Below, piece by piece: positions 1-64,000 of a stretch of 64,000 bases of DNA. The notes under the pieces were generated by a model that was given only the letters and a program-made list of their open reading frames with translations, was not told the DNA's origin and did no database searches. This DNA comes from Betaproteobacteria bacterium (GTDB lineage Bacteria > Pseudomonadota > Gammaproteobacteria > Burkholderiales > Rhodocyclaceae). The position numbers were made by a program, and so were the translations under genes. The stretch's first letter is position 1. Each line of letters begins with the position of its first letter. The DNA lies in NCBI GenBank assembly GCA_016234745.1, contig JACRAR010000064.1, forward strand, positions 62,001 to 126,000, given 5' to 3'.

Positions 1-2
1 GT

Positions 3-284
3 TATGGCGAGGCGCTGTGCTTCGAGGTCGCGGTGCAGCTCAACGGTCTCGAGCCCAAGGACCTGATCGTCGAACTCGTGATCGCCCGCCCCGGCGAAAA
101 CAACCCCGCCAAGTCCAAGCGCTATGCGCTGCGGCACGAACAGGTGCTTGACCGCGGCGAACATCTCTTCGTGCGTGAGCTGAGTCTCGAGCAGTGCGGC
201 AAGATGGACTATCGCATCCGTGCCTTCCCGCATCACGATCTGCTCACCCATCCCTTCGAAATGGGCATGATGGAGTGGCTATGA
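3..284 (+). CDS. Alpha-glucan phosphorylase, C-terminal fragment (5' end outside window)
   Basis: The reading frame is open from the left edge, so only the last 93 residues are seen. The segment has the beta-rich C-terminal end of the alpha-glucan (maltodextrin) phosphorylase family, finishing with the YRIRAFPHH segment and the closing MEWL. This family releases glucose-1-phosphate from glycogen. The catalytic and PLP-binding parts are outside the window, so the call rests on the tail and on context: its stop codon overlaps the pgi start (ATGA), and glgA follows. Another glycogen-active enzyme with a similar tail cannot be excluded. Confidence 0.6.
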   Translation, partial: YGEALCFEVAVQLNGLEPKDLIVELVIARPGENNPAKSKRYALRHEQVLDRGEHLFVRELSLEQCGKMDYRIRAFPHHDLLTHPFEMGMMEWL

Positions 285-1876
285 AGCAACTGATCGAAAC
301 CCCGGCCTGGCAGACCCTGGCCACGCTGTCGCGGCACAGCCTGGCCTTGCGCGAACTGTTCGCCACCGACCCGCAGCGTTTCGGACGCTTCTCGCTGAAC
401 CACGACGGACTGCTGCTGGATTACTCGAAACAGCGCGTCAACAGCGAAGTGATGGCGGCGCTGCATGCGCTGTGGACCAGCGCCGGCGTTCCCGCCTGGA
501 TCGCGAAAATGCGCGCCGGCGAGCCCATCAATGCCAGCGAAGGACGTGCGGTGCTGCACATCGCCCTGCGCGAACCGGCAGCCCGCCCGGAGGTACGCGC
601 TGTGCTCGAAAAAATGCGCGGCTTTTGTGCGGACATCCATTCCGGCAGCTGGCGCGGCGCCACGGGGGAAACCATTTGCGATGTGGTGAACATCGGCATC
701 GGCGGCTCCGACCTCGGCCCGAAGATGGCCACGCAGGCCCTCGCCGCCTTCCATCAGCCGAATTTGCGTGTGCATTACGTTTCGAATCTCGATGCCGCCC
801 ATCTCGTCACCACGCTCGCCAGGCTCGATCCCAAACGCACCCTGTTCATCATCGCCAGCAAGACCTTCACCACCCAGGAAACCATGACCAATGCCCGGTC
901 GGCGCGCGCCTGGCTGGTCGCGGCACTCGGCGAAGCCGCCGTGGCGCGGCATTTCGTCGCAGGGTCGACCAATCTTGCCGCCGTCGCGCAATTCGGCATC
1001 GACCCGGCCCATGCCTTCGAATTCTGGGACTGGGTCGGCGGCCGCTTCTCGCTCTGGTCGGCCATCGGCCTGCCCCTGGCACTGGCGGTAGGCTTTGGCA
1101 ATTTCGAGCGCCTGCTGGCCGGCGCCCATGCCATGGACCAGCACTTCTTCACTGCGCCCGTCGCACAGAACCTGCCGGCAACGCTGGCCCTGCTCGGGAT
1201 CTGGAACACCAATTTTCTCGATGCCGCGACCCAGGCCGTGCTGCCCTACAGCCAGTCGCTCGAACACCTGTCGCGCTACCTGCAGCAACTCGAAATGGAA
1301 AGCAACGGCAAGCAGGTCGGCCGCGACGGCCAGCCGGTCGGCTGCGCCACTGCGCCGGTGGTCTGGGGCGAGCCCGGCACCAACGGCCAGCATGCCTTCT
1401 ACCAGTTGATCCACCAGGGCGGACGCCTGATCCCCTGCGACTTCATCGCGCTCAAGCAGGCCGATTTCGATCTGCCCGGGCATCATGCCGCGCTGCTCGC
1501 AAACTGTTTCGCCCAGAGCGAAGCGCTGATGCGCGGCAAGACGCTGGCCGAAGTACGTACCGAATTGAAGGCCGGCGGGATGGCCGAAGAAAAAATTCAG
1601 CAACTCGCCCCCCTCAAGGTGTTCCCCGGCAACCAGCCGTCCACGACGCTGCTGCTCGACCGCCTTGATCCTTACTCGCTCGGACAATTGATCGCGCTTT
1701 ACGAGCACAAGACTTTCGTCCAGGGCATCCTGTGGGGCCTCAATTCCTTCGATCAATGGGGCGTCGAATACGGCAAGCAACTCGCTTCGCGCCTGCTGCC
1801 CATGCTCGAAGGCAAGCAACTGGTCAGCGGCCTGGACAGTTCGACGACAGGATTGATCGCCGCCTGCAAAACTTGA
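281..1876 (+). CDS. pgi: Glucose-6-phosphate isomerase
   Basis: Cytosolic enzyme interconverting glucose-6-phosphate and fructose-6-phosphate. The 531-residue product carries the sugar-isomerase signatures: NIGIGGSDLGPKM near residue 125, the SKTFTTQET phosphate-binding segment, GGRFSLWSAIG, and the catalytic-region segment ESNGKQVGRDG. The length is close to the usual 530-550. An upstream in-frame start at 194 was not used, because the ATG at 281 overlaps the stop of the preceding phosphorylase gene (ATGA), a typical translational coupling. With the phosphorylase before and glgA after, it links glycogen breakdown and synthesis to glycolysis. Confidence 0.95.
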   Translation: MKQLIETPAWQTLATLSRHSLALRELFATDPQRFGRFSLNHDGLLLDYSKQRVNSEVMAALHALWTSAGVPAWIAKMRAGEPINASEGRAVLHIALREPAARPEVRAVLEKMRGFCADIHSGSWRGATGETICDVVNIGIGGSDLGPKMATQALAAFHQPNLRVHYVSNLDAAHLVTTLARLDPKRTLFIIASKTFTTQETMTNARSARAWLVAALGEAAVARHFVAGSTNLAAVAQFGIDPAHAFEFWDWVGGRFSLWSAIGLPLALAVGFGNFERLLAGAHAMDQHFFTAPVAQNLPATLALLGIWNTNFLDAATQAVLPYSQSLEHLSRYLQQLEMESNGKQVGRDGQPVGCATAPVVWGEPGTNGQHAFYQLIHQGGRLIPCDFIALKQADFDLPGHHAALLANCFAQSEALMRGKTLAEVRTELKAGGMAEEKIQQLAPLKVFPGNQPSTTLLLDRLDPYSLGQLIALYEHKTFVQGILWGLNSFDQWGVEYGKQLASRLLPMLEGKQLVSGLDSSTTGLIAACKT

Positions 1877-1899
1877 TTTTTGTTGCCGCTTCGCGCCGG

Positions 1900-3360
1900 A
1901 TGAATAAACTCAAGATCCTGTTTGTCACTTCCGAGATCGCCCCCTGGGTGAAGACCGGCGGTCTTGGCGATGTCTGCGGCGTGCTGCCGCAGGCATTGCG
2001 CGAACTGGGCATCGACGTGCGCCTGCTGGTGCCGTACTACCCTGCCCTGGCGCAAGCATTTCCCGCGGCAAAGCGAATCGCCGAACTCGGCGACCTCGGC
2101 GGCAAGTTGCCGCCCGCCATACTGCGCCAGGCCAAGACCGCAAGCGGCTTGCCCCTGCTGCTGCTCGACTGTCCAACCTTGTTTGACCGCCCCGGCAACC
2201 CCTATCTGGATGCCGACGGCCGCGACTGGCAGGACAATGCGCTCCGCTACGGCCTGCTCTCGCGCGTCGCCGCGCTGCTCGGCAGCGACGCCAATCCGCT
2301 GCCCTGGCAGGCGCAGCTGATTCATTGTCACGACTGGCAAACGGCGCTTGCGCCGGCCTACCTCAAGTACCTGGGCGGAGCGCGCGCACGAACACTGATC
2401 ACGGTGCATAACCTCGCCTTTCAGGGGCTGTTCGGCGCCGCCATGCTCGCGGAACTCGGCCTGCCGCCACAGGCCTGGCAGATCGACGGGGTCGAGTATC
2501 ACGGCTATCTGTCCTTCCTCAAGGGCGGCCTGCAGCATGCCGACTGGATCACCAGCGTCAGCCCCACCTATGCCCGCGAAATTCAGACCGACGCGGAGGG
2601 CATGGGTTTGGCCGGCCTGCTGCGCTGGCGCAGCGAGCAGCTTTCGGGAATCCTCAACGGCATCGACGACGATCTCTGGAATCCGGCCACCGACCCGCAA
2701 CTGAAGGTCAATTACGCTGCCGGCAATCTGCGGGGCAAGGCCGCCAACAAGCGCGCCCTGCAGCAGCGCATGGGGCTTGCCGAGGATTCAAGGATGCCGC
2801 TGCTGGGCATCATCAGCCGTCTTACCGAACAGAAAGGGCTGGACCTGCTGCCGCCGCTCGCGGCTGAAATCGCCGCGCTGCCGGCGCAACTTGCTGTGCT
2901 CGGCAGCGGCGACCGCGAACTCGAGCAGGCCTTCCGCGCCATGGCTCAGAAACATCCAGGACAGTTCGCCGCGCGGATCGGCTTCGACGAGGGCCTCGCG
3001 CACCTCATCGAGGCCGGCGCCGATATGTTCCTCATGCCATCGCGCTTCGAACCTTGCGGCCTCAACCAGATGTACAGCCTGCGCTACGGCACGCCGCCGG
3101 TCGTGCGCAGCACCGGCGGCCTCGCCGACAGCGTCGTCGATTGCATCCCGGCCACCCTCGCCAGCGCCACAGCCAACGGCTTCGCCTTCAAAGCGCCGAC
3201 CGCAACCGCGCTATTGAGCGCTATCCGGCGCGCCATTCTGGCCTGGCACGAGCCAGCCATCTGGCGCCAGCTTCAACACAATGGCATGCAGCGCGACTGG
3301 AGCTGGCGTGCCCCGGCCCGGCAATACGCCGAACTCTACCGGCGACTGGCGGCCGCGTAG
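1900..3360 (+). CDS. glgA: Glycogen synthase (ADP-glucose, GT5)
   Basis: Transfers glucose from ADP-glucose to the non-reducing end of glycogen. The 486-residue protein starts MNKLKILFVTSE and has the GT5 hallmark KTGGLGDVCGVLP, where the Lys binds ADP-glucose. It also has HCHDWQTAL, TVHNLAFQG, the ISRLTEQKGLDLL segment opening the second Rossmann domain, and the C-terminal SRFEPCGLNQM and STGGLADSV motifs. A longer in-frame extension to 1732 would overlap pgi and lacks family similarity, so the ATG at 1900, 23 bases after pgi, was chosen. Length matches the 475-490 residue bacterial enzymes. Confidence 0.95.
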   Translation: MNKLKILFVTSEIAPWVKTGGLGDVCGVLPQALRELGIDVRLLVPYYPALAQAFPAAKRIAELGDLGGKLPPAILRQAKTASGLPLLLLDCPTLFDRPGNPYLDADGRDWQDNALRYGLLSRVAALLGSDANPLPWQAQLIHCHDWQTALAPAYLKYLGGARARTLITVHNLAFQGLFGAAMLAELGLPPQAWQIDGVEYHGYLSFLKGGLQHADWITSVSPTYAREIQTDAEGMGLAGLLRWRSEQLSGILNGIDDDLWNPATDPQLKVNYAAGNLRGKAANKRALQQRMGLAEDSRMPLLGIISRLTEQKGLDLLPPLAAEIAALPAQLAVLGSGDRELEQAFRAMAQKHPGQFAARIGFDEGLAHLIEAGADMFLMPSRFEPCGLNQMYSLRYGTPPVVRSTGGLADSVVDCIPATLASATANGFAFKAPTATALLSAIRRAILAWHEPAIWRQLQHNGMQRDWSWRAPARQYAELYRRLAAA

Positions 3361-3370
3361 CCGAATAAAT

Positions 3371-3790
3371 TCAGCGGCTGGGCTGGTCGAGCTGACGCTT
3401 GCTGCCGTCCTTGTTGAGCGCCACATAGGTCAGCAGCGCTTCGGTGACCCTGACGATGAACGGATTGGCCGGATTGCGCTCGGCATACACCTGCACATCG
3501 ACAGTGATGGAGGTCTTGCCGACGCGCACCACTTCGGCATAAAAACTCACAAGATCGCCGACCGAAATCGGCTGCTTGAACAGAAACGAATTCACCGCGA
3601 CCGTCGCGATGCGTCCGCGCGCCAGGCGCAACGCGGGAATGCTGCCGGCGATGTCGACCTGGGCCATCACCCAGCCACCGAAAATGTCGCCGGAAGGATT
3701 CATGTCGGACGGCATCGGCACCACCCGCAACACCGGCTCCTGGTCGGGCAACTTGACGGCTTCGTCGATCATGCTGGGATCTCCGGTCAT
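3371..3790 (-). CDS. Acyl-CoA thioesterase, YciA-like hot-dog protein
   Basis: A 139-residue single hot-dog domain protein resembling YciA-type acyl-CoA thioesterases, which hydrolyse acyl-CoAs to free acid and CoA in the cytosol. The segment NPSGDIFGGWVMAQVD contains the family's active-site region, with Asn and Asp flanking the hot-dog helix, followed by VNSFLFKQPISVGDLVSFYA. Its ATG overlaps the stop codon of the upstream diguanylate cyclase gene by four bases, so it is the last gene of the signalling operon. Whether it belongs functionally with that operon is unclear. Confidence 0.85.
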   Translation of the reverse strand: MTGDPSMIDEAVKLPDQEPVLRVVPMPSDMNPSGDIFGGWVMAQVDIAGSIPALRLARGRIATVAVNSFLFKQPISVGDLVSFYAEVVRVGKTSITVDVQVYAERNPANPFIVRVTEALLTYVALNKDGSKRQLDQPSR

Positions 3791-5073
3791 GGGGTTGTTT
3801 CAACTCGATTGCGGCCGCTGCGCTTGGCATGATAGAGCGCCCCGTCGGCGCGCATCAGCACGGCATCGGCACTGGCATCCGCGGGGTCCAGGACCGAGAT
3901 GCCGATGCTCACCGTCACGAGGATCTCCGTGCCGTGCTGCCGCAGCGGCGTACTGGCAACCTTGCTGCGCAGGCGCTCGGCAAAGACTTGCGCCGCGGCC
4001 TGGTCGGCGCCGGCCAGAATGATGGCGAATTCCTCGCCGCCGACGCGGCCGCCGGTATCGATCTTGCGCAAGGCCTCGCGCATCAGGGTGGCGAAATGCA
4101 CCAGAACGGCATCGCCGGTCAGATGGCCGTATTCGTCGTTGACGCGCTTGAAGAAATCCAGATCGAGCATCAGCACTGCCGTGTGCAGGGCATCCAGGCG
4201 CTTGACGCGGGCCAGTTCCTCTTCGAGCCGGGCGAGGAAATGACGCCGGTTGGACAAGCCGGTCAGGGTATCGGTCGTCGCCAGTTCGCGCAATTCCGCT
4301 TCAAGACGCTTGCGCTCGGTGATATCGCGATTGCTGACGCGCCGTCCCTGGTCCTCGCCATCCAGACCGCGCACCGCATTGCAGGCATGGGCGATCCAGC
4401 GGATTTCGCCGTCGCGGCGGATGATGCGGAAATCCGCTTCGGCGAACTCCTTGCCCTCTCCGAGCAGATGGGTTTGCATCAGCGCCTGATCGTCAGGATG
4501 GACAATGCGCTCGAGCAGATCGGGAAACGCGATGAACTCGCTGCGGGAATAGCCGGAAATACGTTCGCAGGAAGGACTCATGTAAAGTATCTGGCGCTGC
4601 GGATTGATCCAGTAGACCCAGTCGTAGGTGTAGTCGGTCACGGTCCGCAACAGGGCTTCGCTTTGTATCAAGCGTTGTTCCAGCCTGGCCCGGCTGATCG
4701 CATAGCGAATCGCGCGGGTCAGGCTATCGTTGTCGAAGTCGCCCTTGACGAGGTAGTCCTGGGCGCCGGACTCCAGGGCCTGCAGCGCAAAACCGCCGTC
4801 GTCGTTGCCCGTCAGGACGATCAGCGGCACGATGCTTCTGGCCTGATGCAAATGCTGCACCGTATGCAGCCCGGCCGAATCGGGCAGGCTCAGATCGGCC
4901 AGCACCACATCATGCTGCCCTTGCTGGAGTTGCTGCTTGGCCTGGCCCAGATTGGTCACCCAGACCACCTCGTAATGCATGCCGGGCGACGCGCGCAAAG
5001 CCCGCTTCACCAGATTGGCGTCGGACGCTTCATCCTCGACCAGCAGTACCCGGCAATGCGGAACGTCAGACAT
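3787..5073 (-). CDS. Response regulator with PAS and diguanylate cyclase (GGDEF) domains
   Basis: The 428-residue protein has a receiver domain (residues 7-125, predicted phosphoacceptor Asp60 in VVLADLSLPD), a PAS domain (about 140-260) and a C-terminal GGDEF domain. The active-site motif is intact as GGEEF, preceded at the canonical distance by an RKID inhibitory site. It should therefore make cyclic di-GMP and be subject to product inhibition. It follows a single-domain response regulator by six bases and two sensor kinases further upstream, so a phosphorelay output through c-di-GMP is the natural reading. The REC-PAS part resembles that of the GGDEF-EAL protein at 10175-12253. Confidence 0.92.
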   Translation of the reverse strand: MSDVPHCRVLLVEDEASDANLVKRALRASPGMHYEVVWVTNLGQAKQQLQQGQHDVVLADLSLPDSAGLHTVQHLHQARSIVPLIVLTGNDDGGFALQALESGAQDYLVKGDFDNDSLTRAIRYAISRARLEQRLIQSEALLRTVTDYTYDWVYWINPQRQILYMSPSCERISGYSRSEFIAFPDLLERIVHPDDQALMQTHLLGEGKEFAEADFRIIRRDGEIRWIAHACNAVRGLDGEDQGRRVSNRDITERKRLEAELRELATTDTLTGLSNRRHFLARLEEELARVKRLDALHTAVLMLDLDFFKRVNDEYGHLTGDAVLVHFATLMREALRKIDTGGRVGGEEFAIILAGADQAAAQVFAERLRSKVASTPLRQHGTEILVTVSIGISVLDPADASADAVLMRADGALYHAKRSGRNRVETTP

Positions 5074-5079
5074 CCCTGC

Positions 5080-5529
5080 TCAATCCTTCCTGGGCAGACG
5101 CGTGAGCACGAACCAGTAATCGCCCACCTGCCTGATGGCATCGATGAACTGTTCCATGTCCACCGGCTTGGTGATATAGCCGGCAGCGCCAAGATGATAG
5201 GAAGCAATGATGTCGCGTTCGACATCCGAAGTGGTCAGCACGACCACCGGGATGGCCTTGAGCGCTTCGTCCGCCTTGACCACCGCAAGGAACTCGCCGC
5301 CGTTCATGCGCGGCATGTTGAGATCCAGCAAAATCATGTCCGGCCGCGGCACACTTTGGTACTGCTCGCCCTGATGGCGCAAAAAGGCAAGCGCATCGAT
5401 GCCATCGACAACATGGTGCAGCTTGCAATAGATCCGACCTTCCTGCAGCGCCGAGCGAACCAGGTGCGCATCCGCCGGCTCGTCTTCAACGAGCAGGATA
5501 TCGAATGGTGCCGTGTTGTCGTGAATCAT
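5080..5529 (-). CDS. Single-domain response regulator (Rcp1/CheY-like)
   Basis: A stand-alone receiver domain of 149 residues with no output domain. Acidic residues lie in ILLVEDEPAD, the predicted phosphorylated Asp is residue 69 (MILLDLNMPRMNG), followed by the conserved Thr (VLTTSD) and Lys (YITKPVD). Long loops of this type are typical of Rcp1-like regulators paired with phytochrome-type kinases. Its ATG overlaps the end of the haem-binding kinase gene by four bases, which suggests that kinase is its partner. It closely resembles the regulator at 9652-10098, including the C-terminal YWF..ARLP/TRLP ending, pointing to module duplication. Confidence 0.92.
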   Translation of the reverse strand: MIHDNTAPFDILLVEDEPADAHLVRSALQEGRIYCKLHHVVDGIDALAFLRHQGEQYQSVPRPDMILLDLNMPRMNGGEFLAVVKADEALKAIPVVVLTTSDVERDIIASYHLGAAGYITKPVDMEQFIDAIRQVGDYWFVLTRLPRKD

Positions 5530-7016
5530 GATATTTCTCCATCGGGAAGTTCGAAGACCACTCTGGCGCCACCCTGGGACAGGTTTTCAATCCAGATTCT
5601 ACCGTGGCGACTCTCGATAATCCGGCGGGCGATCGACAGGCCGATGCCCGTACCCGAATTGTCATCGACACGGATGCTGGCAGGGGCCAGCCGTTCAAAG
5701 ATTTCAAAGACCCGTTCGCGGTACTCGCTGGCAATCCCAGGACCGTTGTCACTGACGCTATAACGGCTCGTGGCATCGATACGCTCGCCTTCGACGCGAA
5801 TCACCGGGGTAACTTTCGGGTCGATCGGCCGGCCGTGGTGCAATGCATTTTCCAGCAATATGGCAAACAAATCGGTCAAACGCGCCCGATCCAATCTTGC
5901 CAGCGGCAGGCGCTGAATCTCGAGGCGCGCACCGACCGCCTTGATCTGGTCCGTCAGACGTTTTTCCACGGCCGAGCATGCGGCATTGGCGTCTTCCAGG
6001 CGCACTTCGCCGCGCGCTACGCCAGCCGCCAGATAGAGCTGAATGTCGCGCACCAGGCTGCGCAGATGGCCGGCATCGTGCTCCAGCGTCGTCAGGGCAA
6101 GCCGCGCTTCCTCATCTTCGCTCAGCACGGGTTGATTCGCCAGGCGGGTGCGCAAACGCTGGGCGTAACTCATGAGGCGACGCGTCGGTTCCATCAAATG
6201 ATGCGCGGAGACCTCGGCAAAACGGGTGAGGTCGGCATTGGAGCGGCTGATCGCCCGATTCTTCTGCTGCAGTTCGACTTCCGCGCGCTGTTGTTCCCGC
6301 AGCCGGTTGCGTACCTCAAAAAACAGAATGGCCAGCGTGGCCAAACCGAGCACCCAGATTCCGCTCAACGGCAGGACATTTTTCACGAATTCATTCTTGG
6401 CATCTTTCAGGTAGGCATGCATCGGCACGGTCACATCGATGCCGCCGCGCACATCGCCGACCTTGTAGCCCTGGAAGGCATGGCATTTGAGGCAGCCCGT
6501 CTCGGTTTTGAGGGCGCCCATGAGGCGCAGCACCGGTTTTCCATCAATCTCGGTGAACTCTGAAATCTCAGTCACCCCCTGGGCGAACCGATGCAGGGCG
6601 GCTTCTTCCCAGGCGTCGGGCGCGTTGTTCGGGTTGATCAGCTTGAGGCTGGTGATTTTTCCCTGCACACCGAACAACTCGGCATATTCAGTCATGGTCT
6701 GACGCATGATGTAGGCGGGATTCATCAGGGTCAGCTTCCTGCCCGAGGGTGTCTCGATGTCGCGCTCGGGAATGTGGGCCAGTCCTGGATTGGGCTGGGT
6801 GCGCGCGTCGATCGGCACATACACGCCGCCGTGGCGCGTGGCCCACCGGCGGAAAGACAGATCCTTGTTGAAATGGATGTGCGCCTCTTTTCTCGCCAAC
6901 TCCTCGGCATGCTCGAAGGCGTGATACCGATCCCAGGCCAGGATGCTGCCGATGATGGCCGTCCAGATCAGCATCGATGCAATCGTGATGCGATGCAACG
7001 CCTGATGACGTGTCAT
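5526..7016 (-). CDS. Sensor histidine kinase with periplasmic haem-binding DUF3365 (Tll0287-like) domain
   Basis: A 496-residue membrane kinase. It has an N-terminal membrane segment (about 10-28), a periplasmic DUF3365-type domain with one c-type haem motif (GCLKCH; Cys175, Cys178, His179), a second membrane segment (about 213-233), a short coiled coil, and a kinase core. The predicted phosphorylated His is 272 (AHHLMEP), and the ATPase part shows NALHHG, DNGPGI and GTGIGL. Covalent haem suggests redox, O2 or NO sensing, which is inference. An in-frame extension to 7397 overlaps the upstream kinase and was rejected, because ATG 7016 overlaps that gene's stop by four bases. The neighbouring response regulators are likely targets. 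Confidence 0.9.
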   Translation of the reverse strand: MTRHQALHRITIASMLIWTAIIGSILAWDRYHAFEHAEELARKEAHIHFNKDLSFRRWATRHGGVYVPIDARTQPNPGLAHIPERDIETPSGRKLTLMNPAYIMRQTMTEYAELFGVQGKITSLKLINPNNAPDAWEEAALHRFAQGVTEISEFTEIDGKPVLRLMGALKTETGCLKCHAFQGYKVGDVRGGIDVTVPMHAYLKDAKNEFVKNVLPLSGIWVLGLATLAILFFEVRNRLREQQRAEVELQQKNRAISRSNADLTRFAEVSAHHLMEPTRRLMSYAQRLRTRLANQPVLSEDEEARLALTTLEHDAGHLRSLVRDIQLYLAAGVARGEVRLEDANAACSAVEKRLTDQIKAVGARLEIQRLPLARLDRARLTDLFAILLENALHHGRPIDPKVTPVIRVEGERIDATSRYSVSDNGPGIASEYRERVFEIFERLAPASIRVDDNSGTGIGLSIARRIIESRHGRIWIENLSQGGARVVFELPDGEIS

Positions 7017-8587
7017 GATTTCCGCTCCTTCTCTCCGCTTTCGCTCAAGGGCATTTCGAAAATGAATGTGCTGCCCAGCCCTTCTCCTGCCGACTCCGCC
7101 CAAATGCGCCCGCCATGGTGCTCGACGATGCGCCGGCACAGAGCCAGACCCATGCCGGTTCCGGCGAAACGCTCGCGTGATTGAAGCCGGCTGAAGAACT
7201 GGAACAACCGGTCGATCTGAGATGGATCGATGCCGATGCCCTGGTCGCGCACGCTGACGCGCCAGACATCGCCCGCCACCTGCGAGTCCAGTTCGATATG
7301 CGGCGGCATATCCGGTTCGTGATAATGCGCCGCATTGCCAACCAGGTTCTGGAACAGCCGCGTCAATTCGTCGCGGCTGGCATAAACCCGCGGCCAAATG
7401 CCGCCGATTTCGATGCCGGCCTGCGCCTCGTCAAGGGCTGGCGCCAGAAAGTCGAGCGCCTCGTCAAGCGAAATGCGGCTCTCCATCCAGTCCTTTCCCT
7501 CGGTTTTGCGGCCAACGCGCGAGTACTCAAGCAGCGAGACGATCATCTGATCCATGCGCCGGGCGCCATCCAGGGCGAACGACAGGTTCTCGCGGTTGTT
7601 TTCGTCGAGCTGGTCCTGCAAGCCCTTTTGCAGCAGCTGCAGGTGGCCACTGACCATGCGCAGGGGCTGGCGCATGTCGTGCGAAACGCTGTAGGCGAAT
7701 TGATCGAGGTCGGCGTTGGAGCGCAGCAAGGCTTCGGTCTTCGCCTGCATCTCGAGATTGCTCTGCTGCAACTGGCGATTGGTCAAGGCCAACTCGCGGG
7801 TTCTTTCTTCGACCTGCCGTTCCAGTTCGTTGCGCGCGCGCTGCAGCGCCTCAAGCTGGCTGTGGATGGTGCGTGACATGTGGTTCAGGGCACCGGAAAG
7901 CCGGCCGATTTCGTCCTGGCGATCGATATGGACCTCACTTGCGAAATCTCCGACGGCGATTTTTTCTGCCTGCTCCGACAAGGCAACCACCGGCTGTGAA
8001 ATCAGTCGCGCCAGTAGGAAATTGATCAGAACCGCGATCACAACAAAGGTCAGGACAAAATTCAGCGCCACCTCGGCAACCGCCAACTTGACCTTGTCAT
8101 CGACGACCTCGGTGCGAAAACCTAGTCGGATTACGCCGACATGGGTTTTTCGCGCATCGAACACCGGGATCGTCACATCGTAATACTCGTGTCCGTCAGT
8201 ACGCGAGTACAACTGGGTCAGCGGCACCGGTGACGCCAGGCTGCGACGCATGGCGTCGTCCGCGGCGACATGACCGACCCGAGCTGCATCGGAATGAAAA
8301 ACTTCCTTGCCGGTGGTGTCGGCGATGCTGGCATAGCGGATATAGGGATTGTTCTCGATCACCTGCTGAAGTTTCTTGTTCATGCCCGTCAGGCTCTCCA
8401 GCGGCAGGCCGAGGTTGAGCATTTCCGTCAGCACGCTGTTCAGGCTTTGACCCAGGCCGTAGCTGCCGGTGATCAGGGCCTCGGTGTAGTTCTTGCGGAA
8501 ATTCATAATACTTACCGCAGAGCTGATCAGCAGGGACACCAGCAGGATGCTGATGGTGAGCAGGATGATTTTTCCGTTGAGCTTCAT
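7013..8587 (-). CDS. Sensor histidine kinase with periplasmic sensor domain and HAMP
   Basis: A 524-residue kinase. Membrane helix 1 (about 7-29) is followed by a periplasmic domain of about 140 residues, helix 2 (about 172-193), HAMP (about 194-247), a coiled coil rich in Glu/Arg/Gln, and a bacteriophytochrome-type kinase core. His303 in YSVSHDMRQPL is the predicted phosphorylation site, and the ATPase shows NLVGNAAHYH, DQGIGI and GTGMGLAL. The start at 8587 (MKLNGK) was chosen because the longer frame to 8701 runs into the upstream gene. It lies five bases after the orphan binding-protein gene, which suggests the binding protein delivers the periplasmic signal to this kinase. Confidence 0.9.
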   Translation of the reverse strand: MKLNGKIILLTISILLVSLLISSAVSIMNFRKNYTEALITGSYGLGQSLNSVLTEMLNLGLPLESLTGMNKKLQQVIENNPYIRYASIADTTGKEVFHSDAARVGHVAADDAMRRSLASPVPLTQLYSRTDGHEYYDVTIPVFDARKTHVGVIRLGFRTEVVDDKVKLAVAEVALNFVLTFVVIAVLINFLLARLISQPVVALSEQAEKIAVGDFASEVHIDRQDEIGRLSGALNHMSRTIHSQLEALQRARNELERQVEERTRELALTNRQLQQSNLEMQAKTEALLRSNADLDQFAYSVSHDMRQPLRMVSGHLQLLQKGLQDQLDENNRENLSFALDGARRMDQMIVSLLEYSRVGRKTEGKDWMESRISLDEALDFLAPALDEAQAGIEIGGIWPRVYASRDELTRLFQNLVGNAAHYHEPDMPPHIELDSQVAGDVWRVSVRDQGIGIDPSQIDRLFQFFSRLQSRERFAGTGMGLALCRRIVEHHGGRIWAESAGEGLGSTFIFEMPLSESGEKERKS

Positions 8588-8592
8588 GAGTC

Positions 8593-9648
8593 TTATTTGA
8601 CGATGTTCTCGCCCGCCATCTGCAGAATTTCCACGGGTATGTTTATGCCAAACTGCCGCGCTTTCGCCAGGTCGACCGCAAAGCCGTATTCCTTGGGCCA
8701 CTCAGGCAGAATCTCGGTGACCTGTTTGCCCTGGAACAGATCACGGATCATGCGCGCAGCCTGTTTACCTATCGAGACATGCGACGGATAAACCACCGCA
8801 GTGGCTCCCCAGTGCGCCATTACGTCGTCCTTGACCATGCCGATCAGCGGCTTGCTGGCAGTCTTATAGACGACCTCCGAGAATGATCTGCGCGTACCCA
8901 TTTGATCGACGGGCTTGATGAAGGCATCGACGCTGGCATCGATCGCTTTGACATGCTTTTCCGCCGCCGCTGCCATCTGTTGGTCACCCTGCTCCCCGGT
9001 CACCAGGGCGACTTTTCTCAGGATGATCTTGAATTGCTTGAATTCCGGGTCCAGCTCGATTAAATCCTGCAGCCAACGAATATAGCTGTGTGACTGCGGC
9101 ATGTCGGCATAGATCAATCCGAAGGTTCGCGCCTGCGGCATGAGTTGTCTGATGAAGCGGAAGCGCGCCTTTATCGGTACGGGATAGCAGATGCCGGTAA
9201 AATTGGCGGCAGGCTTGCTAGTGAAGTCCTTAATCACGCCGATGCCGACAGGATCGGTCGGCGCAGCGAACACCACCGCTTGCCGCTTGTTGCCGTACAG
9301 CACGTTCTTCGCCGCGATGGTGGCGACGGTGCCCCCGACGAAAACGACATCGTAACGACGCCGGCCGAGTTCCTGACGCAGGATGTCCTCGCCGGTTTTC
9401 ACGTCATTGCCGATAACCTGCAGGGTGATTTTCAGGTTTTTGTCCGCCGAATAGCCGTGGGTCTCAAGCGCCTTGGTCAAAGCGTCCCTGACTTCATCGT
9501 AGGGATTGCCCAGTTGCGAGTCGAGGATCAGCAGTTGGTAGATCCTGATTTCCTTGCCCGCATCTGTCCAACTTTGCGCCCAAGTCACTCCGGGCAGACC
9601 AGCCGTCAAGCACAGGCTGATCATCAGGGTGCGCAAGACCCGGTCCAT
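8593..9648 (-). CDS. ABC-type substrate-binding protein (ABC_sub_bind family), probably a sensor accessory
   Basis: A 351-residue periplasmic binding protein with a clear signal peptide (charged start, hydrophobic core, cleavage likely after TWA near residue 24). It has the fold markers of the ABC_sub_bind/TrpX-like family, with GGTVATIAAKN, FAAPTDPVGIGV and GICYPVPIKARF. No permease or ATPase gene is nearby. It sits between a response regulator gene (3-base gap) and a kinase with a periplasmic sensor domain (5-base gap). By position it more likely feeds ligand information to that kinase than acts in transport. The ligand cannot be told from the sequence. Confidence 0.85.
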   Translation of the reverse strand: MDRVLRTLMISLCLTAGLPGVTWAQSWTDAGKEIRIYQLLILDSQLGNPYDEVRDALTKALETHGYSADKNLKITLQVIGNDVKTGEDILRQELGRRRYDVVFVGGTVATIAAKNVLYGNKRQAVVFAAPTDPVGIGVIKDFTSKPAANFTGICYPVPIKARFRFIRQLMPQARTFGLIYADMPQSHSYIRWLQDLIELDPEFKQFKIILRKVALVTGEQGDQQMAAAAEKHVKAIDASVDAFIKPVDQMGTRRSFSEVVYKTASKPLIGMVKDDVMAHWGATAVVYPSHVSIGKQAARMIRDLFQGKQVTEILPEWPKEYGFAVDLAKARQFGINIPVEILQMAGENIVK

Positions 9649-9651
9649 GAT

Positions 9652-10098
9652 TCAATCGCCCTTGGGCAGGCGTGCCAACGCGAACCAGTAGCGGCAGAGC
9701 TGGTGTATGGAGGAGAAAAACTCGTTCATGTCGGCCGGCTTGGTGATGTAGCCGGCGGCTCCGAGTTGAAAAGCCTGGGAGATATCCCGTTCCACCGCCG
9801 ACGTGCTCAACACCACCACCGGGATTGCCACGAAACGGACATCGGCCTTGACCGCCGCCAGGAACTCGCGTCCGTTCATGCGCGGCATGTTGAGGTCAAG
9901 CAGGATCAGGTCCGGCAAACCGGGACTGCGCTCGGACTCGACCTGCCGCCGCAGGAACTCCAGGGCTTCAAAACCGTCGACCACATGCTGCAGGCTGCAG
10001 TCGACCTCGCCCTCTTTGAGGGCCTGACGCACCAGATGAACATCCGCGGATTCGTCTTCGACGAGCAGAATCTGGAAAGGATCGGATCGGCTTCTCAT
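9652..10098 (-). CDS. Single-domain response regulator (Rcp1/CheY-like)
   Basis: A receiver-only protein of 148 residues from ATG 10098. The predicted phosphorylation site is Asp68 in LILLDLNMPRMNG, with conserved VLSTSA and YITKPAD. It is the paralogue of the regulator at 5080-5529, and the two align over nearly their full length. An in-frame ATG at 10146 would add 16 residues; neither start has a strong ribosome-binding site, and the shorter one fits the paralogue's N-terminus. It precedes the binding-protein and HAMP-kinase genes, and is presumably phosphorylated by one of the operon's kinases. Confidence 0.88.
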   Translation of the reverse strand: MRSRSDPFQILLVEDESADVHLVRQALKEGEVDCSLQHVVDGFEALEFLRRQVESERSPGLPDLILLDLNMPRMNGREFLAAVKADVRFVAIPVVVLSTSAVERDISQAFQLGAAGYITKPADMNEFFSSIHQLCRYWFALARLPKGD

Positions 10099-10174
10099 TG
10101 CGTCGTTTGATCGAGCCGGCCGCGCGAGCCCGCTACCCGCTGCCATCGCCGGTATTGCAAAATGCTGGCAGACC

Positions 10175-12253
10175 TCATGCGACGACCTCCGGCAAGCGCC
10201 TTAACCATGCAGCCACCGGTTCCGGCCGGCCGTAGAGGTAGCCTTGGTGGATGACCTTGCCGCGGGCGTTGAGAAATTCGGCCTGGGCCTCCGTTTCCAC
10301 GCCTTCTGCAACCACGCGCAAATGCAGATGAGCGGCAACGGCGAGGATGGCTTCCACCAGGGCGGCATCGTTCGGGTCAGTGGGCGCATCCTGGATGAAG
10401 CTCTTGTCGATCTTGAGTTCCTGGATCGGCAGGCGCTTGAGGTAGGCGAGACTGGAGTAGCCGGTGCCAAAATCGTCCATGGAAAAATGTATGCCGAGTG
10501 AGGTCAGCGCCATCATCTTGCCAACCACATCGGCGAAGTCACCGATTACCAGGCCTTCGGTGACTTCCAGCACCAGATGATTGGGATCGGCCCCGCTGAC
10601 GGCCAGCAAGCGCTTCACTTCGGCCACAAAATCCTCTTTCTGGAAATGCCGCGGGCTCACGTTCACCGATATGCGCAAGCTGCTTCCCATGCCATCCAGA
10701 CGCGCCAGCAGCCGGCAGACTTCAGTCAGCATCCAGCGATCGACGGCAACAATGAGATCGCTGGCTTCCGCCAGGGGGATGAACATGCCGGGGGGGACCA
10801 GTCCACGCTCGGCATGCTGCCAGCGCACCAGCGCCTCGGCACCAACCTGCCGTCCTCCAGGCGCCACCTGCGGCTGCAGGTAGAGGCGCAACTGGTTTTG
10901 TTCCACCGCCTGGCGCAATTCGCGCTCGATTTGATAGCGCTCTCTCACCTTTTCGCCCATGTCCGCTTCGAAGAACAAGGCACAACCGCCGCCGCCGACC
11001 TTGGCCTGGTGCATCGCCATGTCTGCCTGACGCAGAACATCGGAGGCGCCTTCCTGCAACGAGTCGGGGAACAGGGTAATGCCGATGCTGGCATCCAGAG
11101 GGAACAGTTCGCCATCCAGGCGGATTTCCTCGCGCAACGCGGTCCGAAATTTTTCGGCGATCGCCAGCGCATCGCGCCCGGCCATGTCGCGAGCCACGGC
11201 AAGACGCGGCAGCAGCAGCGCAAACTCGTCCGAGTCGAGCCGCGCCAGCAAGTCATTGGGATCAAGCAACCGGTTGAGGCGCTCCGCAACGGTTTTGAGC
11301 AGGGCATCGCCGAGACCCAGGCCGCGTGCCTCGTTAATGTCCTTGAAACGATCCAGGTCGAGCAGCAAGACGCTGGCATAGCGCGCTTCGCGCTGGGCAG
11401 CCGCCAGGGTCTGCTCCAACTGGCGCAGGAACAGCGCACGATTCGCCAGGCCGGTCAGCGCATCACGCCAGGAAAGCCGCTCGGCCTTGTCCTGGGCCTG
11501 ACGGATTTCGCTGAGATCGGCAAATACCGCAATGTACTGGCTCACCTGTCCCGCAGAATCGACGACGCTGCTGACGGTTTGCCACTCGGGGAATACATCG
11601 CCGTTCTTGCGCCGATTCCACACTTCTCCGGCCCACTCACCGTCGGTCAGCAACTTGCGCCACATTTCCGCATGAAAGGCCTTGTCGTGGCGGTCCGAAT
11701 TGAGAAAGCGCGGATTCCTGCCGAGCACTTCCGCCTCGCTGTATCCCGTGATGCGGCAAAAGGCCGGATTCACGGCAATGATGTTGGCATGGGCGTCGGT
11801 CACCATGATCGCTTCGCCAGTCGTCTCGAAGACGCGCGATGCCAGCTCCAGGCGCTGTTCCAGCTTGGCCCGGCTCAACGCGTAACGGATCGCGCGGGCC
11901 AGGCTGTCGCCATCAAAACTGCCCTTCACCAGGTAGTCCTGCGCACCGGCTTCCAGTGTCTGCAGGGCAAAACCGGTATCGTCGCGCCCGGTCAGCACAA
12001 TCAGCGGCAAGGCGCCGGCCGCCTGGCGCCCGGCAGTCACCGTCGCCAAGCCGCTCGAGTCGGGCAGGGACAAGTCCAGAAGCAGCAATTCAGGCGGGTT
12101 CTCAATCAGTTGCTGACGCGCTTCAGCGAGGTTGCCGACCCAGGTGATGTCGAAACGCAGATCACGCACGGAATGCAAAATCTGGCGCACCAGATTTGCA
12201 TCGCCGGGTTCATCTTCGACCAGCAATATTCGACAGGAAGTCGAGGGATTCAT
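10175..12253 (-). CDS. Response regulator with PAS, degenerate GGDEF and EAL domains
   Basis: A 692-residue first gene of the signalling operon. It has a receiver domain (Asp60 in LLLLDLSLPD), PAS (about 140-260), a GGDEF domain (about 270-430) and an EAL domain (about 440-685). The cyclase motif is degraded to LDSDEF, so this domain is probably inactive or regulatory. The EAL domain retains the key motifs EALVRW, LEVTEG, DDFGTGYSS, KIDKSFI and AEGVET, so c-di-GMP hydrolysis is predicted. It would oppose the cyclase encoded at 3787-5073 in the same operon. The REC-PAS portion resembles that of the cyclase protein. Confidence 0.92.
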   Translation of the reverse strand: MNPSTSCRILLVEDEPGDANLVRQILHSVRDLRFDITWVGNLAEARQQLIENPPELLLLDLSLPDSSGLATVTAGRQAAGALPLIVLTGRDDTGFALQTLEAGAQDYLVKGSFDGDSLARAIRYALSRAKLEQRLELASRVFETTGEAIMVTDAHANIIAVNPAFCRITGYSEAEVLGRNPRFLNSDRHDKAFHAEMWRKLLTDGEWAGEVWNRRKNGDVFPEWQTVSSVVDSAGQVSQYIAVFADLSEIRQAQDKAERLSWRDALTGLANRALFLRQLEQTLAAAQREARYASVLLLDLDRFKDINEARGLGLGDALLKTVAERLNRLLDPNDLLARLDSDEFALLLPRLAVARDMAGRDALAIAEKFRTALREEIRLDGELFPLDASIGITLFPDSLQEGASDVLRQADMAMHQAKVGGGGCALFFEADMGEKVRERYQIERELRQAVEQNQLRLYLQPQVAPGGRQVGAEALVRWQHAERGLVPPGMFIPLAEASDLIVAVDRWMLTEVCRLLARLDGMGSSLRISVNVSPRHFQKEDFVAEVKRLLAVSGADPNHLVLEVTEGLVIGDFADVVGKMMALTSLGIHFSMDDFGTGYSSLAYLKRLPIQELKIDKSFIQDAPTDPNDAALVEAILAVAAHLHLRVVAEGVETEAQAEFLNARGKVIHQGYLYGRPEPVAAWLRRLPEVVA

Positions 12254-12326
12254 GTCTGATTCGGCCTGCCTGAGGCAGCGGATTTAGAGCCTATCCGTGA
12301 ACGGAAAAAGCCTTTAATCGGGTTCT

Positions 12327-12332
12327 AATATA
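12327..12332 (-). promoter_or_regulatory. Possible -10 element of the signalling operon
   Basis: On the minus strand this reads TATATT, about 74 bases upstream of the first gene of the operon (start 12253). No good -35 hexamer is visible at the expected distance, so the site is weak or activator-dependent. The 146-base gap also holds a perfect 7-bp inverted repeat with a GAAA loop (12355-12372) of unknown role. Confidence 0.25.
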
Positions 12333-12399
12333 GGCGCAAAAGAAAAGCATGGATATACCTTGAAAAAGGTATCGGGGAATACCCAGAAACCCGTAGTCG

Positions 12400-15081
12400 C
12401 TATAAGACGCTCGTCTTGGATTTGCTCCTCATTGCCTGCAGGATGAGGCTCATGCGCTGTTGCTGTTGTGTTTCGGCAGCGGCCGCGACGGCATGCCAAT
12501 CTACTACCAGTCGCTCAAGATCGTCAGACGGAGACTGGCCCCTGTGGAATTTTTGCTGAAGCATTTGCAAATGCCGGTTGCGGCGCAACGCCTCGGTCGC
12601 GCCATCGGCGCCCAATCCGAGCGCCAGTTCGAGATCGAGCAGCAGGGTCTCGCGCAGCTTGCATCCCTCTGCCAGGCTGCTTGCCGTGGCACGGGACGCG
12701 GCAGCCAAACGACGCGCCAGAGGCTGCTCAAACTTGGCCGGCAAACGCGGCAGGGCTTGCCATTGGGACTGGGCAGCGCTCATGAGTTCGGCAATCGACT
12801 CGGCGACAGCGCCTCCCGCCGCCAGACTTTCGACCTGCTCGATCAAGGCAGTTTTCTGCGCGAGCAAACGCAAAGGCGCTTCCCGCTTGCTGATTTGCAG
12901 AGATTCGAGATGTGCTTCGGCGCTTTGCAGAAGCTGATTCGCCTTGGCTGGCATGGCCCCGGCCTGAGCCTCGCGCCAGGCGCTGCGAAAATCGGCGATG
13001 CGTTGCCGGACCTGGGTTTCATCCTGAATGTTGTGCGCTTCCTGCAATTCCGTCAGCTTCAGCTGCGCTGCTTCTCTCAAATGCGCCCGTTGCGCAGTCT
13101 GCTGGACTTTCTCCTCCTCGCGCCGGGCGAAAACCGCGTCGCATGCGCTGCGGAAGCGCTTCCAGAGTTTCTCCTGCTCCGCTCGCGCGAGCCGGACACT
13201 GCCTGCTTCTTCGCGCCAACGTTGCTGCAGCTTCTTGATGCCCTCGATTGCCTGGCGCAACCGCCCTTCCTGGGACAAGGCCTGGGCTGCGCCGATCAGT
13301 GCTTCGCAGCGCTCGCTTTCCGCACGCCGCGCCGCGTCGAGGTGGATATCCAGGCCGGCCAGCAGCTTCTCGAAACGCTTCTGCAAGCTGCGTCGTTCGC
13401 GCCCCCCAGGTGCAGAAAGGGCACGCCAGGCATCGCAGATTTCCTGCCGCACGGTCTGGATCAGCTTCATGTCGGCGTGCTCCCAGACGACCTGCGCCTG
13501 CCATTCCTCCCATTTGCGGCACAAGGCTTCCCTGGCCTGGCGCGCAGCCTGCAGCTTGGCCGCCAATTCGGCACGGTGCGCTGCGACCGGGGCATAGGCC
13601 TTCTCGACGAGGGTATCGAACTGCTGCCACAACGCCTTGTTCGAGACCGCGTGCGCATCCAGGCTTTTCCAATCCTGACGCAGCTTGGCGATCGCTTGCG
13701 CCAGGGCAGCGACATCAGCATGGCCCTGGGCTAACTGCTCGGCTTGAAGAATCAGCTGCTGCCGCGCCTGGTCGTTGCCCCAGCGCGCCCAGCCACGCAG
13801 CTTCAGCAGATCGGCGCGAATCCGGACCAGCCGCTGTACCTGGCCATGCGGCAAAGCGGCGGCAGACTCCAGCTTGGCGATTTCCGCATCAAGCTTGCTT
13901 GCTTCCGCCAGATGGCCTTGTTCGATAACTTCACTCAGGCGGTCGATGAGTTGCGCCGAAACCGCATGGTCGCGAACCGGACGCACTCGCACCGGCACTA
14001 TCGGTGCAACGACTGCGGCAACCGGCTTGACCTGCTTCCTCAGGCAAGTCTCCCAGCGTGTTTGCAGATCCACCCGCTGTTGCTGATTTTCCGGCTTGGC
14101 CAAGGCTTCCCACGCAGTAATTTCCGCCGCGCCGATCACCTGCCCGTGTTCGAGGCTTGCAAGAAAATCCGCGCAGTTGTTCAAGCGCTGCAGATCTTCA
14201 GCCGCAAAGGTCAGACGAGCTTCGACCTGTCCAAGCAATTGCGCCAGGGTCGCTGCTTCCTTGTGCTTCAACAACCATTCCGGACCAGCCGCGGGGTTCT
14301 CGGTCAATTCGCACCAGCGCTGGCGCAGTTGCAACAAGCGCTCTGCGGACAATCCTGCGGGCTGCTCCAGATCCGCCGCCAGGACCTGTGCCGCCACGTG
14401 GCGCGCATGCAGCATCTGCAGATGACGCGATTGTTCCTGCACACGCGCCCTGAACTGCGCCATGAGTTCCTTGCAGCGTTCCGGCACATTCCCGGCAAGT
14501 TGCTGAAACTCCCTTTCGAGATCGACCAGGCGTGTCGCCGCAACCGGATTTTCCGCCAGCAACGTGTCCAACTCGCGTTCCAGGATTGCCGCCCGCGCTG
14601 CACTGGCGCTTTCCATTTGTCGCTGCTGCAGCAGCGTCGCGCAATGCCGGTAGACGCCCTTGTCCTTGTCGCGGCTTGCCTGTGCCACGCGCTCCAGGAG
14701 AGTGCCGGAAACCAGGCGGCGTGCCGCACCGAGGCGGACTTCGGCGAGACGGGCTTGCAGCGCCACTACCGCCAGACATTCCTCATCGGTCAATTCGGCC
14801 AGCCAGGACAAGGCACTTGGCTTGTCGCTGAGCTGCATGATGGCGTGGCTGCGCACCCTTGCCGAATCCTCAGGCAACGGCGCTTGCCGCGTATGCGCCA
14901 GGGTCTCACCCAACGCTTGCGCCAGGCGCTCCGCTTCTTCCGCGTTGGCGGCCTGGGCCAGGCGCTGCCTGATCTGCTGCGGATCGGCGACGATCGCTTT
15001 GCTTTGCGGCTGAGCGCGTTCTGCCGCGGCGGCGGGCCGGCCCGGTGCTTCACTGCGCAGTATCTTGTTCAACCAGGTCAA
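12400..15081 (-). CDS. DUF349 domain-containing protein
   Basis: An 893-residue, almost entirely helical protein rich in Ala, Leu, Glu, Gln and Arg. It has repeated segments of the DUF349 type, in which a conserved Trp lies in motifs such as LRQDWKSLDAH and KLQQRWREEAG. No signal peptide or membrane segment is seen, so it is cytosolic. The function of the family is not established. The frame begins at a TTG (15081) preceded by a weak GAAAGA; an alternative start further in is possible. It is transcribed divergently from the lipoprotein gene at 15302. Confidence 0.75.
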   Translation of the reverse strand: MTWLNKILRSEAPGRPAAAAERAQPQSKAIVADPQQIRQRLAQAANAEEAERLAQALGETLAHTRQAPLPEDSARVRSHAIMQLSDKPSALSWLAELTDEECLAVVALQARLAEVRLGAARRLVSGTLLERVAQASRDKDKGVYRHCATLLQQRQMESASAARAAILERELDTLLAENPVAATRLVDLEREFQQLAGNVPERCKELMAQFRARVQEQSRHLQMLHARHVAAQVLAADLEQPAGLSAERLLQLRQRWCELTENPAAGPEWLLKHKEAATLAQLLGQVEARLTFAAEDLQRLNNCADFLASLEHGQVIGAAEITAWEALAKPENQQQRVDLQTRWETCLRKQVKPVAAVVAPIVPVRVRPVRDHAVSAQLIDRLSEVIEQGHLAEASKLDAEIAKLESAAALPHGQVQRLVRIRADLLKLRGWARWGNDQARQQLILQAEQLAQGHADVAALAQAIAKLRQDWKSLDAHAVSNKALWQQFDTLVEKAYAPVAAHRAELAAKLQAARQAREALCRKWEEWQAQVVWEHADMKLIQTVRQEICDAWRALSAPGGRERRSLQKRFEKLLAGLDIHLDAARRAESERCEALIGAAQALSQEGRLRQAIEGIKKLQQRWREEAGSVRLARAEQEKLWKRFRSACDAVFARREEEKVQQTAQRAHLREAAQLKLTELQEAHNIQDETQVRQRIADFRSAWREAQAGAMPAKANQLLQSAEAHLESLQISKREAPLRLLAQKTALIEQVESLAAGGAVAESIAELMSAAQSQWQALPRLPAKFEQPLARRLAAASRATASSLAEGCKLRETLLLDLELALGLGADGATEALRRNRHLQMLQQKFHRGQSPSDDLERLVVDWHAVAAAAETQQQQRMSLILQAMRSKSKTSVL

Positions 15082-15200
15082 CGGATTCTTTCACTTGCGA
15101 AATGTGGAAATGTGGCTTTGATCAATGTTTCTCCGGGCGTCGATCATATCACGCGCCTCAGCACCCACAGAGCGCTGCAGACCGCAGCGCTGACCCGGCG

Positions 15201-15244
15201 TTGATCTCGGTCAACGCGGCCCGCAACCCTGCGGTTGGTATAAT
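15201..15244 (+). promoter_or_regulatory. FNR-type site and -10 element upstream of the lipoprotein gene
   Basis: TTGATCTCGGTCAA (15201-15214) matches the FNR/Anr/Dnr consensus TTGAT-N4-ATCAA at nine of ten positions. A perfect TATAAT lies at 15239-15244. With a transcription start near 15251, the centre of the site is close to -43, the position expected for class II activation. The leader to the ATG at 15302 would be about 50 bases and contains a good ribosome-binding site (GAGGGAAAG). Confidence 0.55.
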
Positions 15245-15301
15245 TGGCATGGTTTGCCATGGATGTTTAATCGATTCCCTAATGTTGAGGGAAAGCCCGC
15301 C

Positions 15302-15820
15302 ATGAATAGAAATTCTGCTGTCGTGATGGTTTTGGCCATGCTGGTCTGCGCCGGCTGCGGCGACCGTCCGGTGTATCGCGATGAGGCTTTCAAGGAAAAT
15401 TCGCCGTTCCGGCGCAATCTCTCCGTGACTGCGGAAAAAGCCTGCGAAGCCGCGCAGCTCGCCATGCTCAGCCAGGCCTACCGGATCAGTTATCACGAAG
15501 CCACCGAGATCCGCGGCCAGAAGGATTTCCAGCCCAATGACGACAGCAGCGTCACGATCGACCTGGATGTCATCTGCAAGAATGTGCCCGCCGGTTCGAT
15601 CATTTTCGCCAATGCGGTGCAAACCAAGTACGAATTGAAGAAGAGTAGTCAGACCACCAGTGTCGGCATTTCCTCGCTGGGATCGCTGTCTCTGCCCTGG
15701 GGCAAGAGCGCCGAGAATCTTGTCAAGGTCGGCGGAGAAACCATCGCCGACGAGGATTATTACGCGCGCTTTTTCACCCTGGTCAAGAATATCCTGGAGC
15801 CACCCCAGAAAAAGAAATAG
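15302..15820 (+). CDS. Putative lipoprotein of unknown function
   Basis: The 172-residue product begins MNRNSAVVMVLAMLVCAGCG, a short signal sequence ending in a lipobox-like CAGC, so it is likely attached to a membrane as a lipoprotein. The rest is a soluble domain with two further segments of interest (ENSPFRRNLSVTAEKACEAAQLA and an SSVTIDLDVICKN strand). I do not recognise the family. The ATG at 15302 was preferred to an upstream in-frame start because of the ribosome-binding site GAGGGAAAG. It stands alone behind an FNR-like promoter. Confidence 0.7.
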   Translation: MNRNSAVVMVLAMLVCAGCGDRPVYRDEAFKENSPFRRNLSVTAEKACEAAQLAMLSQAYRISYHEATEIRGQKDFQPNDDSSVTIDLDVICKNVPAGSIIFANAVQTKYELKKSSQTTSVGISSLGSLSLPWGKSAENLVKVGGETIADEDYYARFFTLVKNILEPPQKKK

Positions 15821-15914
15821 GGGTGCGGCAGGACTCGTCCTGCTCCTGCATCATTTTCCCGCTCACTTGTTTCTCAATTGAACCTCAATTGAAACCCTTA
15901 TCCCGGAGGCGATT

Positions 15915-17042
15915 GTGCCCAGCTTGCTCCCCACAGTAGATCCAGATGGCCTGCTCGAGTATTCGGTGGTGTACACCGACCGCGCGCTCAATCATATGTC
16001 CAAGGCCTTTCAGGAGGTGATGAAAGATATTTCCCGCACCCTGAAAAAAGTCTACCAGGCCAAATCCGTCGTGGTAGTGCCGGGCAGCGGCACATTCGGC
16101 ATGGAGGCGGTCGCGCGTCAATTCGCCACCGGCAAGAAATGCCTGGTGATTCGCAACGGCTGGTTCAGTTATCGCTGGAGCCAGATTCTCGAAACCGGCA
16201 ATATTCCATCCGCATTGACGGTACTCAAGGCGCGCCGCATTGCTGAAGCGCCGCAGTCAGCCTTTGCCCCTGCACCAATCGAGGAAGCCGTGGCGCTGAT
16301 CAAGGCGAGCCGGCCCGATCTGGTGTTTGCCCCGCATGTCGAAACCGCATCCGGCATCATGCTGCCGGACAGCTATGTGCGCGCCTTGGGCGAAGCCACG
16401 CATGAGGTCGGCGGCATGCTCGTGCTCGATTGCATCGCTTCGGGGGCGGTCTGGGTGGACATGGTTGCGAATCATGTCGACGTGCTCATCAGCGCGCCGC
16501 AAAAAGGCTGGAGCGGTTCGCCCTGTTGCGCCTTGGTGATGCTGGGCGCACAGGCGCGCGAAAAAATCGATGCCACGACCAGCACCAGCTTTGCCTGCGA
16601 CTTGAAGAAATGGCTGCAGATCATGGAAGCCTACGAAAACGGCGGTCATGCCTACCATGCGACGCCACCAACCGACGGACTGAGGAGTTTTCACGCGACG
16701 ATGCGCGAAACCGAGCAATATGGTTTCGAAAAAGCCCGCACCCAGCAACTTGAGCTGGGCCGACGGGTACGTGCGCTCCTGGCCCAACGCGGCTTCAAGA
16801 GCGTGGCGGCAGCGGGATTCGAGGCGCCCGGCGTGGTGGTCAGCTACACCCAGGACGATGGCATACGCACCGGCAGGAAATTCGCCGAAGTCGGCCTGCA
16901 GACCGCAGCCGGCGTGCCTTTGCAATGCGATGAGCCGAGCGACTTCCAGACTTTCCGGATCGGGCTGTTCGGCCTGGACAAGCTCAAGGACATCGAGCGC
17001 ACGGTAGGTCATCTGTCACGCGCACTCGACCAGATTCTTTGA
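15915..17042 (+). CDS. Class V aminotransferase (alanine-glyoxylate/serine-pyruvate type)
   Basis: PLP enzyme of 375 residues. The phosphate-binding region VVVVPGSGTFGMEAV and the predicted Schiff-base Lys197 in ISAPQKGWSG are typical of the class V (AGXT-like) family, as is VETASGIMLPD. The start is GTG at 15915, behind CCCGGAGGC. The substrate cannot be fixed from the sequence; alanine:glyoxylate or a serine-type donor is the family expectation. It is followed 50 bases downstream by the bifunctional acyl-CoA enzyme, probably co-transcribed. Confidence 0.85.
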   Translation: MPSLLPTVDPDGLLEYSVVYTDRALNHMSKAFQEVMKDISRTLKKVYQAKSVVVVPGSGTFGMEAVARQFATGKKCLVIRNGWFSYRWSQILETGNIPSALTVLKARRIAEAPQSAFAPAPIEEAVALIKASRPDLVFAPHVETASGIMLPDSYVRALGEATHEVGGMLVLDCIASGAVWVDMVANHVDVLISAPQKGWSGSPCCALVMLGAQAREKIDATTSTSFACDLKKWLQIMEAYENGGHAYHATPPTDGLRSFHATMRETEQYGFEKARTQQLELGRRVRALLAQRGFKSVAAAGFEAPGVVVSYTQDDGIRTGRKFAEVGLQTAAGVPLQCDEPSDFQTFRIGLFGLDKLKDIERTVGHLSRALDQIL

Positions 17043-17092
17043 TTCAACCCCAGCTTCAACTATTGATACAACCATTGTCAGGAGATTCACTC

Positions 17093-19108
17093 ATGGCCAA
17101 GCCATACGCCAATCCGCTGCTCGCAGTACCTTCCCGTCCCCTGCCCCGCATCGTCGCCATCATCGGCGCCGGCACCATCGGTCCGGACATTGGCTATTAT
17201 CTCAAGAGCGCCCTCCCCGATATCAAGCTCTACCTCGTCGATGTGGCGCAGGAAGCGGTCGACCGCGCTGTGCAGCGCTGCCACGACTACGCCAAGAAGG
17301 CCGTGGCCAAGGGCAAGCTCAGCGAAGATGAAGCGGGAAAGATCACCCGCAATATCATTGGCACCCTGAATTACCCGGATATCGCCGACGCCGACTGGGT
17401 GCTCGAAGCGGCCACGGAAAACATCGGCCTGAAGCGCAAGATTTTTGCGCAGATCGAAGCGATCGTGCGGCCGGATGCCTTGATCACTTCCAACACCAGT
17501 TCCCTGCCGGCCGCGGAAATTTTTTCCCAGCTCAAGCACAAGCAGCGCGCCACCGTGACGCATTTCTTCGCGCCAGCCTGGCGCAACCCGGTGGTCGAAG
17601 TGATCCGCTGGCAGCAGACCGACCCGGCCGTGATCGAATACCTGCGCTGGGTGTTCTGCGTCACCGGCAAGATCCCGCTGATCACCGCCGACGTCGCCTG
17701 CTTCATGCTCGACCGGATTTTCGACAACTGGTGCAACGAAGCCGCGATGCTGCTGGACAAGGCCACCGCAAGCGAGGTCGATAGCGTCGCCAACGAGTTC
17801 GTCCATGCCGGTCCGTTCTTCGTCCTCAACCTCGCCCACGGCAACCCGATCATCACCGAGACCAATACCCTGCAAGCCGATCTCGAGGGCGAGCACTATC
17901 GTCCGGCGACCATCTTCCGCTCAGTCAACACCTGGGTCACGGTGCCGCCGGGCAAGCGTGTCGAGGTCGATGCGAAAACCACCCAAGCCGTGCGCGAGCG
18001 CCTGATGGGAATCCTCTTCTCGCAAGGCGTGGACATCGTCGATCGCCACATCGGCGAGCCGGCCGACCTCGACCTGGGCTGCCGCCAGGCACTCGCTCTG
18101 AAAAAGGGACCGCTCGACCTGATGCGCGACCTCGGTGAAAAAGTGACCGGCAACGCGCTGCTGCGCCTGGGCAAGGAACGCCCGGGCATGCCGATGCCAA
18201 AGCGCCCCTTCGCGGCTTACCAGGATTTCCTGCGCCACTTGCTGGTCGATGACGTGGATGGGGTCAAGGTAATCACGCTGCGCCGCCCCGAAGCCCTGAA
18301 TGCACTGCATGACGAAATGACCGACGAGATTCTCTCGGTGATCAGGAAGCACGAGAAAGACCCCCAGGTCAAAGGTTTCGTCATCGTCGGCTACGGCACG
18401 AAGGCTTTCTGCGCCGGCGCCGACATCGGCCGCTTCCCGCGCATGCTCGGCGATGCCCCGGCCGCGGCGCAATACTCGCGCGACTGCTCGCGCCTGCTGG
18501 TGCACCTCGACAAGATGCAGAAGCCCGTGGTGGCCGCCCTGAACGGCATGGCGTTGGGCGGCGGCTTTGAACTGGCGATGCGTTGCCACGGCATCGTCGC
18601 CCTCAGGAATGCCTGGATGCAGTTGCCCGAAATCACGCTCGGCATCGTGCCGGGCATCGGCGCGATGGTGGTGCCGTATCGCCGCTGGCCGCAAGCGGCC
18701 AGCGTGTTTCACGGCATGCTGCGCCAGGCCGACCGGCTCAAGGCGGCGCGCGCGCATGAGCTGGGCGTAGTGGATGCGCTGGCCGATGACTATGCCGGCC
18801 TCATCAAGACGGCCGTGGCGCGCGTCGCAGCCCTCTCCAGCGGCTTCCGCTGCATTCCGGACGGCGCGATCGAACTGGCCCCGCTGTCGGCCATCGAGCC
18901 CAAGGCCGGCAGCGGGCAGACGCTCAGCGCCGAAGTTATCGGCATCATGGAGAAGGCGATCCGTGCAGCAGCAGCCGCGCCAAGTTTCGCCGCAGCACTG
19001 GAAATTGGTTATAGTGCCTTCGGTGATAGCGCCTGTACCGCCGGAGCACGTGAAGGCATCTCCGCGTTCCAGGAAAAGCGCAAACCGGATTTCAGCAAAA
19101 CGCCTTGA
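17093..19108 (+). CDS. 3-hydroxyacyl-CoA dehydrogenase / enoyl-CoA hydratase fusion
   Basis: A 671-residue two-domain beta-oxidation enzyme. The N-terminal half is an NAD-dependent 3-hydroxyacyl-CoA dehydrogenase (IIGAGTIGPDIGYYL at about 20-35, SNTSSLP, THFFAPAWRNPVVEV). The C-terminal part, from about residue 385, is a crotonase with both oxyanion-hole segments (AFCAGADIGRF and NGMALGGGFELAM) and LPEITLGIVPGIGAM. The domain order is opposite to that of FadB and resembles archaeal-type crotonyl-CoA hydratase/3-hydroxybutyryl-CoA dehydrogenase fusions. The start at 17093 has CAGGAG nine bases upstream; a longer frame to 17039 was rejected. Confidence 0.92.
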   Translation: MAKPYANPLLAVPSRPLPRIVAIIGAGTIGPDIGYYLKSALPDIKLYLVDVAQEAVDRAVQRCHDYAKKAVAKGKLSEDEAGKITRNIIGTLNYPDIADADWVLEAATENIGLKRKIFAQIEAIVRPDALITSNTSSLPAAEIFSQLKHKQRATVTHFFAPAWRNPVVEVIRWQQTDPAVIEYLRWVFCVTGKIPLITADVACFMLDRIFDNWCNEAAMLLDKATASEVDSVANEFVHAGPFFVLNLAHGNPIITETNTLQADLEGEHYRPATIFRSVNTWVTVPPGKRVEVDAKTTQAVRERLMGILFSQGVDIVDRHIGEPADLDLGCRQALALKKGPLDLMRDLGEKVTGNALLRLGKERPGMPMPKRPFAAYQDFLRHLLVDDVDGVKVITLRRPEALNALHDEMTDEILSVIRKHEKDPQVKGFVIVGYGTKAFCAGADIGRFPRMLGDAPAAAQYSRDCSRLLVHLDKMQKPVVAALNGMALGGGFELAMRCHGIVALRNAWMQLPEITLGIVPGIGAMVVPYRRWPQAASVFHGMLRQADRLKAARAHELGVVDALADDYAGLIKTAVARVAALSSGFRCIPDGAIELAPLSAIEPKAGSGQTLSAEVIGIMEKAIRAAAAAPSFAAALEIGYSAFGDSACTAGAREGISAFQEKRKPDFSKTP

Positions 19109-19149
19109 GCCAGAAACGCTACCCAAAAACGTGATCCAAGTGAGGAACG

Positions 19150-19521
19150 ATGACAAATAAATTTATCCGTGCGACCTGGACTGTTCCGCTCACACTCTGT
19201 GCAGTTCTATTGCTGGGCGCCTGTAGCAACTTCAGCCTCTGGCCGTTCGGCAGGGAAGAAATACGGGAGCGTCCGCGCACGCCGACCAACGCCAGCGATT
19301 ATCAATGCGCCAACAGCAAGCGCTTTTATCTGCGCATGCTGGACAATGGCGGCGCGGCCTGGATCATCTTTCCCGACCGGGAGGTCCGCCTGGACAAGGT
19401 GGCGGGTTCCGGCCATCGCTACAGCAATGGCATTGCCGTGCTGACGCTCAACGGCAGTGAAGCGACGCTCGAGGACGGCCCGGCGAACGTCTTTACCGGT
19501 TGCAAAAAAACGGAAAAATAA
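19150..19521 (+). CDS. MliC-like lipoprotein (C-type lysozyme inhibitor family)
   Basis: The 123-residue product has a lipoprotein signal (VLLLGACS, lipid-attached Cys at residue 25) and a short C-terminal domain with the MliC pattern: YQCANSKRFYLRM, a strand with REVRLDKV, SGHRYSNGIAVLTLNG and a final Cys. MliC proteins are outer-membrane lipoproteins that inhibit host or predator c-type lysozyme. The critical inhibitory residues cannot be verified by eye, so inhibitor activity is inference. The start is ATG 19150 behind GTGAGGAACG. Confidence 0.75.
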   Translation: MTNKFIRATWTVPLTLCAVLLLGACSNFSLWPFGREEIRERPRTPTNASDYQCANSKRFYLRMLDNGGAAWIIFPDREVRLDKVAGSGHRYSNGIAVLTLNGSEATLEDGPANVFTGCKKTEK

Positions 19522-19541
19522 GCGGACGGAGCCTGACGCAC

Positions 19542-19958
19542 ATGATCGTGCTTAACTTGAGTTGCAGCAACAGCCACAGTTTCGAAGGATGGTTCGCTTC
19601 GCTCGAGGAGTTTCAGCGCCAGGCCGTCGCGCAGCAAGTGACCTGCCCGCATTGCAATGACGTCAACATCACCAAGCTGCCGGCTGGATCACATGTGCGG
19701 CGGGCTGTCATGGAAAAATCTGCAGTGCCGGCCAGCATCAGCGACGAGGCCAAAGTCCTGGCCGCCCTCGAGCAGCTGCTCAACAACAGCGACAACGTCG
19801 GTGCGAGCTTCCCCGAGGAAGCCCGCAAAATCCACTACGAGGAAACCCCCGCGCGCAACATCCACGGCACCGCCTCGGTGGCGGAAGTGCGTTCCCTGCT
19901 GGAAGAAGATATCGGCGTGATTCCTTTGCCGTTGCGGCCGAGGAAGGGCATGCACTAG
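19542..19958 (+). CDS. DUF1178 family protein
   Basis: A 138-residue cytosolic protein of the DUF1178 family common in proteobacteria. It starts MIVLNLSCSNSHSFEGWF, has a CPHCN motif near residue 38 that may bind a metal, and ends in a segment (EEARKIHYEE, EEDIGVIPLP) characteristic of the family. No function is established. It follows the MliC-like gene by 20 bases. The ATG at 19542 was chosen over an upstream in-frame start inside that gene. Confidence 0.85.
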   Translation: MIVLNLSCSNSHSFEGWFASLEEFQRQAVAQQVTCPHCNDVNITKLPAGSHVRRAVMEKSAVPASISDEAKVLAALEQLLNNSDNVGASFPEEARKIHYEETPARNIHGTASVAEVRSLLEEDIGVIPLPLRPRKGMH

Positions 19959-20008
19959 ACCGACTCTGAATCTGGGGTACTAGCACGCCCTTCCCTGCCC
20001 GAGTTTCG

Positions 20009-23000
20009 CTACTCCTCCTTAGCTCCGGCATCCCCGCCACCAGCGAGCTGCTGGTAATGCTCATAGCGGTCTTCGACCTGCTTCTGGATCACCGCCAGCT
20101 TTTCAGCAGAGTCCTTGCTGTTGAGCACCTCGCGGAAGCGGGTCTCGGTTGAGGCGAACTCCTTGTAGGCAATCGACGGTTTTTTCGAGTCCATCTGCAT
20201 CGGGTTCTTGCCCTGCTCGGCGAGGCGCGGATCGAACCGGAACAAGGGCCAGTGGCCCGAATCCACGGCGAGCTGCTGCTGGTTGATGTTGTTGGACAGA
20301 TCAAAGCCCTGCTCGCGGCACGGACTGTAGGCGATGATCAGCGACGGGCCATCGTAGGCCTCTGCTTCCAGGAACACCTTGAGCGTATGCACGTCCTTGG
20401 CGCCGAACGCAACGCGGGCGACATACACATTGCCGTAGGTCATGGCCATCTGTGCCAGATCCTTCTTGCCCGTGGTCTTGCCATTGGCGGCGAACTTGGC
20501 GACGGCGCCGAACGGCGTGGATTTGGACGCCTGGCCGCCGGTATTCGAATAGACCTCGGTATCCAGCACCAGGATATTCACATTGCGTCCCGAAGCGATC
20601 ACGTGATCAAGGCCGGAGAAGCCGATGTCGTAAGCCCAGCCATCGCCGCCGATGATCCAGACGCTGCGCTTCACCAGCGCATCGGCCAGGCTTTCCAGTT
20701 CGCGTGCCTGCGGCGAGGACAGGCCCGCCAGGAGACGCCGGAGCTCAAGGACGCGCTCGCGCTGCTGCTGAATGCCGGCTTCGCTGGTCTGGTCGGCCGT
20801 CAGAAGGGCTTCGGACAAATCGCCACCGAGGTCATCGGCAAGACGCAGAACCAGCTCGCGCGCATATTCCTGCTGCTTGTCGATGCTGATGCGGAAGCCC
20901 AGGCCGAACTCGGCGTTGTCCTCGAACAATGAATTCGACCAGGCCGGGCCGCGTCCCTCGGCGTTGGTGGTCCAGGGCGTCGAGGGCAGGTTGCCGCCGT
21001 AGATCGACGAGCAGCCGGTGGCATTCGCCACCACCATGCGATCGCCGAACAGCTGGGTGGCCAGTTTGATGTAGGGGGTCTCGCCGCAACCCACGCAGGC
21101 GCCGGAGAACTCGAACAGGGGCTGCATCAGCATGGCGCCCTTCATGGTGCTGAGCTTGATTTTCTCGCGATCGTATTCCGGCAGCTTGAGGAAGAAATCC
21201 CAGTTTTCCTTCTCCTGCTGCTTGAGCGGAGCGATCGGCATCATCATCAAGGCCTTGCGGCTCGGATCCTTCTTGTCGGCAGCCGGGCAGATCTCAGCGC
21301 ACAAGTTGCAACCGGTGCAATCCTCCGGCGAGACTTGATAGGAAATATGGTAACCGGCTTCCATTTCCTTGCCCTTGATCGGGACATGCTTGAAAGTCGC
21401 CGGAGCGGATTCGGTCAGATTGGCGGGGAAGGCCTTGGAGCGGATCGCCGCATGCGGGCAGACAAACGGGCACTTGCCGCAATGGATGCAGAGCTCCTCG
21501 TCCCACACCGGGATTTCCAGCGCCAAGTTGCGCTTCTCGTACTGGGTCGTGCCTGACGGGAAGGTGCCATCCTTGGGGAAGAAGGAGACCGGAATGGTAT
21601 CGCCGCGGCAACCGATGATCTCGCCGGTCACCTGGCAGACGAACGCCGGTACATCCTCTGCCACTGCCGCAAGTTTTTCGAAAGTGCTGGTGGCTGTCGC
21701 CGGAATGCTGACCTGGTGCAGGTTGGCCAGTGCCTCGTCGATCGCCAGATAGTTCTTCTCGATGATTTCCCGGCCGGACTTGCCATAAGTCTTGAGCACC
21801 GCGCTCTTGATCGAATCGATGGCATCTTGGCGCGGAATGACGTTGGAAATCGCAAAGAAGCAGGTCTGCATCACGGTATTGGTGCGGTTGCCCATGCCGG
21901 CCTTGTGGGCCACGGCGTAGGCATCGATGCTGTAGAACTTGATCTGCTTGTCGATGATCTGCTGCTGCATGCGGCGCGGCAGGGTATCCCAGACCTTGTC
22001 GGCAGGCGCCGTCGAATTCAGCAGGAATACGGCGCCTTTGGCCGCCACATCGAGAATGTCGTAGCGTTCGAGGAATACCGGCAGGTGGCAGGCGACGAAG
22101 TCGGCCTGGTTGTTGCCGATAAGGTAGGAGGAACGAATCGGCTGGTGGCCGAAGCGCAAATGGGAAATGGTCATTGCGCCGGCTTTCTTCGAGTCGTACA
22201 CGAAATAGCCCTGGCAATGCTGATCCGTTTCCTCGCCGATGATCTTGATGGAATTCTTGTTGGCGGAAACCGTGCCGTCCGAGCCGAGGCCGTAGAACAT
22301 GGCGCGCACCACGCCTTGCGCGGCATCGACCGTGAAGCTGTCGTCCCACTCCAGGCTGGTGTGCGACAAGTCGTCGTTGATGCCGACGGTGAATTGATTC
22401 TTGGGTTCCGGCTTGGCCAGTTCGTCGAACACGGCCTTGATCATGCCCGGCGCGAATTCCTTGGAAGACAAGCCATAGCGCCCGCCGATCACGCGCGGCA
22501 TGCCGGCAAAACGCGATCTACCCGTGCTGAAGGACTCGGCAACGGCGACCAGGATGTCCTTGTAGAGCGGCTCGCCATCGGCGCCGGGCTCCTTGTTGCG
22601 GTCGAGCACGGCAATCTTCTTGACCGTGGCGGGCAGAGCGGCGAGCAAGGTTTCGGGAGCAAACGGCCGGAACAGGCGAACCTTCAGCACGCCGAGCTTC
22701 TCGCCGCGCGCATTCAGATGTTCGACCACTTCCTCGGTGGCGGTGGCGCCCGAGCCCATGATCACGATGACGCGGTCGGCATCGGCTGCGCCATGGTACT
22801 CATACAGGCGATACTGGCGCCCGGTGAGGGAAGCGAACTTGTCCATCTCCTCCTGCATGATGCCGGGCATCGCCGCATAGTAGGGATTGATGGTTTCGCG
22901 CATCTGGAAGAAGACGTCCGGATTCTGCGAGGTGCCGCGCACGACCGGCTTGTCCGGCGACAATGCGCGCGCCCGGTGCTCCTGCACCAGTTCGTCGGAA

Positions 23001-23674
23001 ATCATGGTGCGCACCACCTGGTGGCCGACCCGCTCGATCTTGGCGACTTCATGGGAAGTGCGGAAGCCGTCGAAAAAATGCATCACCGGCAAGCGTCCGC
23101 GCAAGGTGGCGGCCTGGGCGATCAGCGCGAAATCCTGAGCCTCCTGCACCGAGTTGGAACACAGCATGGCCCAGCCCGTGGAACGCGCCGCCATGACGTC
23201 GGAATGGTCGCCAAAAATCGACAGCGCATGCGTGGCCACGGTGCGGGCGGCAATATGGAAGACTGTCGCTGTCAGTTCCCCGGCAATCTTGAACATGTTG
23301 GGGATCATCAGCAGCAGGCCTTGCGACGACGTGAAGGTGGTTGACAAGGCGCCGGTTTGCAAGGCACCGTGGATCGCGCCGGCGGCACCGCCTTCGTGCT
23401 GCATTTCGATGACCGCAGGTACAGTGCCCCAGATATTCTTGACGCCGTGAGCCGACCACTGGTCGCACAACTCGCCCATCGGCGAGGAGGGCGTGATCGG
23501 ATAGATGGCAATCACTTCATTGGTCAGATGCGCGACGTAGGCCGCAGCCTCGTTGCCGTCCACCGTCACGATGTGGGGATGATGATGCTTGTCATCGGCA
23601 TGAACGCCGGGTGTGGCTTGGGATTTGTTCTTCGCCTCAACAACGGCACTACCGCCTGCGCGTGGATGCAGCAT
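20009..23674 (-). CDS. nifJ: Pyruvate:ferredoxin (flavodoxin) oxidoreductase, single-chain
   Basis: A 1221-residue homodimer-type PFOR, converting pyruvate and CoA to acetyl-CoA, CO2 and reduced ferredoxin. It has the N-terminal pyrimidine-binding domain (AIYPITPSSPMGE), two [4Fe-4S] ferredoxin motifs (CIHCGKCPFVCP and CTGCNLCAEICP), and proximal-cluster/TPP region residues (ACVGCGETPY, ATGCSSIYGGNLP). The length is in the usual 1170-1220 range. The ATG at 23674 has AAGGAG eight bases upstream; a TTG six bases earlier is too close to that site. The oxygen-sensitive enzyme in an organism with a caa3-type oxidase suggests a facultative lifestyle. Confidence 0.95.
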   Translation of the reverse strand: MLHPRAGGSAVVEAKNKSQATPGVHADDKHHHPHIVTVDGNEAAAYVAHLTNEVIAIYPITPSSPMGELCDQWSAHGVKNIWGTVPAVIEMQHEGGAAGAIHGALQTGALSTTFTSSQGLLLMIPNMFKIAGELTATVFHIAARTVATHALSIFGDHSDVMAARSTGWAMLCSNSVQEAQDFALIAQAATLRGRLPVMHFFDGFRTSHEVAKIERVGHQVVRTMISDELVQEHRARALSPDKPVVRGTSQNPDVFFQMRETINPYYAAMPGIMQEEMDKFASLTGRQYRLYEYHGAADADRVIVIMGSGATATEEVVEHLNARGEKLGVLKVRLFRPFAPETLLAALPATVKKIAVLDRNKEPGADGEPLYKDILVAVAESFSTGRSRFAGMPRVIGGRYGLSSKEFAPGMIKAVFDELAKPEPKNQFTVGINDDLSHTSLEWDDSFTVDAAQGVVRAMFYGLGSDGTVSANKNSIKIIGEETDQHCQGYFVYDSKKAGAMTISHLRFGHQPIRSSYLIGNNQADFVACHLPVFLERYDILDVAAKGAVFLLNSTAPADKVWDTLPRRMQQQIIDKQIKFYSIDAYAVAHKAGMGNRTNTVMQTCFFAISNVIPRQDAIDSIKSAVLKTYGKSGREIIEKNYLAIDEALANLHQVSIPATATSTFEKLAAVAEDVPAFVCQVTGEIIGCRGDTIPVSFFPKDGTFPSGTTQYEKRNLALEIPVWDEELCIHCGKCPFVCPHAAIRSKAFPANLTESAPATFKHVPIKGKEMEAGYHISYQVSPEDCTGCNLCAEICPAADKKDPSRKALMMMPIAPLKQQEKENWDFFLKLPEYDREKIKLSTMKGAMLMQPLFEFSGACVGCGETPYIKLATQLFGDRMVVANATGCSSIYGGNLPSTPWTTNAEGRGPAWSNSLFEDNAEFGLGFRISIDKQQEYARELVLRLADDLGGDLSEALLTADQTSEAGIQQQRERVLELRRLLAGLSSPQARELESLADALVKRSVWIIGGDGWAYDIGFSGLDHVIASGRNVNILVLDTEVYSNTGGQASKSTPFGAVAKFAANGKTTGKKDLAQMAMTYGNVYVARVAFGAKDVHTLKVFLEAEAYDGPSLIIAYSPCREQGFDLSNNINQQQLAVDSGHWPLFRFDPRLAEQGKNPMQMDSKKPSIAYKEFASTETRFREVLNSKDSAEKLAVIQKQVEDRYEHYQQLAGGGDAGAKEE

Positions 23675-23826
23675 GTTCAAAGCTCCTTGAGTATAGTGGG
23701 CCTGCTCGACTGCGCCGGATTATTGGGGTGGGCCAAATCCAGAACCGAAGCACTGCCAGATAATGAAGCCGGGGTAATGGCTTCACGAATACTTCGGATG
23801 TAACCAATCAACCGAACCAAGCTGGG

Positions 23827-23854
23827 GTTGATGTGATAATAACAAAATATCAAC
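23827..23854. promoter_or_regulatory. Inverted repeat in the PFOR/sirtuin divergent region
   Basis: GTTGAT and ATCAAC flank 16 A/T-rich bases. This lies in the 260-base divergent gap between the PFOR and sirtuin genes. The half sites look like FNR halves, but the spacing (16 instead of 4) does not fit FNR. No convincing promoter hexamers were found elsewhere in the gap. Confidence 0.3.
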
Positions 23855-23934
23855 AATTATTGCACCGCCGCAAAAGGAAAATTGCGATCTCTTGATCCGC
23901 GACAATTTTTTCCCTCCCCTCGGCCAAAAAAACT

Positions 23935-24780
23935 GTGACTGAAGGCGCTCCCCTTGCCCGTTTCATTGCCAGTCATCGACCTGTACTGGTGCTGACCGGC
24001 GCCGGTTGCAGCACCGATTCGGGGATTCCGGATTACCGCGACGAAAGCGGTCAATGGCGGCGGCGCCAACCGGTCACGCACCAGGAATTCCTGGCCGCGC
24101 CAGTCGTGCGCCAGCGCTACTGGGCGCGCAGCATGGTCGGCTGGCCGAAATTCCAGCACGCCGCGCCGAATCTGGCGCACCGGATCCTGGCCGACCTGGA
24201 GCAGGCGGGCTATGTCGGTTGCCTGGTCACCCAGAATGTCGATGGCCTGCATCAGGAGGCCGGCCAGGACAAGCTCATCGAGATCCATGGCAACATCGGC
24301 CAGGTGGTCTGCATGGCCTGCGGTGAGCAAAGCGCCCGCGCGCGCTTGCAGCAACGGCTGGAGGAACTCAATCCACGCTTCCGTGGGCTGGCGGCGCCCC
24401 TGGCGCCGGACGGTGACGCCGATTTCCTGCCGGAGGACCTTTCAGGCTTTGCCATCCCCGGCTGCGAGCACTGCGGCGGCGTACTGAAACCGGATGTGGT
24501 GTTTTTCGGCGACAACATTCCGCGCCCCCGCGTTGCCGCCGCCATGGCAGCGCTCGAGCAGGCCGCAGCGTTGCTGGTGGTCGGCTCATCGCTCATGGTG
24601 TATTCCGGCTTTCGTTTCTGCCAGCAGGCCAAAGCCCTCGGCAAACCGATTGCCGTCGTCAATCGCGGCGTCACCCGCGCCGACCACCTGCTTGACCTGA
24701 AGTTGGAGCACTCCTGTGCAGAAATATTGGCGGCAACGTCGGCGGCCCTGACTCTGACAGGCCCCTGTCAGCTTTGCTGA
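23935..24780 (+). CDS. NAD-dependent protein deacylase (sirtuin, class II-like)
   Basis: A 281-residue Sir2 protein that removes acyl groups from lysines using NAD. Seen are the NAD-binding TGAGCSTDSGIPDYR, TQNVDGLHQEAG with the catalytic His in EIHGN, two zinc Cys pairs (CMAC and CEHC), PDVVFFGDN and VGSSLMVYSG. The form GIPDYRD resembles class II (SIRT4-like) sirtuins more than CobB. The start is a GTG at 23935 with no clear ribosome-binding site. An acetyltransferase-bearing CoA ligase at 33846 may be the opposing activity in the same cell, which is inference. Confidence 0.92.
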   Translation: MTEGAPLARFIASHRPVLVLTGAGCSTDSGIPDYRDESGQWRRRQPVTHQEFLAAPVVRQRYWARSMVGWPKFQHAAPNLAHRILADLEQAGYVGCLVTQNVDGLHQEAGQDKLIEIHGNIGQVVCMACGEQSARARLQQRLEELNPRFRGLAAPLAPDGDADFLPEDLSGFAIPGCEHCGGVLKPDVVFFGDNIPRPRVAAAMAALEQAAALLVVGSSLMVYSGFRFCQQAKALGKPIAVVNRGVTRADHLLDLKLEHSCAEILAATSAALTLTGPCQLC

Positions 24781-24784
24781 TCGG

Positions 24785-25351
24785 TTATTGGCGAACCTGC
24801 GCAGACTTCGCAGCAAGGCCTTCGGTGCGCGCAATCGCGGCAGCCATCTCAGTGTGCATCTGCGTGCCAGGCTTGAGCAGCGCCAGTAAAGGGCGCCAGA
24901 AGCCCAGCGCCACATCGTAGTTTCCTTGCTCGTATTCGGCGCTGCCCGCCAGTTCCAGCGCCTTGGGATGTTCCGGATTCAGCGCCAGCGCCCGGTCAAT
25001 GAGTTGGCGCGGCTTGCCGGCCAGCTTGCCATGTTGCGTCATGCCCAGTGCATCGGCATATTCGCACCATACCGCCGGGTCTTTCACCACTTTCGAAGGC
25101 AGCGCCAGAGCCTTCTCATAGGCCTGCGCCGCCTCGGCGTAGCGTTCCGCCTCGGCCAGACGGCGCGCCGCGAACACCAATTCCCTGGCATCACGCGGCT
25201 GCTTCTCGAAATAGCGGCCCAGGCGTTGCAGCAAGGCTTCCGTCTCGCCGGTCGAGTCCGCGCTGCCGCCATCCCAATAGACTGCCAGCAGGGATGCGCC
25301 AACGGTCAAGGCGACCACCGCCAACACTGCAGGACGTTTCCACCAATTCAT
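24785..25351 (-). CDS. TPR protein of the NrfG/CcmH-C type (cytochrome c maturation)
   Basis: The 188-residue product has one N-terminal membrane anchor (about 7-23) and a periplasmic TPR domain matching the C-terminal part of CcmH/CycH and NrfG: RYAEAAQAYEKAL, YADALGMTQ, KALELAGSAEYEQGNYD, LLKPGTQMHTEM. In E. coli, NrfG works with NrfEF to attach haem to the CXXCK site of nitrite reductase. The gene directly follows the octaheme reductase with a CXXCK site, so a role in that attachment is likely. Start 25351 (MNWWKR) was chosen over 25387, which lies inside the terminator. Confidence 0.8.
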   Translation of the reverse strand: MNWWKRPAVLAVVALTVGASLLAVYWDGGSADSTGETEALLQRLGRYFEKQPRDARELVFAARRLAEAERYAEAAQAYEKALALPSKVVKDPAVWCEYADALGMTQHGKLAGKPRQLIDRALALNPEHPKALELAGSAEYEQGNYDVALGFWRPLLALLKPGTQMHTEMAAAIARTEGLAAKSAQVRQ

Positions 25352-25370
25352 CAATCGAGGTTCCCGATAG

Positions 25371-25397
25371 AAAAAAGGCGGCCCCACGGGCCGCCTT
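25371..25397 (-). terminator. Rho-independent terminator between octaheme reductase and TPR gene
   Basis: A perfect 10-bp stem (AAGGCGGCCC / GGGCCGCCTT, 3-base loop) is followed on the minus strand by six T residues. It lies 27 bases after the reductase stop and about 20 bases before the TPR gene start, so expression of the TPR gene should depend on read-through. Confidence 0.85.
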
Positions 25398-25423
25398 ATA
25401 TTATGTACTCGCTCAGCTCAGCT

Positions 25424-27091
25424 TTACTTCGCCGCCAAACCGCGCTTGGCAGCGGTTGCATCCTCAAGCATCTTGATAGCTTCCTGCGAAATGGCCATCG
25501 ACTTGTTGAGCGAGTCGACCGCTGCTTCCGGATTATGGAAAGCCGCACCGTTGGAAGCTGTCCACCATTCCCAATTGATCTGGGCTTCGTAGTGCTTCTC
25601 GCGCACCGGGTTAAGCACCGAATCGTCGACACCGGCGCCTTTCGCTTCCTCGAACTTGTCCACCATGCGGGTCAGCCAGAATTCGGCCTTGCGCGCCTTG
25701 CCCTGGTAGCGCGCGCTGAGGGAATCCATCACATACGTCGCCTGGCGCTCGCTCCAATCGCCGTGGCAGTTCAGGCAGGTCTCCTTGACGTAATTGCGCG
25801 GGCTGGTTTGCCAATGCGAAGTGTAGGTCTTGCCGGTCTTCTTGTCCTTGACCTTGGGCATGTGGCACTGATGGCATTCGACGCCGGCCTTCTGGTGCTT
25901 GGAGTTGTAGTAGTTCTCCACGTCCGGATGCTGTCCTTTCCACAACATGGCGCCGGTAATGGCATGTTTGAAGTCGCGGAACTTGAGGTCGGAATAGTGC
26001 TTGGCGATCTGAGTCACATCCTTGAACGGGAAGTGATTGGTGCGCTGGTCGCCCATGCCGATTGCCTTGCCGTTCTCCAGATCGGTACCCGGATTGCAGT
26101 TGTATTCGACGTGGCACTGGCCGCACTGCAGCTTGGTGTCGTAGCGATCCAGCAGTGCGATCTTGCGCGTATGGCCGCGCACGCCGAGGTTCTTGATGTC
26201 GATCTTGGCACCGTCCTTGTCTTTGTGCCACAGCGTATCCTTCTCCGGACGCGAGAGCGCCTGGATCAGCGCATCGCGCACCACGCGCGGGCCGGCCGAG
26301 TGAGGATCGTGACAGAAGAAACAATTCAGGGCGTGATTGACGCTGCGTGCCAGTTCCACCACTTTCGAACTGCGGCTCCACTTGGCGGTGGGGGCCGGGT
26401 CGCCCATGTAGGCCCAGTCGAGAATATGGTCCTGGGTCTTGCAGGACAGACAAACCGGGTTGGCCGCCGCCGCTGTTCCCGGCTTGAACGGCTTGTGATC
26501 GGCATTGTCGGGATACTGGTCCTTGACCATGTCATTCACCTTGAAGTTGCCGCCGGGCTGGGTCAGATATTGCCAACCGTCCTTGGGCACGAAACGGCTG
26601 CCAAAGGCGCGATCTACGACAAACTGATCCATCAGCATGAAGGCATGCGAGCGCGGCACGTTGTGTTCCTTGGTGAAGCCGTGCGGGATCATCAGCTTTT
26701 CCCAGGCCGGGTTGGGGGAGGGGCCGGTGGCCTGCGACTTCTCGGAACGCGCGATCTTGTTCCAGTTCATCGTGTACAAGGTCTCGAACTGCTTGGCGTG
26801 GCAGGCGCCGCAGGCAGCAGGATCGACCTTGGTGGTCGGACGCGCCTTGGCGTCGCCCATGTGCTTGTCTATGCCGTCATGGCAACTGTTGCAACCGACG
26901 CTCTTGTGCTTGCCGTCAGCGTGGAAGGCCTTGATCGGCGCGTGGCACTGGTAACAGGCCGTGGCATCGAAAGCCGCCTTTTTGGCGGCTGCCTTGCCGG
27001 GTTTCTCGGCCAGCGCCGGCGAAGACGCAAAGGCGATCAGCGCAAGGGTCAAGCCCATGCGCAAAATTTTGGTTACACGAAGCGACTGCAT
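25424..27091 (-). CDS. Octaheme cytochrome c nitrite reductase (ONR/TvNiR-type)
   Basis: Periplasmic multihaem enzyme of 555 residues with a signal peptide ending ALA (about 28). It has eight haem motifs: CXXCH at Cys46, 67, 94, 257, 323, 406 and 439, and a fourth, CLSCK (214-218), with Lys as the axial ligand of the catalytic haem. This pattern and the CGQCHVEYNC segment match octaheme nitrite reductases of the Thioalkalivibrio type, where Tyr and the Cys two residues later form a covalent bond (here Tyr330 and Cys332). His388 in GQHPD and Arg147 fit the other catalytic residues. Expected reaction: six-electron reduction of nitrite to ammonia. Hydroxylamine oxidoreductase is unlikely because of the CXXCK motif. 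The start has a strong GGGAGG site. Confidence 0.92.
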   Translation of the reverse strand: MQSLRVTKILRMGLTLALIAFASSPALAEKPGKAAAKKAAFDATACYQCHAPIKAFHADGKHKSVGCNSCHDGIDKHMGDAKARPTTKVDPAACGACHAKQFETLYTMNWNKIARSEKSQATGPSPNPAWEKLMIPHGFTKEHNVPRSHAFMLMDQFVVDRAFGSRFVPKDGWQYLTQPGGNFKVNDMVKDQYPDNADHKPFKPGTAAAANPVCLSCKTQDHILDWAYMGDPAPTAKWSRSSKVVELARSVNHALNCFFCHDPHSAGPRVVRDALIQALSRPEKDTLWHKDKDGAKIDIKNLGVRGHTRKIALLDRYDTKLQCGQCHVEYNCNPGTDLENGKAIGMGDQRTNHFPFKDVTQIAKHYSDLKFRDFKHAITGAMLWKGQHPDVENYYNSKHQKAGVECHQCHMPKVKDKKTGKTYTSHWQTSPRNYVKETCLNCHGDWSERQATYVMDSLSARYQGKARKAEFWLTRMVDKFEEAKGAGVDDSVLNPVREKHYEAQINWEWWTASNGAAFHNPEAAVDSLNKSMAISQEAIKMLEDATAAKRGLAAK

Positions 27092-27149
27092 GATTTACCT
27101 CCCTGGTGATTCGAATGGATTGCTGCAACTGCACAAATGACTGCCTGTT

Positions 27150-27155
27150 ATTATC
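27150..27155 (-). promoter_or_regulatory. Candidate -10 element of the octaheme reductase gene
   Basis: GATAAT on the minus strand, about 59 bases upstream of the ATG at 27091. The hexamer 17 bases further upstream (AATGGC) is far from the -35 consensus, which would fit activator dependence. Confidence 0.4.
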
Positions 27156-27201
27156 CTCTCGCTGGGAGTGTTGCCATTTTTTGGAAGCGGGTATTTGGAG
27201 A

Positions 27202-27217
27202 TACCTCCTTAGAGGTA
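27202..27217. promoter_or_regulatory. NarL/NarP-like 7-2-7 site
   Basis: TACCTCC-TT-AGAGGTA. The inverted second heptamer (TACCTCT) fits the NarL heptamer consensus TACYYMT at all seven positions and the first at six. The 7-2-7 arrangement is the one bound by NarL and NarP. The centre is about -66 relative to the predicted reductase start site, and just upstream of the divergent decarboxylase-family gene. Confidence 0.5.
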
Positions 27218-27233
27218 GAAAACGGAGTGCAAT

Positions 27234-28016
27234 ATGGATCATCAACTCAAGAGCTATACCGCCCCATTCACTGCCAGCGGCCGCGCCGCCATCGTACCCC
27301 CGCCGCCCTGGCACTACGCCGGCTGGCTGATGAACGTGGCGTTGCGGTGCGAAACGGTGCACGGACCCGATTTTCTGCCTGCCGCTTTGGGTCGCCTGAC
27401 GGGAAACGGCTGCATCCACTTTGCCGACTGGCAGGCCACCACCGACGGCAGCGAATTGGTCGATCCGGTCTATGCCCAGTATCGCGAAACCATCGTTATC
27501 GTTGAAATCGAACGCTCGGACGGCAGCCTGGCCAATTTCTGCCCTTTCATCTGGGTCGATCAGGATATCTCCCTGGTGCGCGGGTTGCTGCAGGGCTGGC
27601 CCAAGAAACTCGGCACCACGTATATGACCCGTTCCTTGCCGCTCGATCAGCTTGCCGCCGCGCCGCTCAAGGCAGGAACGCGACTCGGCGCCAGCCTCAG
27701 CGTCAAGGAGCGGCGCCTGATCGAGGCACGCCTGGAACTCACCGGCCAGCCAGGCAGTCCGCTGGGTTTCCTGACCAACCGAACAATAGGCACCATCGGC
27801 TGGCCTGATCTGACAAAGCCTCAGGCCGGGCCGGAATTGCGCTGGGTTCTGCCCGACATCCAGAGCAAGGTCGCCTCCGCCTGGCACGAAGCGGAAGCAA
27901 CGCTCAATATCTTGCCGCACCCGGTTGAAGAACTCTCCCTGCTCGGCAAGCTCACCCCGGTCCGGGCCAGCGTCGGCTGGGCCGGCATCACCGTGGTGGG
28001 TGCTGTGCCGTTATAA
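27234..28016 (+). CDS. Acetoacetate decarboxylase family protein
   Basis: A 260-residue protein of the ADC superfamily. It contains the diagnostic stretch YRETIVIVE (Glu86), VDQDISLVRGLLQ and GWPKKLG, where Lys124 and Lys125 correspond to the Schiff-base lysine pair of Clostridium ADC. A decarboxylase or another Schiff-base reaction on a beta-keto acid is therefore chemically possible, but many family members have other substrates. It is transcribed divergently from the octaheme nitrite reductase and has ACGGAG seven bases before the ATG. Confidence 0.8.
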   Translation: MDHQLKSYTAPFTASGRAAIVPPPPWHYAGWLMNVALRCETVHGPDFLPAALGRLTGNGCIHFADWQATTDGSELVDPVYAQYRETIVIVEIERSDGSLANFCPFIWVDQDISLVRGLLQGWPKKLGTTYMTRSLPLDQLAAAPLKAGTRLGASLSVKERRLIEARLELTGQPGSPLGFLTNRTIGTIGWPDLTKPQAGPELRWVLPDIQSKVASAWHEAEATLNILPHPVEELSLLGKLTPVRASVGWAGITVVGAVPL

Positions 28017-28026
28017 GACTCTGCGG

Positions 28027-28683
28027 TTATTTCTTTTTGTATGTGTCCAGGGCAATGCCTTCGCGTGCCATGGCGGCCGCGATGGCAGGGGCCTGTGCGA
28101 CACGGGCGATGTAATCCCGATAAGCCGGGTAGCCCGCCGGATCGATCTCGGCAAGACCGGCCCAGCGCAGGAACACCAGCGCGTAGGCGTCGATGAAGGA
28201 AAGCTTGTCGCCCAGCAGGAAGGGGGCCGCCTTTTCCGTCATTCCCTGAATGCGTTCCAGGTGCTCGCGAAACTTCACTTGCGCTGCCTTTTTGATTTCT
28301 GCGTGGGCGGCCTCGCCGTCGGCATAATTCTGCGGGCGGAAAATATGAGTGAAGGTCGGATGCACGGTATTGTTCATCCAGGCGAAGGTGGACATCGCCT
28401 CGGCACGCTGCCAGGGCGCCGAGGGGAGCAGACCGACCGCAGGGTAGCGCCGGTCGAGATAGTCGCAGATAGCCAGAATCTGGCCCAGCGGCTTGCCGTC
28501 AACCACCAGGAGCGGCACCAGGCCGAGTGGATTGAGCGCCAAATATTCGGGTGTGCGTTGCTCGCCCTTGTGCAGCTTGACGGCCTGTGCCTCGAAATTT
28601 TCTCCCGTCGCGATCCGGATCGCTTCAAGTGCCGCATGGGGAACAAATGAACAGGCGCCGGGGCCATAGTAGAGCTTCAACAT
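28027..28683 (-). CDS. Glutathione S-transferase family protein
   Basis: A 218-residue cytosolic GST. The N-terminal thioredoxin-like domain begins MLKLYYGPGACSFVPHAAL, with Ser/Cys of the beta-class active site, and contains NPLGLVPLLV with the cis-Pro and DGKPLGQ. The C-terminal helical domain has the capping segment LSFIDAYALVFLRWA. ATG 28683 has GAGGAG seven bases upstream; a TTG three bases earlier is in frame but less likely. The substrate is unknown. Confidence 0.9.
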   Translation of the reverse strand: MLKLYYGPGACSFVPHAALEAIRIATGENFEAQAVKLHKGEQRTPEYLALNPLGLVPLLVVDGKPLGQILAICDYLDRRYPAVGLLPSAPWQRAEAMSTFAWMNNTVHPTFTHIFRPQNYADGEAAHAEIKKAAQVKFREHLERIQGMTEKAAPFLLGDKLSFIDAYALVFLRWAGLAEIDPAGYPAYRDYIARVAQAPAIAAAMAREGIALDTYKKK

Positions 28684-28730
28684 CAAAAATCTCCTCTTTC
28701 GCGCAGTGTCAAATCACGGATAGCCCGGCA

Positions 28731-29336
28731 TCAGCGACGGACGATCGTTGCGCCTGACAGCTTGATTAAATTTCCGGCAGCGAATCCCGGATCGTGATCA
28801 AACTCGAAGCTGCGTTCCTCGCCGCTGTCCAGATGGACTTTGACCAGCCAGACCTTGGCCGTCTTCATTTTCTCTTCGATCTTGTGCCCGGCGTAAGCGC
28901 CACCGGCAGCACCGGCGATGGTCGCCAAATCTTTGCCCGTACCGCCACCCACCTGGCGCCCCAGGAGTGCGCCCGCCACGCCGCCGCCGATCATGCCCAG
29001 CGCACCGCCTTCACCTTTTTTCTCACTGGTGGTGACGTCGACGACCTTGCCGCAGTCTGCGCAGGCTGATCTGCCCTGGCTGGATTTGCTATCGACTGCC
29101 TGGGTTTTCTTGGCCGCATCGATGGCCTTGTTGTATTCCTCTTTTGCGTCCCTGAGGCATTGCATCCTGGCACTGGAAGTCGACTCTTCGGCACACAGTT
29201 TCTTGTCCGCTTTATAGCGGGATGTCGCTGCCTTGGTGGCGTCGTTGCCTGACTTATTGTCGCTGGCAACGACCGGCAACGCGCTGCTCGCCAGCAATAG
29301 AAATGCGATCGAAAAAAATAGCGGTTTGTTTGTCAT
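28731..29336 (-). CDS. Exported glycine-zipper protein
   Basis: The 201-residue product begins with a signal peptide (about 1-25, cleavage after VVA). A charged, Lys-rich middle section contains CADCGKVVDVTTSEKKG, followed by a glycine-zipper 2TM domain (GALGMIGGGVAGALLGRQ and IAGAAGGAYAGHKIEE) and a C-terminal beta segment. Such proteins (SlyB/Rick-17-kDa-like) usually sit in the cell envelope, though no lipobox Cys is seen here. Start 29336 has GGAG nine bases upstream; the ATG at 29351 lacks one. Function unknown. Confidence 0.8.
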   Translation of the reverse strand: MTNKPLFFSIAFLLLASSALPVVASDNKSGNDATKAATSRYKADKKLCAEESTSSARMQCLRDAKEEYNKAIDAAKKTQAVDSKSSQGRSACADCGKVVDVTTSEKKGEGGALGMIGGGVAGALLGRQVGGGTGKDLATIAGAAGGAYAGHKIEEKMKTAKVWLVKVHLDSGEERSFEFDHDPGFAAGNLIKLSGATIVRR

Positions 29337-29411
29337 GGTGTTGATCTCCATATGAGCAAAAGACTGCTCGTTTGAGTGTAGCACAAGCCCAAACAAGCGC
29401 TTTTTGCAGCG

Positions 29412-30869
29412 TCATGCCCTCGCACCGAAAGCACTCCTGTACCGCACCAGGGTTCGCTGCCGGGCGAGGCCGTGATCGATCAGCGGCCGCGGATAATGTC
29501 TGCCGATCTCGACGCCGCAAGCGGCTTGTTCGGCAGCACTCATCTTCCAGGGTGCGTGAATGAACTTCTGCGGAACTGCAGCAAGCTCCGGCACGAACCG
29601 GCGTATGAACTGTCCTTGCGGATCAAATTTTTCCGACTGGGTAATCGGATTGAGAATGCGGAACCAGGGCTGCGCATCGCAGCCTGTGGAAGCCACCCAT
29701 TGCCAGCCGCCATTATTGGCGGCAAGATCGTAATCCAGAAGCCTTTCCGCAAACCAGGCCTCGCCCTTGCGCCAGTCCAGCCCGAGATCCTTGGCGAGAA
29801 ACGACGCGACGACCATGCGCAGCCGGTTGTGCATGAAACCGGTGAGACTCAATTGGCGCATCGCGGCATCCACCAGCGGATAGCCGGTGCGGCCGAGCTG
29901 CCAGGCCGCAAGGCTCTCTTCCGAAATATCCCAGCGCAGGGCTTCGTATTTGGGCTTGAAGCATCGTGTAACGACATCGGGGTGGTGCCAGAGAATGGCA
30001 TGGTAGAAGTCACGCCAGATCAATTCCGCAAGCCAGGTCTGGGCGCCCCTTCCGGCCTGGGCCTGCGCATAAGTCACCAGTTCGCGAATCGAAACAGTGC
30101 CAAAGCGCAAGTGCGGTGAAAGACAAGAGGTTCCGTTGATCGCGGGAAAGTCGCGGGTGTCGGCGTAATCATCGAGGCGCTCAACAAAGCTGCGGAGCAT
30201 GCGCCACGCACCGCTCATGCCCGTGGGAATACCCAGCGCGTCGAGATCAGTTTCCTCGAAGCCGATTTGCCTGAGCGTTGGGAGTTCGCATGCGACATGG
30301 GGTTTGGCCAGATGCGCGGCGTGTTCTCGGACCGGCCAGGCGTGCGTTCCGGTCAGTGCCAGCCTTCCCAGCCAGGCATTCTTGTAGGGCGTAAATACCG
30401 AGTAAGGCGTACCGCCCTGCGTCATCACCTCGTCGCGATCGAAAATCACCTGATCCTTGAAATCGAGGAATTCGACGCCGCCGAGGCCTTGTCTGACGGC
30501 TGCATCGCGGGCAATCGCAGCCGGTTCGTAATCGCGGTTGACACACACGGCGGACACACCGAGCCCGGCCGCAAGACGCGGCACTTCGCGCACAGGATCG
30601 CCGTGGCAAACGATCAGATCCCCGCCCATATCGCACAACGCGGCTTTCAGCTCTTGCAGTGCGCGCAGGATGAAATCGACGCGACGATCGCAGCGGGGCA
30701 GGAGATCGAGAATCGTGGTGTCGAAGACAAAGGCGCAATACACGCGCCGGTAATGCGTCAAGGCATGATGCAAGGCGGCGTGGTCATGGCCGCGCAAGTC
30801 ACGGCGAAACCAGACGAGTGCGGCAGAAGCAGAGCGATCCGTTGAAGTTGTCGTTCTTGGTTCAGGCAT
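29412..30869 (-). CDS. phrB: Deoxyribodipyrimidine photolyase (class I)
   Basis: Light-dependent repair of cyclobutane pyrimidine dimers. The 485-residue protein has the N-terminal antenna domain (ALVWFRRDLRGHDH) and the C-terminal FAD domain with WLAELIWRDFYH, HNRLRMVVASFL, LLDYDLAANNGGWQW and PWFRILNPI. Family length is about 470-485. The frame is open back to 31031, but the extra N-terminus runs across the tmRNA gene and has no similarity. Starts at 30869 and 30890 are both possible, and 30869 was chosen as closest to the conserved domain. Confidence 0.93.
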   Translation of the reverse strand: MPEPRTTTSTDRSASAALVWFRRDLRGHDHAALHHALTHYRRVYCAFVFDTTILDLLPRCDRRVDFILRALQELKAALCDMGGDLIVCHGDPVREVPRLAAGLGVSAVCVNRDYEPAAIARDAAVRQGLGGVEFLDFKDQVIFDRDEVMTQGGTPYSVFTPYKNAWLGRLALTGTHAWPVREHAAHLAKPHVACELPTLRQIGFEETDLDALGIPTGMSGAWRMLRSFVERLDDYADTRDFPAINGTSCLSPHLRFGTVSIRELVTYAQAQAGRGAQTWLAELIWRDFYHAILWHHPDVVTRCFKPKYEALRWDISEESLAAWQLGRTGYPLVDAAMRQLSLTGFMHNRLRMVVASFLAKDLGLDWRKGEAWFAERLLDYDLAANNGGWQWVASTGCDAQPWFRILNPITQSEKFDPQGQFIRRFVPELAAVPQKFIHAPWKMSAAEQAACGVEIGRHYPRPLIDHGLARQRTLVRYRSAFGARA

Positions 30870-31142
30870 GCTTTGGTCAGGCTTGGGCATAGGCCATGTC
30901 GGCAATGAAATTCCCGACAGAGTAAACATATCCTTGTAAATTGTCTCTGGCGCCCCCATAATCGACGCATGGTTGTAACTCCGGCAATCTGGAGGCGTTC
31001 TGGACAGGGGTTCGATTCCCCTCACCTCCACCTAAGGGCAGCGGAGTGTCTTTAGGTGGGGGTGCCATGGCTTCGACAGGGCGGACAAAGGTGCGCAGGC
31101 AACCCGTCAGGCGATCGACGTTAATGAAGCAAATCCATAAAC

Positions 31143-31175
31143 GCCAACGATGAGCGTTTCGCACTGGCCGCCTAA
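31143..31175 (+). other. tmRNA proteolysis tag reading frame
   Basis: Resume codon GCC at 31143, tag ANDERFALAA, stop TAA at 31173-31175. The ALAA ending is the usual degradation signal for ClpXP/ClpAP. Confidence 0.93.
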
Positions 31176-31221
31176 GGTCAGCGCCGGGGCTGCTGGAGCC
31201 TTGTAACCAAAGATAGCCGGT

Positions 31222-31237
31222 GGGGACTTCGGTCCCC
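31222..31237 (+). other. UUCG-capped hairpin at the 3' end of the tmRNA coding piece
   Basis: GGGGAC-TTCG-GTCCCC, a very stable tetraloop hairpin. It is either a structural element of the coding piece or part of transcript end formation. No T run follows, so it is not a standard terminator. Confidence 0.6.
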
Positions 31238-31262
31238 ATCGTTATTGCCGGCACCGGTCGCG

Positions 31263-32141
31263 CTATGCGGCCAGGCGGCCCTCGCGATAATCGTTCACCG
31301 CCTGATAGATTTCCTGGTCCGTGTTCATCACGAAGGGGCCGTACTGGGCGATGGGCTCTCCCAGCGGACGCCCGGCGATCAGCAGGACCTTTGCCTCGCC
31401 CACAGCCTCGATCCTCACGCCATCGGCCTGCGCGTGATTGGCGAGTATCGCCAAGCGCTGCGACGGCACCGCGGTTCCATCGATGCGCACTTCGCCGCGA
31501 TAGACATAGACAAAGGCGTTGTGTCCGGCCGGCAGCGATTGAGAGAAACTCGCGGCGGCAGGCAAATGGATGTCCAGGAACAGCGGCGCCGTCGCTTCGC
31601 GGCTCACAGCACCGGCAACACCATGGCTTGCCCCGGCGATCACTGTCACGGCAACACCCGCATCTGTCGAGAAGCGTGGCAGATCGGCCGCGGCGAAATC
31701 GCGATACCAGGGGGCTATCATCTTGTCCCGGCCAGGAAGATTGAGCCAGAGCTGGAAGCCCTCCATCACGCCTTCTTCCTGCTGCGGAATCTCGGAGTGA
31801 ATCACGCCCCGCCCCGCAGTCATCCATTGCACGCCGCCGTTTTGGAGGAAGCCTTCATGGCCGGCACTGTCGCGATGCCGCATGTGACCGGCAATCATGT
31901 AGGTCACCGTCTCGAAGCCGCGGTGCGGATGATCCGGAAAGCCGGCGATGTAGTCGTCCGGATTGTCGCTGCCAAAGGCATCGAGCATCAGAAATGGATC
32001 GAGCCGCTGCTGCAAGGGCTGCGTCAACACGCGCGTCAGCTTGACGCCGGCGCCATCGGAAGTCGCTCTGCCGGCCACCAGCCTTTCGACAGAACGTAAT
32101 TGGCAGATCTGTTCAGTGCGCAAAATTCGGTTCGTGGTCAT
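31263..32141 (-). CDS. Pirin family protein
   Basis: The 292-residue bicupin has the pirin signature HPHRGFETVTYM, GHMRHRDSAGHEG, GGVQWMTAGRGVIHSE; the three His and the Glu form the metal site of the N-terminal cupin. Bacterial pirins are cytosolic and some have quercetinase activity. Role here unknown. The start at 32141 (MTTNRILR) has AGGAG eight bases upstream, whereas the longer frame to 32474 runs into the azoreductase gene. It lies 44 bases after azoR in the same direction, probably one transcript. Confidence 0.92.
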   Translation of the reverse strand: MTTNRILRTEQICQLRSVERLVAGRATSDGAGVKLTRVLTQPLQQRLDPFLMLDAFGSDNPDDYIAGFPDHPHRGFETVTYMIAGHMRHRDSAGHEGFLQNGGVQWMTAGRGVIHSEIPQQEEGVMEGFQLWLNLPGRDKMIAPWYRDFAAADLPRFSTDAGVAVTVIAGASHGVAGAVSREATAPLFLDIHLPAAASFSQSLPAGHNAFVYVYRGEVRIDGTAVPSQRLAILANHAQADGVRIEAVGEAKVLLIAGRPLGEPIAQYGPFVMNTDQEIYQAVNDYREGRLAA

Positions 32142-32185
32142 CACGATATCTCCTGAGTCGGTTGAATCGATGGCGTTCTGCTCAT

Positions 32186-32791
32186 TCACTGCCCGGCAAG
32201 CGCCGCATCCAGGTCTGCTTCGGCCTGTGCGAACCCCTGCTGTGCGGCTTCCGCACCCATATTCAGACCCTCTGCATAGATGAACTTCACGTCGGTCAAG
32301 CCAAGAAAGCCGAGCACGGTTTTCAGATACGGGACCTGACTGTCGGCGTCGGTGCCCCGATAGCGACCGCCACGCGCGAGACCGACATAAACCTTCTTGC
32401 CCTTGAGCAAACCCTCGGGACCTTTCTCCGTGTAGCGAAAAGTCACACCATTGCGGGAGATGGCATCGATCCAACTCTTCAGTTGCGCCGGGATGCCGAA
32501 GTTGTACATCGGCACGCCCAGCACGATCACGTCAGCCTGCTGCACTTCTGCGATCAGCACGTCGTCGAGTGCGACACGGGCAACATGCTCCTGGGTACGC
32601 TTTTCAGCGGGAGTGAACAACGCGCCGAGCGCAGCGCCATCCAGAATCGGATGTGGGTTGATGGCGAGATCGCGCAGCGTCAGATGCACGTCCTGGTTCT
32701 TCGCACGCAGGCGCGCAACGATGCTCTCGGCAACGCGGGTTGAATTGGCGCCCTCGTGACGAATGCTGGCATTGATTTGCAGAATGTTCAT
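32186..32791 (-). CDS. azoR: FMN-dependent NADH-azoreductase
   Basis: Flavodoxin-fold oxidoreductase of 201 residues that reduces quinones or azo compounds with NADH. Motifs: [17 protein letters not shown] (FMN phosphate loop), [29 protein letters not shown] and the RGG region. The start at 32791 has AGGAG six bases upstream; a TTG/ATG region at 32815 would give a longer but unsupported N-terminus. It is divergent from a LysR regulator gene, the usual arrangement for a LysR-controlled target, and is followed by the pirin gene. Confidence 0.93.
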
Positions 32792-32813
32792 CAGGTTCTC
32801 CTGGGGGTTGTTC

Positions 32814-32874
32814 ATAATATGGTTCGCAGTTTATTGATGCGCGATTTGAAAGAGAATCCCGCAGATCGGATATC
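32814..32874. promoter_or_regulatory. Divergent azoR / lysR promoter region
   Basis: Minus strand: TATTAT (32814-32819), 23 bases before azoR. Plus strand: TTGAAA (32846-32851), 17 bases, GATATC (32869-32874), which would place the LysR transcript start only a few bases from its ATG. No clear T-N11-A operator could be singled out. Confidence 0.35.
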
Positions 32875-32886
32875 ATTGTCCTACCC

Positions 32887-33849
32887 ATGGAACAATACGA
32901 TCCCAACGACCTGCTGATCTTTGCCCGCGTGGCCGATGCCGGCAGCTTCAGCCGCGCGGCTGAGCGCATCGGCCTGCCCAAATCCACCGTATCGCGGCGC
33001 ATCTCGATGCTCGAAGAGCGCCTGGGGGAACGCATCATGCTGCGCACGACGCGCCGCCTCAAGTTGACCGAGTTCGGCAATCAACTCCTCGAACACGCGC
33101 GGCAGGTCGCGGCCGAAGTCGACGCCGTGAAGGCGCTCAGCGAGCATCGCCAGATTCGTCCGAGCGGCCGTCTCCGGGTCTCGATGCCGAGCGATTTCGC
33201 GACCCTGCTGTTGACCGACATGCTCTCGGCATTCATCGCGCTGCATCCGGCAGTCTCTCTGGAACTCGATCTCTCGCCGCGGCGCGTCGATCTGCTTGGG
33301 GAGAATTTCGATCTCGCCGTGCGCATGGGCGATCTGCCCGACGACACGCTGCTCGCCGCCCGCCGCATCGCGGTGTTCTCCAACGGCCTGTATGCGGCAC
33401 CGTCCTACCTGGCCGAACGCGGCGATCCCACATCCCCGGACGACCTGCCCCAGCACGAGGCCTTGCGCCTGCTCGGTCGCAATGGCGAGGCCGTGGGCTG
33501 GACCCTGCTCAATGGTGAACGGAAATGGGAGGGCATCCCGCCCGGACGCACCACCGCGAATTCGCCCGAGTTGCTGATCAGCCTGGCGCGCACGGGCAGC
33601 GGAATCGCCGCGGTGCCCGACTATTTCGCCCTGCCCCATGTGCGCCGCGGCGAATTGCGCCGCGTCCTGCCCGACTGGCGCATGCCCGCGCACACGGCGT
33701 GGGCGGTTTTCCCCGGGCGCCGCCTGATGCCGACGAAAACCCGGGCCTTCATCGACATGCTTGAAACAACCCTGGCTGCAACAGACATCAACGCAATGCA
33801 GCCGATATCCGACAAAAAGACACGCTCAAGCAGGCATCCCGACAAATGA
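32887..33849 (+). CDS. LysR-family transcriptional regulator
   Basis: A 320-residue regulator with an N-terminal winged helix-turn-helix (LIFARVADAGSFSRAAERIGLPKSTVSRRISMLEERLG, residues about 8-45) and a substrate-binding effector domain (FDLAVRMGDLPDDTL, GSGIAAVPDYF). It lies divergent to azoR, the likely target, and its end overlaps the start of the CoA-ligase gene by four bases (ATGA), which couples it translationally to the catabolic region. The effector is unknown. Confidence 0.92.
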   Translation: MEQYDPNDLLIFARVADAGSFSRAAERIGLPKSTVSRRISMLEERLGERIMLRTTRRLKLTEFGNQLLEHARQVAAEVDAVKALSEHRQIRPSGRLRVSMPSDFATLLLTDMLSAFIALHPAVSLELDLSPRRVDLLGENFDLAVRMGDLPDDTLLAARRIAVFSNGLYAAPSYLAERGDPTSPDDLPQHEALRLLGRNGEAVGWTLLNGERKWEGIPPGRTTANSPELLISLARTGSGIAAVPDYFALPHVRRGELRRVLPDWRMPAHTAWAVFPGRRLMPTKTRAFIDMLETTLAATDINAMQPISDKKTRSSRHPDK

Positions 33850-36542
33850 GCGTCCACTATCTCGAACACTTGCTGGCGCCTCGCAGCATTGCGGTCATCG
33901 GCGCCAGCGAACGCGCAGGATCGCTCGGCCGCATCGTTTTCGACAATTTGCGTTCCGGCGGCTACGCCGGCAAATTGTTTGCCGTCAATCCGAAATACCA
34001 GAGCCTGGATGGCGTCGCCTGCCACTCCTCGATCGCGGCCATCGGCCAGGTCGTCGACCTCATCCTCGTCACCACACCGGCAGCTACTGTCCCCGCCATC
34101 GTCGACGCCGCCGGCCGCGCCGGGACCCGCAGCGCGGCGATACTCTCGGCGGGCTTCGGCGAAACCGGTCCCGCAGGAAAAGCGATCGAGGAAAAGCTCC
34201 TGGCTGTGGCGAAGAGCCACGGTTTGCGCATCATCGGTCCGAATTGCCTGGGCATCATGCGCCCGTCCCTGCACCTCAACGCCACCATCGCGCGACGCAT
34301 GGCTTTCCCTGGCTCCATCGCCCTGGTCTCGCAATCCGGCGCGGTCGCGGCGGCCCTCATCGACAGCGCGCAGGTCTCGGAATTCGGCTTCTCGAACGTC
34401 ATCTCGATGGGCGCCGGCATCGATCTGGACATCGGCGAGGTCCTGGATTTTCTGACCCATGACCTGGAGACACGCAGCATCCTGATCTACCTTGAGGAGG
34501 TACGCAACGCCCGGCGTTTCGTTTCCGCCTTGCGTGCCGCGGCGCGCGCCAAGCCGGTCATCGTGCTCAAGGCCGGACGGCATCTGCAGACGGGTTCAAA
34601 CAAACTGGACATGAGCGACGACGCGGCTTTCGACGCGGTGTTGCGCCGCTGCGGCGCGGTTCGGGTCAGAACTTACGCCGAACTGTTTTCCGCCGAGCAG
34701 CTCATCGGCGCCGGGCGCCTGCCGCGCGGCAACCGGCTGGCCGTGGTCAGCAACGGCAGCGGCCCCGGCGTCATGGCGGCGGATTACACCAGTGCCGCCG
34801 GCGTGGTCATCGCACACTTGTCGCAGCAGACTTTGGCCGCGCTGGACGCCTGCCTGCCGGCGCACTGGTCGCACAAGAATCCCGTCGACATCCATGGTGA
34901 TGCCACCGCCGAACGATTTGCGGCCGCGCTCGGCCCGGTCCTCAAGGATGAGGGCGTCGATGCAGTGCTGACCTTGTTCTCTCCGCAGCAGGTGCTCACC
35001 GCAGACACAGCGGCGCAAACCATCGTCGATTGCGTCAAACGCTCGGCAAAGCCTGTGCTCACCGCCTGGCTCGGGGAGCGCGATGTGAGCGCCGGCCGCA
35101 GCCTCGCAGCCGAAGCCAAACTACCCGTGTTTCGCTCGCCGGAAAATGCCGTAGCCGCCTTCGGCACGCTCGCGGAATACCGGATGGCGCAGGATCTGCT
35201 GCTTGAAGTACCACCGCCGCTGGCATCGGTCGCCGCACCGGACCTGGCTTTGGCGCAAAGTATCGGCAGCGGGGCCAGCCGCAGCGGCCGCACTCAGCTG
35301 AATGAGGTCGAGGCAGCGCGACTGCTCGGTTGCTTCGGCATTCCCTTCGCCCAAACCGAAATCGGCAACAGTGCCAAAGAGGTGCGCGCCATCGCCAAGA
35401 GGATCGGCTTTCCCGTCGCGATCAAGCTGCTTTCCGGCGACATCGAACACCTCTCCGACGTCAAGGGAGTCTGCCTGGGCATACGCGGCGAAGAGACGCT
35501 GATGCGTGAATATGCGGCACTGATGAAACGCGTGGCCCACTTGCGGCCCGATGCCCGCATCGACGGCGTGACGGTACAACCGATGGTGGAGAAGCGTTAC
35601 GGGCGCCGCCTGAAAATCGGTGTTGCCAACCAGCCCGTCTTCGGCCGCGTCATCAGCTTTGGTGCGGGAGGTGTTCTTTCGGAAGCCATGCAGGACAATG
35701 CGGTCGGCCTGCCACCCCTGAACCGGCGCTTGGCGCAGGACCTCGTCTCGCGCACGCGTGCGTCTCACCTGCTGCTGCCGTATCGCCACATTCCGGAGGC
35801 GGATACCGATGCGATTCTGGAAATTCTGCTGCGGGTGTCCGATCTCGTTTGCGCCCTCCCCTGGGTCATCGAGATTGAAATCAATCCACTGATCGCCGAC
35901 GAGTCGGGATGCATCGCCGTGGATGCACGCATCGTCATCGACCACAAGATTCCCGATCCCGATTCACGCTTCAGCCACCTGGCGATTCATCCCTATCCGG
36001 CGGATCTGGAGAGCCGGGAAGTCCTGCGCGACGGGCAGGAGTTGCACGTCCGGCCAATCCGGCCGGAAGATGCCACACTCGAACTGGCGTTTGCCAATCG
36101 CCTCTCTGAGCGCTCCTATTACATGCGCTTTTTCAGCGCCGGCCGTGGCCTGAGTCCCGTCATGCTGGCGCGGCTGACTCAGGTCGATTACGACCGTGAG
36201 CTCGCGTTGATCGCGCTTGCGCAAGATGACGAAGGAGCAGAATCAATTATCGGCGTTGCTCGCTACTCAGCCGATCCGGACGCGGAGTCCTGCGAGTTTG
36301 CGGTAACCATCGACGATCAATGGAATGGCCGCGGCGTCGCCTCGCTCCTGATGCGGCGGCTGATGCAGGTTGCACGAAATTCCGGATATTCCTGCATGAC
36401 CGGCAGCGTGCTGCCGGAAAACTTCTCCATGCTGAAACTCGCCTCGCATCTGGGTTTTCAGCGCAAGAAGGACCTGGAGGATCCGACCATCGTCAAGGTG
36501 GTGCGCTCCCTGACCGATCCAAGCGATGCTCCACCTCCTTGA
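33846..36542 (+). CDS. ADP-forming acyl-CoA synthetase-like protein with C-terminal GNAT acetyltransferase
   Basis: An 898-residue multidomain protein. Residues about 1-130 are a CoA-binding domain (VIGASERAGSLG). These are followed by succinyl-CoA-synthetase-like domains (GPNCLGIMRP, SQSGAVAAAL, NGSGPGVMAADY) and an ATP-grasp domain (FPVAIKLLSGDIEHLSD, near 540). The C-terminal GNAT domain (about 725-885) includes DDQWNGRGVASLLMRRLM. The same architecture occurs in PatZ/Pat protein acetyltransferases and in bifunctional acetate-CoA ligases, so it could be either a regulatory lysine acetyltransferase or an acid-activating ligase. Coupled to the upstream lysR gene and followed by a transporter. 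Confidence 0.88.
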   Translation: MSVHYLEHLLAPRSIAVIGASERAGSLGRIVFDNLRSGGYAGKLFAVNPKYQSLDGVACHSSIAAIGQVVDLILVTTPAATVPAIVDAAGRAGTRSAAILSAGFGETGPAGKAIEEKLLAVAKSHGLRIIGPNCLGIMRPSLHLNATIARRMAFPGSIALVSQSGAVAAALIDSAQVSEFGFSNVISMGAGIDLDIGEVLDFLTHDLETRSILIYLEEVRNARRFVSALRAAARAKPVIVLKAGRHLQTGSNKLDMSDDAAFDAVLRRCGAVRVRTYAELFSAEQLIGAGRLPRGNRLAVVSNGSGPGVMAADYTSAAGVVIAHLSQQTLAALDACLPAHWSHKNPVDIHGDATAERFAAALGPVLKDEGVDAVLTLFSPQQVLTADTAAQTIVDCVKRSAKPVLTAWLGERDVSAGRSLAAEAKLPVFRSPENAVAAFGTLAEYRMAQDLLLEVPPPLASVAAPDLALAQSIGSGASRSGRTQLNEVEAARLLGCFGIPFAQTEIGNSAKEVRAIAKRIGFPVAIKLLSGDIEHLSDVKGVCLGIRGEETLMREYAALMKRVAHLRPDARIDGVTVQPMVEKRYGRRLKIGVANQPVFGRVISFGAGGVLSEAMQDNAVGLPPLNRRLAQDLVSRTRASHLLLPYRHIPEADTDAILEILLRVSDLVCALPWVIEIEINPLIADESGCIAVDARIVIDHKIPDPDSRFSHLAIHPYPADLESREVLRDGQELHVRPIRPEDATLELAFANRLSERSYYMRFFSAGRGLSPVMLARLTQVDYDRELALIALAQDDEGAESIIGVARYSADPDAESCEFAVTIDDQWNGRGVASLLMRRLMQVARNSGYSCMTGSVLPENFSMLKLASHLGFQRKKDLEDPTIVKVVRSLTDPSDAPPP

Positions 36543-36569
36543 ATCCCGCTACACCAATCCTCCGTCTGC

Positions 36570-37805
36570 ATGAAATCCGCAAGCGCAATCCCGATGCCAT
36601 CTCAAACACCAGATCCGACCGCCTTCAGGGTGCTCGGCGCGATCAGCTTCTCGCATTTCCTCAACGACATGATGCAGTCGCTGATGCTGGCGATCTATCC
36701 GCTTTTCAAAGCCGAGTTCTCCCTGAATTTCGCGCAGATCGGCATGATCACCTTTACCTTCCAGGTTACCGCGTCACTGCTGCAACCCTTCGTCGGCTAT
36801 TACACAGACCGGCATCCGAAACCCTTTTCCCTCGCCTTCGGCATGGGCTGCACCTTCGGCGGTCTGCTCCTGCTTGCCGTTGCGGCCAGTTTTCCCATGG
36901 TGCTTCTTGCCGCAGCCCTGGTCGGCACCGGTTCCGCCATATTTCATCCTGAATCCTCGCGTGTGGCGCGCATGGCCTCGGGCGGCAGACACGGCCTGGC
37001 GCAGTCGATATTCCAGGTCGGCGGCAACACCGGCTCGGCGGCAGGTCCTCTGGTTGCGGCCTGGCTGGTCCTGCCCCAGGGCCAGCGCAGCATCGCCTGG
37101 GTGTCGCTCGCGGCACTGCTGGCGATGATCGTGCTCACTGGGGTCGGGCGCTGGTACCGGCACCAGCATCTGCAGCCGAAACAAGCGCCTCCACGGCATG
37201 CCATACCGCTGCCGCGCCGCCGCGTCGCCTGGACCTTGCTGGTGCTTCTGGCGCTGCTGTTCTCGAAATTTTTCTATCTCGCCGGCATCAACAGTTTCCT
37301 GATCTTTTATCTGATGCAGGAGTATCAGGTCAGCACCCAGATCGCGCAGTATCACCTGTTCTTCTTCCTCGGCGCCGTCGCGCTGGGCACGCTGCTCGGC
37401 GGACCGATCGGCGATCGCATCGGCCGCAAGCAAGTGATTTGGGCGTCCATCCTGGGCATTGCCCCGTTCACGCTGGCCTTGCCTTATGTCGGACTGGAAG
37501 CTACCGCTGTACTGACTGTCATCATCGGCTTCCTGCTGGCCTCCGCCTTTCCGGCTATCGTCGTGTATGGGCAGGAACTGATTCCCGGCAAGGTCGGCAC
37601 CATCTCGGGACTGTTTTTCGGCGTTGCGTTCGGCCTGGCCGGCATTGGCGCCGGCGTGCTCGGACAGCTTGCCGATGCCTGGGGAATCGTTGCGATCTAC
37701 AAGCTCTGCGCGTTTCTGCCACTGCTCGGCCTGCTGGCGGTATTCCTGCCGGATTTGCATGGGTCTGCGCGGGTGTTGCCCGCCTCCGCAGTCACGCACA
37801 AATAG
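36570..37805 (+). CDS. MFS transporter, fosmidomycin-resistance (Fsr) type
   Basis: The 411-residue membrane protein has about 12 hydrophobic segments and the MFS loop motif GYYTDRHPKP between helices 2 and 3, repeated in the second half as GDRIGRKQ. The sequence pattern ISFSHFLNDMMQSLMLAIYPLFK is typical of the Fsr subgroup, with FHPESSRVARMASGGRHGLAQS in helix 4-5. Efflux of a small drug or metabolite is expected, while uptake of the catabolic substrate cannot be excluded given the gene's position before the carboxylase-like cluster. Confidence 0.88.
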   Translation: MKSASAIPMPSQTPDPTAFRVLGAISFSHFLNDMMQSLMLAIYPLFKAEFSLNFAQIGMITFTFQVTASLLQPFVGYYTDRHPKPFSLAFGMGCTFGGLLLLAVAASFPMVLLAAALVGTGSAIFHPESSRVARMASGGRHGLAQSIFQVGGNTGSAAGPLVAAWLVLPQGQRSIAWVSLAALLAMIVLTGVGRWYRHQHLQPKQAPPRHAIPLPRRRVAWTLLVLLALLFSKFFYLAGINSFLIFYLMQEYQVSTQIAQYHLFFFLGAVALGTLLGGPIGDRIGRKQVIWASILGIAPFTLALPYVGLEATAVLTVIIGFLLASAFPAIVVYGQELIPGKVGTISGLFFGVAFGLAGIGAGVLGQLADAWGIVAIYKLCAFLPLLGLLAVFLPDLHGSARVLPASAVTHK

Positions 37806-37926
37806 GAGAACTGTTTCCCCCGAATGGGGAGTAGTGCCCGAGAAGCCAACACGAAATAATTTGGCTCATGCGTGTTCAATTCCAGGCACCAAGGCTGAAT
37901 CCGCCACCCGACACAAGGATGACTGC

Positions 37927-39843
37927 ATGGGAAAGCTAATCAACATCGACAACGGCGGGACGCTCACCGACATTGTTGTGATCGACGGTAACCGGATATT
38001 CCACACCAAGACGCTGACCACGCCCTACGATCTCAGCAAGTGCTTCATCAGCGGCTTGAAGCAGGCGGCTTCGGCCATCTACGGCGAGGAAAACCTGGCG
38101 GCCTTGCTGCAAAGCACCGACCATATCCGCTACTCGACGACGCAAGGCACCAATGCCCTGGTTGAAAAAAAGGGGCCGCGCCTGGGCTTGATTGTCGATG
38201 CCGGCACGAATATCGCATCCCTCAAAGCCACCGGGAAAGAGCGCGAAATGCTGGAGGCGCTGATCGGCTCGCGCATCGCTGAAATCAGGCACGAACTGCA
38301 GGGCGAGGAATACACGCGAGCGCTCGTCGATGCCGTCAACCGGCTCAGCGCCGCCGGGGCGCAGCGCATCGTCGTCAGCTTTTCCGGCGCAGATCACGTC
38401 GACCTGGAACTGCGCTGCATGCGCGAAGTCAACCGGACTTTTCCTCGCCATCTGCTGGGCGCCGTGCCGTTTCTCTATACGGGCTTGCTGACGGAAGATC
38501 GCGAATACGGCCGGCGCACCTGGACTGCAGTGATGAATGCCTTCTTGCATCCGTCGATGGAGCAGTTCCTGTTTTACGCGGAAAACCTGCTGCGTCCCTA
38601 TGGCATGCGCAACCCCCTGCTGATCTATCGCAACGACGGCTATTCGGGCTGCGTGGCCAAGACGACCGCGCTCAAGACCTACAGCTCCGGCCCGCGCGCG
38701 GGCATGGAAAGCAGCCGGGCGATTGCCGCAAGACACGGCCTGCACCGTCTGGTGTCCGTCGATGTGGGCGGCACGACCACCGACCTGGGCCTGGTCGAAA
38801 ATGGTTCGATCCGTAGCCTGCCCTACGGCCACATCGAAGGCGTCGAATGTTCCCTGCCCCTGTGCGACATCGTCAGCATCGGCGTGGCCGGTGGATCGAT
38901 CTTCCGCGTCAAGGAGGGAAAAATTTGCGTCGGGCCGGATTCTGTAGGTGGTGCGCCGGGACCGGCCTGCTTCGGCATGGGCGGACAGCAGGCGACAATT
39001 ACCGATGCCCTGTTGCTGATGGGCCTGATCGATCCGGCGACCTATTTCGGTGGCAGCATGAAACTCGATGCCGAACGCGCCGGCGCGGCCGTGCTGCAGG
39101 ATGTCGCAACACCGCTCGGCCTGACGCTGGCGCAAGCCGTGCATGTCATGCTGGCCGCATGGGCCGAGGAAATTGCCAAAAGCATCAGCGCCTACGTCAA
39201 GGTCGACCAGGATACGGCACTCATGGGATTCGGCGGCGGCGGACCGCTCGCAATCCTGGCGATCGCCGAGGCGGTGAAAGTCGACACGGTCGTCGTTCCG
39301 CGCCTGGCTGCGGTATTCAGCGCATACGGCATCGGTTTCAGCGACATCGGCCACCAGGCCGAAAGCCGCCTTGAAACGACCGACGTGTTGGCAGACTGCA
39401 TCGGCAAACTCATGGATCGCGTCCAGCGCGACATGTTCGCCGAAGGCTTTGAAATCCATGAATGCCGCTTCGAGGGATGGATCACCGCCGGCGCACAGAG
39501 ATACCCAGTCGATCTCGACAAGCCAGCATTGCCGCATGGACTTCCCGCCCGGGAAACGATGACCCTCTCGGTCCGCGCCGTGCGCGTTTTGCCCCACGCG
39601 GCGCTGGACAGAGACGATGCATTGAAAAAAGTTCCGGCTGTCGTCGCCGGAGTCCGCCGTCTGCTCTTGCCGGATGGCAAGACCGCCGAACTGCCCGTCA
39701 TCCGTGTGGAAGACCAGCCGGCCGGTGCGGCGGGTGTCGGCCCCGCCGTGATGGAAGAAGCCTACTGGACCTGCCATGTTCGCGAAAACTGGCGATACGA
39801 ATTTACTGCGAGCGGATGCATCGTCTTCCGCCGTTCAAATTGA
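37927..39843 (+). CDS. Hydantoinase/ketone carboxylase HyuA-type subunit (ApcA-like, about 69 kDa)
   Basis: A 638-residue protein of the HyuA/acetone carboxylase beta family, which activates a substrate with ATP in the ASKHA fold. The N-terminal phosphate motif is altered (DNGGTLTD rather than the usual DIGGTFTD), while the second motif DVGGTTTDLGLV is intact. Its size matches the 70-kDa subunit of the Aromatoleum acetophenone carboxylase core. The start at 37927 has AAGGATG upstream; the open frame to 37624 overlaps the MFS gene and was rejected. It is first in a four-gene set with the small gamma-type, second HyuA-type and HyuB-type genes. Confidence 0.85.
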   Translation: MGKLINIDNGGTLTDIVVIDGNRIFHTKTLTTPYDLSKCFISGLKQAASAIYGEENLAALLQSTDHIRYSTTQGTNALVEKKGPRLGLIVDAGTNIASLKATGKEREMLEALIGSRIAEIRHELQGEEYTRALVDAVNRLSAAGAQRIVVSFSGADHVDLELRCMREVNRTFPRHLLGAVPFLYTGLLTEDREYGRRTWTAVMNAFLHPSMEQFLFYAENLLRPYGMRNPLLIYRNDGYSGCVAKTTALKTYSSGPRAGMESSRAIAARHGLHRLVSVDVGGTTTDLGLVENGSIRSLPYGHIEGVECSLPLCDIVSIGVAGGSIFRVKEGKICVGPDSVGGAPGPACFGMGGQQATITDALLLMGLIDPATYFGGSMKLDAERAGAAVLQDVATPLGLTLAQAVHVMLAAWAEEIAKSISAYVKVDQDTALMGFGGGGPLAILAIAEAVKVDTVVVPRLAAVFSAYGIGFSDIGHQAESRLETTDVLADCIGKLMDRVQRDMFAEGFEIHECRFEGWITAGAQRYPVDLDKPALPHGLPARETMTLSVRAVRVLPHAALDRDDALKKVPAVVAGVRRLLLPDGKTAELPVIRVEDQPAGAAGVGPAVMEEAYWTCHVRENWRYEFTASGCIVFRRSN

Positions 39844-39860
39844 GAAATCAAGGAGTAGCC

Positions 39861-40274
39861 ATGAAAGTCCTGGTGACCGAATACCTGCGCATCAACCTGG
39901 AGACGGAACAATGGGAGTGCCGCTCCTGCAACCACGTGCATGGCTCGGCCCGCGAGAATTACAAGAAGTTCATGCTGATCTACGACCGCGATCCGCGCGA
40001 GATTCATCGCCCCCTGCTCGACCCGGCGCGCTACCAGTTCAACTTCTCGCCAGACCCGAAAGCCTGCGTCATTTACGAGTACTACTGCTCGTCCTGCGGC
40101 ACCCTGGTCGAAGCCGAGTACACGGTGCCGGGCCACGAACCGCTGCATGACATCGAGTTCGACATCGACGCATTGAAGGCGCAGTGGGCAACACGCGAGG
40201 AAATGCGCGAAGGCGGCACCGACACCGCAGGCGTCGTGCCGGCGAAACATGCTTCCTGCGGCCATCCGCATTAA
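39861..40274 (+). CDS. Acetone/acetophenone carboxylase gamma-type small subunit
   Basis: A 137-residue protein related to the acetone carboxylase gamma subunit family. It has two Cys pairs, CRSC (20-23) and YYCSSC, that look like a zinc-binding module, and a His/Cys-rich tail (HASCGHPH). The small subunit of acetophenone carboxylase is about 15 kDa, the size predicted here. It has a strong ribosome-binding site (AAGGAG) and sits 17 bases after the first HyuA-type gene and 15 before the second. This placement separates the cluster from plain HyuAB hydantoinases, which lack such a subunit. Confidence 0.85.
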   Translation: MKVLVTEYLRINLETEQWECRSCNHVHGSARENYKKFMLIYDRDPREIHRPLLDPARYQFNFSPDPKACVIYEYYCSSCGTLVEAEYTVPGHEPLHDIEFDIDALKAQWATREEMREGGTDTAGVVPAKHASCGHPH

Positions 40275-40289
40275 CCGGACAAAACGACC

Positions 40290-42437
40290 ATGAAACGAGT
40301 CGCTGTGGATATCGGCGGTACCTTTACCGACTGCTTTGTCTGCTGGGAAGATGCTTTCCAGCAAACCAAGGCCTTGACGACGCACCAGAACCTCGCTCTG
40401 GGCTTCAACGAGGCGCTCGATGAAGCCTGCACACGCCTCGGCGTGAGCCGCAGACAGTTGCTGTCCGAAGTAGACTCGGTGCGCTACGGCACCACCCTGG
40501 GCACCAATGCGCTCATCGAACGCAAGGGACCGAAGATCGGGCTATTGATCACCCAGGGCTTCCAGAGCACGGTGCCGATCTCGCGCGGACGCGGCTATGC
40601 CGAAGGCATTCCCAAGGACCAGATCAAGGACCTGTCCAGCGCCACCCGCCCGCTGCCGATCGTGCCCATCGACTTGATCCGGCCGGTGCGCGAACGCCTC
40701 GACTACCAGGGCAAGGTGCTGCTGAGAATCGACGAGGAGCATACGCGGCGCCAGATCAGGGAACTGCTCGACACGGGCGTGCAGGCCATCGTGGTCACCC
40801 TGGTCAACGCCGTGGCGAATCCGGCGCATGAACTGAAGGTGCTCGAACTGTTCATGCAGGACTATCCGCCGCACCTGCTCGGCGCCGTGCCGATGCTGCT
40901 CTCGCATCAGGTCTCCGGCCGCAAGGGCGAGTATGTGCGGGCCTCCTCGACGCTGATCGATGCCTATCTGCATTCCACCATGTATTTCGCGATGAGCTCA
41001 CTCGAGCAGAACCTGCGCGACAACGGCTACCTGCTGCCCATGCTGCTGGTGCACAACACCGGCGGCATGGCCCAGATCAACTCGACCGACTCATTGCAGA
41101 CCGTGCATTCCGGCCCTGTCGCCGGCATCCACGCCGCCGAAACGCTCTCCCGGCAATCCCGCATGGGCAACCTGATTTGCGGCGACATGGGCGGCACTTC
41201 GTTCGACATCGGCATCGTGGTTTCCGGTGGCCGGAAATTCTACGATTTCAATCCGGTGGTCGACCGCTGGCTGGTGTCCATCCCCATGGTCCATCTGGTT
41301 TCACTGGGCGCCGGTGGCGGCTCGATCGCCAGGTACGATCCGATCTTCCGCTGTATCCGGGTGGGGCCGGAAAGCGCCGGTTCCGATCCGGGACCGGCCT
41401 GCTATGACCGCGGCGGCATCAACCCGACGGTCACCGATGCCGATTTCATACTCGGCTATCTTGACGGCGAGAATTACGCCAACGGCCAGATCAAACTGAA
41501 CCGGCGCCGGGCGCGCGGCGCCTTCGAGGATATCTGCGATGCCCTGGACCTCGACGAGGTGGGTGCGGCCAAAATGGTGAAGCAATTGACCGACGGCGAC
41601 ATGGCCGCCGGGCTGGTGCGCGAGCTGGGTTCGAAAGGCTACCGCCCCGCCGAGTTTGTTTTCCTGGCATACGGCGGCAACGGCCCCCTGCATGCTTGCG
41701 GCATTGCCGACAAGGCCGGCATCCGCACCGTGCTGGCGCCGCCCTTCAGTTCGGTATTCTCCGCGTGTGGCGGCGCGGCCCTGAACCAGATGCACATCCA
41801 CGAAAAAAATGTCACCTTCGGCTTCTACAACAAATCCCTGGCGAAAATTTTCACCGGCTTCGAAGAGTTCAACGCGGTCGTCGAACAGTTGAAGCAGCGC
41901 GGCCGATTGGATTTGCTGCGCCAGGGCCTGCCCGAAGAAAAGATCCGGCATCGCGTCGAACTGGACATGCGCTATAGCATCCAGAAGATGGAACTGGGCA
42001 TCGTCATCCCGCAAACCCAATTGACCAGCACCACCGATGTCATCGAGATCATCGAACTGTTCAACACCGAATTCGGCAAGCGCTTCGGCGTCGACTCCGT
42101 GTCAACCGAATCCGGCGTATGGGTGACGACCGTGCGCGTCGTATCCTGGGTCGAGCTGCACTCAATCGAGTTCGGCGACATGCACCCGCCCCAGCGGAAA
42201 GTAGCAACGCCTGCGCCCGCGGCCATGCGTTCCTGTCATTTCGTAGGCTACGACAATCCATTCGACACACCGGTCTACGATGACTTGGCGCTGGCGCCCG
42301 GCGTCGCCATCGATGGGCCGGCCATCGTCAACCCTGGAGCGACGACCTTCCTGGTGGAGCCCGGCTGGCGTTACGAATCGGCAGTACAAGGCGCGGTATG
42401 GCTATTCAAGCAAACAGGGCAGGAGAAGCAACGATGA
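40290..42437 (+). CDS. Hydantoinase/ketone carboxylase HyuA-type subunit (ApcD-like, about 78 kDa)
   Basis: A 715-residue ASKHA-fold subunit with intact nucleotide-binding motifs: DIGGTFTD near the N-terminus, RYGTTLGTNALIERKG, DMGGTSFDIGIV, and GAGGGSIARYD. It corresponds to the 75-kDa ATP-binding subunit of acetophenone carboxylase, or the beta subunit of acetone carboxylase. It probably phosphorylates the enol of a ketone substrate or bicarbonate, which is inferred from the family. It overlaps the downstream HyuB-type gene by four bases (ATGA). The paralogue at 37927 lacks the canonical first motif, so this is the better candidate for the ATPase subunit. Confidence 0.87.
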   Translation: MKRVAVDIGGTFTDCFVCWEDAFQQTKALTTHQNLALGFNEALDEACTRLGVSRRQLLSEVDSVRYGTTLGTNALIERKGPKIGLLITQGFQSTVPISRGRGYAEGIPKDQIKDLSSATRPLPIVPIDLIRPVRERLDYQGKVLLRIDEEHTRRQIRELLDTGVQAIVVTLVNAVANPAHELKVLELFMQDYPPHLLGAVPMLLSHQVSGRKGEYVRASSTLIDAYLHSTMYFAMSSLEQNLRDNGYLLPMLLVHNTGGMAQINSTDSLQTVHSGPVAGIHAAETLSRQSRMGNLICGDMGGTSFDIGIVVSGGRKFYDFNPVVDRWLVSIPMVHLVSLGAGGGSIARYDPIFRCIRVGPESAGSDPGPACYDRGGINPTVTDADFILGYLDGENYANGQIKLNRRRARGAFEDICDALDLDEVGAAKMVKQLTDGDMAAGLVRELGSKGYRPAEFVFLAYGGNGPLHACGIADKAGIRTVLAPPFSSVFSACGGAALNQMHIHEKNVTFGFYNKSLAKIFTGFEEFNAVVEQLKQRGRLDLLRQGLPEEKIRHRVELDMRYSIQKMELGIVIPQTQLTSTTDVIEIIELFNTEFGKRFGVDSVSTESGVWVTTVRVVSWVELHSIEFGDMHPPQRKVATPAPAAMRSCHFVGYDNPFDTPVYDDLALAPGVAIDGPAIVNPGATTFLVEPGWRYESAVQGAVWLFKQTGQEKQR

Positions 42438-44692
42438 ACGCAGAGATATTGAGCGCCGCAGGCCATCAGGCCACCGAAAAGGCTTTTCTCAAGGCCAACA
42501 AGGCCTTTCTCGGCCCCGATCCGGAGATCATGCGCGACCATCACCTCGCGCCGCGCAGCGCAAGAGAGGAGAAGATTCTTGCCGCGGTGCAGGATCACGC
42601 CCTGCATGCCGAATTGCGCTTGCAGTTGCAGGCGGCGCTGGATGAAACTTTCGACATCGCCGAGATGACGGTGGCCACACCGGCGGCGCAATGCGGCGAC
42701 ATGTCGACCGCGATCTTCACCGCTTCCGGCGACAGCACGCTGGTGTCCACACGTGGCGTGGCGGGATTCTCGGTCTCCCTGCACTATCCCATCCGCTATA
42801 TCCGCAAGTACTTCGAAAACGACCCGACCGTCGGCGTCCATCCGGGCGACGGTTTCCTCATCAACGATTGCCGCTTCGGCGGCATACACAGCCCCGACCA
42901 GCATCTGTTCATGCCGGTATTCAACGGCAAGGAACTCATCGCCTGGGTCTGCTGCGCCATGCACGAAGGCGAAATCGGTGCGAAAGTCCCCGGTGGCATG
43001 GGGCCCACGATCGAATCGAAATGGGACGAGGGCTTCAAGGGTTCGCCGATCAAACTCGTCGAGAACTACCGGCTCAAAACCGACCTGGTGACGCTGGTGC
43101 AGAACAATTCGCGCGAACCGCAGATCATCCTGGCAGACCTCAAGGCGCGCCTGGCGGCCTGCCGGCGCATCGAACAGCGCATATTCGACGCCCTGCAGCA
43201 ATATGGCGACGACGCCGTGATCGGCTTTTTCCGCGCCAACATCGAATTCGTGCGCGACGAGACCAAGCGGCGCATCCGGGAAATGCCCGACGGCACGGTG
43301 CGCGTGCGTCTGTTTTGCGACGACACCATGCGCGAGCCGGCCTTGATGAATTCGAGCATGGCCTTCACCAAAAAGAATGATCGCATCACCCTCGACCTGC
43401 GCGGCGCGGCACCGCAATTCGCCAACCGCCCCATCAACAGCTTGCGCCAATCGCAGACCGTGACCCTGCTTATCAGCCTGATGCACTACGTCTGGCCCGA
43501 CCTGCCCTCCTGCCAGGCGCTGCTGGAGCAATTCGACATCGAGACCGACCCCGGCTCGTTTGTCGACTGCGACCAGGAAGTTCCCGTGGCACTGTGCATG
43601 CAGCCGATGTTCAAGGTGATCACCGCTGCCGAACTGGCGTTTTCCAAGTTCTACTACGGCATGCCGAAGCGCTATGCCAAGATCAAGGCCGGCTGGTTCA
43701 ACCAGCCGCAGACCATCATCTATGGCGGACTCAACCAGCACATGGATTCGGTCGGCAACATGTGCGGCGACCTCAACGGCATGGCCGGCGGCGCCAAGTG
43801 CGATGCCGACGGAGAACACAGCCTGGCCCCGAATTTCGGCGCCTACACCGATATCGGCGAAGCCGAACACGCCGAAGAAAACCTGCCCTTCATCTATGCC
43901 ATCTCCAAGAAGATCTGGCCGGACAACTGCGGCTTCGGCAAATACCGCGGCGGCAGCGCCTACCAGTATGGCCTGATGCGCTTCGGCACGCAGCCTTTCG
44001 GCTTCCAGACCTTCACCGGGGGTTCTTACTTTCCCTCCACCCAGGGATTGTTCGGCGGCTACGCCTGTCCGGTGTATGCGGTGGCACGCATTCGCGGAAA
44101 AAACCTGCTCGATGAAATGAAAGCCAAGCCCGAGTTATTCCAGGCTTCGATGGAATACCTGATGAACCAGCGTCCGTTCGAGGGTGCGACATACGAAGCG
44201 CTGCCGATGGCGGTGCCGTTCGAGTTCTACGCCGAAGGCGAACTTTTCATGATGAGCCAGGGCGCCGGCGGCGGCTATGGCGATGTTCTCGAGCGCGACC
44301 CGGAACTGGTGATGAAGGACTTGCGCGAAGGCTTGATTTCTCCCGAGACCGCACGCGACCTCTACTGCGTCGCCTATGACGAGGCACTGATGGTGGTGGA
44401 CGCGGCACGTACGGTGGCAAGGCGCCAGGCGCAACGCCAGGCACGCAAGGCGCGCGGCATGAGTTGGGACGAGTTCCACGCGAAGAAGGTCAAGCCGCAG
44501 CCGCCGGACGACATTCTCTATTTCGGCAGCTGGAACAAATCGCCGGAGATTTATGCGGGACCCTACGGCAAGGGGCTGCCGGGGCAACTGCCGCCGATCT
44601 ACATGCCCGACCCCATGGTCGTGGAGAACCAGCGCCTGCAGGCGCGGGTCGCCGAACTGGAAGCGCAGGCCGGCTTGGCTGGCAAGCCCTGA
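42434..44692 (+). CDS. Hydantoinase/ketone carboxylase HyuB-type subunit (about 84 kDa)
   Basis: The 752-residue protein is of the HyuB/acetone carboxylase alpha family. Motifs include MSTAIFTASGDSTLV, HPGDGFLINDCRFGGIHSPD (metal- and substrate-region), AMHEGEIGAKVPGG, and GGSAYQYGLMRF. Its size matches the 87-kDa subunit of the acetophenone carboxylase core. The C-terminal stretch forms a short coiled coil (VENQRLQARVAELEAQ). It is the last gene of the four-gene set and overlaps the preceding gene by four bases, with AGGAG as ribosome-binding site. No gene for the separate 34-kDa epsilon subunit of acetophenone carboxylase follows. Confidence 0.88.
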   Translation: MNAEILSAAGHQATEKAFLKANKAFLGPDPEIMRDHHLAPRSAREEKILAAVQDHALHAELRLQLQAALDETFDIAEMTVATPAAQCGDMSTAIFTASGDSTLVSTRGVAGFSVSLHYPIRYIRKYFENDPTVGVHPGDGFLINDCRFGGIHSPDQHLFMPVFNGKELIAWVCCAMHEGEIGAKVPGGMGPTIESKWDEGFKGSPIKLVENYRLKTDLVTLVQNNSREPQIILADLKARLAACRRIEQRIFDALQQYGDDAVIGFFRANIEFVRDETKRRIREMPDGTVRVRLFCDDTMREPALMNSSMAFTKKNDRITLDLRGAAPQFANRPINSLRQSQTVTLLISLMHYVWPDLPSCQALLEQFDIETDPGSFVDCDQEVPVALCMQPMFKVITAAELAFSKFYYGMPKRYAKIKAGWFNQPQTIIYGGLNQHMDSVGNMCGDLNGMAGGAKCDADGEHSLAPNFGAYTDIGEAEHAEENLPFIYAISKKIWPDNCGFGKYRGGSAYQYGLMRFGTQPFGFQTFTGGSYFPSTQGLFGGYACPVYAVARIRGKNLLDEMKAKPELFQASMEYLMNQRPFEGATYEALPMAVPFEFYAEGELFMMSQGAGGGYGDVLERDPELVMKDLREGLISPETARDLYCVAYDEALMVVDAARTVARRQAQRQARKARGMSWDEFHAKKVKPQPPDDILYFGSWNKSPEIYAGPYGKGLPGQLPPIYMPDPMVVENQRLQARVAELEAQAGLAGKP

Positions 44693-44714
44693 TTGATCCT
44701 CGGAGGAAAACGCC

Positions 44715-45215
44715 ATGACGGAAATTGAAGCGCGCCTGCAACGCCTGGAAGATATCGAGACGCTAAGGCGCATGAAGCATGAAACCTATTGCGGTCTGAT
44801 CGACCGGGGCGTCTGCAAGGGCAAACGCGAGTTGATCCGGCCACTGCTCGACCGTTTCACTGCAGACATCGTCGCCGACTTCACTGGTGTCGGTGTTTTT
44901 CACGGCAGCGACGCGGCCAATTTTTTCATTGAAGCCGTGCCGAACATGCTCAGCTGGTCGCAGCACCGCGTGGGCAATGAGGTCATCGATGTCCAGGGCG
45001 ATACGGCCGACGCGACATGGTCCCTGTTTGTGCCGGCGGTCTCGACCGAACTCGGACCCTTTGGCAAAAAGGGACCGCTGATCCTGATCGGCCGTTACCT
45101 CGAGGATTATGTCCGTCAGAGCGGGATGTGGAAATGGCGCAGGATCCGCGCCGAATTCGATGTCTTCGCCACCGCCGACAAGCTCTGGTCTGAAGCCCTC
45201 TGGTCGGGACAGTAA
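44715..45215 (+). CDS. SnoaL-like (NTF2-fold) protein, possible dehydratase or isomerase
   Basis: The 166-residue cytosolic protein has the SnoaL_4/BaiE-like cone fold pattern: an N-terminal helix LQRLEDIETLRRMKHETY, then DRFTADIVADFTGVGVFHG and alternating strands. Tyr25, Asp30 and His84 fall at positions like those used by scytalone-dehydratase-type enzymes, suggesting acid-base chemistry on a hydroxylated ring or ketone. It lies 22 bases after the HyuB-type gene and is presumably in the same operon. The exact reaction is not known. Confidence 0.7.
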   Translation: MTEIEARLQRLEDIETLRRMKHETYCGLIDRGVCKGKRELIRPLLDRFTADIVADFTGVGVFHGSDAANFFIEAVPNMLSWSQHRVGNEVIDVQGDTADATWSLFVPAVSTELGPFGKKGPLILIGRYLEDYVRQSGMWKWRRIRAEFDVFATADKLWSEALWSGQ

Positions 45216-45260
45216 TGCAATGGCCGACGACCCCGGGGTTTCCCGGAATCGCCGCAAATA

Positions 45261-46091
45261 TCAAAGCGTCATGCCGCCGCCGCAGACCAGGGTCTGCCCG
45301 CTGATGTAATCCGATTCCGGGGTGCACAGCAGATACACGGCACCCGCGGCTTCATCCGGCGTGCCGGCGCGGCCGAGCGGGATCGAATGCTCGAACACCT
45401 TGATCAGGTCAGGATTCAGGCCGACCTTGATGGCGCGGTCCTCGATCTTGATTGTCGCGTCACCCGCAGCCGAGGCTTCGGTGAGCCGGGTCATGATGAA
45501 GCCGAAGGCGACACAGTTCACATTGACTTTGAGACGACCCCACTCCTTCGCCAGGGTCATGGTCAGGCCGACGATGCCGGCCTTGGCCGAAGCGTAATTG
45601 ACTTGGCCGATGTTGCCGCCGAGGCCGGCCACCGAGGAAACATTCACTACCTTGCGGAACACCGCACGGCCGGCATCGGCCTCGGCCTTGCTGTAGGCCC
45701 GGATCACCGGCTGGGCGGCGCGCAGAATGCGGAATGGCGCCGTCAGGTGCACATCCATGATAGCCGCCCACTGTTCGTCGCTCATTTTCTGGATGACGTT
45801 GTCCCAAGTGTAGCCGGCATTGTTGATGATGATGTCGAGGCCATGGTAGGTGTCCGTGGCGGTCTTGACGAAACGCTCGGCGAAATCCGGCGCCGTCACG
45901 CTGCCGGCGCAAACGATCGCCTCGCCGCCCGCTTTGCGGATCAATTCGACCACTTCCTGGGCCGGGTCGGCATCGAGATCGTTGACCACCACGCGCGCGC
46001 CTTCGCTCGCCAACTTCAAGGCGATGGCGCGGCCGATGCCACGGCCGGAGCCGGAAACCAGAGCGACCTTGCCTTCGAGTTTGGAACTCAT
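45261..46091 (-). CDS. Short-chain dehydrogenase/reductase (FabG/MFE-2-like)
   Basis: NAD(P)-dependent oxidoreductase of 276 residues. It has the cofactor loop SGSGRGIGRAIA, the NNAG motif (INNAGYTWD), Ser in NVSSVAGLGG, and the catalytic YASAK (Tyr and Lys). Its sequence type resembles both FabG and the N-terminal domain of peroxisomal multifunctional enzyme 2. With the two hot-dog proteins and the thiolase upstream in the same direction, it probably supplies the 3-hydroxyacyl-CoA dehydrogenase step of a beta-oxidation sequence. Confidence 0.9.
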   Translation of the reverse strand: MSSKLEGKVALVSGSGRGIGRAIALKLASEGARVVVNDLDADPAQEVVELIRKAGGEAIVCAGSVTAPDFAERFVKTATDTYHGLDIIINNAGYTWDNVIQKMSDEQWAAIMDVHLTAPFRILRAAQPVIRAYSKAEADAGRAVFRKVVNVSSVAGLGGNIGQVNYASAKAGIVGLTMTLAKEWGRLKVNVNCVAFGFIMTRLTEASAAGDATIKIEDRAIKVGLNPDLIKVFEHSIPLGRAGTPDEAAGAVYLLCTPESDYISGQTLVCGGGMTL

Positions 46092-46113
46092 TGCATACCC
46101 TTTCGTGTGCCGA

Positions 46114-46539
46114 TTAGAAAGCGATCAGGGCTTCGCCCGTGATCTTCACTTCGCCGGATTGATTGACGACCTGGATTTCAAACTTGCCGAGGCGCTCGCC
46201 GTTGCGTTCGCCATCGTGGTCAATTTGTTCGACAATTCTTCCCGAGCAGGTCAGTTCATCGCCCAGGTGCGTGATGCCGGCAAAGCGTGCGCTGAAGCCG
46301 CGCAAGCGTTGCGGCGACACCCAGGTCGTCAGCAGCCGGCCCAGATAGGCCATCGGCAGCATGCCCTGGGCAAACACGTCGTCCATGCCGGCCTTGCGCG
46401 CAAAGTCGATGTCGATGTGGATCGGGTTATGGTCTCCCGAGGCGCCGGCAAACAGCGCCAGGGTGGTCCGGTTGATCGGCGGCAGTTTGAGCTCAGGCAA
46501 AGGCTGATCGGCTTTGACGGATGCGAAATCGATGCCCAT
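46114..46539 (-). CDS. MaoC-family enoyl-CoA hydratase (catalytic hot-dog subunit)
   Basis: A 141-residue single hot-dog protein containing the hydratase-2 motif ASGDHNPIHID, with predicted catalytic Asp36 and His41. It follows the second, non-catalytic-looking hot-dog gene by 10 bases. Pairing of such small proteins into a heterodimeric hydratase is known for HadAB/HadBC and ChsH1/ChsH2, so the two probably form one enzyme. Substrate likely a branched or ring-containing enoyl-CoA; this is inferred from context. Confidence 0.88.
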   Translation of the reverse strand: MGIDFASVKADQPLPELKLPPINRTTLALFAGASGDHNPIHIDIDFARKAGMDDVFAQGMLPMAYLGRLLTTWVSPQRLRGFSARFAGITHLGDELTCSGRIVEQIDHDGERNGERLGKFEIQVVNQSGEVKITGEALIAF

Positions 46540-46549
46540 GTCTTCCGCC

Positions 46550-46993
46550 TCAGCGATTGCGTTGCACGATCACGCTGCGCAGATCGGCAACGTGACTGCC
46601 CGTTTGATCGGTGACGCGCGTCTCCTTGACGATGAAGTCGAGGGCGCCATTTTTCTTGTCGTAAACATCGACGATGCGCGACGCGAAGGTCAGGACATCG
46701 CCGGCGCAAGCCTGCATGTAATAGGTGAAGGATTGTTCGCCATGCAGTACCTTGGGTAGATCCAGTCCCACTTCGTAGAACCAGGCCAGCGGATCGGGCC
46801 GGTCTATTTCCATGGTGAACAGAAAAGTGGGCGGCAGCGGCAGCGAGCGGTAGCCAGCTGCTCTTGCCGCGACCTCATCCACGAAGATCGGATCGGTTTC
46901 CCCGATCGCCTTGGCGAAGAAACGCAAGCGGCCCTTCTCGGCCGCCACCGCGTACGGCGGGAAGGTCTTCCCGATCAGGGCCTTGTCTATCAT
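46550..46993 (-). CDS. MaoC-like N-terminal-type hot-dog protein (hydratase partner subunit)
   Basis: The 147-residue product fits the FAS1-like dehydratase/MaoC_dehydrat_N family. It has AIGETDPIFVD at the place where catalytic hydratases carry the D..H pair, but lacks the His. It also has LPPTFLF and VLHGEQSFTYYM. It therefore most likely provides the substrate-binding half of a heterodimer with the product of 46114-46539. It lies 22 bases after the thiolase gene. Confidence 0.85.
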   Translation of the reverse strand: MIDKALIGKTFPPYAVAAEKGRLRFFAKAIGETDPIFVDEVAARAAGYRSLPLPPTFLFTMEIDRPDPLAWFYEVGLDLPKVLHGEQSFTYYMQACAGDVLTFASRIVDVYDKKNGALDFIVKETRVTDQTGSHVADLRSVIVQRNR

Positions 46994-47015
46994 CGCGCTG
47001 CCTGTCCCGCCGTGA

Positions 47016-48197
47016 TTACTTGCGGTAGAGCGTCACGACGCAAGCGCCGCCCAGTCCCAGGTTGTGCTGCAGGGCGATCTTGGCGTTGGCCACCTGGCGC
47101 TGCTCGGCTGTGCCGCGCAACTGATGGGTCAGTTCATAGCACTGGGCGAGGCCCGTCGCGCCGAGGGGATGTCCCTTGGAAAGCAGGCCGCCGGAAGGAT
47201 TGGTGACGACCTTGCCGCCATAGGTATTGTCGCCGTCATCGACGAATTTCTCGGCGCCGCCCTCCGGGCAAAGTCCGAGGGCCTCGTAAGTGATGAGCTC
47301 ATTCTGGGCGAAGCAGTCATGCAACTCGACCACATTCACATCATTGGGGCCGATCCCGGCCTGACGATAGACTTGCTGGGCGGCCTCCCTGGCCATATCG
47401 TAACCGACGACGCGGATCATGTCGTGGGATTCGAAAGTGCTGGGATAGTCGGTGGTCATGGCTTGCGCATCGATGTAGACATCGTGGCGCAGACCATGCT
47501 TCTTGGCGAAATCTTCGGACATCAGCACCGCGGCAGCGGCACCGCAAGTCGGTGGGCAGGCCATCAAGCGCGTCATGACGCCGGCCCACAGGGGCGGAGC
47601 ATCCATCACTTCCTGGGTCGTAACGACTTTCTTGAACAGCGCCAGGGGATTCTTCTCCGCATGGCGGCTGGCCTTGGCGCGAATCTTCGCGAAGGTTTCC
47701 AGCTTGGTGCCGTATTTCTTCATGTGGGCGAGTCCGGCACCGCCGAAATAGCGCAGCGCCAACGGCACTTCCGTCATGCCGACGAGCGCGTCGGTTTCGC
47801 GGTCGAAATCGTCAAAGGGAGTCGGTCGGTCCTTGAACATGGCACCCAGCGCACCCGGATTCATCTGCTCGAAGCCGAGTGCCAGGACACAATCGGCGGC
47901 ACCGCTGGCGACAGCCTGGCGCGCAAGAAACAGCGCCGTCGAACCGGTCGAGCAATTGTTATTGACGTTCACGACGGGAATGCCGGTCATGCCAAGCTGG
48001 TAGACCGCCTTTTGTCCCGACGTCGAATCGCCATAGACATAACCGACGAAGGCCTGCTGAATCTCCTCGTACTTGATCCCGGCGTCGGCCAGGGCCAGGC
48101 GGCCGGCGGCGGCGCCCATCTCGTGATAGGGGGCGCTGGCGCCCGGCTTGGCGAACGGGATCATCCCGACACCGGATACAAATGCTTTACGCATCAT
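47016..48197 (-). CDS. SCPx/lipid-transfer-type thiolase
   Basis: A 393-residue thiolase-superfamily protein. The nucleophilic Cys is in NNNCSTGSTAL, and the downstream His motifs are HDCFAQNE and SKGHPLGATG. The C-terminal CxGGG cysteine of ordinary thiolases is replaced by the GLGGACVV pattern, as in SCPx thiolases and Ltp-type enzymes. No DUF35 partner gene is present, so an Ltp2-style aldolase is less likely than a thiolase. It is first of four minus-strand genes behind an apparent TetR-controlled promoter. Start 48197, GGAG seven bases upstream. Confidence 0.88.
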   Translation of the reverse strand: MMRKAFVSGVGMIPFAKPGASAPYHEMGAAAGRLALADAGIKYEEIQQAFVGYVYGDSTSGQKAVYQLGMTGIPVVNVNNNCSTGSTALFLARQAVASGAADCVLALGFEQMNPGALGAMFKDRPTPFDDFDRETDALVGMTEVPLALRYFGGAGLAHMKKYGTKLETFAKIRAKASRHAEKNPLALFKKVVTTQEVMDAPPLWAGVMTRLMACPPTCGAAAAVLMSEDFAKKHGLRHDVYIDAQAMTTDYPSTFESHDMIRVVGYDMAREAAQQVYRQAGIGPNDVNVVELHDCFAQNELITYEALGLCPEGGAEKFVDDGDNTYGGKVVTNPSGGLLSKGHPLGATGLAQCYELTHQLRGTAEQRQVANAKIALQHNLGLGGACVVTLYRK

Positions 48198-48265
48198 TGG
48201 CTCGCTCCATTCGATGGCTCTAAGAACCGGGTTGAGCCTGGATCGAACAATCCAGGCAAAACCGG

Positions 48266-48308
48266 ATTATCGGTCATTTGACCTAATTGTCAACAGCGGT
48301 GATATAGT
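48266..48308. promoter_or_regulatory. Divergent promoters with embedded TetR-type operator
   Basis: Minus strand: TTGACA (48288-48293), 16-base spacer, GATAAT (48266-48271), driving the thiolase operon. Plus strand: TTGACC (48278-48283), 17-base spacer, GATATA (48301-48306), driving tetR. The palindrome GGTCATTTGACC (48272-48283) lies inside the minus-strand spacer and overlaps the plus-strand -35. A second one, TTGAC-N6-GTCAA (48278-48293), overlaps it. This layout fits repression of both directions by the TetR protein. Confidence 0.7.
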
Positions 48309-48341
48309 TTCAAGCATTCCCGTTCCAGCCGCCTGATCCGC

Positions 48342-48977
48342 ATGGTCGACCCCGTCGAAAAGTCGCTCCGCAAAAAGGATTCCAGCACCACCGGGAAGGG
48401 CATGGAGCGCGCCCGGGAAATTCTTGACGCCGCCCGGAAAATCTTCGCCCTCGACGGCTATGCGGCACTCTCGATGCGCAGCGTCGCCAGCCATGTCGGA
48501 GTCAGCCTGAGCACGGTCCAGCATTACTACAAAAGCAAGGAGGCGCTGCTCGAAGCCCTGTTGCTGTACATGATGGACAGCTACCAGAAACAGATCGACG
48601 CAGTGACGCGCGAGATGGCCAGCGCTGACCGGGGCGCGCAATTCATGGCGGCGATGGAGATATTTCTCGCCGATATCAAGAACCCGATGACCAGCGGCGT
48701 GTTCGTCGAAATCTGGGCCCTGGCCAACCGCAATCCCTACGCCGCGAAAATACTCGAGACCATCCACGCACGCGAACGCAAGGCGGTGTCGCGCCTGATC
48801 AAGAACCTGGCGCCGGCTACCGATAACGCTGACCTGGACATCCGCGCCATCCTGATCCCCGCGCTGATCGACGGCTTGCTGCTGCGCGTCACGCGCAAGG
48901 GGGTCTCATCCGCAGAGGTCGCCCAGCTCGAAGAGGCCGGGCGCAGAGCCTTCCTATTGCTGGCGAAAAAGGGCTAA
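48342..48977 (+). CDS. TetR-family transcriptional regulator
   Basis: A 211-residue repressor-type protein. The N-terminal helix-turn-helix reads ILDAARKIFALDGYAALSM ... SVASHVGVSLSTVQHYYKSKEALLEALL (about residues 25-75). The C-terminal ligand domain is unremarkable. It is divergent from the SCPx-thiolase operon, with a palindromic operator between them, so it most likely represses that operon and itself and responds to an acyl-CoA. It is followed by the LuxR-type gene after 8 bases. Confidence 0.92.
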   Translation: MVDPVEKSLRKKDSSTTGKGMERAREILDAARKIFALDGYAALSMRSVASHVGVSLSTVQHYYKSKEALLEALLLYMMDSYQKQIDAVTREMASADRGAQFMAAMEIFLADIKNPMTSGVFVEIWALANRNPYAAKILETIHARERKAVSRLIKNLAPATDNADLDIRAILIPALIDGLLLRVTRKGVSSAEVAQLEEAGRRAFLLLAKKG

Positions 48978-48985
48978 TTTGGCTC

Positions 48986-51712
48986 ATGAAAAACGAGCAT
49001 ATCGATGCGCTGGTCGGTGAATCGCCGATACTCACCAAGGTGGCGCTTCCGCCGCGCAGGCGGGGACTGATCCGGCGCACCGGCCTGGAAAAACTGGTCG
49101 AGCAGGTCGGGCAACACCTGCTCACGCTCGTGCAAGGCCCGGCGGGATACGGCAAGACCACGCTGGCCCTGACCTGGGCCGACCGTTTTGCCGCAGCCAG
49201 ATTCCAGATTGCCTGGTATTCCGCTGATACCGGCGATGACGAGCCCTCGCGCTTTCTCTTTTATCTCGCGCAAGCGCTGGCGCGAGCGTTGCCGGATCAA
49301 CATGATGAAATACTGCGTTTCGCCGATTTCATCCGCGGCGGCAATGCCCCTCTGAGCATCGCAACCCTGGTCAATGCCATCGTCGAATCCGGCGAAGAAA
49401 CCTTCGTCTTCATCGATGACTTCCAGTTGTTCAGTCGCGAGGATACTTTGGCAATCGTGAGCGAGTTGTTGCAGCATGCCCCGGCGAATCTGCATCTCAT
49501 CATTCTGACCCGTTCAAATCCATTCATCGCTACAGACAGGCTGCGCCTCAACCAGCAACTGCTCACAGTCGACGCTCATGCCCTGGCCTTTTCCGAAGAG
49601 GAAACTTCCCGCCTGTTTCAGGAAGTGGGCATCCAGCTTCCTGACCATGAATTGCACAGCGTATTCGAGCAGACCGGCGGCTGGCCCGCAGCGCTGCGCA
49701 TCGCCTGTCTGTCCTTGACCCAGGGTACCCCGGAAGCCGGAGCGAACCTGAATCTTGGCGCAAGCCGGTCGTTCGAAAGCTATTTTGAAAAGCTGCTGCA
49801 AGGCATTCCCAAGAACGTACGGAACTTCATGACGAAAACCGCTTTCGTCGAAAAGCTCTCGATCCCCCTGGCCAACCAGCTCTTCGAGAGCAGAAAAGTA
49901 AAAGCCATCGTTGATCTGCTGCTGCAACACAATATCCTGACTCCGCTGGACGCCTATGGGCAGTGGTTTTCCTACCACGCCTTGTGGCGCGACTACCTAT
50001 CCCGAAAGATCAATGGGGTCGAGGCACCCCAACTGCATCTGTTGGCCGCCGACTGGTATTACGTCAACGGCTACCTGTCGCTTGCGGTCAGGCACGCACT
50101 GCTGGGAGGGCATAGCGAAAAAGCCCTGGAATGGGTTGAAAACAACGCCATGGCCCTGGTCAAGAGAGGCGACTTGTTCACCTTGCGCGACTGGGAAAAA
50201 CTCATTCGCGCATTAAGCTCGTCTCAGCCCGTCAAGCTCAAACTGGCGCTCGCCTGGGCGCTGGTACTGTCCATGGCGACGGAGCAGGCCGCAGCCCTGG
50301 CGGGCGAAGTAAAGCGGGTTCTGGATCAAATCAGGCATCCTGACGAAGCCAGGCTGCGCTGGGAAATCCGCATGCTCGAAAGCGTCATCAGTGCAGTCAA
50401 CGAAGACCTGGATGCTGCGCTCGCGGATGCCGCGGAATGCGGGAAAACACTGCCCGCAGGAGATCCCTGGCTGGTCAATGGGCTATACAACGTATTGCGC
50501 CTGACCAACCTCCATCTGGGCAACTGGGTCGTGTTCTACGCCTTGCCGAATAATCCTTATACGGCAGAAGAGGAACGCGCCAATGCCTTCACCGAAGTCT
50601 ATCGCTACTCCCTGCTGGGCCTGGCCGAGCTGGTGCAGGGGCATCTCGTCACCGCGGAAAACTGTCTGAACCGGGCGCGCGAACTGGCTGCGGCGGGCAT
50701 GGCGATCAACAACGGTCCTGCCGCACTCGCCGAAAGCCTGCTCGCGCAAGTTCATTACGAACGCGGACAAATCGCCCAAGCGAGCGCATTGCTCGACGGC
50801 CGGCTGGCAGTCATCGACGACATCGGCTTCCCCGACTGCGTACTGCGCACCTACGTCACTTCAGCACGCATCGCCTGGCTGGAAGAACGGGCCAACGCAG
50901 CCTGGTCCCTGCTCGAGCACGCCGAGGCAATCGCCGCTCGCCGCAACTGGCACAGGATCACGGCCGGGATTCTGCTGGAAAAAATCCGCATCGCCTTGCT
51001 GCAAAACCACCTCGACGCCGCTCAGGGGCTGGCGCTGCGCATCAAGGCCTTGGCCGTCAAGCACGGCAAACGCAACAGCGGGCCGATTACCGGCCTGCTC
51101 GAATACAGCGACTTTTCCGATGCGCTGATCGCGCTCAAATCCGGAAACTGCGCACAAGCGACTGCATTGCTGCAACCGCTCTATGCGGCGGCGCGGGCAC
51201 GCTGCAGCCATCTTTTCGCGATCCGCGCCGGCACCTTGCTGGCGATCGCCTATATGCTGGTCGGGAAGCCGCTCGATGCCGTCCTGCACTTCAGCGAAGT
51301 GCTCGAATCCGCGGCGACGGAACAGGCAGAGCGTTCCATACTCGATCAGGGCAGCGCAGTGTTGCAACTGACCACGCTCTGCCTCTCGCAGCGCTTTCCG
51401 GTGCGCCGCTCCGGTCAGGCAAACCGGTTTGCCCTTTATCTCAAGGCCAAGCTCGAAGAAAGCTCGCCTGCGGCGACAAACCTGGACACGGCAAGCAGCG
51501 GCTTGCACCCGCTCGAGGAGCTGACGCCGAAGGAACTCAAGGTGCTGCGCGAACTTGCCAGCGGCCGCACCAACAAGGAGATCGCGCGCAGCATCGGGCT
51601 TGCGCCGGAAACCATCAAGTTTCATCTGAAGAACATTTTCGTCAAGCTGTCGGTCGAGCGCCGCACACAAGCCGTACGACGCGCCCAGTTGCTGGGGCTG
51701 CTGGGCAATTGA
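48986..51712 (+). CDS. MalT/LuxR-type (LAL) transcriptional activator
   Basis: A 908-residue signal-transducing ATPase regulator. It has an N-terminal P-loop (GPAGYGKTTL near residue 55), a Walker B-like FVFIDDFQLF near 140, a long helical-repeat region (about 350-820), and a C-terminal LuxR helix-turn-helix (ELTPKELKVLRELASG, NKEIARSIGLAPETIKFHL). MalT-type proteins bind an inducer together with ATP and activate transcription. It is likely co-transcribed with tetR and precedes the enoyl-CoA hydratase gene, so the nearby catabolic genes are the obvious targets. Confidence 0.92.
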   Translation: MKNEHIDALVGESPILTKVALPPRRRGLIRRTGLEKLVEQVGQHLLTLVQGPAGYGKTTLALTWADRFAAARFQIAWYSADTGDDEPSRFLFYLAQALARALPDQHDEILRFADFIRGGNAPLSIATLVNAIVESGEETFVFIDDFQLFSREDTLAIVSELLQHAPANLHLIILTRSNPFIATDRLRLNQQLLTVDAHALAFSEEETSRLFQEVGIQLPDHELHSVFEQTGGWPAALRIACLSLTQGTPEAGANLNLGASRSFESYFEKLLQGIPKNVRNFMTKTAFVEKLSIPLANQLFESRKVKAIVDLLLQHNILTPLDAYGQWFSYHALWRDYLSRKINGVEAPQLHLLAADWYYVNGYLSLAVRHALLGGHSEKALEWVENNAMALVKRGDLFTLRDWEKLIRALSSSQPVKLKLALAWALVLSMATEQAAALAGEVKRVLDQIRHPDEARLRWEIRMLESVISAVNEDLDAALADAAECGKTLPAGDPWLVNGLYNVLRLTNLHLGNWVVFYALPNNPYTAEEERANAFTEVYRYSLLGLAELVQGHLVTAENCLNRARELAAAGMAINNGPAALAESLLAQVHYERGQIAQASALLDGRLAVIDDIGFPDCVLRTYVTSARIAWLEERANAAWSLLEHAEAIAARRNWHRITAGILLEKIRIALLQNHLDAAQGLALRIKALAVKHGKRNSGPITGLLEYSDFSDALIALKSGNCAQATALLQPLYAAARARCSHLFAIRAGTLLAIAYMLVGKPLDAVLHFSEVLESAATEQAERSILDQGSAVLQLTTLCLSQRFPVRRSGQANRFALYLKAKLEESSPAATNLDTASSGLHPLEELTPKELKVLRELASGRTNKEIARSIGLAPETIKFHLKNIFVKLSVERRTQAVRRAQLLGLLGN

Positions 51713-51761
51713 CCCGTCAGTGCATACTTCCGACTCAACATACATTTTCACGGAGCCCTTA

Positions 51762-52565
51762 ATGAATTACAGCGACTTTCAGTTCCTGACCTTCTCCGCC
51801 AAACCCAACGGCGTGTTGCTGATCACCATCAACCGCCCCACGGTGATGAATGCCACCAATGCCCGCCTGCATTGGGAACTGACCAAGATCTGGGGCGTCG
51901 TCCATGACGATGCGCAGACTCGCGTCGCCATCATTACGGGTGCCGGCGACCAGGCTTTCTCTGCCGGCGGCGATCTCGAATGGGTGGCGCAAATGGCCGG
52001 CAATCCGAAGATCATATCGAATGCGATGAACGAAGCCTCGGACATCGTCTACAACATGATGGCCTGTGAAAAGCCCATCATCTCCGCCATCAACGGCCTG
52101 GCCGTCGGCGCCGGACTGGCCGTGGCATTCATGGCCGACATCAGCATCATGGCCGAGGAGGCAAAGATCACCGACGGGCACGTCAAGATCGGCGTTTCCG
52201 CCGGCGACCACGCGGCGATACTCTGGCCGCTGCTGTGCGGTATGGCCCGTGCCAAGTATTACCTCATGACGGCGGACTTTGTGAACGGCCGGGAAGCCGA
52301 ACGTATCGGCCTGGTCAGCCTGTGCGTGCCACGTGCCGAACTCATGGACAAGGCCCTGGCGGTGGCCAACAAGCTGGCTTGCGGCAGCCAGCAGGCAATT
52401 CGTTTCACCAAGCGCTCGCTGAATGGCTGGATGAATCTTGCGCGACCAATCTTCGAGAGTTCGCTGGCCATGGAAATGCTCTGCTTCCTGGGTGAAGATG
52501 CCGCCGAAGGCATCGCGGCCATCCGCGAAAAACGCCCGGCGAAATTCCCCTCGTCGCAGGGGTAG
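51762..52565 (+). CDS. Enoyl-CoA hydratase/isomerase (crotonase) family protein
   Basis: The 267-residue single-domain crotonase has the first oxyanion segment [10 protein letters not shown] and the second [17 protein letters not shown]. The typical catalytic Glu positions are not obvious: [19 protein letters not shown] replaces the usual E..LG..PG region. Hydratase activity is thus uncertain, and other crotonase reactions are possible. The ATG at 51762 has GGAG six bases upstream. It lies 49 bases after the LAL activator gene. Confidence 0.85.
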
Positions 52566-52618
52566 GCAAACTCGAACTCGCACCGGCATTCACCCGCTTA
52601 GACGAAGGAGACGACAGC

Positions 52619-53275
52619 ATGACCCACTGGGAACATCGACCCGAAGCGAAATGGCAAAAGTTTCAATTCAAGCAGCCATATGCGAAAGGACTGAAACGGC
52701 TGAAGGAGGAAGTCCTGGCAAAGACCGACTTCGATCCGGCGACACTGTGGCAGTGGGGCACCATGCAGGCCATGGCGCTGATCGAGGTTCTAAAGGATTG
52801 CGAAGCCCGTTTCGGCGCGGAAGGACAGCAGGTGGTCTTCGGCGCCTTGCGCAAGATCGGCCTGGATATCGGCCGGCAGGTCCTCACCGGGACCAAGATC
52901 CCGGACGGCCTCACCGAAGCCGAGTTTCTTTCGTTTTATGCCACTGCCCTCAACCGCATCGCTTACGCCTCACTGGAAGCACCGCGCATCGACAGCGAGA
53001 CGCAGGTGTCGTTTCATATTCTCTGGTGCCCGCACCAGGATCACTACCAGGCTTTCGATTGCCGTGTGCAGCGCTACTTCGTGCAGGGCATGCTGGACGC
53101 CGCCAGGGAATTCTGGGGCAACCTGGGTTTCCAGCTGCGCTTCGACTACACCATTCCGGCCGGCGAGGAAACCTGCCACTTCACCTTCTGGCAGGCGGCG
53201 GAGGGAGAACAGGCGAAATGGGCGGAATATACGGCAATACTCGAGCGCAAAGCTTTGGAGCGCGCGCGTAAATAA
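52619..53275 (+). CDS. L-2-amino-thiazoline-4-carboxylate hydrolase-like protein
   Basis: A 218-residue soluble protein resembling the ATC_hydrolase family (for example VSFHILWCPHQDHYQ and FDCRVQRYFVQGMLDAAREFW). The founding enzyme opens a thiazoline ring, but most homologues have no known function. It follows the crotonase by 53 bases in the same direction, with AAGGAG near its start, and may be part of the LAL-activated set. Confidence 0.7.
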   Translation: MTHWEHRPEAKWQKFQFKQPYAKGLKRLKEEVLAKTDFDPATLWQWGTMQAMALIEVLKDCEARFGAEGQQVVFGALRKIGLDIGRQVLTGTKIPDGLTEAEFLSFYATALNRIAYASLEAPRIDSETQVSFHILWCPHQDHYQAFDCRVQRYFVQGMLDAAREFWGNLGFQLRFDYTIPAGEETCHFTFWQAAEGEQAKWAEYTAILERKALERARK

Positions 53276-53411
53276 GGGCGTAGCAGGATCGAAAATCGAG
53301 CTTCGCCATCGGTGCTTGAGCCTGCCCCCAAGCAACACGCCAGGGGGTGCTTACACGGCTGATGCCGGTTCGGAAATCTGCGGGCGTCACACACTTTACA
53401 AGAAGAGCAGG

Positions 53412-53969
53412 CTACAAGGTCACCACCAGTACTAAGAGTAGCGCCCAAAAGAAGGCTCCTGCACTCATGACTATCTGCGTCATCCCGACAGCGGATACCT
53501 CGTCCCGCGTGCGACAGAAGGCACAGATGCCGTTATAAAGAAGGCCGCAACCTGCAGCCAGCGCCAACAAGGCAATTCCAGCATCCACTGCCAGGTTGGG
53601 TACCAGCAGGCTAAGCGAGGACAGCCACATGGGAATGGGCGCAATACCTGCGAGCATGAAGGCGTCAGTATTACTGGGACGCAAGCCGTACCACTCGGCC
53701 ACTTCCCGGATCAACCACCCCATGATTAGAACGGTTATTATCTCTTCCAGATAGAAAATCGCGGCAATTGTGCCCCACGGTTTGCTGCCAAACCCCGCCA
53801 CAAAGAGATCGCCATAGTGACTGCCGGCGTAATAGAGCATGGCTGGAGGAAGCAAAGCCAGCGGGAAGACAACCAAACCGAAAAATCTTATGAGCGACAG
53901 GTGCCGGTTTTCCAGTTCAGGCCAGCCGTCGTTCGAGAAGACCATCTTGGGATACGAGAGGATGCTCAT
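53412..53969 (-). CDS. Yip1-family integral membrane protein
   Basis: The 185-residue protein has about five hydrophobic segments (starting near residues 27, 65, 100, 125 and 160), in the pattern of the bacterial Yip1 domain. It has a conserved acidic motif (IFYLEEIITVL) near the second segment. Function unknown. The start has a strong AGAAGGAGATAAATC leader. It is divergent from the marR-type gene, and a palindrome between the two suggests MarR control. Preceding 136 bases (53276-53411) contain nothing recognisable. Confidence 0.8.
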   Translation of the reverse strand: MSILSYPKMVFSNDGWPELENRHLSLIRFFGLVVFPLALLPPAMLYYAGSHYGDLFVAGFGSKPWGTIAAIFYLEEIITVLIMGWLIREVAEWYGLRPSNTDAFMLAGIAPIPMWLSSLSLLVPNLAVDAGIALLALAAGCGLLYNGICAFCRTRDEVSAVGMTQIVMSAGAFFWALLLVLVVTL

Positions 53970-54013
53970 GATTTATCTCCTTCTGCCGCATGGGCGGTAT
54001 TGTGTATCATCAT

Positions 54014-54026
54014 GTGATAATATCAC
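54014..54026. promoter_or_regulatory. MarR-type operator palindrome
   Basis: GTGATA-A-TATCAC, a perfect inverted repeat, flanked by partly symmetrical GTATCATCAT and ATGATGTATAC. It is centred in the 74-base gap between the Yip1-like gene and the marR-type gene, the usual place for a MarR autorepression and target site. Confidence 0.6.
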
Positions 54027-54043
54027 GTTATGATGTATACACC

Positions 54044-54511
54044 ATGAAGATTGATCGGTCAAGAAAAATGTCGGCCAGCCACGATGATCGAGCCTTGAGA
54101 AAATCCGATTACGAGAGGCTGTCGCATTTCCGCTACCGTCTGCGTTGCTTCCTGCGGATAAGCGAAGATCTGTGTCAAACCCACGGATTGACGCCACTCC
54201 AATATCAGTTGCTGCTGCATCTGAAGGGGTTTCCCGGAAAAAACTGGGCTACCGTGAGTGAAATTGCCGAACGCCTTCAGGCTAAGCACCACGGCGTCGT
54301 GGCATTGATCGACCGGTGCGAGAAATCTGGATTAGTCGAACGACGCCCAAGCCTGGAAGACCGGCGCCAAGTGGAAATCCACCTGCTGCCTAAAGGAGTT
54401 CGACTCCTTGCCCGTCTTGCTGTCCTGCACCAGCCGGAGCTTAGACAGTTGCAGGAAGAGTTCAACTCACCTGGATGGGATCCCGCTGCGGACATTGAGC
54501 AACCTGACTAA
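54044..54511 (+). CDS. MarR-family transcriptional regulator
   Basis: A 155-residue winged-helix protein: LTPLQYQLLLHLKGFPG, TVSEIAERLQAKHHGVVALIDRCEKSGLVERRPSLEDRRQVEIHL contains the recognition helix and the D-R-R-Q wing. The start is uncertain. ATG at 54044 and 54068 are both in frame, and the earlier 53990 would run through the operator. The divergent Yip1-like gene is the likely target. Ligand unknown. Confidence 0.88.
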   Translation: MKIDRSRKMSASHDDRALRKSDYERLSHFRYRLRCFLRISEDLCQTHGLTPLQYQLLLHLKGFPGKNWATVSEIAERLQAKHHGVVALIDRCEKSGLVERRPSLEDRRQVEIHLLPKGVRLLARLAVLHQPELRQLQEEFNSPGWDPAADIEQPD

Positions 54512-54590
54512 ACGGATCCGGCCGGTCAGGGCATACAATATGCCTTGCTTCACTTGGCCCATTATTGATTGTTGTTTATCTGGATGATCT

Positions 54591-54815
54591 ATGGCTGGTT
54601 CCTGGGGCTGCCCACACGAAACCAATGACTTGTGTTCCAAGGTTAACGACCTGCCTTGTGACCCCGGGATGAAGGGATGCGTTCTTTACGGTCGCTACAT
54701 CTTCGCCAACGATGACAAGAACGAGCGTCTGAAGCAGAAGAATGCCTGGGCGGAAGTTACTGACGGAGACTTGGCCGTCGATAGACTCACGGAAAGATCG
54801 ACAAAGAGTTCATGA
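54591..54815 (+). CDS. Small Cys-rich protein of unknown function
   Basis: The 74-residue product has five Cys in its first 30 residues (GCPHETNDLC, LPCDPGMKGC) and then VLYGRYIFAND. Spacing is suggestive of a metal- or Fe-S-binding site. Its stop overlaps the hemerythrin ATG by four bases, which argues strongly that the frame is real and that the two products are made together. I do not recognise a characterised family; I would not assign a function. Confidence 0.7.
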   Translation: MAGSWGCPHETNDLCSKVNDLPCDPGMKGCVLYGRYIFANDDKNERLKQKNAWAEVTDGDLAVDRLTERSTKSS

Positions 54816-55225
54816 AACGCTGTGCAGCTTTGATTCAACTTTCGCGCGAGCATCACCCGGCACTGGTTTTGGCCAATCGTGCTCAACGCATGCATTTAGA
54901 AAATTCGGAAGCTGTTTTACGATTCATGATGCAGGTGGTCGAAACTTTTGCGCGCGAACTGGAGCCGCACTTTCAGATCGAGGAAACCAAGCTGCTTCCG
55001 GCTTTGACCAGCGCGGGCGAAACCGAGCTGGTCAAGCGTACCCTGACCGAACATGAGGATCTGCGCGAACTGGCGAATCAATTAAAAGCAGGAAATGCCG
55101 CATGCTTGCGCCGTTTCGGCGAAGCGCTCGAAAAGCATGTACGCTTCGAAGAACGCGAATTATTCGCGGTAGCCGAATCGGTGCTATCGCTCACGACTCT
55201 CAAAACGCTCACGCCGTCAATTTGA
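54812..55225 (+). CDS. Hemerythrin domain protein
   Basis: The 137-residue four-helix protein has the HHE pattern of non-haem di-iron hemerythrins: REHHPAL (His14/His15 region), FQIEETKLLPAL, EHEDLRELA and KHVRFEERELF. Bacterial members bind O2, NO or iron. It overlaps the Cys-rich protein gene, so the two probably function together, perhaps in redox or nitric-oxide handling in an organism that reduces nitrite (inference). Confidence 0.88.
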   Translation: MKRCAALIQLSREHHPALVLANRAQRMHLENSEAVLRFMMQVVETFARELEPHFQIEETKLLPALTSAGETELVKRTLTEHEDLRELANQLKAGNAACLRRFGEALEKHVRFEERELFAVAESVLSLTTLKTLTPSI

Positions 55226-55276
55226 GCCGGATTGAAATCCCCGGTTCAGTTCTTACGCGCCGCCGGCCTGGATTGC

Positions 55277-56530
55277 TCAGTTAGTTCTTGTATCGCGCCA
55301 GTGCTTACGCAAATTAGCCGCCAAAGCCGGCGAAAAATGGCAGAAAGCTTGCTCGCGTGCATATAGCGCCATGTAACGCCGAAATAGATCGAGCGGTTCC
55401 TGCGCAAGACGAAAAGCACGACGATTTGCAGTGAAGCTGACCACGCCCGAGGAAGTCATTTGCAGCACCAGATCCTGTACTGCAGCTTCGATCTGCTCCG
55501 GTGCGACCACCTGGTCGCAAATCATGCGCCCTTCAGTTGAATCGCAAGCTATGCGCCGATCGGCCAGCACCATTTGGCGCGCCAAACGGTCACCCACAAA
55601 ACGCTGCAGGCGCAAATTGGCTGCACCCGGGATGATGCCTTCCTTGCGCGCCGGCAAGCTCATGTAAGCGTCGGTGCCCGCGACGATGCTGTCCATCACC
55701 AGCAGGTATTGACAACCGCCACCGATGGCAAATTTATCCAGCTGGGCGATCCAGGGTTTTTCCTGCGTTTCCTCAAATGCTTCTGGAACAATTTTAGGCT
55801 GCGCCAGACCGCGGTAGATCTTGTTCAACACACCCAGTTCACGCTGCAGATACCACATCGGGGGAATCTTGCCTTCTTGCAAACGGGTAAGATTGATGCC
55901 GCTGCAAAACGCGCGCTGACCGCCATATTTGGCAACGGGCGCGCCGCGCAAAACCACTACTTCCGAATGCGGGTCGAGCAAGGCCAGGTCGACCGCCGTC
56001 TCCACATCATCCAGGCTGCGTTCATCCTCGGCGTTGAGTACGTCTGGGCAGTTCAGTGTGAGGAAGCAGGTCTTACCAATGCGCTCCAGGCTCGCTGCTG
56101 CAAGAACCAAATTGCCGCCGTTGGAAAATTCGTCGAGCCGTTTCACGGAATCAGCACGTGGCAAACGCATGGCCTGGCACAGGTGCTCCCCGCTCGTCCG
56201 GTGATTCAAGACATGGGCCAGAAACAACATCTGGTCGATGGCCACACCGGTTTGGTCGGCCAGGGGCAACCGTGCTTCTTGCTCCAACTCGGTACTGTTG
56301 GGAATCAAGCCTTCAATTAAGTCACTTGCGGCAGCAACCAGCTTGTCGAGCCGCAGAAACTGCGCATAGTTGCCTGTGAGCCGCGAGTACACGACGTCGA
56401 TATGGGCTGCGAGAAATGTCTCCCGTGCCTCGCGCGCGGCCATTACCGACTCTTGCCTGACATGCACTGTCAGGGTTCGAGCATCTTCAGGGAAATCGCC
56501 CCTGACTGAATAATTGTTGTGTACATTCAT
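55277..56530 (-). CDS. DpgC-like crotonase-superfamily protein
   Basis: The 417-residue product is longer than ordinary crotonases. About 150 N-terminal helical residues precede a crotonase core with AFCSGINLTRLQEGKIP, LDKFAIGGGCQYLLVMD and EGIIPGAANLRLQRFVGDR. The organisation and these segments strongly resemble DpgC, the cofactor-free (3,5-dihydroxyphenyl)acetyl-CoA 1,2-dioxygenase of glycopeptide antibiotic producers. No DpgA, B or D partner is nearby, so the substrate may be another arylacetyl-CoA. Whether it uses O2 cannot be told from the sequence. It is followed by no co-directional gene. Confidence 0.8.
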   Translation of the reverse strand: MNVHNNYSVRGDFPEDARTLTVHVRQESVMAAREARETFLAAHIDVVYSRLTGNYAQFLRLDKLVAAASDLIEGLIPNSTELEQEARLPLADQTGVAIDQMLFLAHVLNHRTSGEHLCQAMRLPRADSVKRLDEFSNGGNLVLAAASLERIGKTCFLTLNCPDVLNAEDERSLDDVETAVDLALLDPHSEVVVLRGAPVAKYGGQRAFCSGINLTRLQEGKIPPMWYLQRELGVLNKIYRGLAQPKIVPEAFEETQEKPWIAQLDKFAIGGGCQYLLVMDSIVAGTDAYMSLPARKEGIIPGAANLRLQRFVGDRLARQMVLADRRIACDSTEGRMICDQVVAPEQIEAAVQDLVLQMTSSGVVSFTANRRAFRLAQEPLDLFRRYMALYAREQAFCHFSPALAANLRKHWRDTRTN

Positions 56531-56769
56531 CGCGTTCCCCGTCGTTGGCTAAGTTCGTTCAGTCATGCCAGGTCAAGCACCATTCGCCGGCTTATGGCGC
56601 CTGTCTGATTTGAGAACGAACCATTGTTTTGATAATTCAATCACCTTGTGGCGTCATGGATACGGCATGAATCGCAACGTCCATGATAATACATGATGAT
56701 ATTGGTCAACTATTGTGCTATAAAAGAAACAGGGAAGTGGAGATCGCATACGGCTCAGAAGGAGGCGCC

Positions 56770-57339
56770 ATGAAACAAACCCGCATTGATCAGTTGGCGA
56801 ATGATTTGAATGATCAAGCGCCCGTTATTCCTGCTGCAGTTATTGGCGGAACTGAAATGGGTCACGGCACGCCGGTTATGAACGCCGCCCCTGCTCCGCT
56901 TCATCCTGCCATGCCGGGTAACCCGGTGTTGAAGGATGGAGATAAACAGTGTCCGGGACAACTGCGGGAACTTCCCAGCCATGAGCTTCTCTCTCATCTT
57001 GCGCATAAGGATCCCAACGCGTTTGAGACCTTGCGCCGCGAGTTGGTGGAAAACTTCATCGACAATGCACCGGAAAAATATAGAGCTCGGCTCAACGGTC
57101 TTCAGTTTCGTGTCGACTGCGAGCGGCGCGTGTCACGTTCGGCCCTGGGATCGACGCTACGAATCTATAAATTGATGTGGGAAAGCTTCTCGAACCTGAA
57201 TGACGAATGGCAAAAATTAGTGCGTACCAGGGGACAGCGCGAATACTTGCGGGACTCGGCCGTAACCGTGGCATACCTACCGAAAGAAAGCGCTCGAATC
57301 ATCGACTTTCGTCCGCGCTGTGCGCAAGAGCCGGATTGA
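56770..57339 (+). CDS. DUF3135 domain-containing protein
   Basis: The 189-residue protein has a disordered N-terminal section rich in Pro, Ala and Gly. A helical DUF3135-type segment follows (SHELLSHLAHKDPNAFETLRRELVENFIDNAPE, RLNGLQFRVDCERR). Function unknown. ATG 56770 has AAGGAGG five bases upstream, and an in-frame ATG at 56683 was rejected. The 239-base gap upstream (56531-56769) is A/T-rich and contains TATAAA at about 56722, a possible -10. Confidence 0.75.
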   Translation: MKQTRIDQLANDLNDQAPVIPAAVIGGTEMGHGTPVMNAAPAPLHPAMPGNPVLKDGDKQCPGQLRELPSHELLSHLAHKDPNAFETLRRELVENFIDNAPEKYRARLNGLQFRVDCERRVSRSALGSTLRIYKLMWESFSNLNDEWQKLVRTRGQREYLRDSAVTVAYLPKESARIIDFRPRCAQEPD

Positions 57340-57358
57340 GGGCGTATCGGGATGCTGT

Positions 57359-57706
57359 TTAGTGCCCGGCAGAAATCACATCCTCGATTTTTGCAGCACA
57401 GATGAAATCATTTTCAGTCAAGCCACCGATGGCGTGAGTGGAATAGCGCACCCGGCATTGGCTATAGCTCACTTCGAGATCGGGATGGTGGCCCTCTTTA
57501 TGTGAGACCCAGGCGATAGCATTGACGAAGGCCATGGTCTCGTAAAAATTCTTGGATCTGTAGATTTTCGCAATTTCCTGGCCTATCTGCTTCCAACCTT
57601 CGAGTTTCTGCAAGAGGTTGTCGATTTCGTTTTGCGGCAGTGCCGGCATGCCCTCTTCGCAAGGCTTGCAGGCTTTTTCACGCAAGTCAGATGCGCTGAT
57701 GGTCAT
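57359..57706 (-). CDS. phhB: Pterin-4a-carbinolamine dehydratase
   Basis: A 115-residue protein that recycles the pterin cofactor of aromatic amino acid hydroxylases, with the family motif EGHHPDLEVSYSQCRVRYSTHAIGGLTENDF holding the catalytic His pair. No phenylalanine hydroxylase gene is in the window. The start at 57706 lies within the last 20 bases of the SURF1 gene on the same strand, so the two may be co-translated. Confidence 0.93.
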   Translation of the reverse strand: MTISASDLREKACKPCEEGMPALPQNEIDNLLQKLEGWKQIGQEIAKIYRSKNFYETMAFVNAIAWVSHKEGHHPDLEVSYSQCRVRYSTHAIGGLTENDFICAAKIEDVISAGH

Positions 57707-58448
57707 GGCAGAAACTACGCCTTATGTTGAATCCCAGATACAGTCCTGTGACAATCAGCGCAAAGACGAACCACTGCACGGCATAGGCCACATGGCGCTC
57801 CGCTTTCAGGCCAGGCCGGGGCCACTTGCGCTGGAAGCCGTCGCTTGCCGTCGCGTCGAGCTGCAGGATCAGCGGCAAAAGCCGGATCCCGGGTGGCAGC
57901 GGGATGGCCGCCAGATCGAGCCGCTGCAGGCGCAGCAGACCGGCGGGCAGATGTTCGACATCGGCACGCACGCCCAAGCCGGATGGCGGTAACGGTGTCA
58001 GGGTACCGCGCAGCGTCACCGCATCCGGCGCTATTCTGATGTCGGGAAGGATTGAACGATCCGGGTCGGCCTCGATCCAGCCCCGGTTGACCAGTTGCGC
58101 ACAATCGCAGCCTTCCAGGCGCAGCAAGGTGAATACGAAATAGCCCACCCGTCCGTCGGCCGGCTGATTGTCCAGCAGGATTTGCGCCTGGTTTTGCCAG
58201 CGACCGCGCGCCGTCCCCAGCCGCCAACGCTGTGCGTCCCAATCCTCGGGGCTGGTGGCAGCCCGGTTCAAGTCGAGCGGAGTCAACTGTGCCTGCGCCA
58301 TGATCGCCGATTCCTGCGCGCGCACTGCGTCGGCTCGTTCCAGTTGCCAGACGCCCAGGCGGATGAACAAAACCACCAGAACCAGGCTGGCGACGCCGGG
58401 AAGCAGGTTTGGCGTGAAGTCCCAACGAGCGAGCGTCAGTATGCGCAT
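57687..58448 (-). CDS. SURF1 family cytochrome oxidase assembly protein
   Basis: The 253-residue protein has a membrane helix near each end (about 10-30 and 220-240). Between them is the SURF1 periplasmic domain with LGVWQLERA, RGRWQNQAQILLDNQP, GRVGYFVFTLLRL and the C-terminal YAVQWFVFALI. SURF1 (Shy1) aids haem a insertion into oxidase subunit I, which fits the adjacent cta operon. The start at 58448 (MRILTL) was chosen over 58508, which would overlap the divergent DUF2909 gene. Confidence 0.92.
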   Translation of the reverse strand: MRILTLARWDFTPNLLPGVASLVLVVLFIRLGVWQLERADAVRAQESAIMAQAQLTPLDLNRAATSPEDWDAQRWRLGTARGRWQNQAQILLDNQPADGRVGYFVFTLLRLEGCDCAQLVNRGWIEADPDRSILPDIRIAPDAVTLRGTLTPLPPSGLGVRADVEHLPAGLLRLQRLDLAAIPLPPGIRLLPLILQLDATASDGFQRKWPRPGLKAERHVAYAVQWFVFALIVTGLYLGFNIRRSFCHDHQRI

Positions 58449-58498
58449 GCCAGCGGACGATCTATACTGGGGACTCGGGTTGCCGCGAGGGAAAGTTG

Positions 58499-58720
58499 AT
58501 GCAGACACCGGTGCTGGTGAAGCTGGTCATCGCCATGGCGCTGCTGGCCATCGTAGTCAGCCTGGGTGTCGCCTTGTGGCGGCTGATCAGCGACCGCGGC
58601 GGATCGCACCGTGCGGTCAAGGCGCTGACGTTTCGCATCGGCCTGTCGATCGCGCTGTTCCTTCTGCTGTTGCTGGGCATGTTCACTGGAGTGGTGGTGC
58701 CGCATGGCGTAATCCCGTGA
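58499..58720 (+). CDS. DUF2909 twin-transmembrane protein
   Basis: The 73-residue protein has two membrane helices (about 6-28 and 47-68) separated by a short basic loop. It is typical of the DUF2909 family found beside cytochrome c oxidase genes in betaproteobacteria. ATG 58499 has GAGGGAAAG upstream; a TTG three bases earlier was discarded. It is divergent from SURF1 and convergent with ctaE. Function unknown, probably oxidase biogenesis. Confidence 0.85.
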   Translation: MQTPVLVKLVIAMALLAIVVSLGVALWRLISDRGGSHRAVKALTFRIGLSIALFLLLLLGMFTGVVVPHGVIP

Positions 58721-58735
58721 CCTGCATGCTGGCGC

Positions 58736-59614
58736 TTACAGCAGATACACCGTAACGAAAAGACCGAGCCACACCACGTCGACGAAGTGCCAGTACCAGG
58801 AAGCGGCTTCGAAGGCGAAATGATGGGTGGGCGTGAAGTGGCCGCGGATCGAGCGCACCAATACCACGCCCAGCATGATGGCCCCAATCAGCACGTGGGC
58901 GCCGTGAAATCCCGTCAGCATGAAGAAGGTCGAGCCGTAAATGCCGGAGGACAGCCGCAGGTTCTGCAGAGTGTATGCATCCCAGTATTCGTGTGCCTGC
59001 AGGCCGATGAAAATGGCGCCGAGTGCCACCGTCAGGCCAAGGCCGGCGATCAGCTGCCGGCGCTTGCCGGACTTGATGCCCCAATGCGCCCAAGTGACCG
59101 TGGCGCCCGAGGAGAGCAGAATCAAAGTATTGACGGCCGGCAGGCCCGCGGCTTCCATCGCCTGCCTGGCCACGGTGAAGTGACTGGCATCGGGCAGCTG
59201 CAGCAACGGCCAGGTGGCGGCAAAGGCCGGCCAGAGGATCTCGTGCGTCAGACCCTTGTCGCCGCTGCCGCCAAGCCAGGGTACGGCAAAGTGGCGGACG
59301 TAGAACAAGGCACCGAAAAATGCCGCGAAGAACATCACCTCGGAGAAGATGAACCAGGCCATGCCCCAGCGGAAGCTGCCATCGACCTGGTCGTTGTAGC
59401 GCCCGCCTTCGCTCTCCATGATGACGGTGCCGAACCAGCCGCACAGCATGCCGACGAAGATCAGCAGGCCGACACCCATGGCAAAGCTGCCGCCGGCGGC
59501 GTGGTCGGTCAGCAGAAGCGCGCTGCCTCCGGTCAGGCAGAACAATCCGATCGATCCGACCAGCGGCCAGTAACTCGGTTGCGGCACGTAATAGTGGGAC
59601 GCAGCATGTTCCAT
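58736..59614 (-). CDS. ctaE: Cytochrome c oxidase subunit III
   Basis: The 292-residue integral membrane protein has seven helices and COX3 motifs: GMAWFIFSEVMFFAAFFGALF with the Glu of the proton-entry path, NTLILLSSGATVTWAHWG, and ASWYWHFVDVVWLGLF. It is the third core subunit of the aa3/caa3 oxidase encoded upstream. The ATG at 59614 has AAGGAA five bases upstream; an in-frame start at 59629 is less likely. Confidence 0.96.
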   Translation of the reverse strand: MEHAASHYYVPQPSYWPLVGSIGLFCLTGGSALLLTDHAAGGSFAMGVGLLIFVGMLCGWFGTVIMESEGGRYNDQVDGSFRWGMAWFIFSEVMFFAAFFGALFYVRHFAVPWLGGSGDKGLTHEILWPAFAATWPLLQLPDASHFTVARQAMEAAGLPAVNTLILLSSGATVTWAHWGIKSGKRRQLIAGLGLTVALGAIFIGLQAHEYWDAYTLQNLRLSSGIYGSTFFMLTGFHGAHVLIGAIMLGVVLVRSIRGHFTPTHHFAFEAASWYWHFVDVVWLGLFVTVYLL

Positions 59615-59628
59615 GGCGGTTCCTTGCA

Positions 59629-60216
59629 CTAGAGTTTGGTGAGGCGCGGGCGGGCGCTAGAGATGCGGCCGCCGCGCTGCTCGAAAAAGGTATACGAGAG
59701 GGTGAGCGTACCGATCTCGCGGGGCAGGTCGGTGTCGACCTGAAACTGCACCGGCAGCGTCAGCGCCTGACCGGGGTCAAGCGGCTGTCGCGAAAAGCAG
59801 AAGCATTCAATTTTGCGGAAGTGTGCGGCGGCCGTGCCCGGCGTGACGCTTGGCACGGCCTGGCCGACGATTGCGCGATTGCCGAGATTGCGCGCCTGGT
59901 ACTGCGCCAGCACCATCTCGCCGGGATGGACGCGCACACTGGCCACCACGGGGCTAAATTCCCAGGGCAGGTCGACGCTGGTATTGGCGGCAAACTCGAC
60001 GGTAACCCAGCGCGTCCTGTCGATGCCCTGGGTTGCCGCCTGGCCATGGTTGATGCGAGACGTGGTGCCATTGAAGCCCGTATATTCGCAAAACACCTGG
60101 TAGAGCGGCACCAGCAGATAGCCGAAGCCGGTCATCAACAGAGCCCCGGCGGCGAGTTGCCAGGCCAGACGTCGATTGCCCGCAGCAATATTGGCGGTAC
60201 GAGGCTGAACGTTCAT
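59629..60216 (-). CDS. ctaG: Cytochrome c oxidase assembly protein Cox11
   Basis: A 195-residue copper chaperone for CuB in subunit I. One N-terminal membrane helix (about 20-40) is followed by a periplasmic domain with the Cys pair IECFCF that binds copper, plus PLYQVFCEYTGF. The long open frame to 60447 crosses into ctaD, so the start at 60216 was taken. It overlaps the stop of the upstream 42-residue gene by four bases (ATGA). Confidence 0.95.
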   Translation of the reverse strand: MNVQPRTANIAAGNRRLAWQLAAGALLMTGFGYLLVPLYQVFCEYTGFNGTTSRINHGQAATQGIDRTRWVTVEFAANTSVDLPWEFSPVVASVRVHPGEMVLAQYQARNLGNRAIVGQAVPSVTPGTAAAHFRKIECFCFSRQPLDPGQALTLPVQFQVDTDLPREIGTLTLSYTFFEQRGGRISSARPRLTKL

Positions 60217-60341
60217 GGCAGCAGGTGGTTGAGGTAGACCGCAATGTAGAACGCCAGCGCCAGGCTCGCCAGCGCCAGGCTGACACGGGCGTTGCGCGAC
60301 AAGGTTCGTCGCAGAGTGTTGTTGGGCTGTTCGTCGCGCAT
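60213..60341 (-). CDS. Cytochrome oxidase small assembly protein (42 residues)
   Basis: The mini-protein has a charged N-terminus (MRDEQPNNTLRRTLSRNAR) and one membrane helix (about 20-38). It fills the gap between ctaD and ctaG exactly: its start overlaps the ctaD stop (TGATG) and its stop overlaps the ctaG start (ATGA). The same position is occupied by such a protein in many betaproteobacterial oxidase operons. It has no recognised catalytic motif. Confidence 0.85.
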   Translation of the reverse strand: MRDEQPNNTLRRTLSRNARVSLALASLALAFYIAVYLNHLLP

Positions 60342-61918
60342 CACGGCACCTTCGGCGGCTCGTTGAAGCTGTGGTAGGGCGGGGGCGAGGACAGGGTCCA
60401 TTCCAGCCCCTGGGCGCCTTCCCAGACCTGGGCGCTGGCCTTGGCACCGTGGCCGCTGATGGCCCTGACGACGATGTAAAGGAAGATCAGCTGGCTCGCG
60501 CCGAAAGCGAAGGCGCCGAGGCTGGAGACCATGTTCCATCCGGAAAACTGGACGGCATAATCCGGAATGCGCCGCGGCATGCCGGCGAGCCCGAGGAAGT
60601 GCTGGGGGAAGAACAGCACATTGACCGAGATTGTCGATAACCAGAAGTGCAGCTTGCCCAGCCGCTCGTCATACATGCGGCCGGTCCATTTCGGCAGCCA
60701 GAAGTAGACGCCGGCGATGATGGCGAACACGGCGCCGGTGACCAGCACATAGTGGAAATGGGCGACGACGAAATAGGTGTCCTGGTACTGGAAGTCGACC
60801 GGCGCCAGGCCCAGCATCAGTCCGGAGAAGCCGCCGATCGAGAACAGGATGATGAAGCACAGCGCCCACAGCATCGGCGTTTCGAACGTCATCGAACCGC
60901 GCCACATGGTGGCGACCCAGTTAAACACCTTGACGCCGGTCGGCACCGCGATCAGCACCGTCGAATACATGAAAAACAACTCGCCGGCCAGGGGCATGCC
61001 CACCGTAAACATGTGGTGCGCCCAGACGATGAACGAGAGAAAGGCGATGCTGGCCACCGCATAGATCATCGAGGTGTAGCCGAACAGGGGCTTCCTGGCG
61101 AAGGTCGGCACGATTTGCGAAACAATGCCGAAGGCCGGCAGGATCATGATGTACACCTCGGGATGGCCGAAGAACCAGAATACATGCTGGAACATCACCG
61201 GATCGCCGCCGCCGGCGGCATTGAAGAAGCTGGTGCCGAAAAACTTGTCGGTCAGCAGCATGGTCACCGCCCCCGCCAGCACCGGCATTGCGGCGATCAG
61301 CAGGAAGGCGGTGATGACCCAGGTCCAGACGAACAGCGGCAGCTTGCCGTAGGTCATGCCGGGCGCGCGCATGTTGAATACCGTGGTGATGACGTTGATG
61401 GCGCCCATCACCGAGGAGAGACCCATCAGGTGCACCGCGAAGATCAGGAAGGGGAAGGCCATGCCCATCTGCAGCACCAGCGGCGGATACATGGTCCAGC
61501 CGCCCGACGGCGCTCCGCCGGGCATGAACAGCGTCGCCAGCAGCAGCGTGAAGGCGAACGGCAACAGCCAGAAGCTCCAGTTGTTGAGGCGTGGCAGGGC
61601 CATGTCGGGGGCGCCTATCATGAGCGGAATCATCCAGTTGGCCAGACCGACGAAGGCCGGCATGACGGCGCCGAAGATCATCACCAGCGCATGCATGGTG
61701 GCCATCTGGTTGAAGAAATGCGGGGAGACGAACTGCAGGCCGGGCTGGAACAATTCGGCGCGCACCACCATGGCGAAGGAGCCGCCGATGAACAGCATGC
61801 TCACCGAGAACAACAGGTAGAGCGTGCCGATATCCTTGTGGTTGGTGGTGAACAGCCAACGCGTGATGCCGCTTGGATGCGTGTGGTCGTGGGGGTGCGG
61901 CAGGGCTAATTCGGTCAT
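60341..61918 (-). CDS. ctaD: Cytochrome c oxidase subunit I
   Basis: A 525-residue integral membrane protein with about 12 helices, the catalytic subunit with haem a and haem a3-CuB. Seen are the haem ligand region ATMHALVMIFGAVMPAF, the CuB/His-Tyr region FGHPEVYIMILPAFG, WAHHMFTVGM, and VVAHFHYVLVTGAVFAI with two haem His. Family length is 520-550. It is preceded by ctaC and followed by the assembly genes. Confidence 0.97.
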   Translation of the reverse strand: MTELALPHPHDHTHPSGITRWLFTTNHKDIGTLYLLFSVSMLFIGGSFAMVVRAELFQPGLQFVSPHFFNQMATMHALVMIFGAVMPAFVGLANWMIPLMIGAPDMALPRLNNWSFWLLPFAFTLLLATLFMPGGAPSGGWTMYPPLVLQMGMAFPFLIFAVHLMGLSSVMGAINVITTVFNMRAPGMTYGKLPLFVWTWVITAFLLIAAMPVLAGAVTMLLTDKFFGTSFFNAAGGGDPVMFQHVFWFFGHPEVYIMILPAFGIVSQIVPTFARKPLFGYTSMIYAVASIAFLSFIVWAHHMFTVGMPLAGELFFMYSTVLIAVPTGVKVFNWVATMWRGSMTFETPMLWALCFIILFSIGGFSGLMLGLAPVDFQYQDTYFVVAHFHYVLVTGAVFAIIAGVYFWLPKWTGRMYDERLGKLHFWLSTISVNVLFFPQHFLGLAGMPRRIPDYAVQFSGWNMVSSLGAFAFGASQLIFLYIVVRAISGHGAKASAQVWEGAQGLEWTLSSPPPYHSFNEPPKVP

Positions 61919-61931
61919 GGCGGTTTACCTC

Positions 61932-61987
61932 GCTTACTTGTGTGCGCTTACTTGTGTGCGACTACTTGTGTGCGACTATTTGCGTGC
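61932..61987. repeat. Four tandem copies of a 14-bp unit at the ctaC stop
   Basis: Copies at 61932, 61946, 61960 and 61974, the first two identical (GCTTACTTGTGTGC), the others with one to four changes. The last copy encodes the final residues and stop codon of ctaC. Because 14 is not a multiple of three, the repeated stop appears in all three frames downstream of ctaC. Confidence 0.85.
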
Positions 61988-63121
61988 GGCCTTGATCTGG
62001 GCAGGCTGCACCAGATCGCCCGTGTTGTTGCCCCAGGCGTTGCGTTCGTGGGTGATCACCGCGGCGATCTCGGCGTCGCTCAACTGCGCCGCAAAGGGCG
62101 GCATGGCCGTTCCGGGTTTGCCGTTCATGACGCGGTCGATGTGTTCGGCCAGCGGACCTTTCACAACCGGGCTGCCCTTCAAGGCCTTGAACGCGCCGGG
62201 AATCCCTTCGCCGTTCGGCTGGTGGCAGGCGGCACAGTTCTTCGCATAGACCTCGTCGCCCTTGGCCAGCAGCTCTTCGCGCGTCCATGTGCGGTCGCCG
62301 CCTGCGCGGGCCTTTGCCGACGCAGCGTGTTGCTGCGCCAACCAGACAAGATACTCCGGCTCGTTCATGGCGATCAGTACGATGGGCATGAAGCCATGTC
62401 CGACACCGCACAGTTCGGTGCATTGGCCGCGATAAGTGCCGGGGGTGTCAACCCGCGCCCAGATTTCGTTGACGAAACCAGGAATCGCGTCCTTCTTGAA
62501 GCCGAGGTCGGGAACCCACCAGGAATGGATTACATCGCTGGCATTGAGCAGGAAGCGCACCTTCTTGCCAACCGGCACCACCACAGGATTATCCACATTC
62601 AGAAGGTAGTGCTCGACCGTGCGCGGGTCGATGCCGCTGCCCTGCTTGGCCGCGGCGGCGCTCTTGTCGTCGAGATTGCTGACAAAGCTGATGTCTTCCT
62701 TCAGGTAGTCATAGCGCCAGCGCCACTGCAGGCCGGTGATCTTGATGGTCAAATCGGCATTGCTCGTATCGTTCATGGCAATCAACGCATTGGTTGCGGG
62801 GATGGCGAGCACCACCAGGATCAGGAATGGCACGATTGTCCAAGCTATCTCGACCTTGGTGTTGTCGTGGAAACTTGCCGCCACTGCACCGCGCGATTTG
62901 CGGTGATGGTAGATCGACCACGCCATGGCGCCGAACACCACGATCGCGATCACGACGCAGATCCACAGAGCCAGCATGTGCAGACGATACGCCTCGCGGC
63001 TGATCGATGTCACGCCTTCGGTAAGATTCAGCTTGTAGTCGGCCCAGACCTCCCTCGTGGCAAGCATGCATGCCAAAGCCAATGCAAGCTTGCGGATCTG
63101 TTCTGGAAACGTAGATTCCAT
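61976..63121 (-). CDS. ctaC: Cytochrome c oxidase subunit II with fused cytochrome c domain (caa3-type)
   Basis: The 381-residue protein has an N-terminal signal/helix, two membrane helices (about 48-70 and 95-115), and a CuA domain with ligands His199, Cys234, Glu236, Cys238, His242 and Met245 (CTELCGVGHGFM). A C-terminal c-type cytochrome domain carries CAACH (Cys296, Cys299, His300). The fusion marks a caa3-type oxidase. Start 63121 has GGGAGGAG; the open frame to 63190 was rejected. The stop lies in the 14-bp repeat. Confidence 0.95.
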   Translation of the reverse strand: MESTFPEQIRKLALALACMLATREVWADYKLNLTEGVTSISREAYRLHMLALWICVVIAIVVFGAMAWSIYHHRKSRGAVAASFHDNTKVEIAWTIVPFLILVVLAIPATNALIAMNDTSNADLTIKITGLQWRWRYDYLKEDISFVSNLDDKSAAAAKQGSGIDPRTVEHYLLNVDNPVVVPVGKKVRFLLNASDVIHSWWVPDLGFKKDAIPGFVNEIWARVDTPGTYRGQCTELCGVGHGFMPIVLIAMNEPEYLVWLAQQHAASAKARAGGDRTWTREELLAKGDEVYAKNCAACHQPNGEGIPGAFKALKGSPVVKGPLAEHIDRVMNGKPGTAMPPFAAQLSDAEIAAVITHERNAWGNNTGDLVQPAQIKAARK

Positions 63122-63150
63122 GTACTCCTCCCTGTTGGCTCTGCCGCCGA

Positions 63151-63657
63151 TTACGCCGTAAGCATCGGCCCCATGTTTCCTGCGGGACAAATCAGTTGAC
63201 GCAGCTTGTCGGCCAGTTCGTGACGTTCCTCCTCATCGAGGAACTCGCCGATTTCGACCTGCTGCTCCTGGGTGCAAAGGTAGAGGTGCTCGTGCCCACC
63301 TGGCGCAGCAGTTCGCAACTGGACCTCGGCACGCGCGCGCGGAAGTGCGCAGTGGCTCTCCAGCCGAATATGGCCGCACTCGATCGCTATCGCATCCTCT
63401 TCCAGGGACACCACTTCACGCCGATGGTTGCGGCGATATCCGGAGCGAAAAGCCAGTGCAAGGACGACGCACACGATCGATGACGGCACCAGTGCGTACC
63501 AGTTGCCAAGCAGGCTACTGACGATTGCGGTCGACATGATGAGTCCGCATATCGGAATCAGAATCAGTATGCTGGCCTGCCAGGAAGCAGGGGCGTAGGA
63601 AGGCGTAATTACGAACGCGACCTGATTGCTATTTCGGTTTCTGATGGTGGCTACCAT
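63151..63657 (-). CDS. DUF2244 family membrane protein
   Basis: The 168-residue protein has two close membrane helices (about 28-50 and 52-70) and a cytosolic C-terminal domain of alternating strands (VVSLEEDAIAIECGH, HLYLCTQEQQVEIGEFL). It is a common neighbour of cytochrome oxidase operons in proteobacteria, but function is unproven. ATG 63657 has a strong AGGAGGGGG leader, so the open frame to 63771 was not used. Confidence 0.8.
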   Translation of the reverse strand: MVATIRNRNSNQVAFVITPSYAPASWQASILILIPICGLIMSTAIVSSLLGNWYALVPSSIVCVVLALAFRSGYRRNHRREVVSLEEDAIAIECGHIRLESHCALPRARAEVQLRTAAPGGHEHLYLCTQEQQVEIGEFLDEEERHELADKLRQLICPAGNMGPMLTA

Positions 63658-63690
63658 GTTGCCCCCTCCTGCACTGCACCTGACTCTGGT

Positions 63691-63708
63691 ACAAGAATTA
63701 TTTCTTGT
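63691..63708. promoter_or_regulatory. Perfect inverted repeat upstream of the oxidase operon
   Basis: ACAAGAA-TTAT-TTCTTGT, 7-bp arms, 34 bases upstream of the DUF2244 start. On the minus strand a TATAAT lies at 63751-63756, so the repeat would be downstream of that promoter's start. This position suits a repressor or a leader hairpin. The rest of 63709-63960 contains no gene I can support. Confidence 0.5.
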
Positions 63709-63960
63709 GATCGAGCCTGTTGTCATGGCGCAGACGTACTCCCTAAAATCATTATAGGCTTGAATGTTCAAATGTTAAATAAAAATGCAGGTTGCATTCC
63801 ACATTGCTCGCATGGTCTTAATAGGCTCATTGGATGTATAGGTACTTTCGGGCAGAGAGAAATGGCAATGAGGCGCTAGAATCCCCAGGCAAGTCCAGGT
63901 CGAATCCCGCCTAGGCCTTTCTCGTTGCCGAATGCATTTCATTAAGCAGGGGGAGCGGCG

Positions 63961-64000
63961 ATGGCCATTAACATGGTACTGACTTTTGCGCCGCAAAGGA
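63961..64000 (+). CDS. Start of a gene cut by the right edge
   Basis: ATG at 63961 follows GGGGGAGCGGCG, a good ribosome-binding site. The 13 visible codons (MAINMVLTFAPQR) are too few to identify the product. Confidence 0.45.
   Translation, partial: MAINMVLTFAPQR

Follow-up and report, generated by a model that had tools for sequence, protein, structure and literature searches.

A predicted four-subunit ketone carboxylase core of the acetophenone carboxylase type belongs to a widespread clade separate from acetophenone carboxylase

Four genes (37927–44692, forward strand) in the window, a 64,000-nucleotide stretch of the Betaproteobacteria bacterium contig JACRAR010000064.1, are best read as encoding the α-α′-β-γ core of a predicted ATP-dependent, biotin-independent ketone carboxylase of the acetophenone carboxylase (Apc) type. 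The cluster is a member of a widespread branch of such sequences that is set apart from Apc and is referred to below as clade W. In the explanation that best accounts for the data as a whole, to which we assign a probability of about 0.7, this core would carboxylate a ketone, probably other than acetophenone or acetone, to a β-keto acid, which would be converted to its CoA ester and cleaved by thiolysis, with the ε subunit perhaps supplied in trans.

The first gene (37927–39843) encodes the α′ subunit, an ApcA-like HyuA protein of 638 residues and 68.6 kDa predicted to be a bicarbonate kinase. It is followed by genes for the ApcB-like γ subunit (39861–40274; 137 residues, 15.8 kDa), the ApcC-like HyuA α subunit, a predicted ketone kinase (40290–42437; 715 residues, 78.3 kDa), and the ApcD-like HyuB β subunit (42434–44692; 752 residues, 83.5 kDa). 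These masses agree with the 69, 15, 78 and 84 kDa given in the initial annotation. The genes are separated by gaps of 17 bases (α′/γ) and 15 bases (γ/α) and overlap by 4 bases (α/β); none contains an internal stop, and the set is complete and intact. The order α′-γ-α-β is that of apcABCD, which has served as a criterion for Apc (PMC5214803). Pfam matches well over cut-off were obtained for Hydant_A_N, Hydantoinase_A, Acetone_carb_G (PF08882, 116.6 bits for γ) and Hydantoinase_B. ATP-binding motifs are present in both HyuA chains, those of α′ for phosphate and adenosine being IDNGGTLTD, VDVGGTTTD and GPDSVGGAPGPACFG, and the RER(I)DxxG fingerprint is found only in α, as RERLDYQG at residue 134. 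The γ subunit has a predicted four-cysteine zinc site (C20, C23, C76, C79) that is invariant across the alignment, and D89, H152, D155 and H177 of β align with metal-site residues.

In phmmer searches of the PDB, the top match of every subunit was a chain of Apc 5L9W, which scored above acetone carboxylase (Acx) and hydantoinase: the α chain for α′ (256 bits vs 112 for acetone carboxylase), the β chain for γ (88 vs 34), the γ chain for α (484 vs 288) and the δ chain for β (264 vs 118). Of about 40 related loci whose α is at least 35% identical, almost all keep the core gene order; in L060, an exception, the α′ match lies downstream. These scores and the synteny exclude a chance origin of the cluster. 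In the α tree, the window sequence falls within the four-subunit branch (support 100/99), apart from Acx and the hydantoinases. An ATP-dependent hydantoinase, oxoprolinase or lactamase would also possess HyuA and HyuB domains, and relatives of the cluster are publicly annotated as hydantoinases or oxoprolinases, but we consider this identity exceedingly improbable: the window encodes both γ and α′, which are absent from hydantoinases (PMC5214803), and neither the scores nor the tree allow the cluster to be placed with CapA or N-methylhydantoinase. The clustering with hydantoinases that the initial annotation had named as counter-evidence did thus not occur. Subunit make-up (two HyuA chains) and the tree likewise eliminated a three-subunit acetone carboxylase. 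The earlier assignment to an Apc-type core, as opposed to a three-subunit acetone carboxylase or a hydantoinase, is thus borne out by per-subunit scores, subunit make-up and tree alike.

The further claim that the cluster matches the Apc core stands with regard to subunit set, gene order and best PDB matches. It was overstated in that none of the four subunits comes near the NCBIfam equivalog cut-offs for ApcA–D (300 of 1250 bits for α′ with NF042960; 111 of 250, 504 of 1500 and 294 of 1500 bits for γ, α and β), cut-offs that the genome's own Apc set on contig C74 itself narrowly misses (1240, 245, 1486 and 1391 bits). Clade W has a support of 100/99 in the α tree and includes the window sequence, on a long, divergent branch with a second sequence of the same genome (C64) and that of Thalassovita, whereas the C74 sequence groups with 5L9W. 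At the seven proposed substrate-pocket positions of α (L81, F281, N282, P285, I333, Q344 and T345 in Apc), the window has T, V, H, P, V, H and L, only one of which equals Apc; these residues lie near the reacting carbonyl and do not fix the substrate. The pocket is nearly constant across clade W (T, V/I/L, H, P, V/I, H, L in the rows compared, with Y at the second H in L049).

A piecewise search of the genome revealed eight γ genes, six of them in four-subunit sets; other γ-bearing genomes in a sample of 399 have one or two each. Locus C74 is a genuine Apc locus with a CoA ligase gene and ApcE (391 bits to the ApcE model, 320 bits to 9FOU), and an ethylbenzene dehydrogenase is encoded elsewhere (EbdA, 2048 bits, over cut-off). 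The window cluster might nevertheless encode a second carboxylase for acetophenone or a ring-substituted acetophenone, given its identical subunit set and order in an organism that appears equipped for ethylbenzene. We regard this as quite unlikely, as the window α is only 34% identical to that of the bona fide C74 set, belongs to a separate clade, keeps one of seven pocket residues and has no adjacent Bal-type ligase gene. Plain Apc orthology was ruled out by the equivalog scores, the tree and the true Apc elsewhere in the genome. Because of the failed cut-offs, the divergent pocket, the Apc locus with the ethylbenzene dehydrogenase, and the paralogues, acetophenone is probably not the substrate and would be served by the C74 enzyme. 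The suggestion of the initial annotation that a new ketone substrate is plausible is thereby strengthened, as is its remark that the neighbouring enzymes differ from the acetophenone pathway. The cluster has different neighbours and neither an ε nor a benzoylacetate-CoA ligase gene beside it.

A four-subunit isozyme of acetone (or butanone) carboxylase is a more serious alternative, though still an unlikely one. Clade W clusters of Helicobacter adjoin genes for acetyl-CoA acetyltransferase and 3-oxoacid CoA-transferase A/B, and in H. pylori a three-subunit acxABC occupies the position corresponding to this Helicobacter set (PMC2244623); a Neorhizobium cluster also adjoins CoA-transferase A/B genes, and the near-constant pocket of the clade counts in favour of this alternative as well. 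A four-subunit make-up need not mean an aromatic ketone, for several relatives are accompanied by 3-oxoacid CoA-transferase genes, an indication of acetone. Against acetone as the substrate in the window, the cluster has no CoA-transferase gene nearby, its partner thiolase is of the SCP2 type and not of the acetyl-CoA acetyltransferase type, its branch is long and divergent, and the genome already contains an Acx-type set (C56, which groups with acetone carboxylase in the α tree) as well as two Acx-type γ ends at contig ends. Acetone is therefore probably not the substrate. With acetophenone probably covered by C74 and acetone by C56, our best guess from these comparisons is a larger or alicyclic ketone.

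The initial annotation had noted the lack of an ε gene, and this holds for the window, where profile searches with ApcE (NF042977) and with the clade W ε-like family returned no match. The ε-like family comprises unannotated proteins of about 280 residues encoded after β in most clade W clusters. An AlphaFold model of such a protein (pLDDT 92.3) retrieved ApcE 9FOU as its first PDB matches (E 9.4e-8), and the profile match had an E of 4.7e-5, compared with 0.23 for an unrelated control; the solved ApcE was used through the fold search, and a low-confidence ApcE model built from four sequences (pLDDT 44.7) was left unused. In the Apc structure paper, ε was described as 'elusive', with close orthologues in only two other gene clusters, and is not part of every Apc-like operon (PMC5214803). 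For this reason, and because most relatives carry an unrecognised ε-like gene, the missing adjacent ε is not special. Genome-wide, ApcE is encoded at C74, an ApcE-like match lies at C23, and two ε-like genes stand beside sibling clusters at C6 and C59, from which ε may be supplied in trans to the window core. The slot of the ε-like gene is occupied in the window by a gene for a SnoaL_4-domain protein (44715–45215, forward strand; 166 residues; PF13577, 60 bits), for which the loci retrieved from other genomes contained no relative. No evidence supported it as an ε substitute.

Among the neighbouring genes, the best-supported partner is a predicted SCP2/lipid-transfer-type β-ketoacyl-CoA thiolase (47016–48197, reverse strand; 393 residues; NF006102, 696 bits, cut-off 436), which is 74, 65, 60 and 53% identical to thiolases encoded beside clade W clusters or their near kin at L029, L028, L036 and L054. 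A candidate regulator of the MalT-like LuxR type (48986–51712, forward strand; 908 residues; NF003420, 264 bits) has counterparts of 24–28% identity beside clade W clusters at L029, L031, L036, L040 and L041. Possible partners on the reverse strand are a 3-ketoacyl reductase-like SDR oxidoreductase (45261–46091; 206 bits to FabG-type models, below cut-off) and two MaoC-type hydratases (46114–46539 and 46550–46993; PF01575, PF13452). The thiolase, SDR and MaoC genes lie opposite to the core and could serve another β-oxidation route. Upstream, a co-directional gene for an MFS transporter (36570–37805, forward strand; family read from sequence, no NCBIfam match) ends 121 bases before α′ and may provide uptake. 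It is preceded by an 898-residue fusion of an ADP-forming acyl-CoA-synthetase-like protein and a GNAT acetyltransferase (33846–36542, forward strand; NF045493, 434 bits, cut-off 1300; NF058543, 71 bits, residues 727–886), perhaps a Pat-type regulator and not a ligase. No AMP-type CoA ligase gene lies next to the cluster, whereas Apc and the sibling clusters have one; this absence and a β subunit longer than that of Apc were counted against the favoured explanation.

By analogy with Apc and acetone carboxylase, α would phosphorylate the enol form of the ketone and α′ would make carboxyphosphate; the two intermediates would combine to the β-keto acid, probably at the metal site conserved in β. 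The CoA thioester would be formed by an activating enzyme whose gene lies elsewhere or is still unrecognised, and the adjacent thiolase could split it into acyl-CoA and acetyl-CoA. Only a small number of ketone carboxylases have been examined in vitro; literature searches turned up no described enzyme of four subunits that carboxylates aliphatic, terpenoid or steroid ketones, and we found no biochemical data on any clade W enzyme.

More broadly, and with a confidence somewhat short of even, we hypothesize that the members of clade W form a second, cryptic family of ketone carboxylases with five subunits, the fifth being the ε-like protein, and are now annotated as hydantoinases and a hypothetical protein. 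In some lineages, including gastric Helicobacter, they would have taken on the carboxylation of acetone, while divergent members, such as that in the window, would use ketones new as substrates and borrow ε from paralogous loci. As this genome shows, neither the label hydantoinase nor the label acetophenone carboxylase is reliable for clade W. Because the sister clade is widespread and conserves an ε-like protein, many cultivated bacteria could be used to test what ε does, and the roughly eight systems of this one genome form a natural series for comparing substrates.

Compared with known systems, the window cluster shares with Apc (ApcABCDE of Aromatoleum aromaticum; 5L9W, 9FOU) the subunit set and order, the tree branch, the ASKHA motifs of both HyuA chains, RER(I/L)DxxG in α, the four cysteines of γ and the β metal residues; it differs in its separate clade, scores at 20–45% of the equivalog cut-offs, six of seven pocket residues, the longer β and the gene neighbourhood. 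With Acx (AcxABC; 5SVB, 5M45) it has in common the HyuA/HyuB/γ core and the His-Asp-His metal site (His150, Asp153 and His175 in Acx), but Acx has a single HyuA chain and the order A-B-C, lies on a deep separate branch and yields much lower scores. Hydantoinase and caprolactamase (7HK5, 6YRA) share the HyuA/HyuB fold, lack γ and α′, and fall outside the ketone carboxylase branch. The cluster also resembles other clade W clusters, such as those of Rhodococcus jostii RHA1 (pRHL2, RHA1_RS41495-41475), Neorhizobium petrolearium, Thalassovita litoralis, Panacagrimonas perspica and Helicobacter suis, which share its four genes and their order and have an α 52–59% identical to that of the window and a nearly identical pocket. 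Most of them differ from the window in having the ε-like gene after β, and many in having a CoA-transferase, a CobW GTPase or a sigma-54 regulator, none of which accompanies the window cluster.

The cluster at 37927–44692 (+) consists of four complete genes in the order HyuA, small gamma, HyuA and HyuB, encoding proteins of 638 aa (68.6 kDa), 137 aa (15.8 kDa), 715 aa (78.3 kDa) and 752 aa (83.5 kDa), and no signs of decay were seen in it. In per-subunit comparisons, the closest counterpart of each subunit was the matching chain of acetophenone carboxylase (Apc) in structure 5L9W. The gene order is that of apcABCD, a mark of Apc-like systems; hydantoinase loci consist of two genes and those of acetone carboxylases of three (PMC5214803). 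The four-subunit Apc-type core proposed in the initial annotation is thus upheld. A maximum-likelihood tree, the check suggested there, was constructed for the alpha chain alone (36 rows), and the remaining subunits were judged by scores. The window alpha chain shares the four-subunit branch with Apc (support 100/99) but lies within a separate clade of 19 rows including the window (clade W; 100/99), where its nearest rows, on long branches, are Thalassovita litoralis and contig C64 of the same genome. Contig C74 groups with true Apc and C56 with acetone carboxylase. Against the NCBIfam Apc equivalogs, the window scores well under the cut-offs, and C74 just under. Judged by sequence, the cluster appears to be a real, intact Apc-type ketone carboxylase set of an uncharacterised clade.

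As initially annotated, the cluster lacks a fifth (epsilon) gene. In about two thirds of clade W loci, beta is followed, as a rule directly, by a conserved ~280-aa protein without a Pfam family (for example, L022:144-980 (−), L019:10968-11804 (+) and many relatives); RHA1_RS41475 and QEO92_RS28970, "hypothetical protein" in public records, are confirmed members. A confident AlphaFold model built from 17 sequences (pLDDT 92.3, pTM 0.90) matched the epsilon subunit ApcE (9FOU) in its first three hits among 350,542 PDB chains (E 9.4e-8 to 3e-7, TM 0.57–0.64), followed by uroporphyrinogen decarboxylases. The family profile matched ApcE-like sequences with E 4.7e-5 and 68% probability; an unrelated control gave E 0.23 and 0.3%. 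We infer a putative epsilon subunit of clade W, a more general result than the window cluster itself. No such gene was found in the window or C64 clusters, and the genome has two copies, on C6 and C59; we hypothesize that the window cluster is supplied with epsilon in trans. Six other genomes lacked the gene in the examined stretch, five of which have one elsewhere or just past it; that of Solimonas may be adjacent to its cluster, because the stretch ends early. Within the C23 four-subunit set, C23:61094-61690 (L138), between gamma and alpha, matches ApcE weakly (36 bits).

The genome carries eight gamma genes, not counting one weak match and two fragments at contig ends. Of the eight, six belong to four-subunit sets (C40, the window; C6, C23, C59, C64 and C74), one is of the acetone-carboxylase type (C56) and one is fused to beta (C8); the last is a single 806-aa HyuB–gamma frame (L025:9037-11457) with one HyuA upstream. 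The end fragments of C64 (L016:1-141) and C6 (end of L017) share 141 identical bases; they look like ends of an acetone-carboxylase-type gamma and probably represent collapsed duplicate clusters. Among 399 genomes sampled from the phylum, 9 have any gamma; one of these is the present genome, and the other eight carry one or two each. Because a close homologue of the window beta is missing from all three congeneric genomes examined, the set was probably acquired or is lineage-specific.

The source organism probably degrades ethylbenzene anaerobically. C74 carries an Apc set that includes ApcE, along with a PaaK-type CoA ligase, and C43:82547-85405 (L143) encodes an ethylbenzene dehydrogenase alpha subunit over the equivalog cut-off; acetophenone is therefore already served. 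Some clade W loci point by gene content to acetone: in Helicobacter cynogastricus, H. salomonis and H. suis, thiolase and 3-oxoacid CoA-transferase genes (families confirmed for H. cynogastricus) adjoin the four-subunit set, and the Neorhizobium petrolearium locus likewise has CoA-transferase genes. A three-subunit acxABC has been described in H. pylori (PMC2244623). The window contains no CoA-transferase genes, and its candidate partner, a thiolase at 47016–48197, is of the SCP2/lipid-transfer type, so we favour a larger or alicyclic ketone, as a guess. The strongest indication of a pathway partner comes from this thiolase's matches beside other four-subunit clusters, in clade W (Thalassovita, 74% identity; a Cytophagaceae MAG, 65%; a Sphingopyxis MAG, 60%) and a sister row (Prauserella, 53%). 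Elsewhere in the window are a DpgC-like (3,5-dihydroxyphenyl)acetyl-CoA dioxygenase relative (55277–56530 (−); 392 bits, cut-off 530) and a GNAT-domain protein resembling ADP-forming acyl-CoA synthetases (33846–36542 (+)), possibly a Pat-type protein acetyltransferase. CobW-type GTPases (L033:15341-16651, L135:17047-18255), possible metal-delivery partners of the carboxylase, adjoin many clade W clusters.

The ATP-site motifs are conserved in both window HyuA chains. At residue 134, alpha carries RERLDYQG, the sequence fingerprint of the beta-contacting alpha chain, and gamma has Cys 20, 23, 76 and 79. By extrapolation from Apc and acetone carboxylase, a ketone kinase and a bicarbonate kinase would deliver products to be joined at beta. 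The joining site is the weakest step of this scheme, because the authors of the Apc structure regard a structural role of its metal as more likely (PMC5214803). Window beta D89, H152, D155 and H177 align with Apc metal-site residues D65, H123, D126 and H148, the last three also with the acetone carboxylase Mn ligands His150, Asp153 and His175 (PMC5543143). At the seven proposed ketone-pocket positions, Apc reads L F N P I Q T and the window cluster T V H P V H L; nearly all clade W rows examined fit T, V/I/L, H, P, V/I, H, L.
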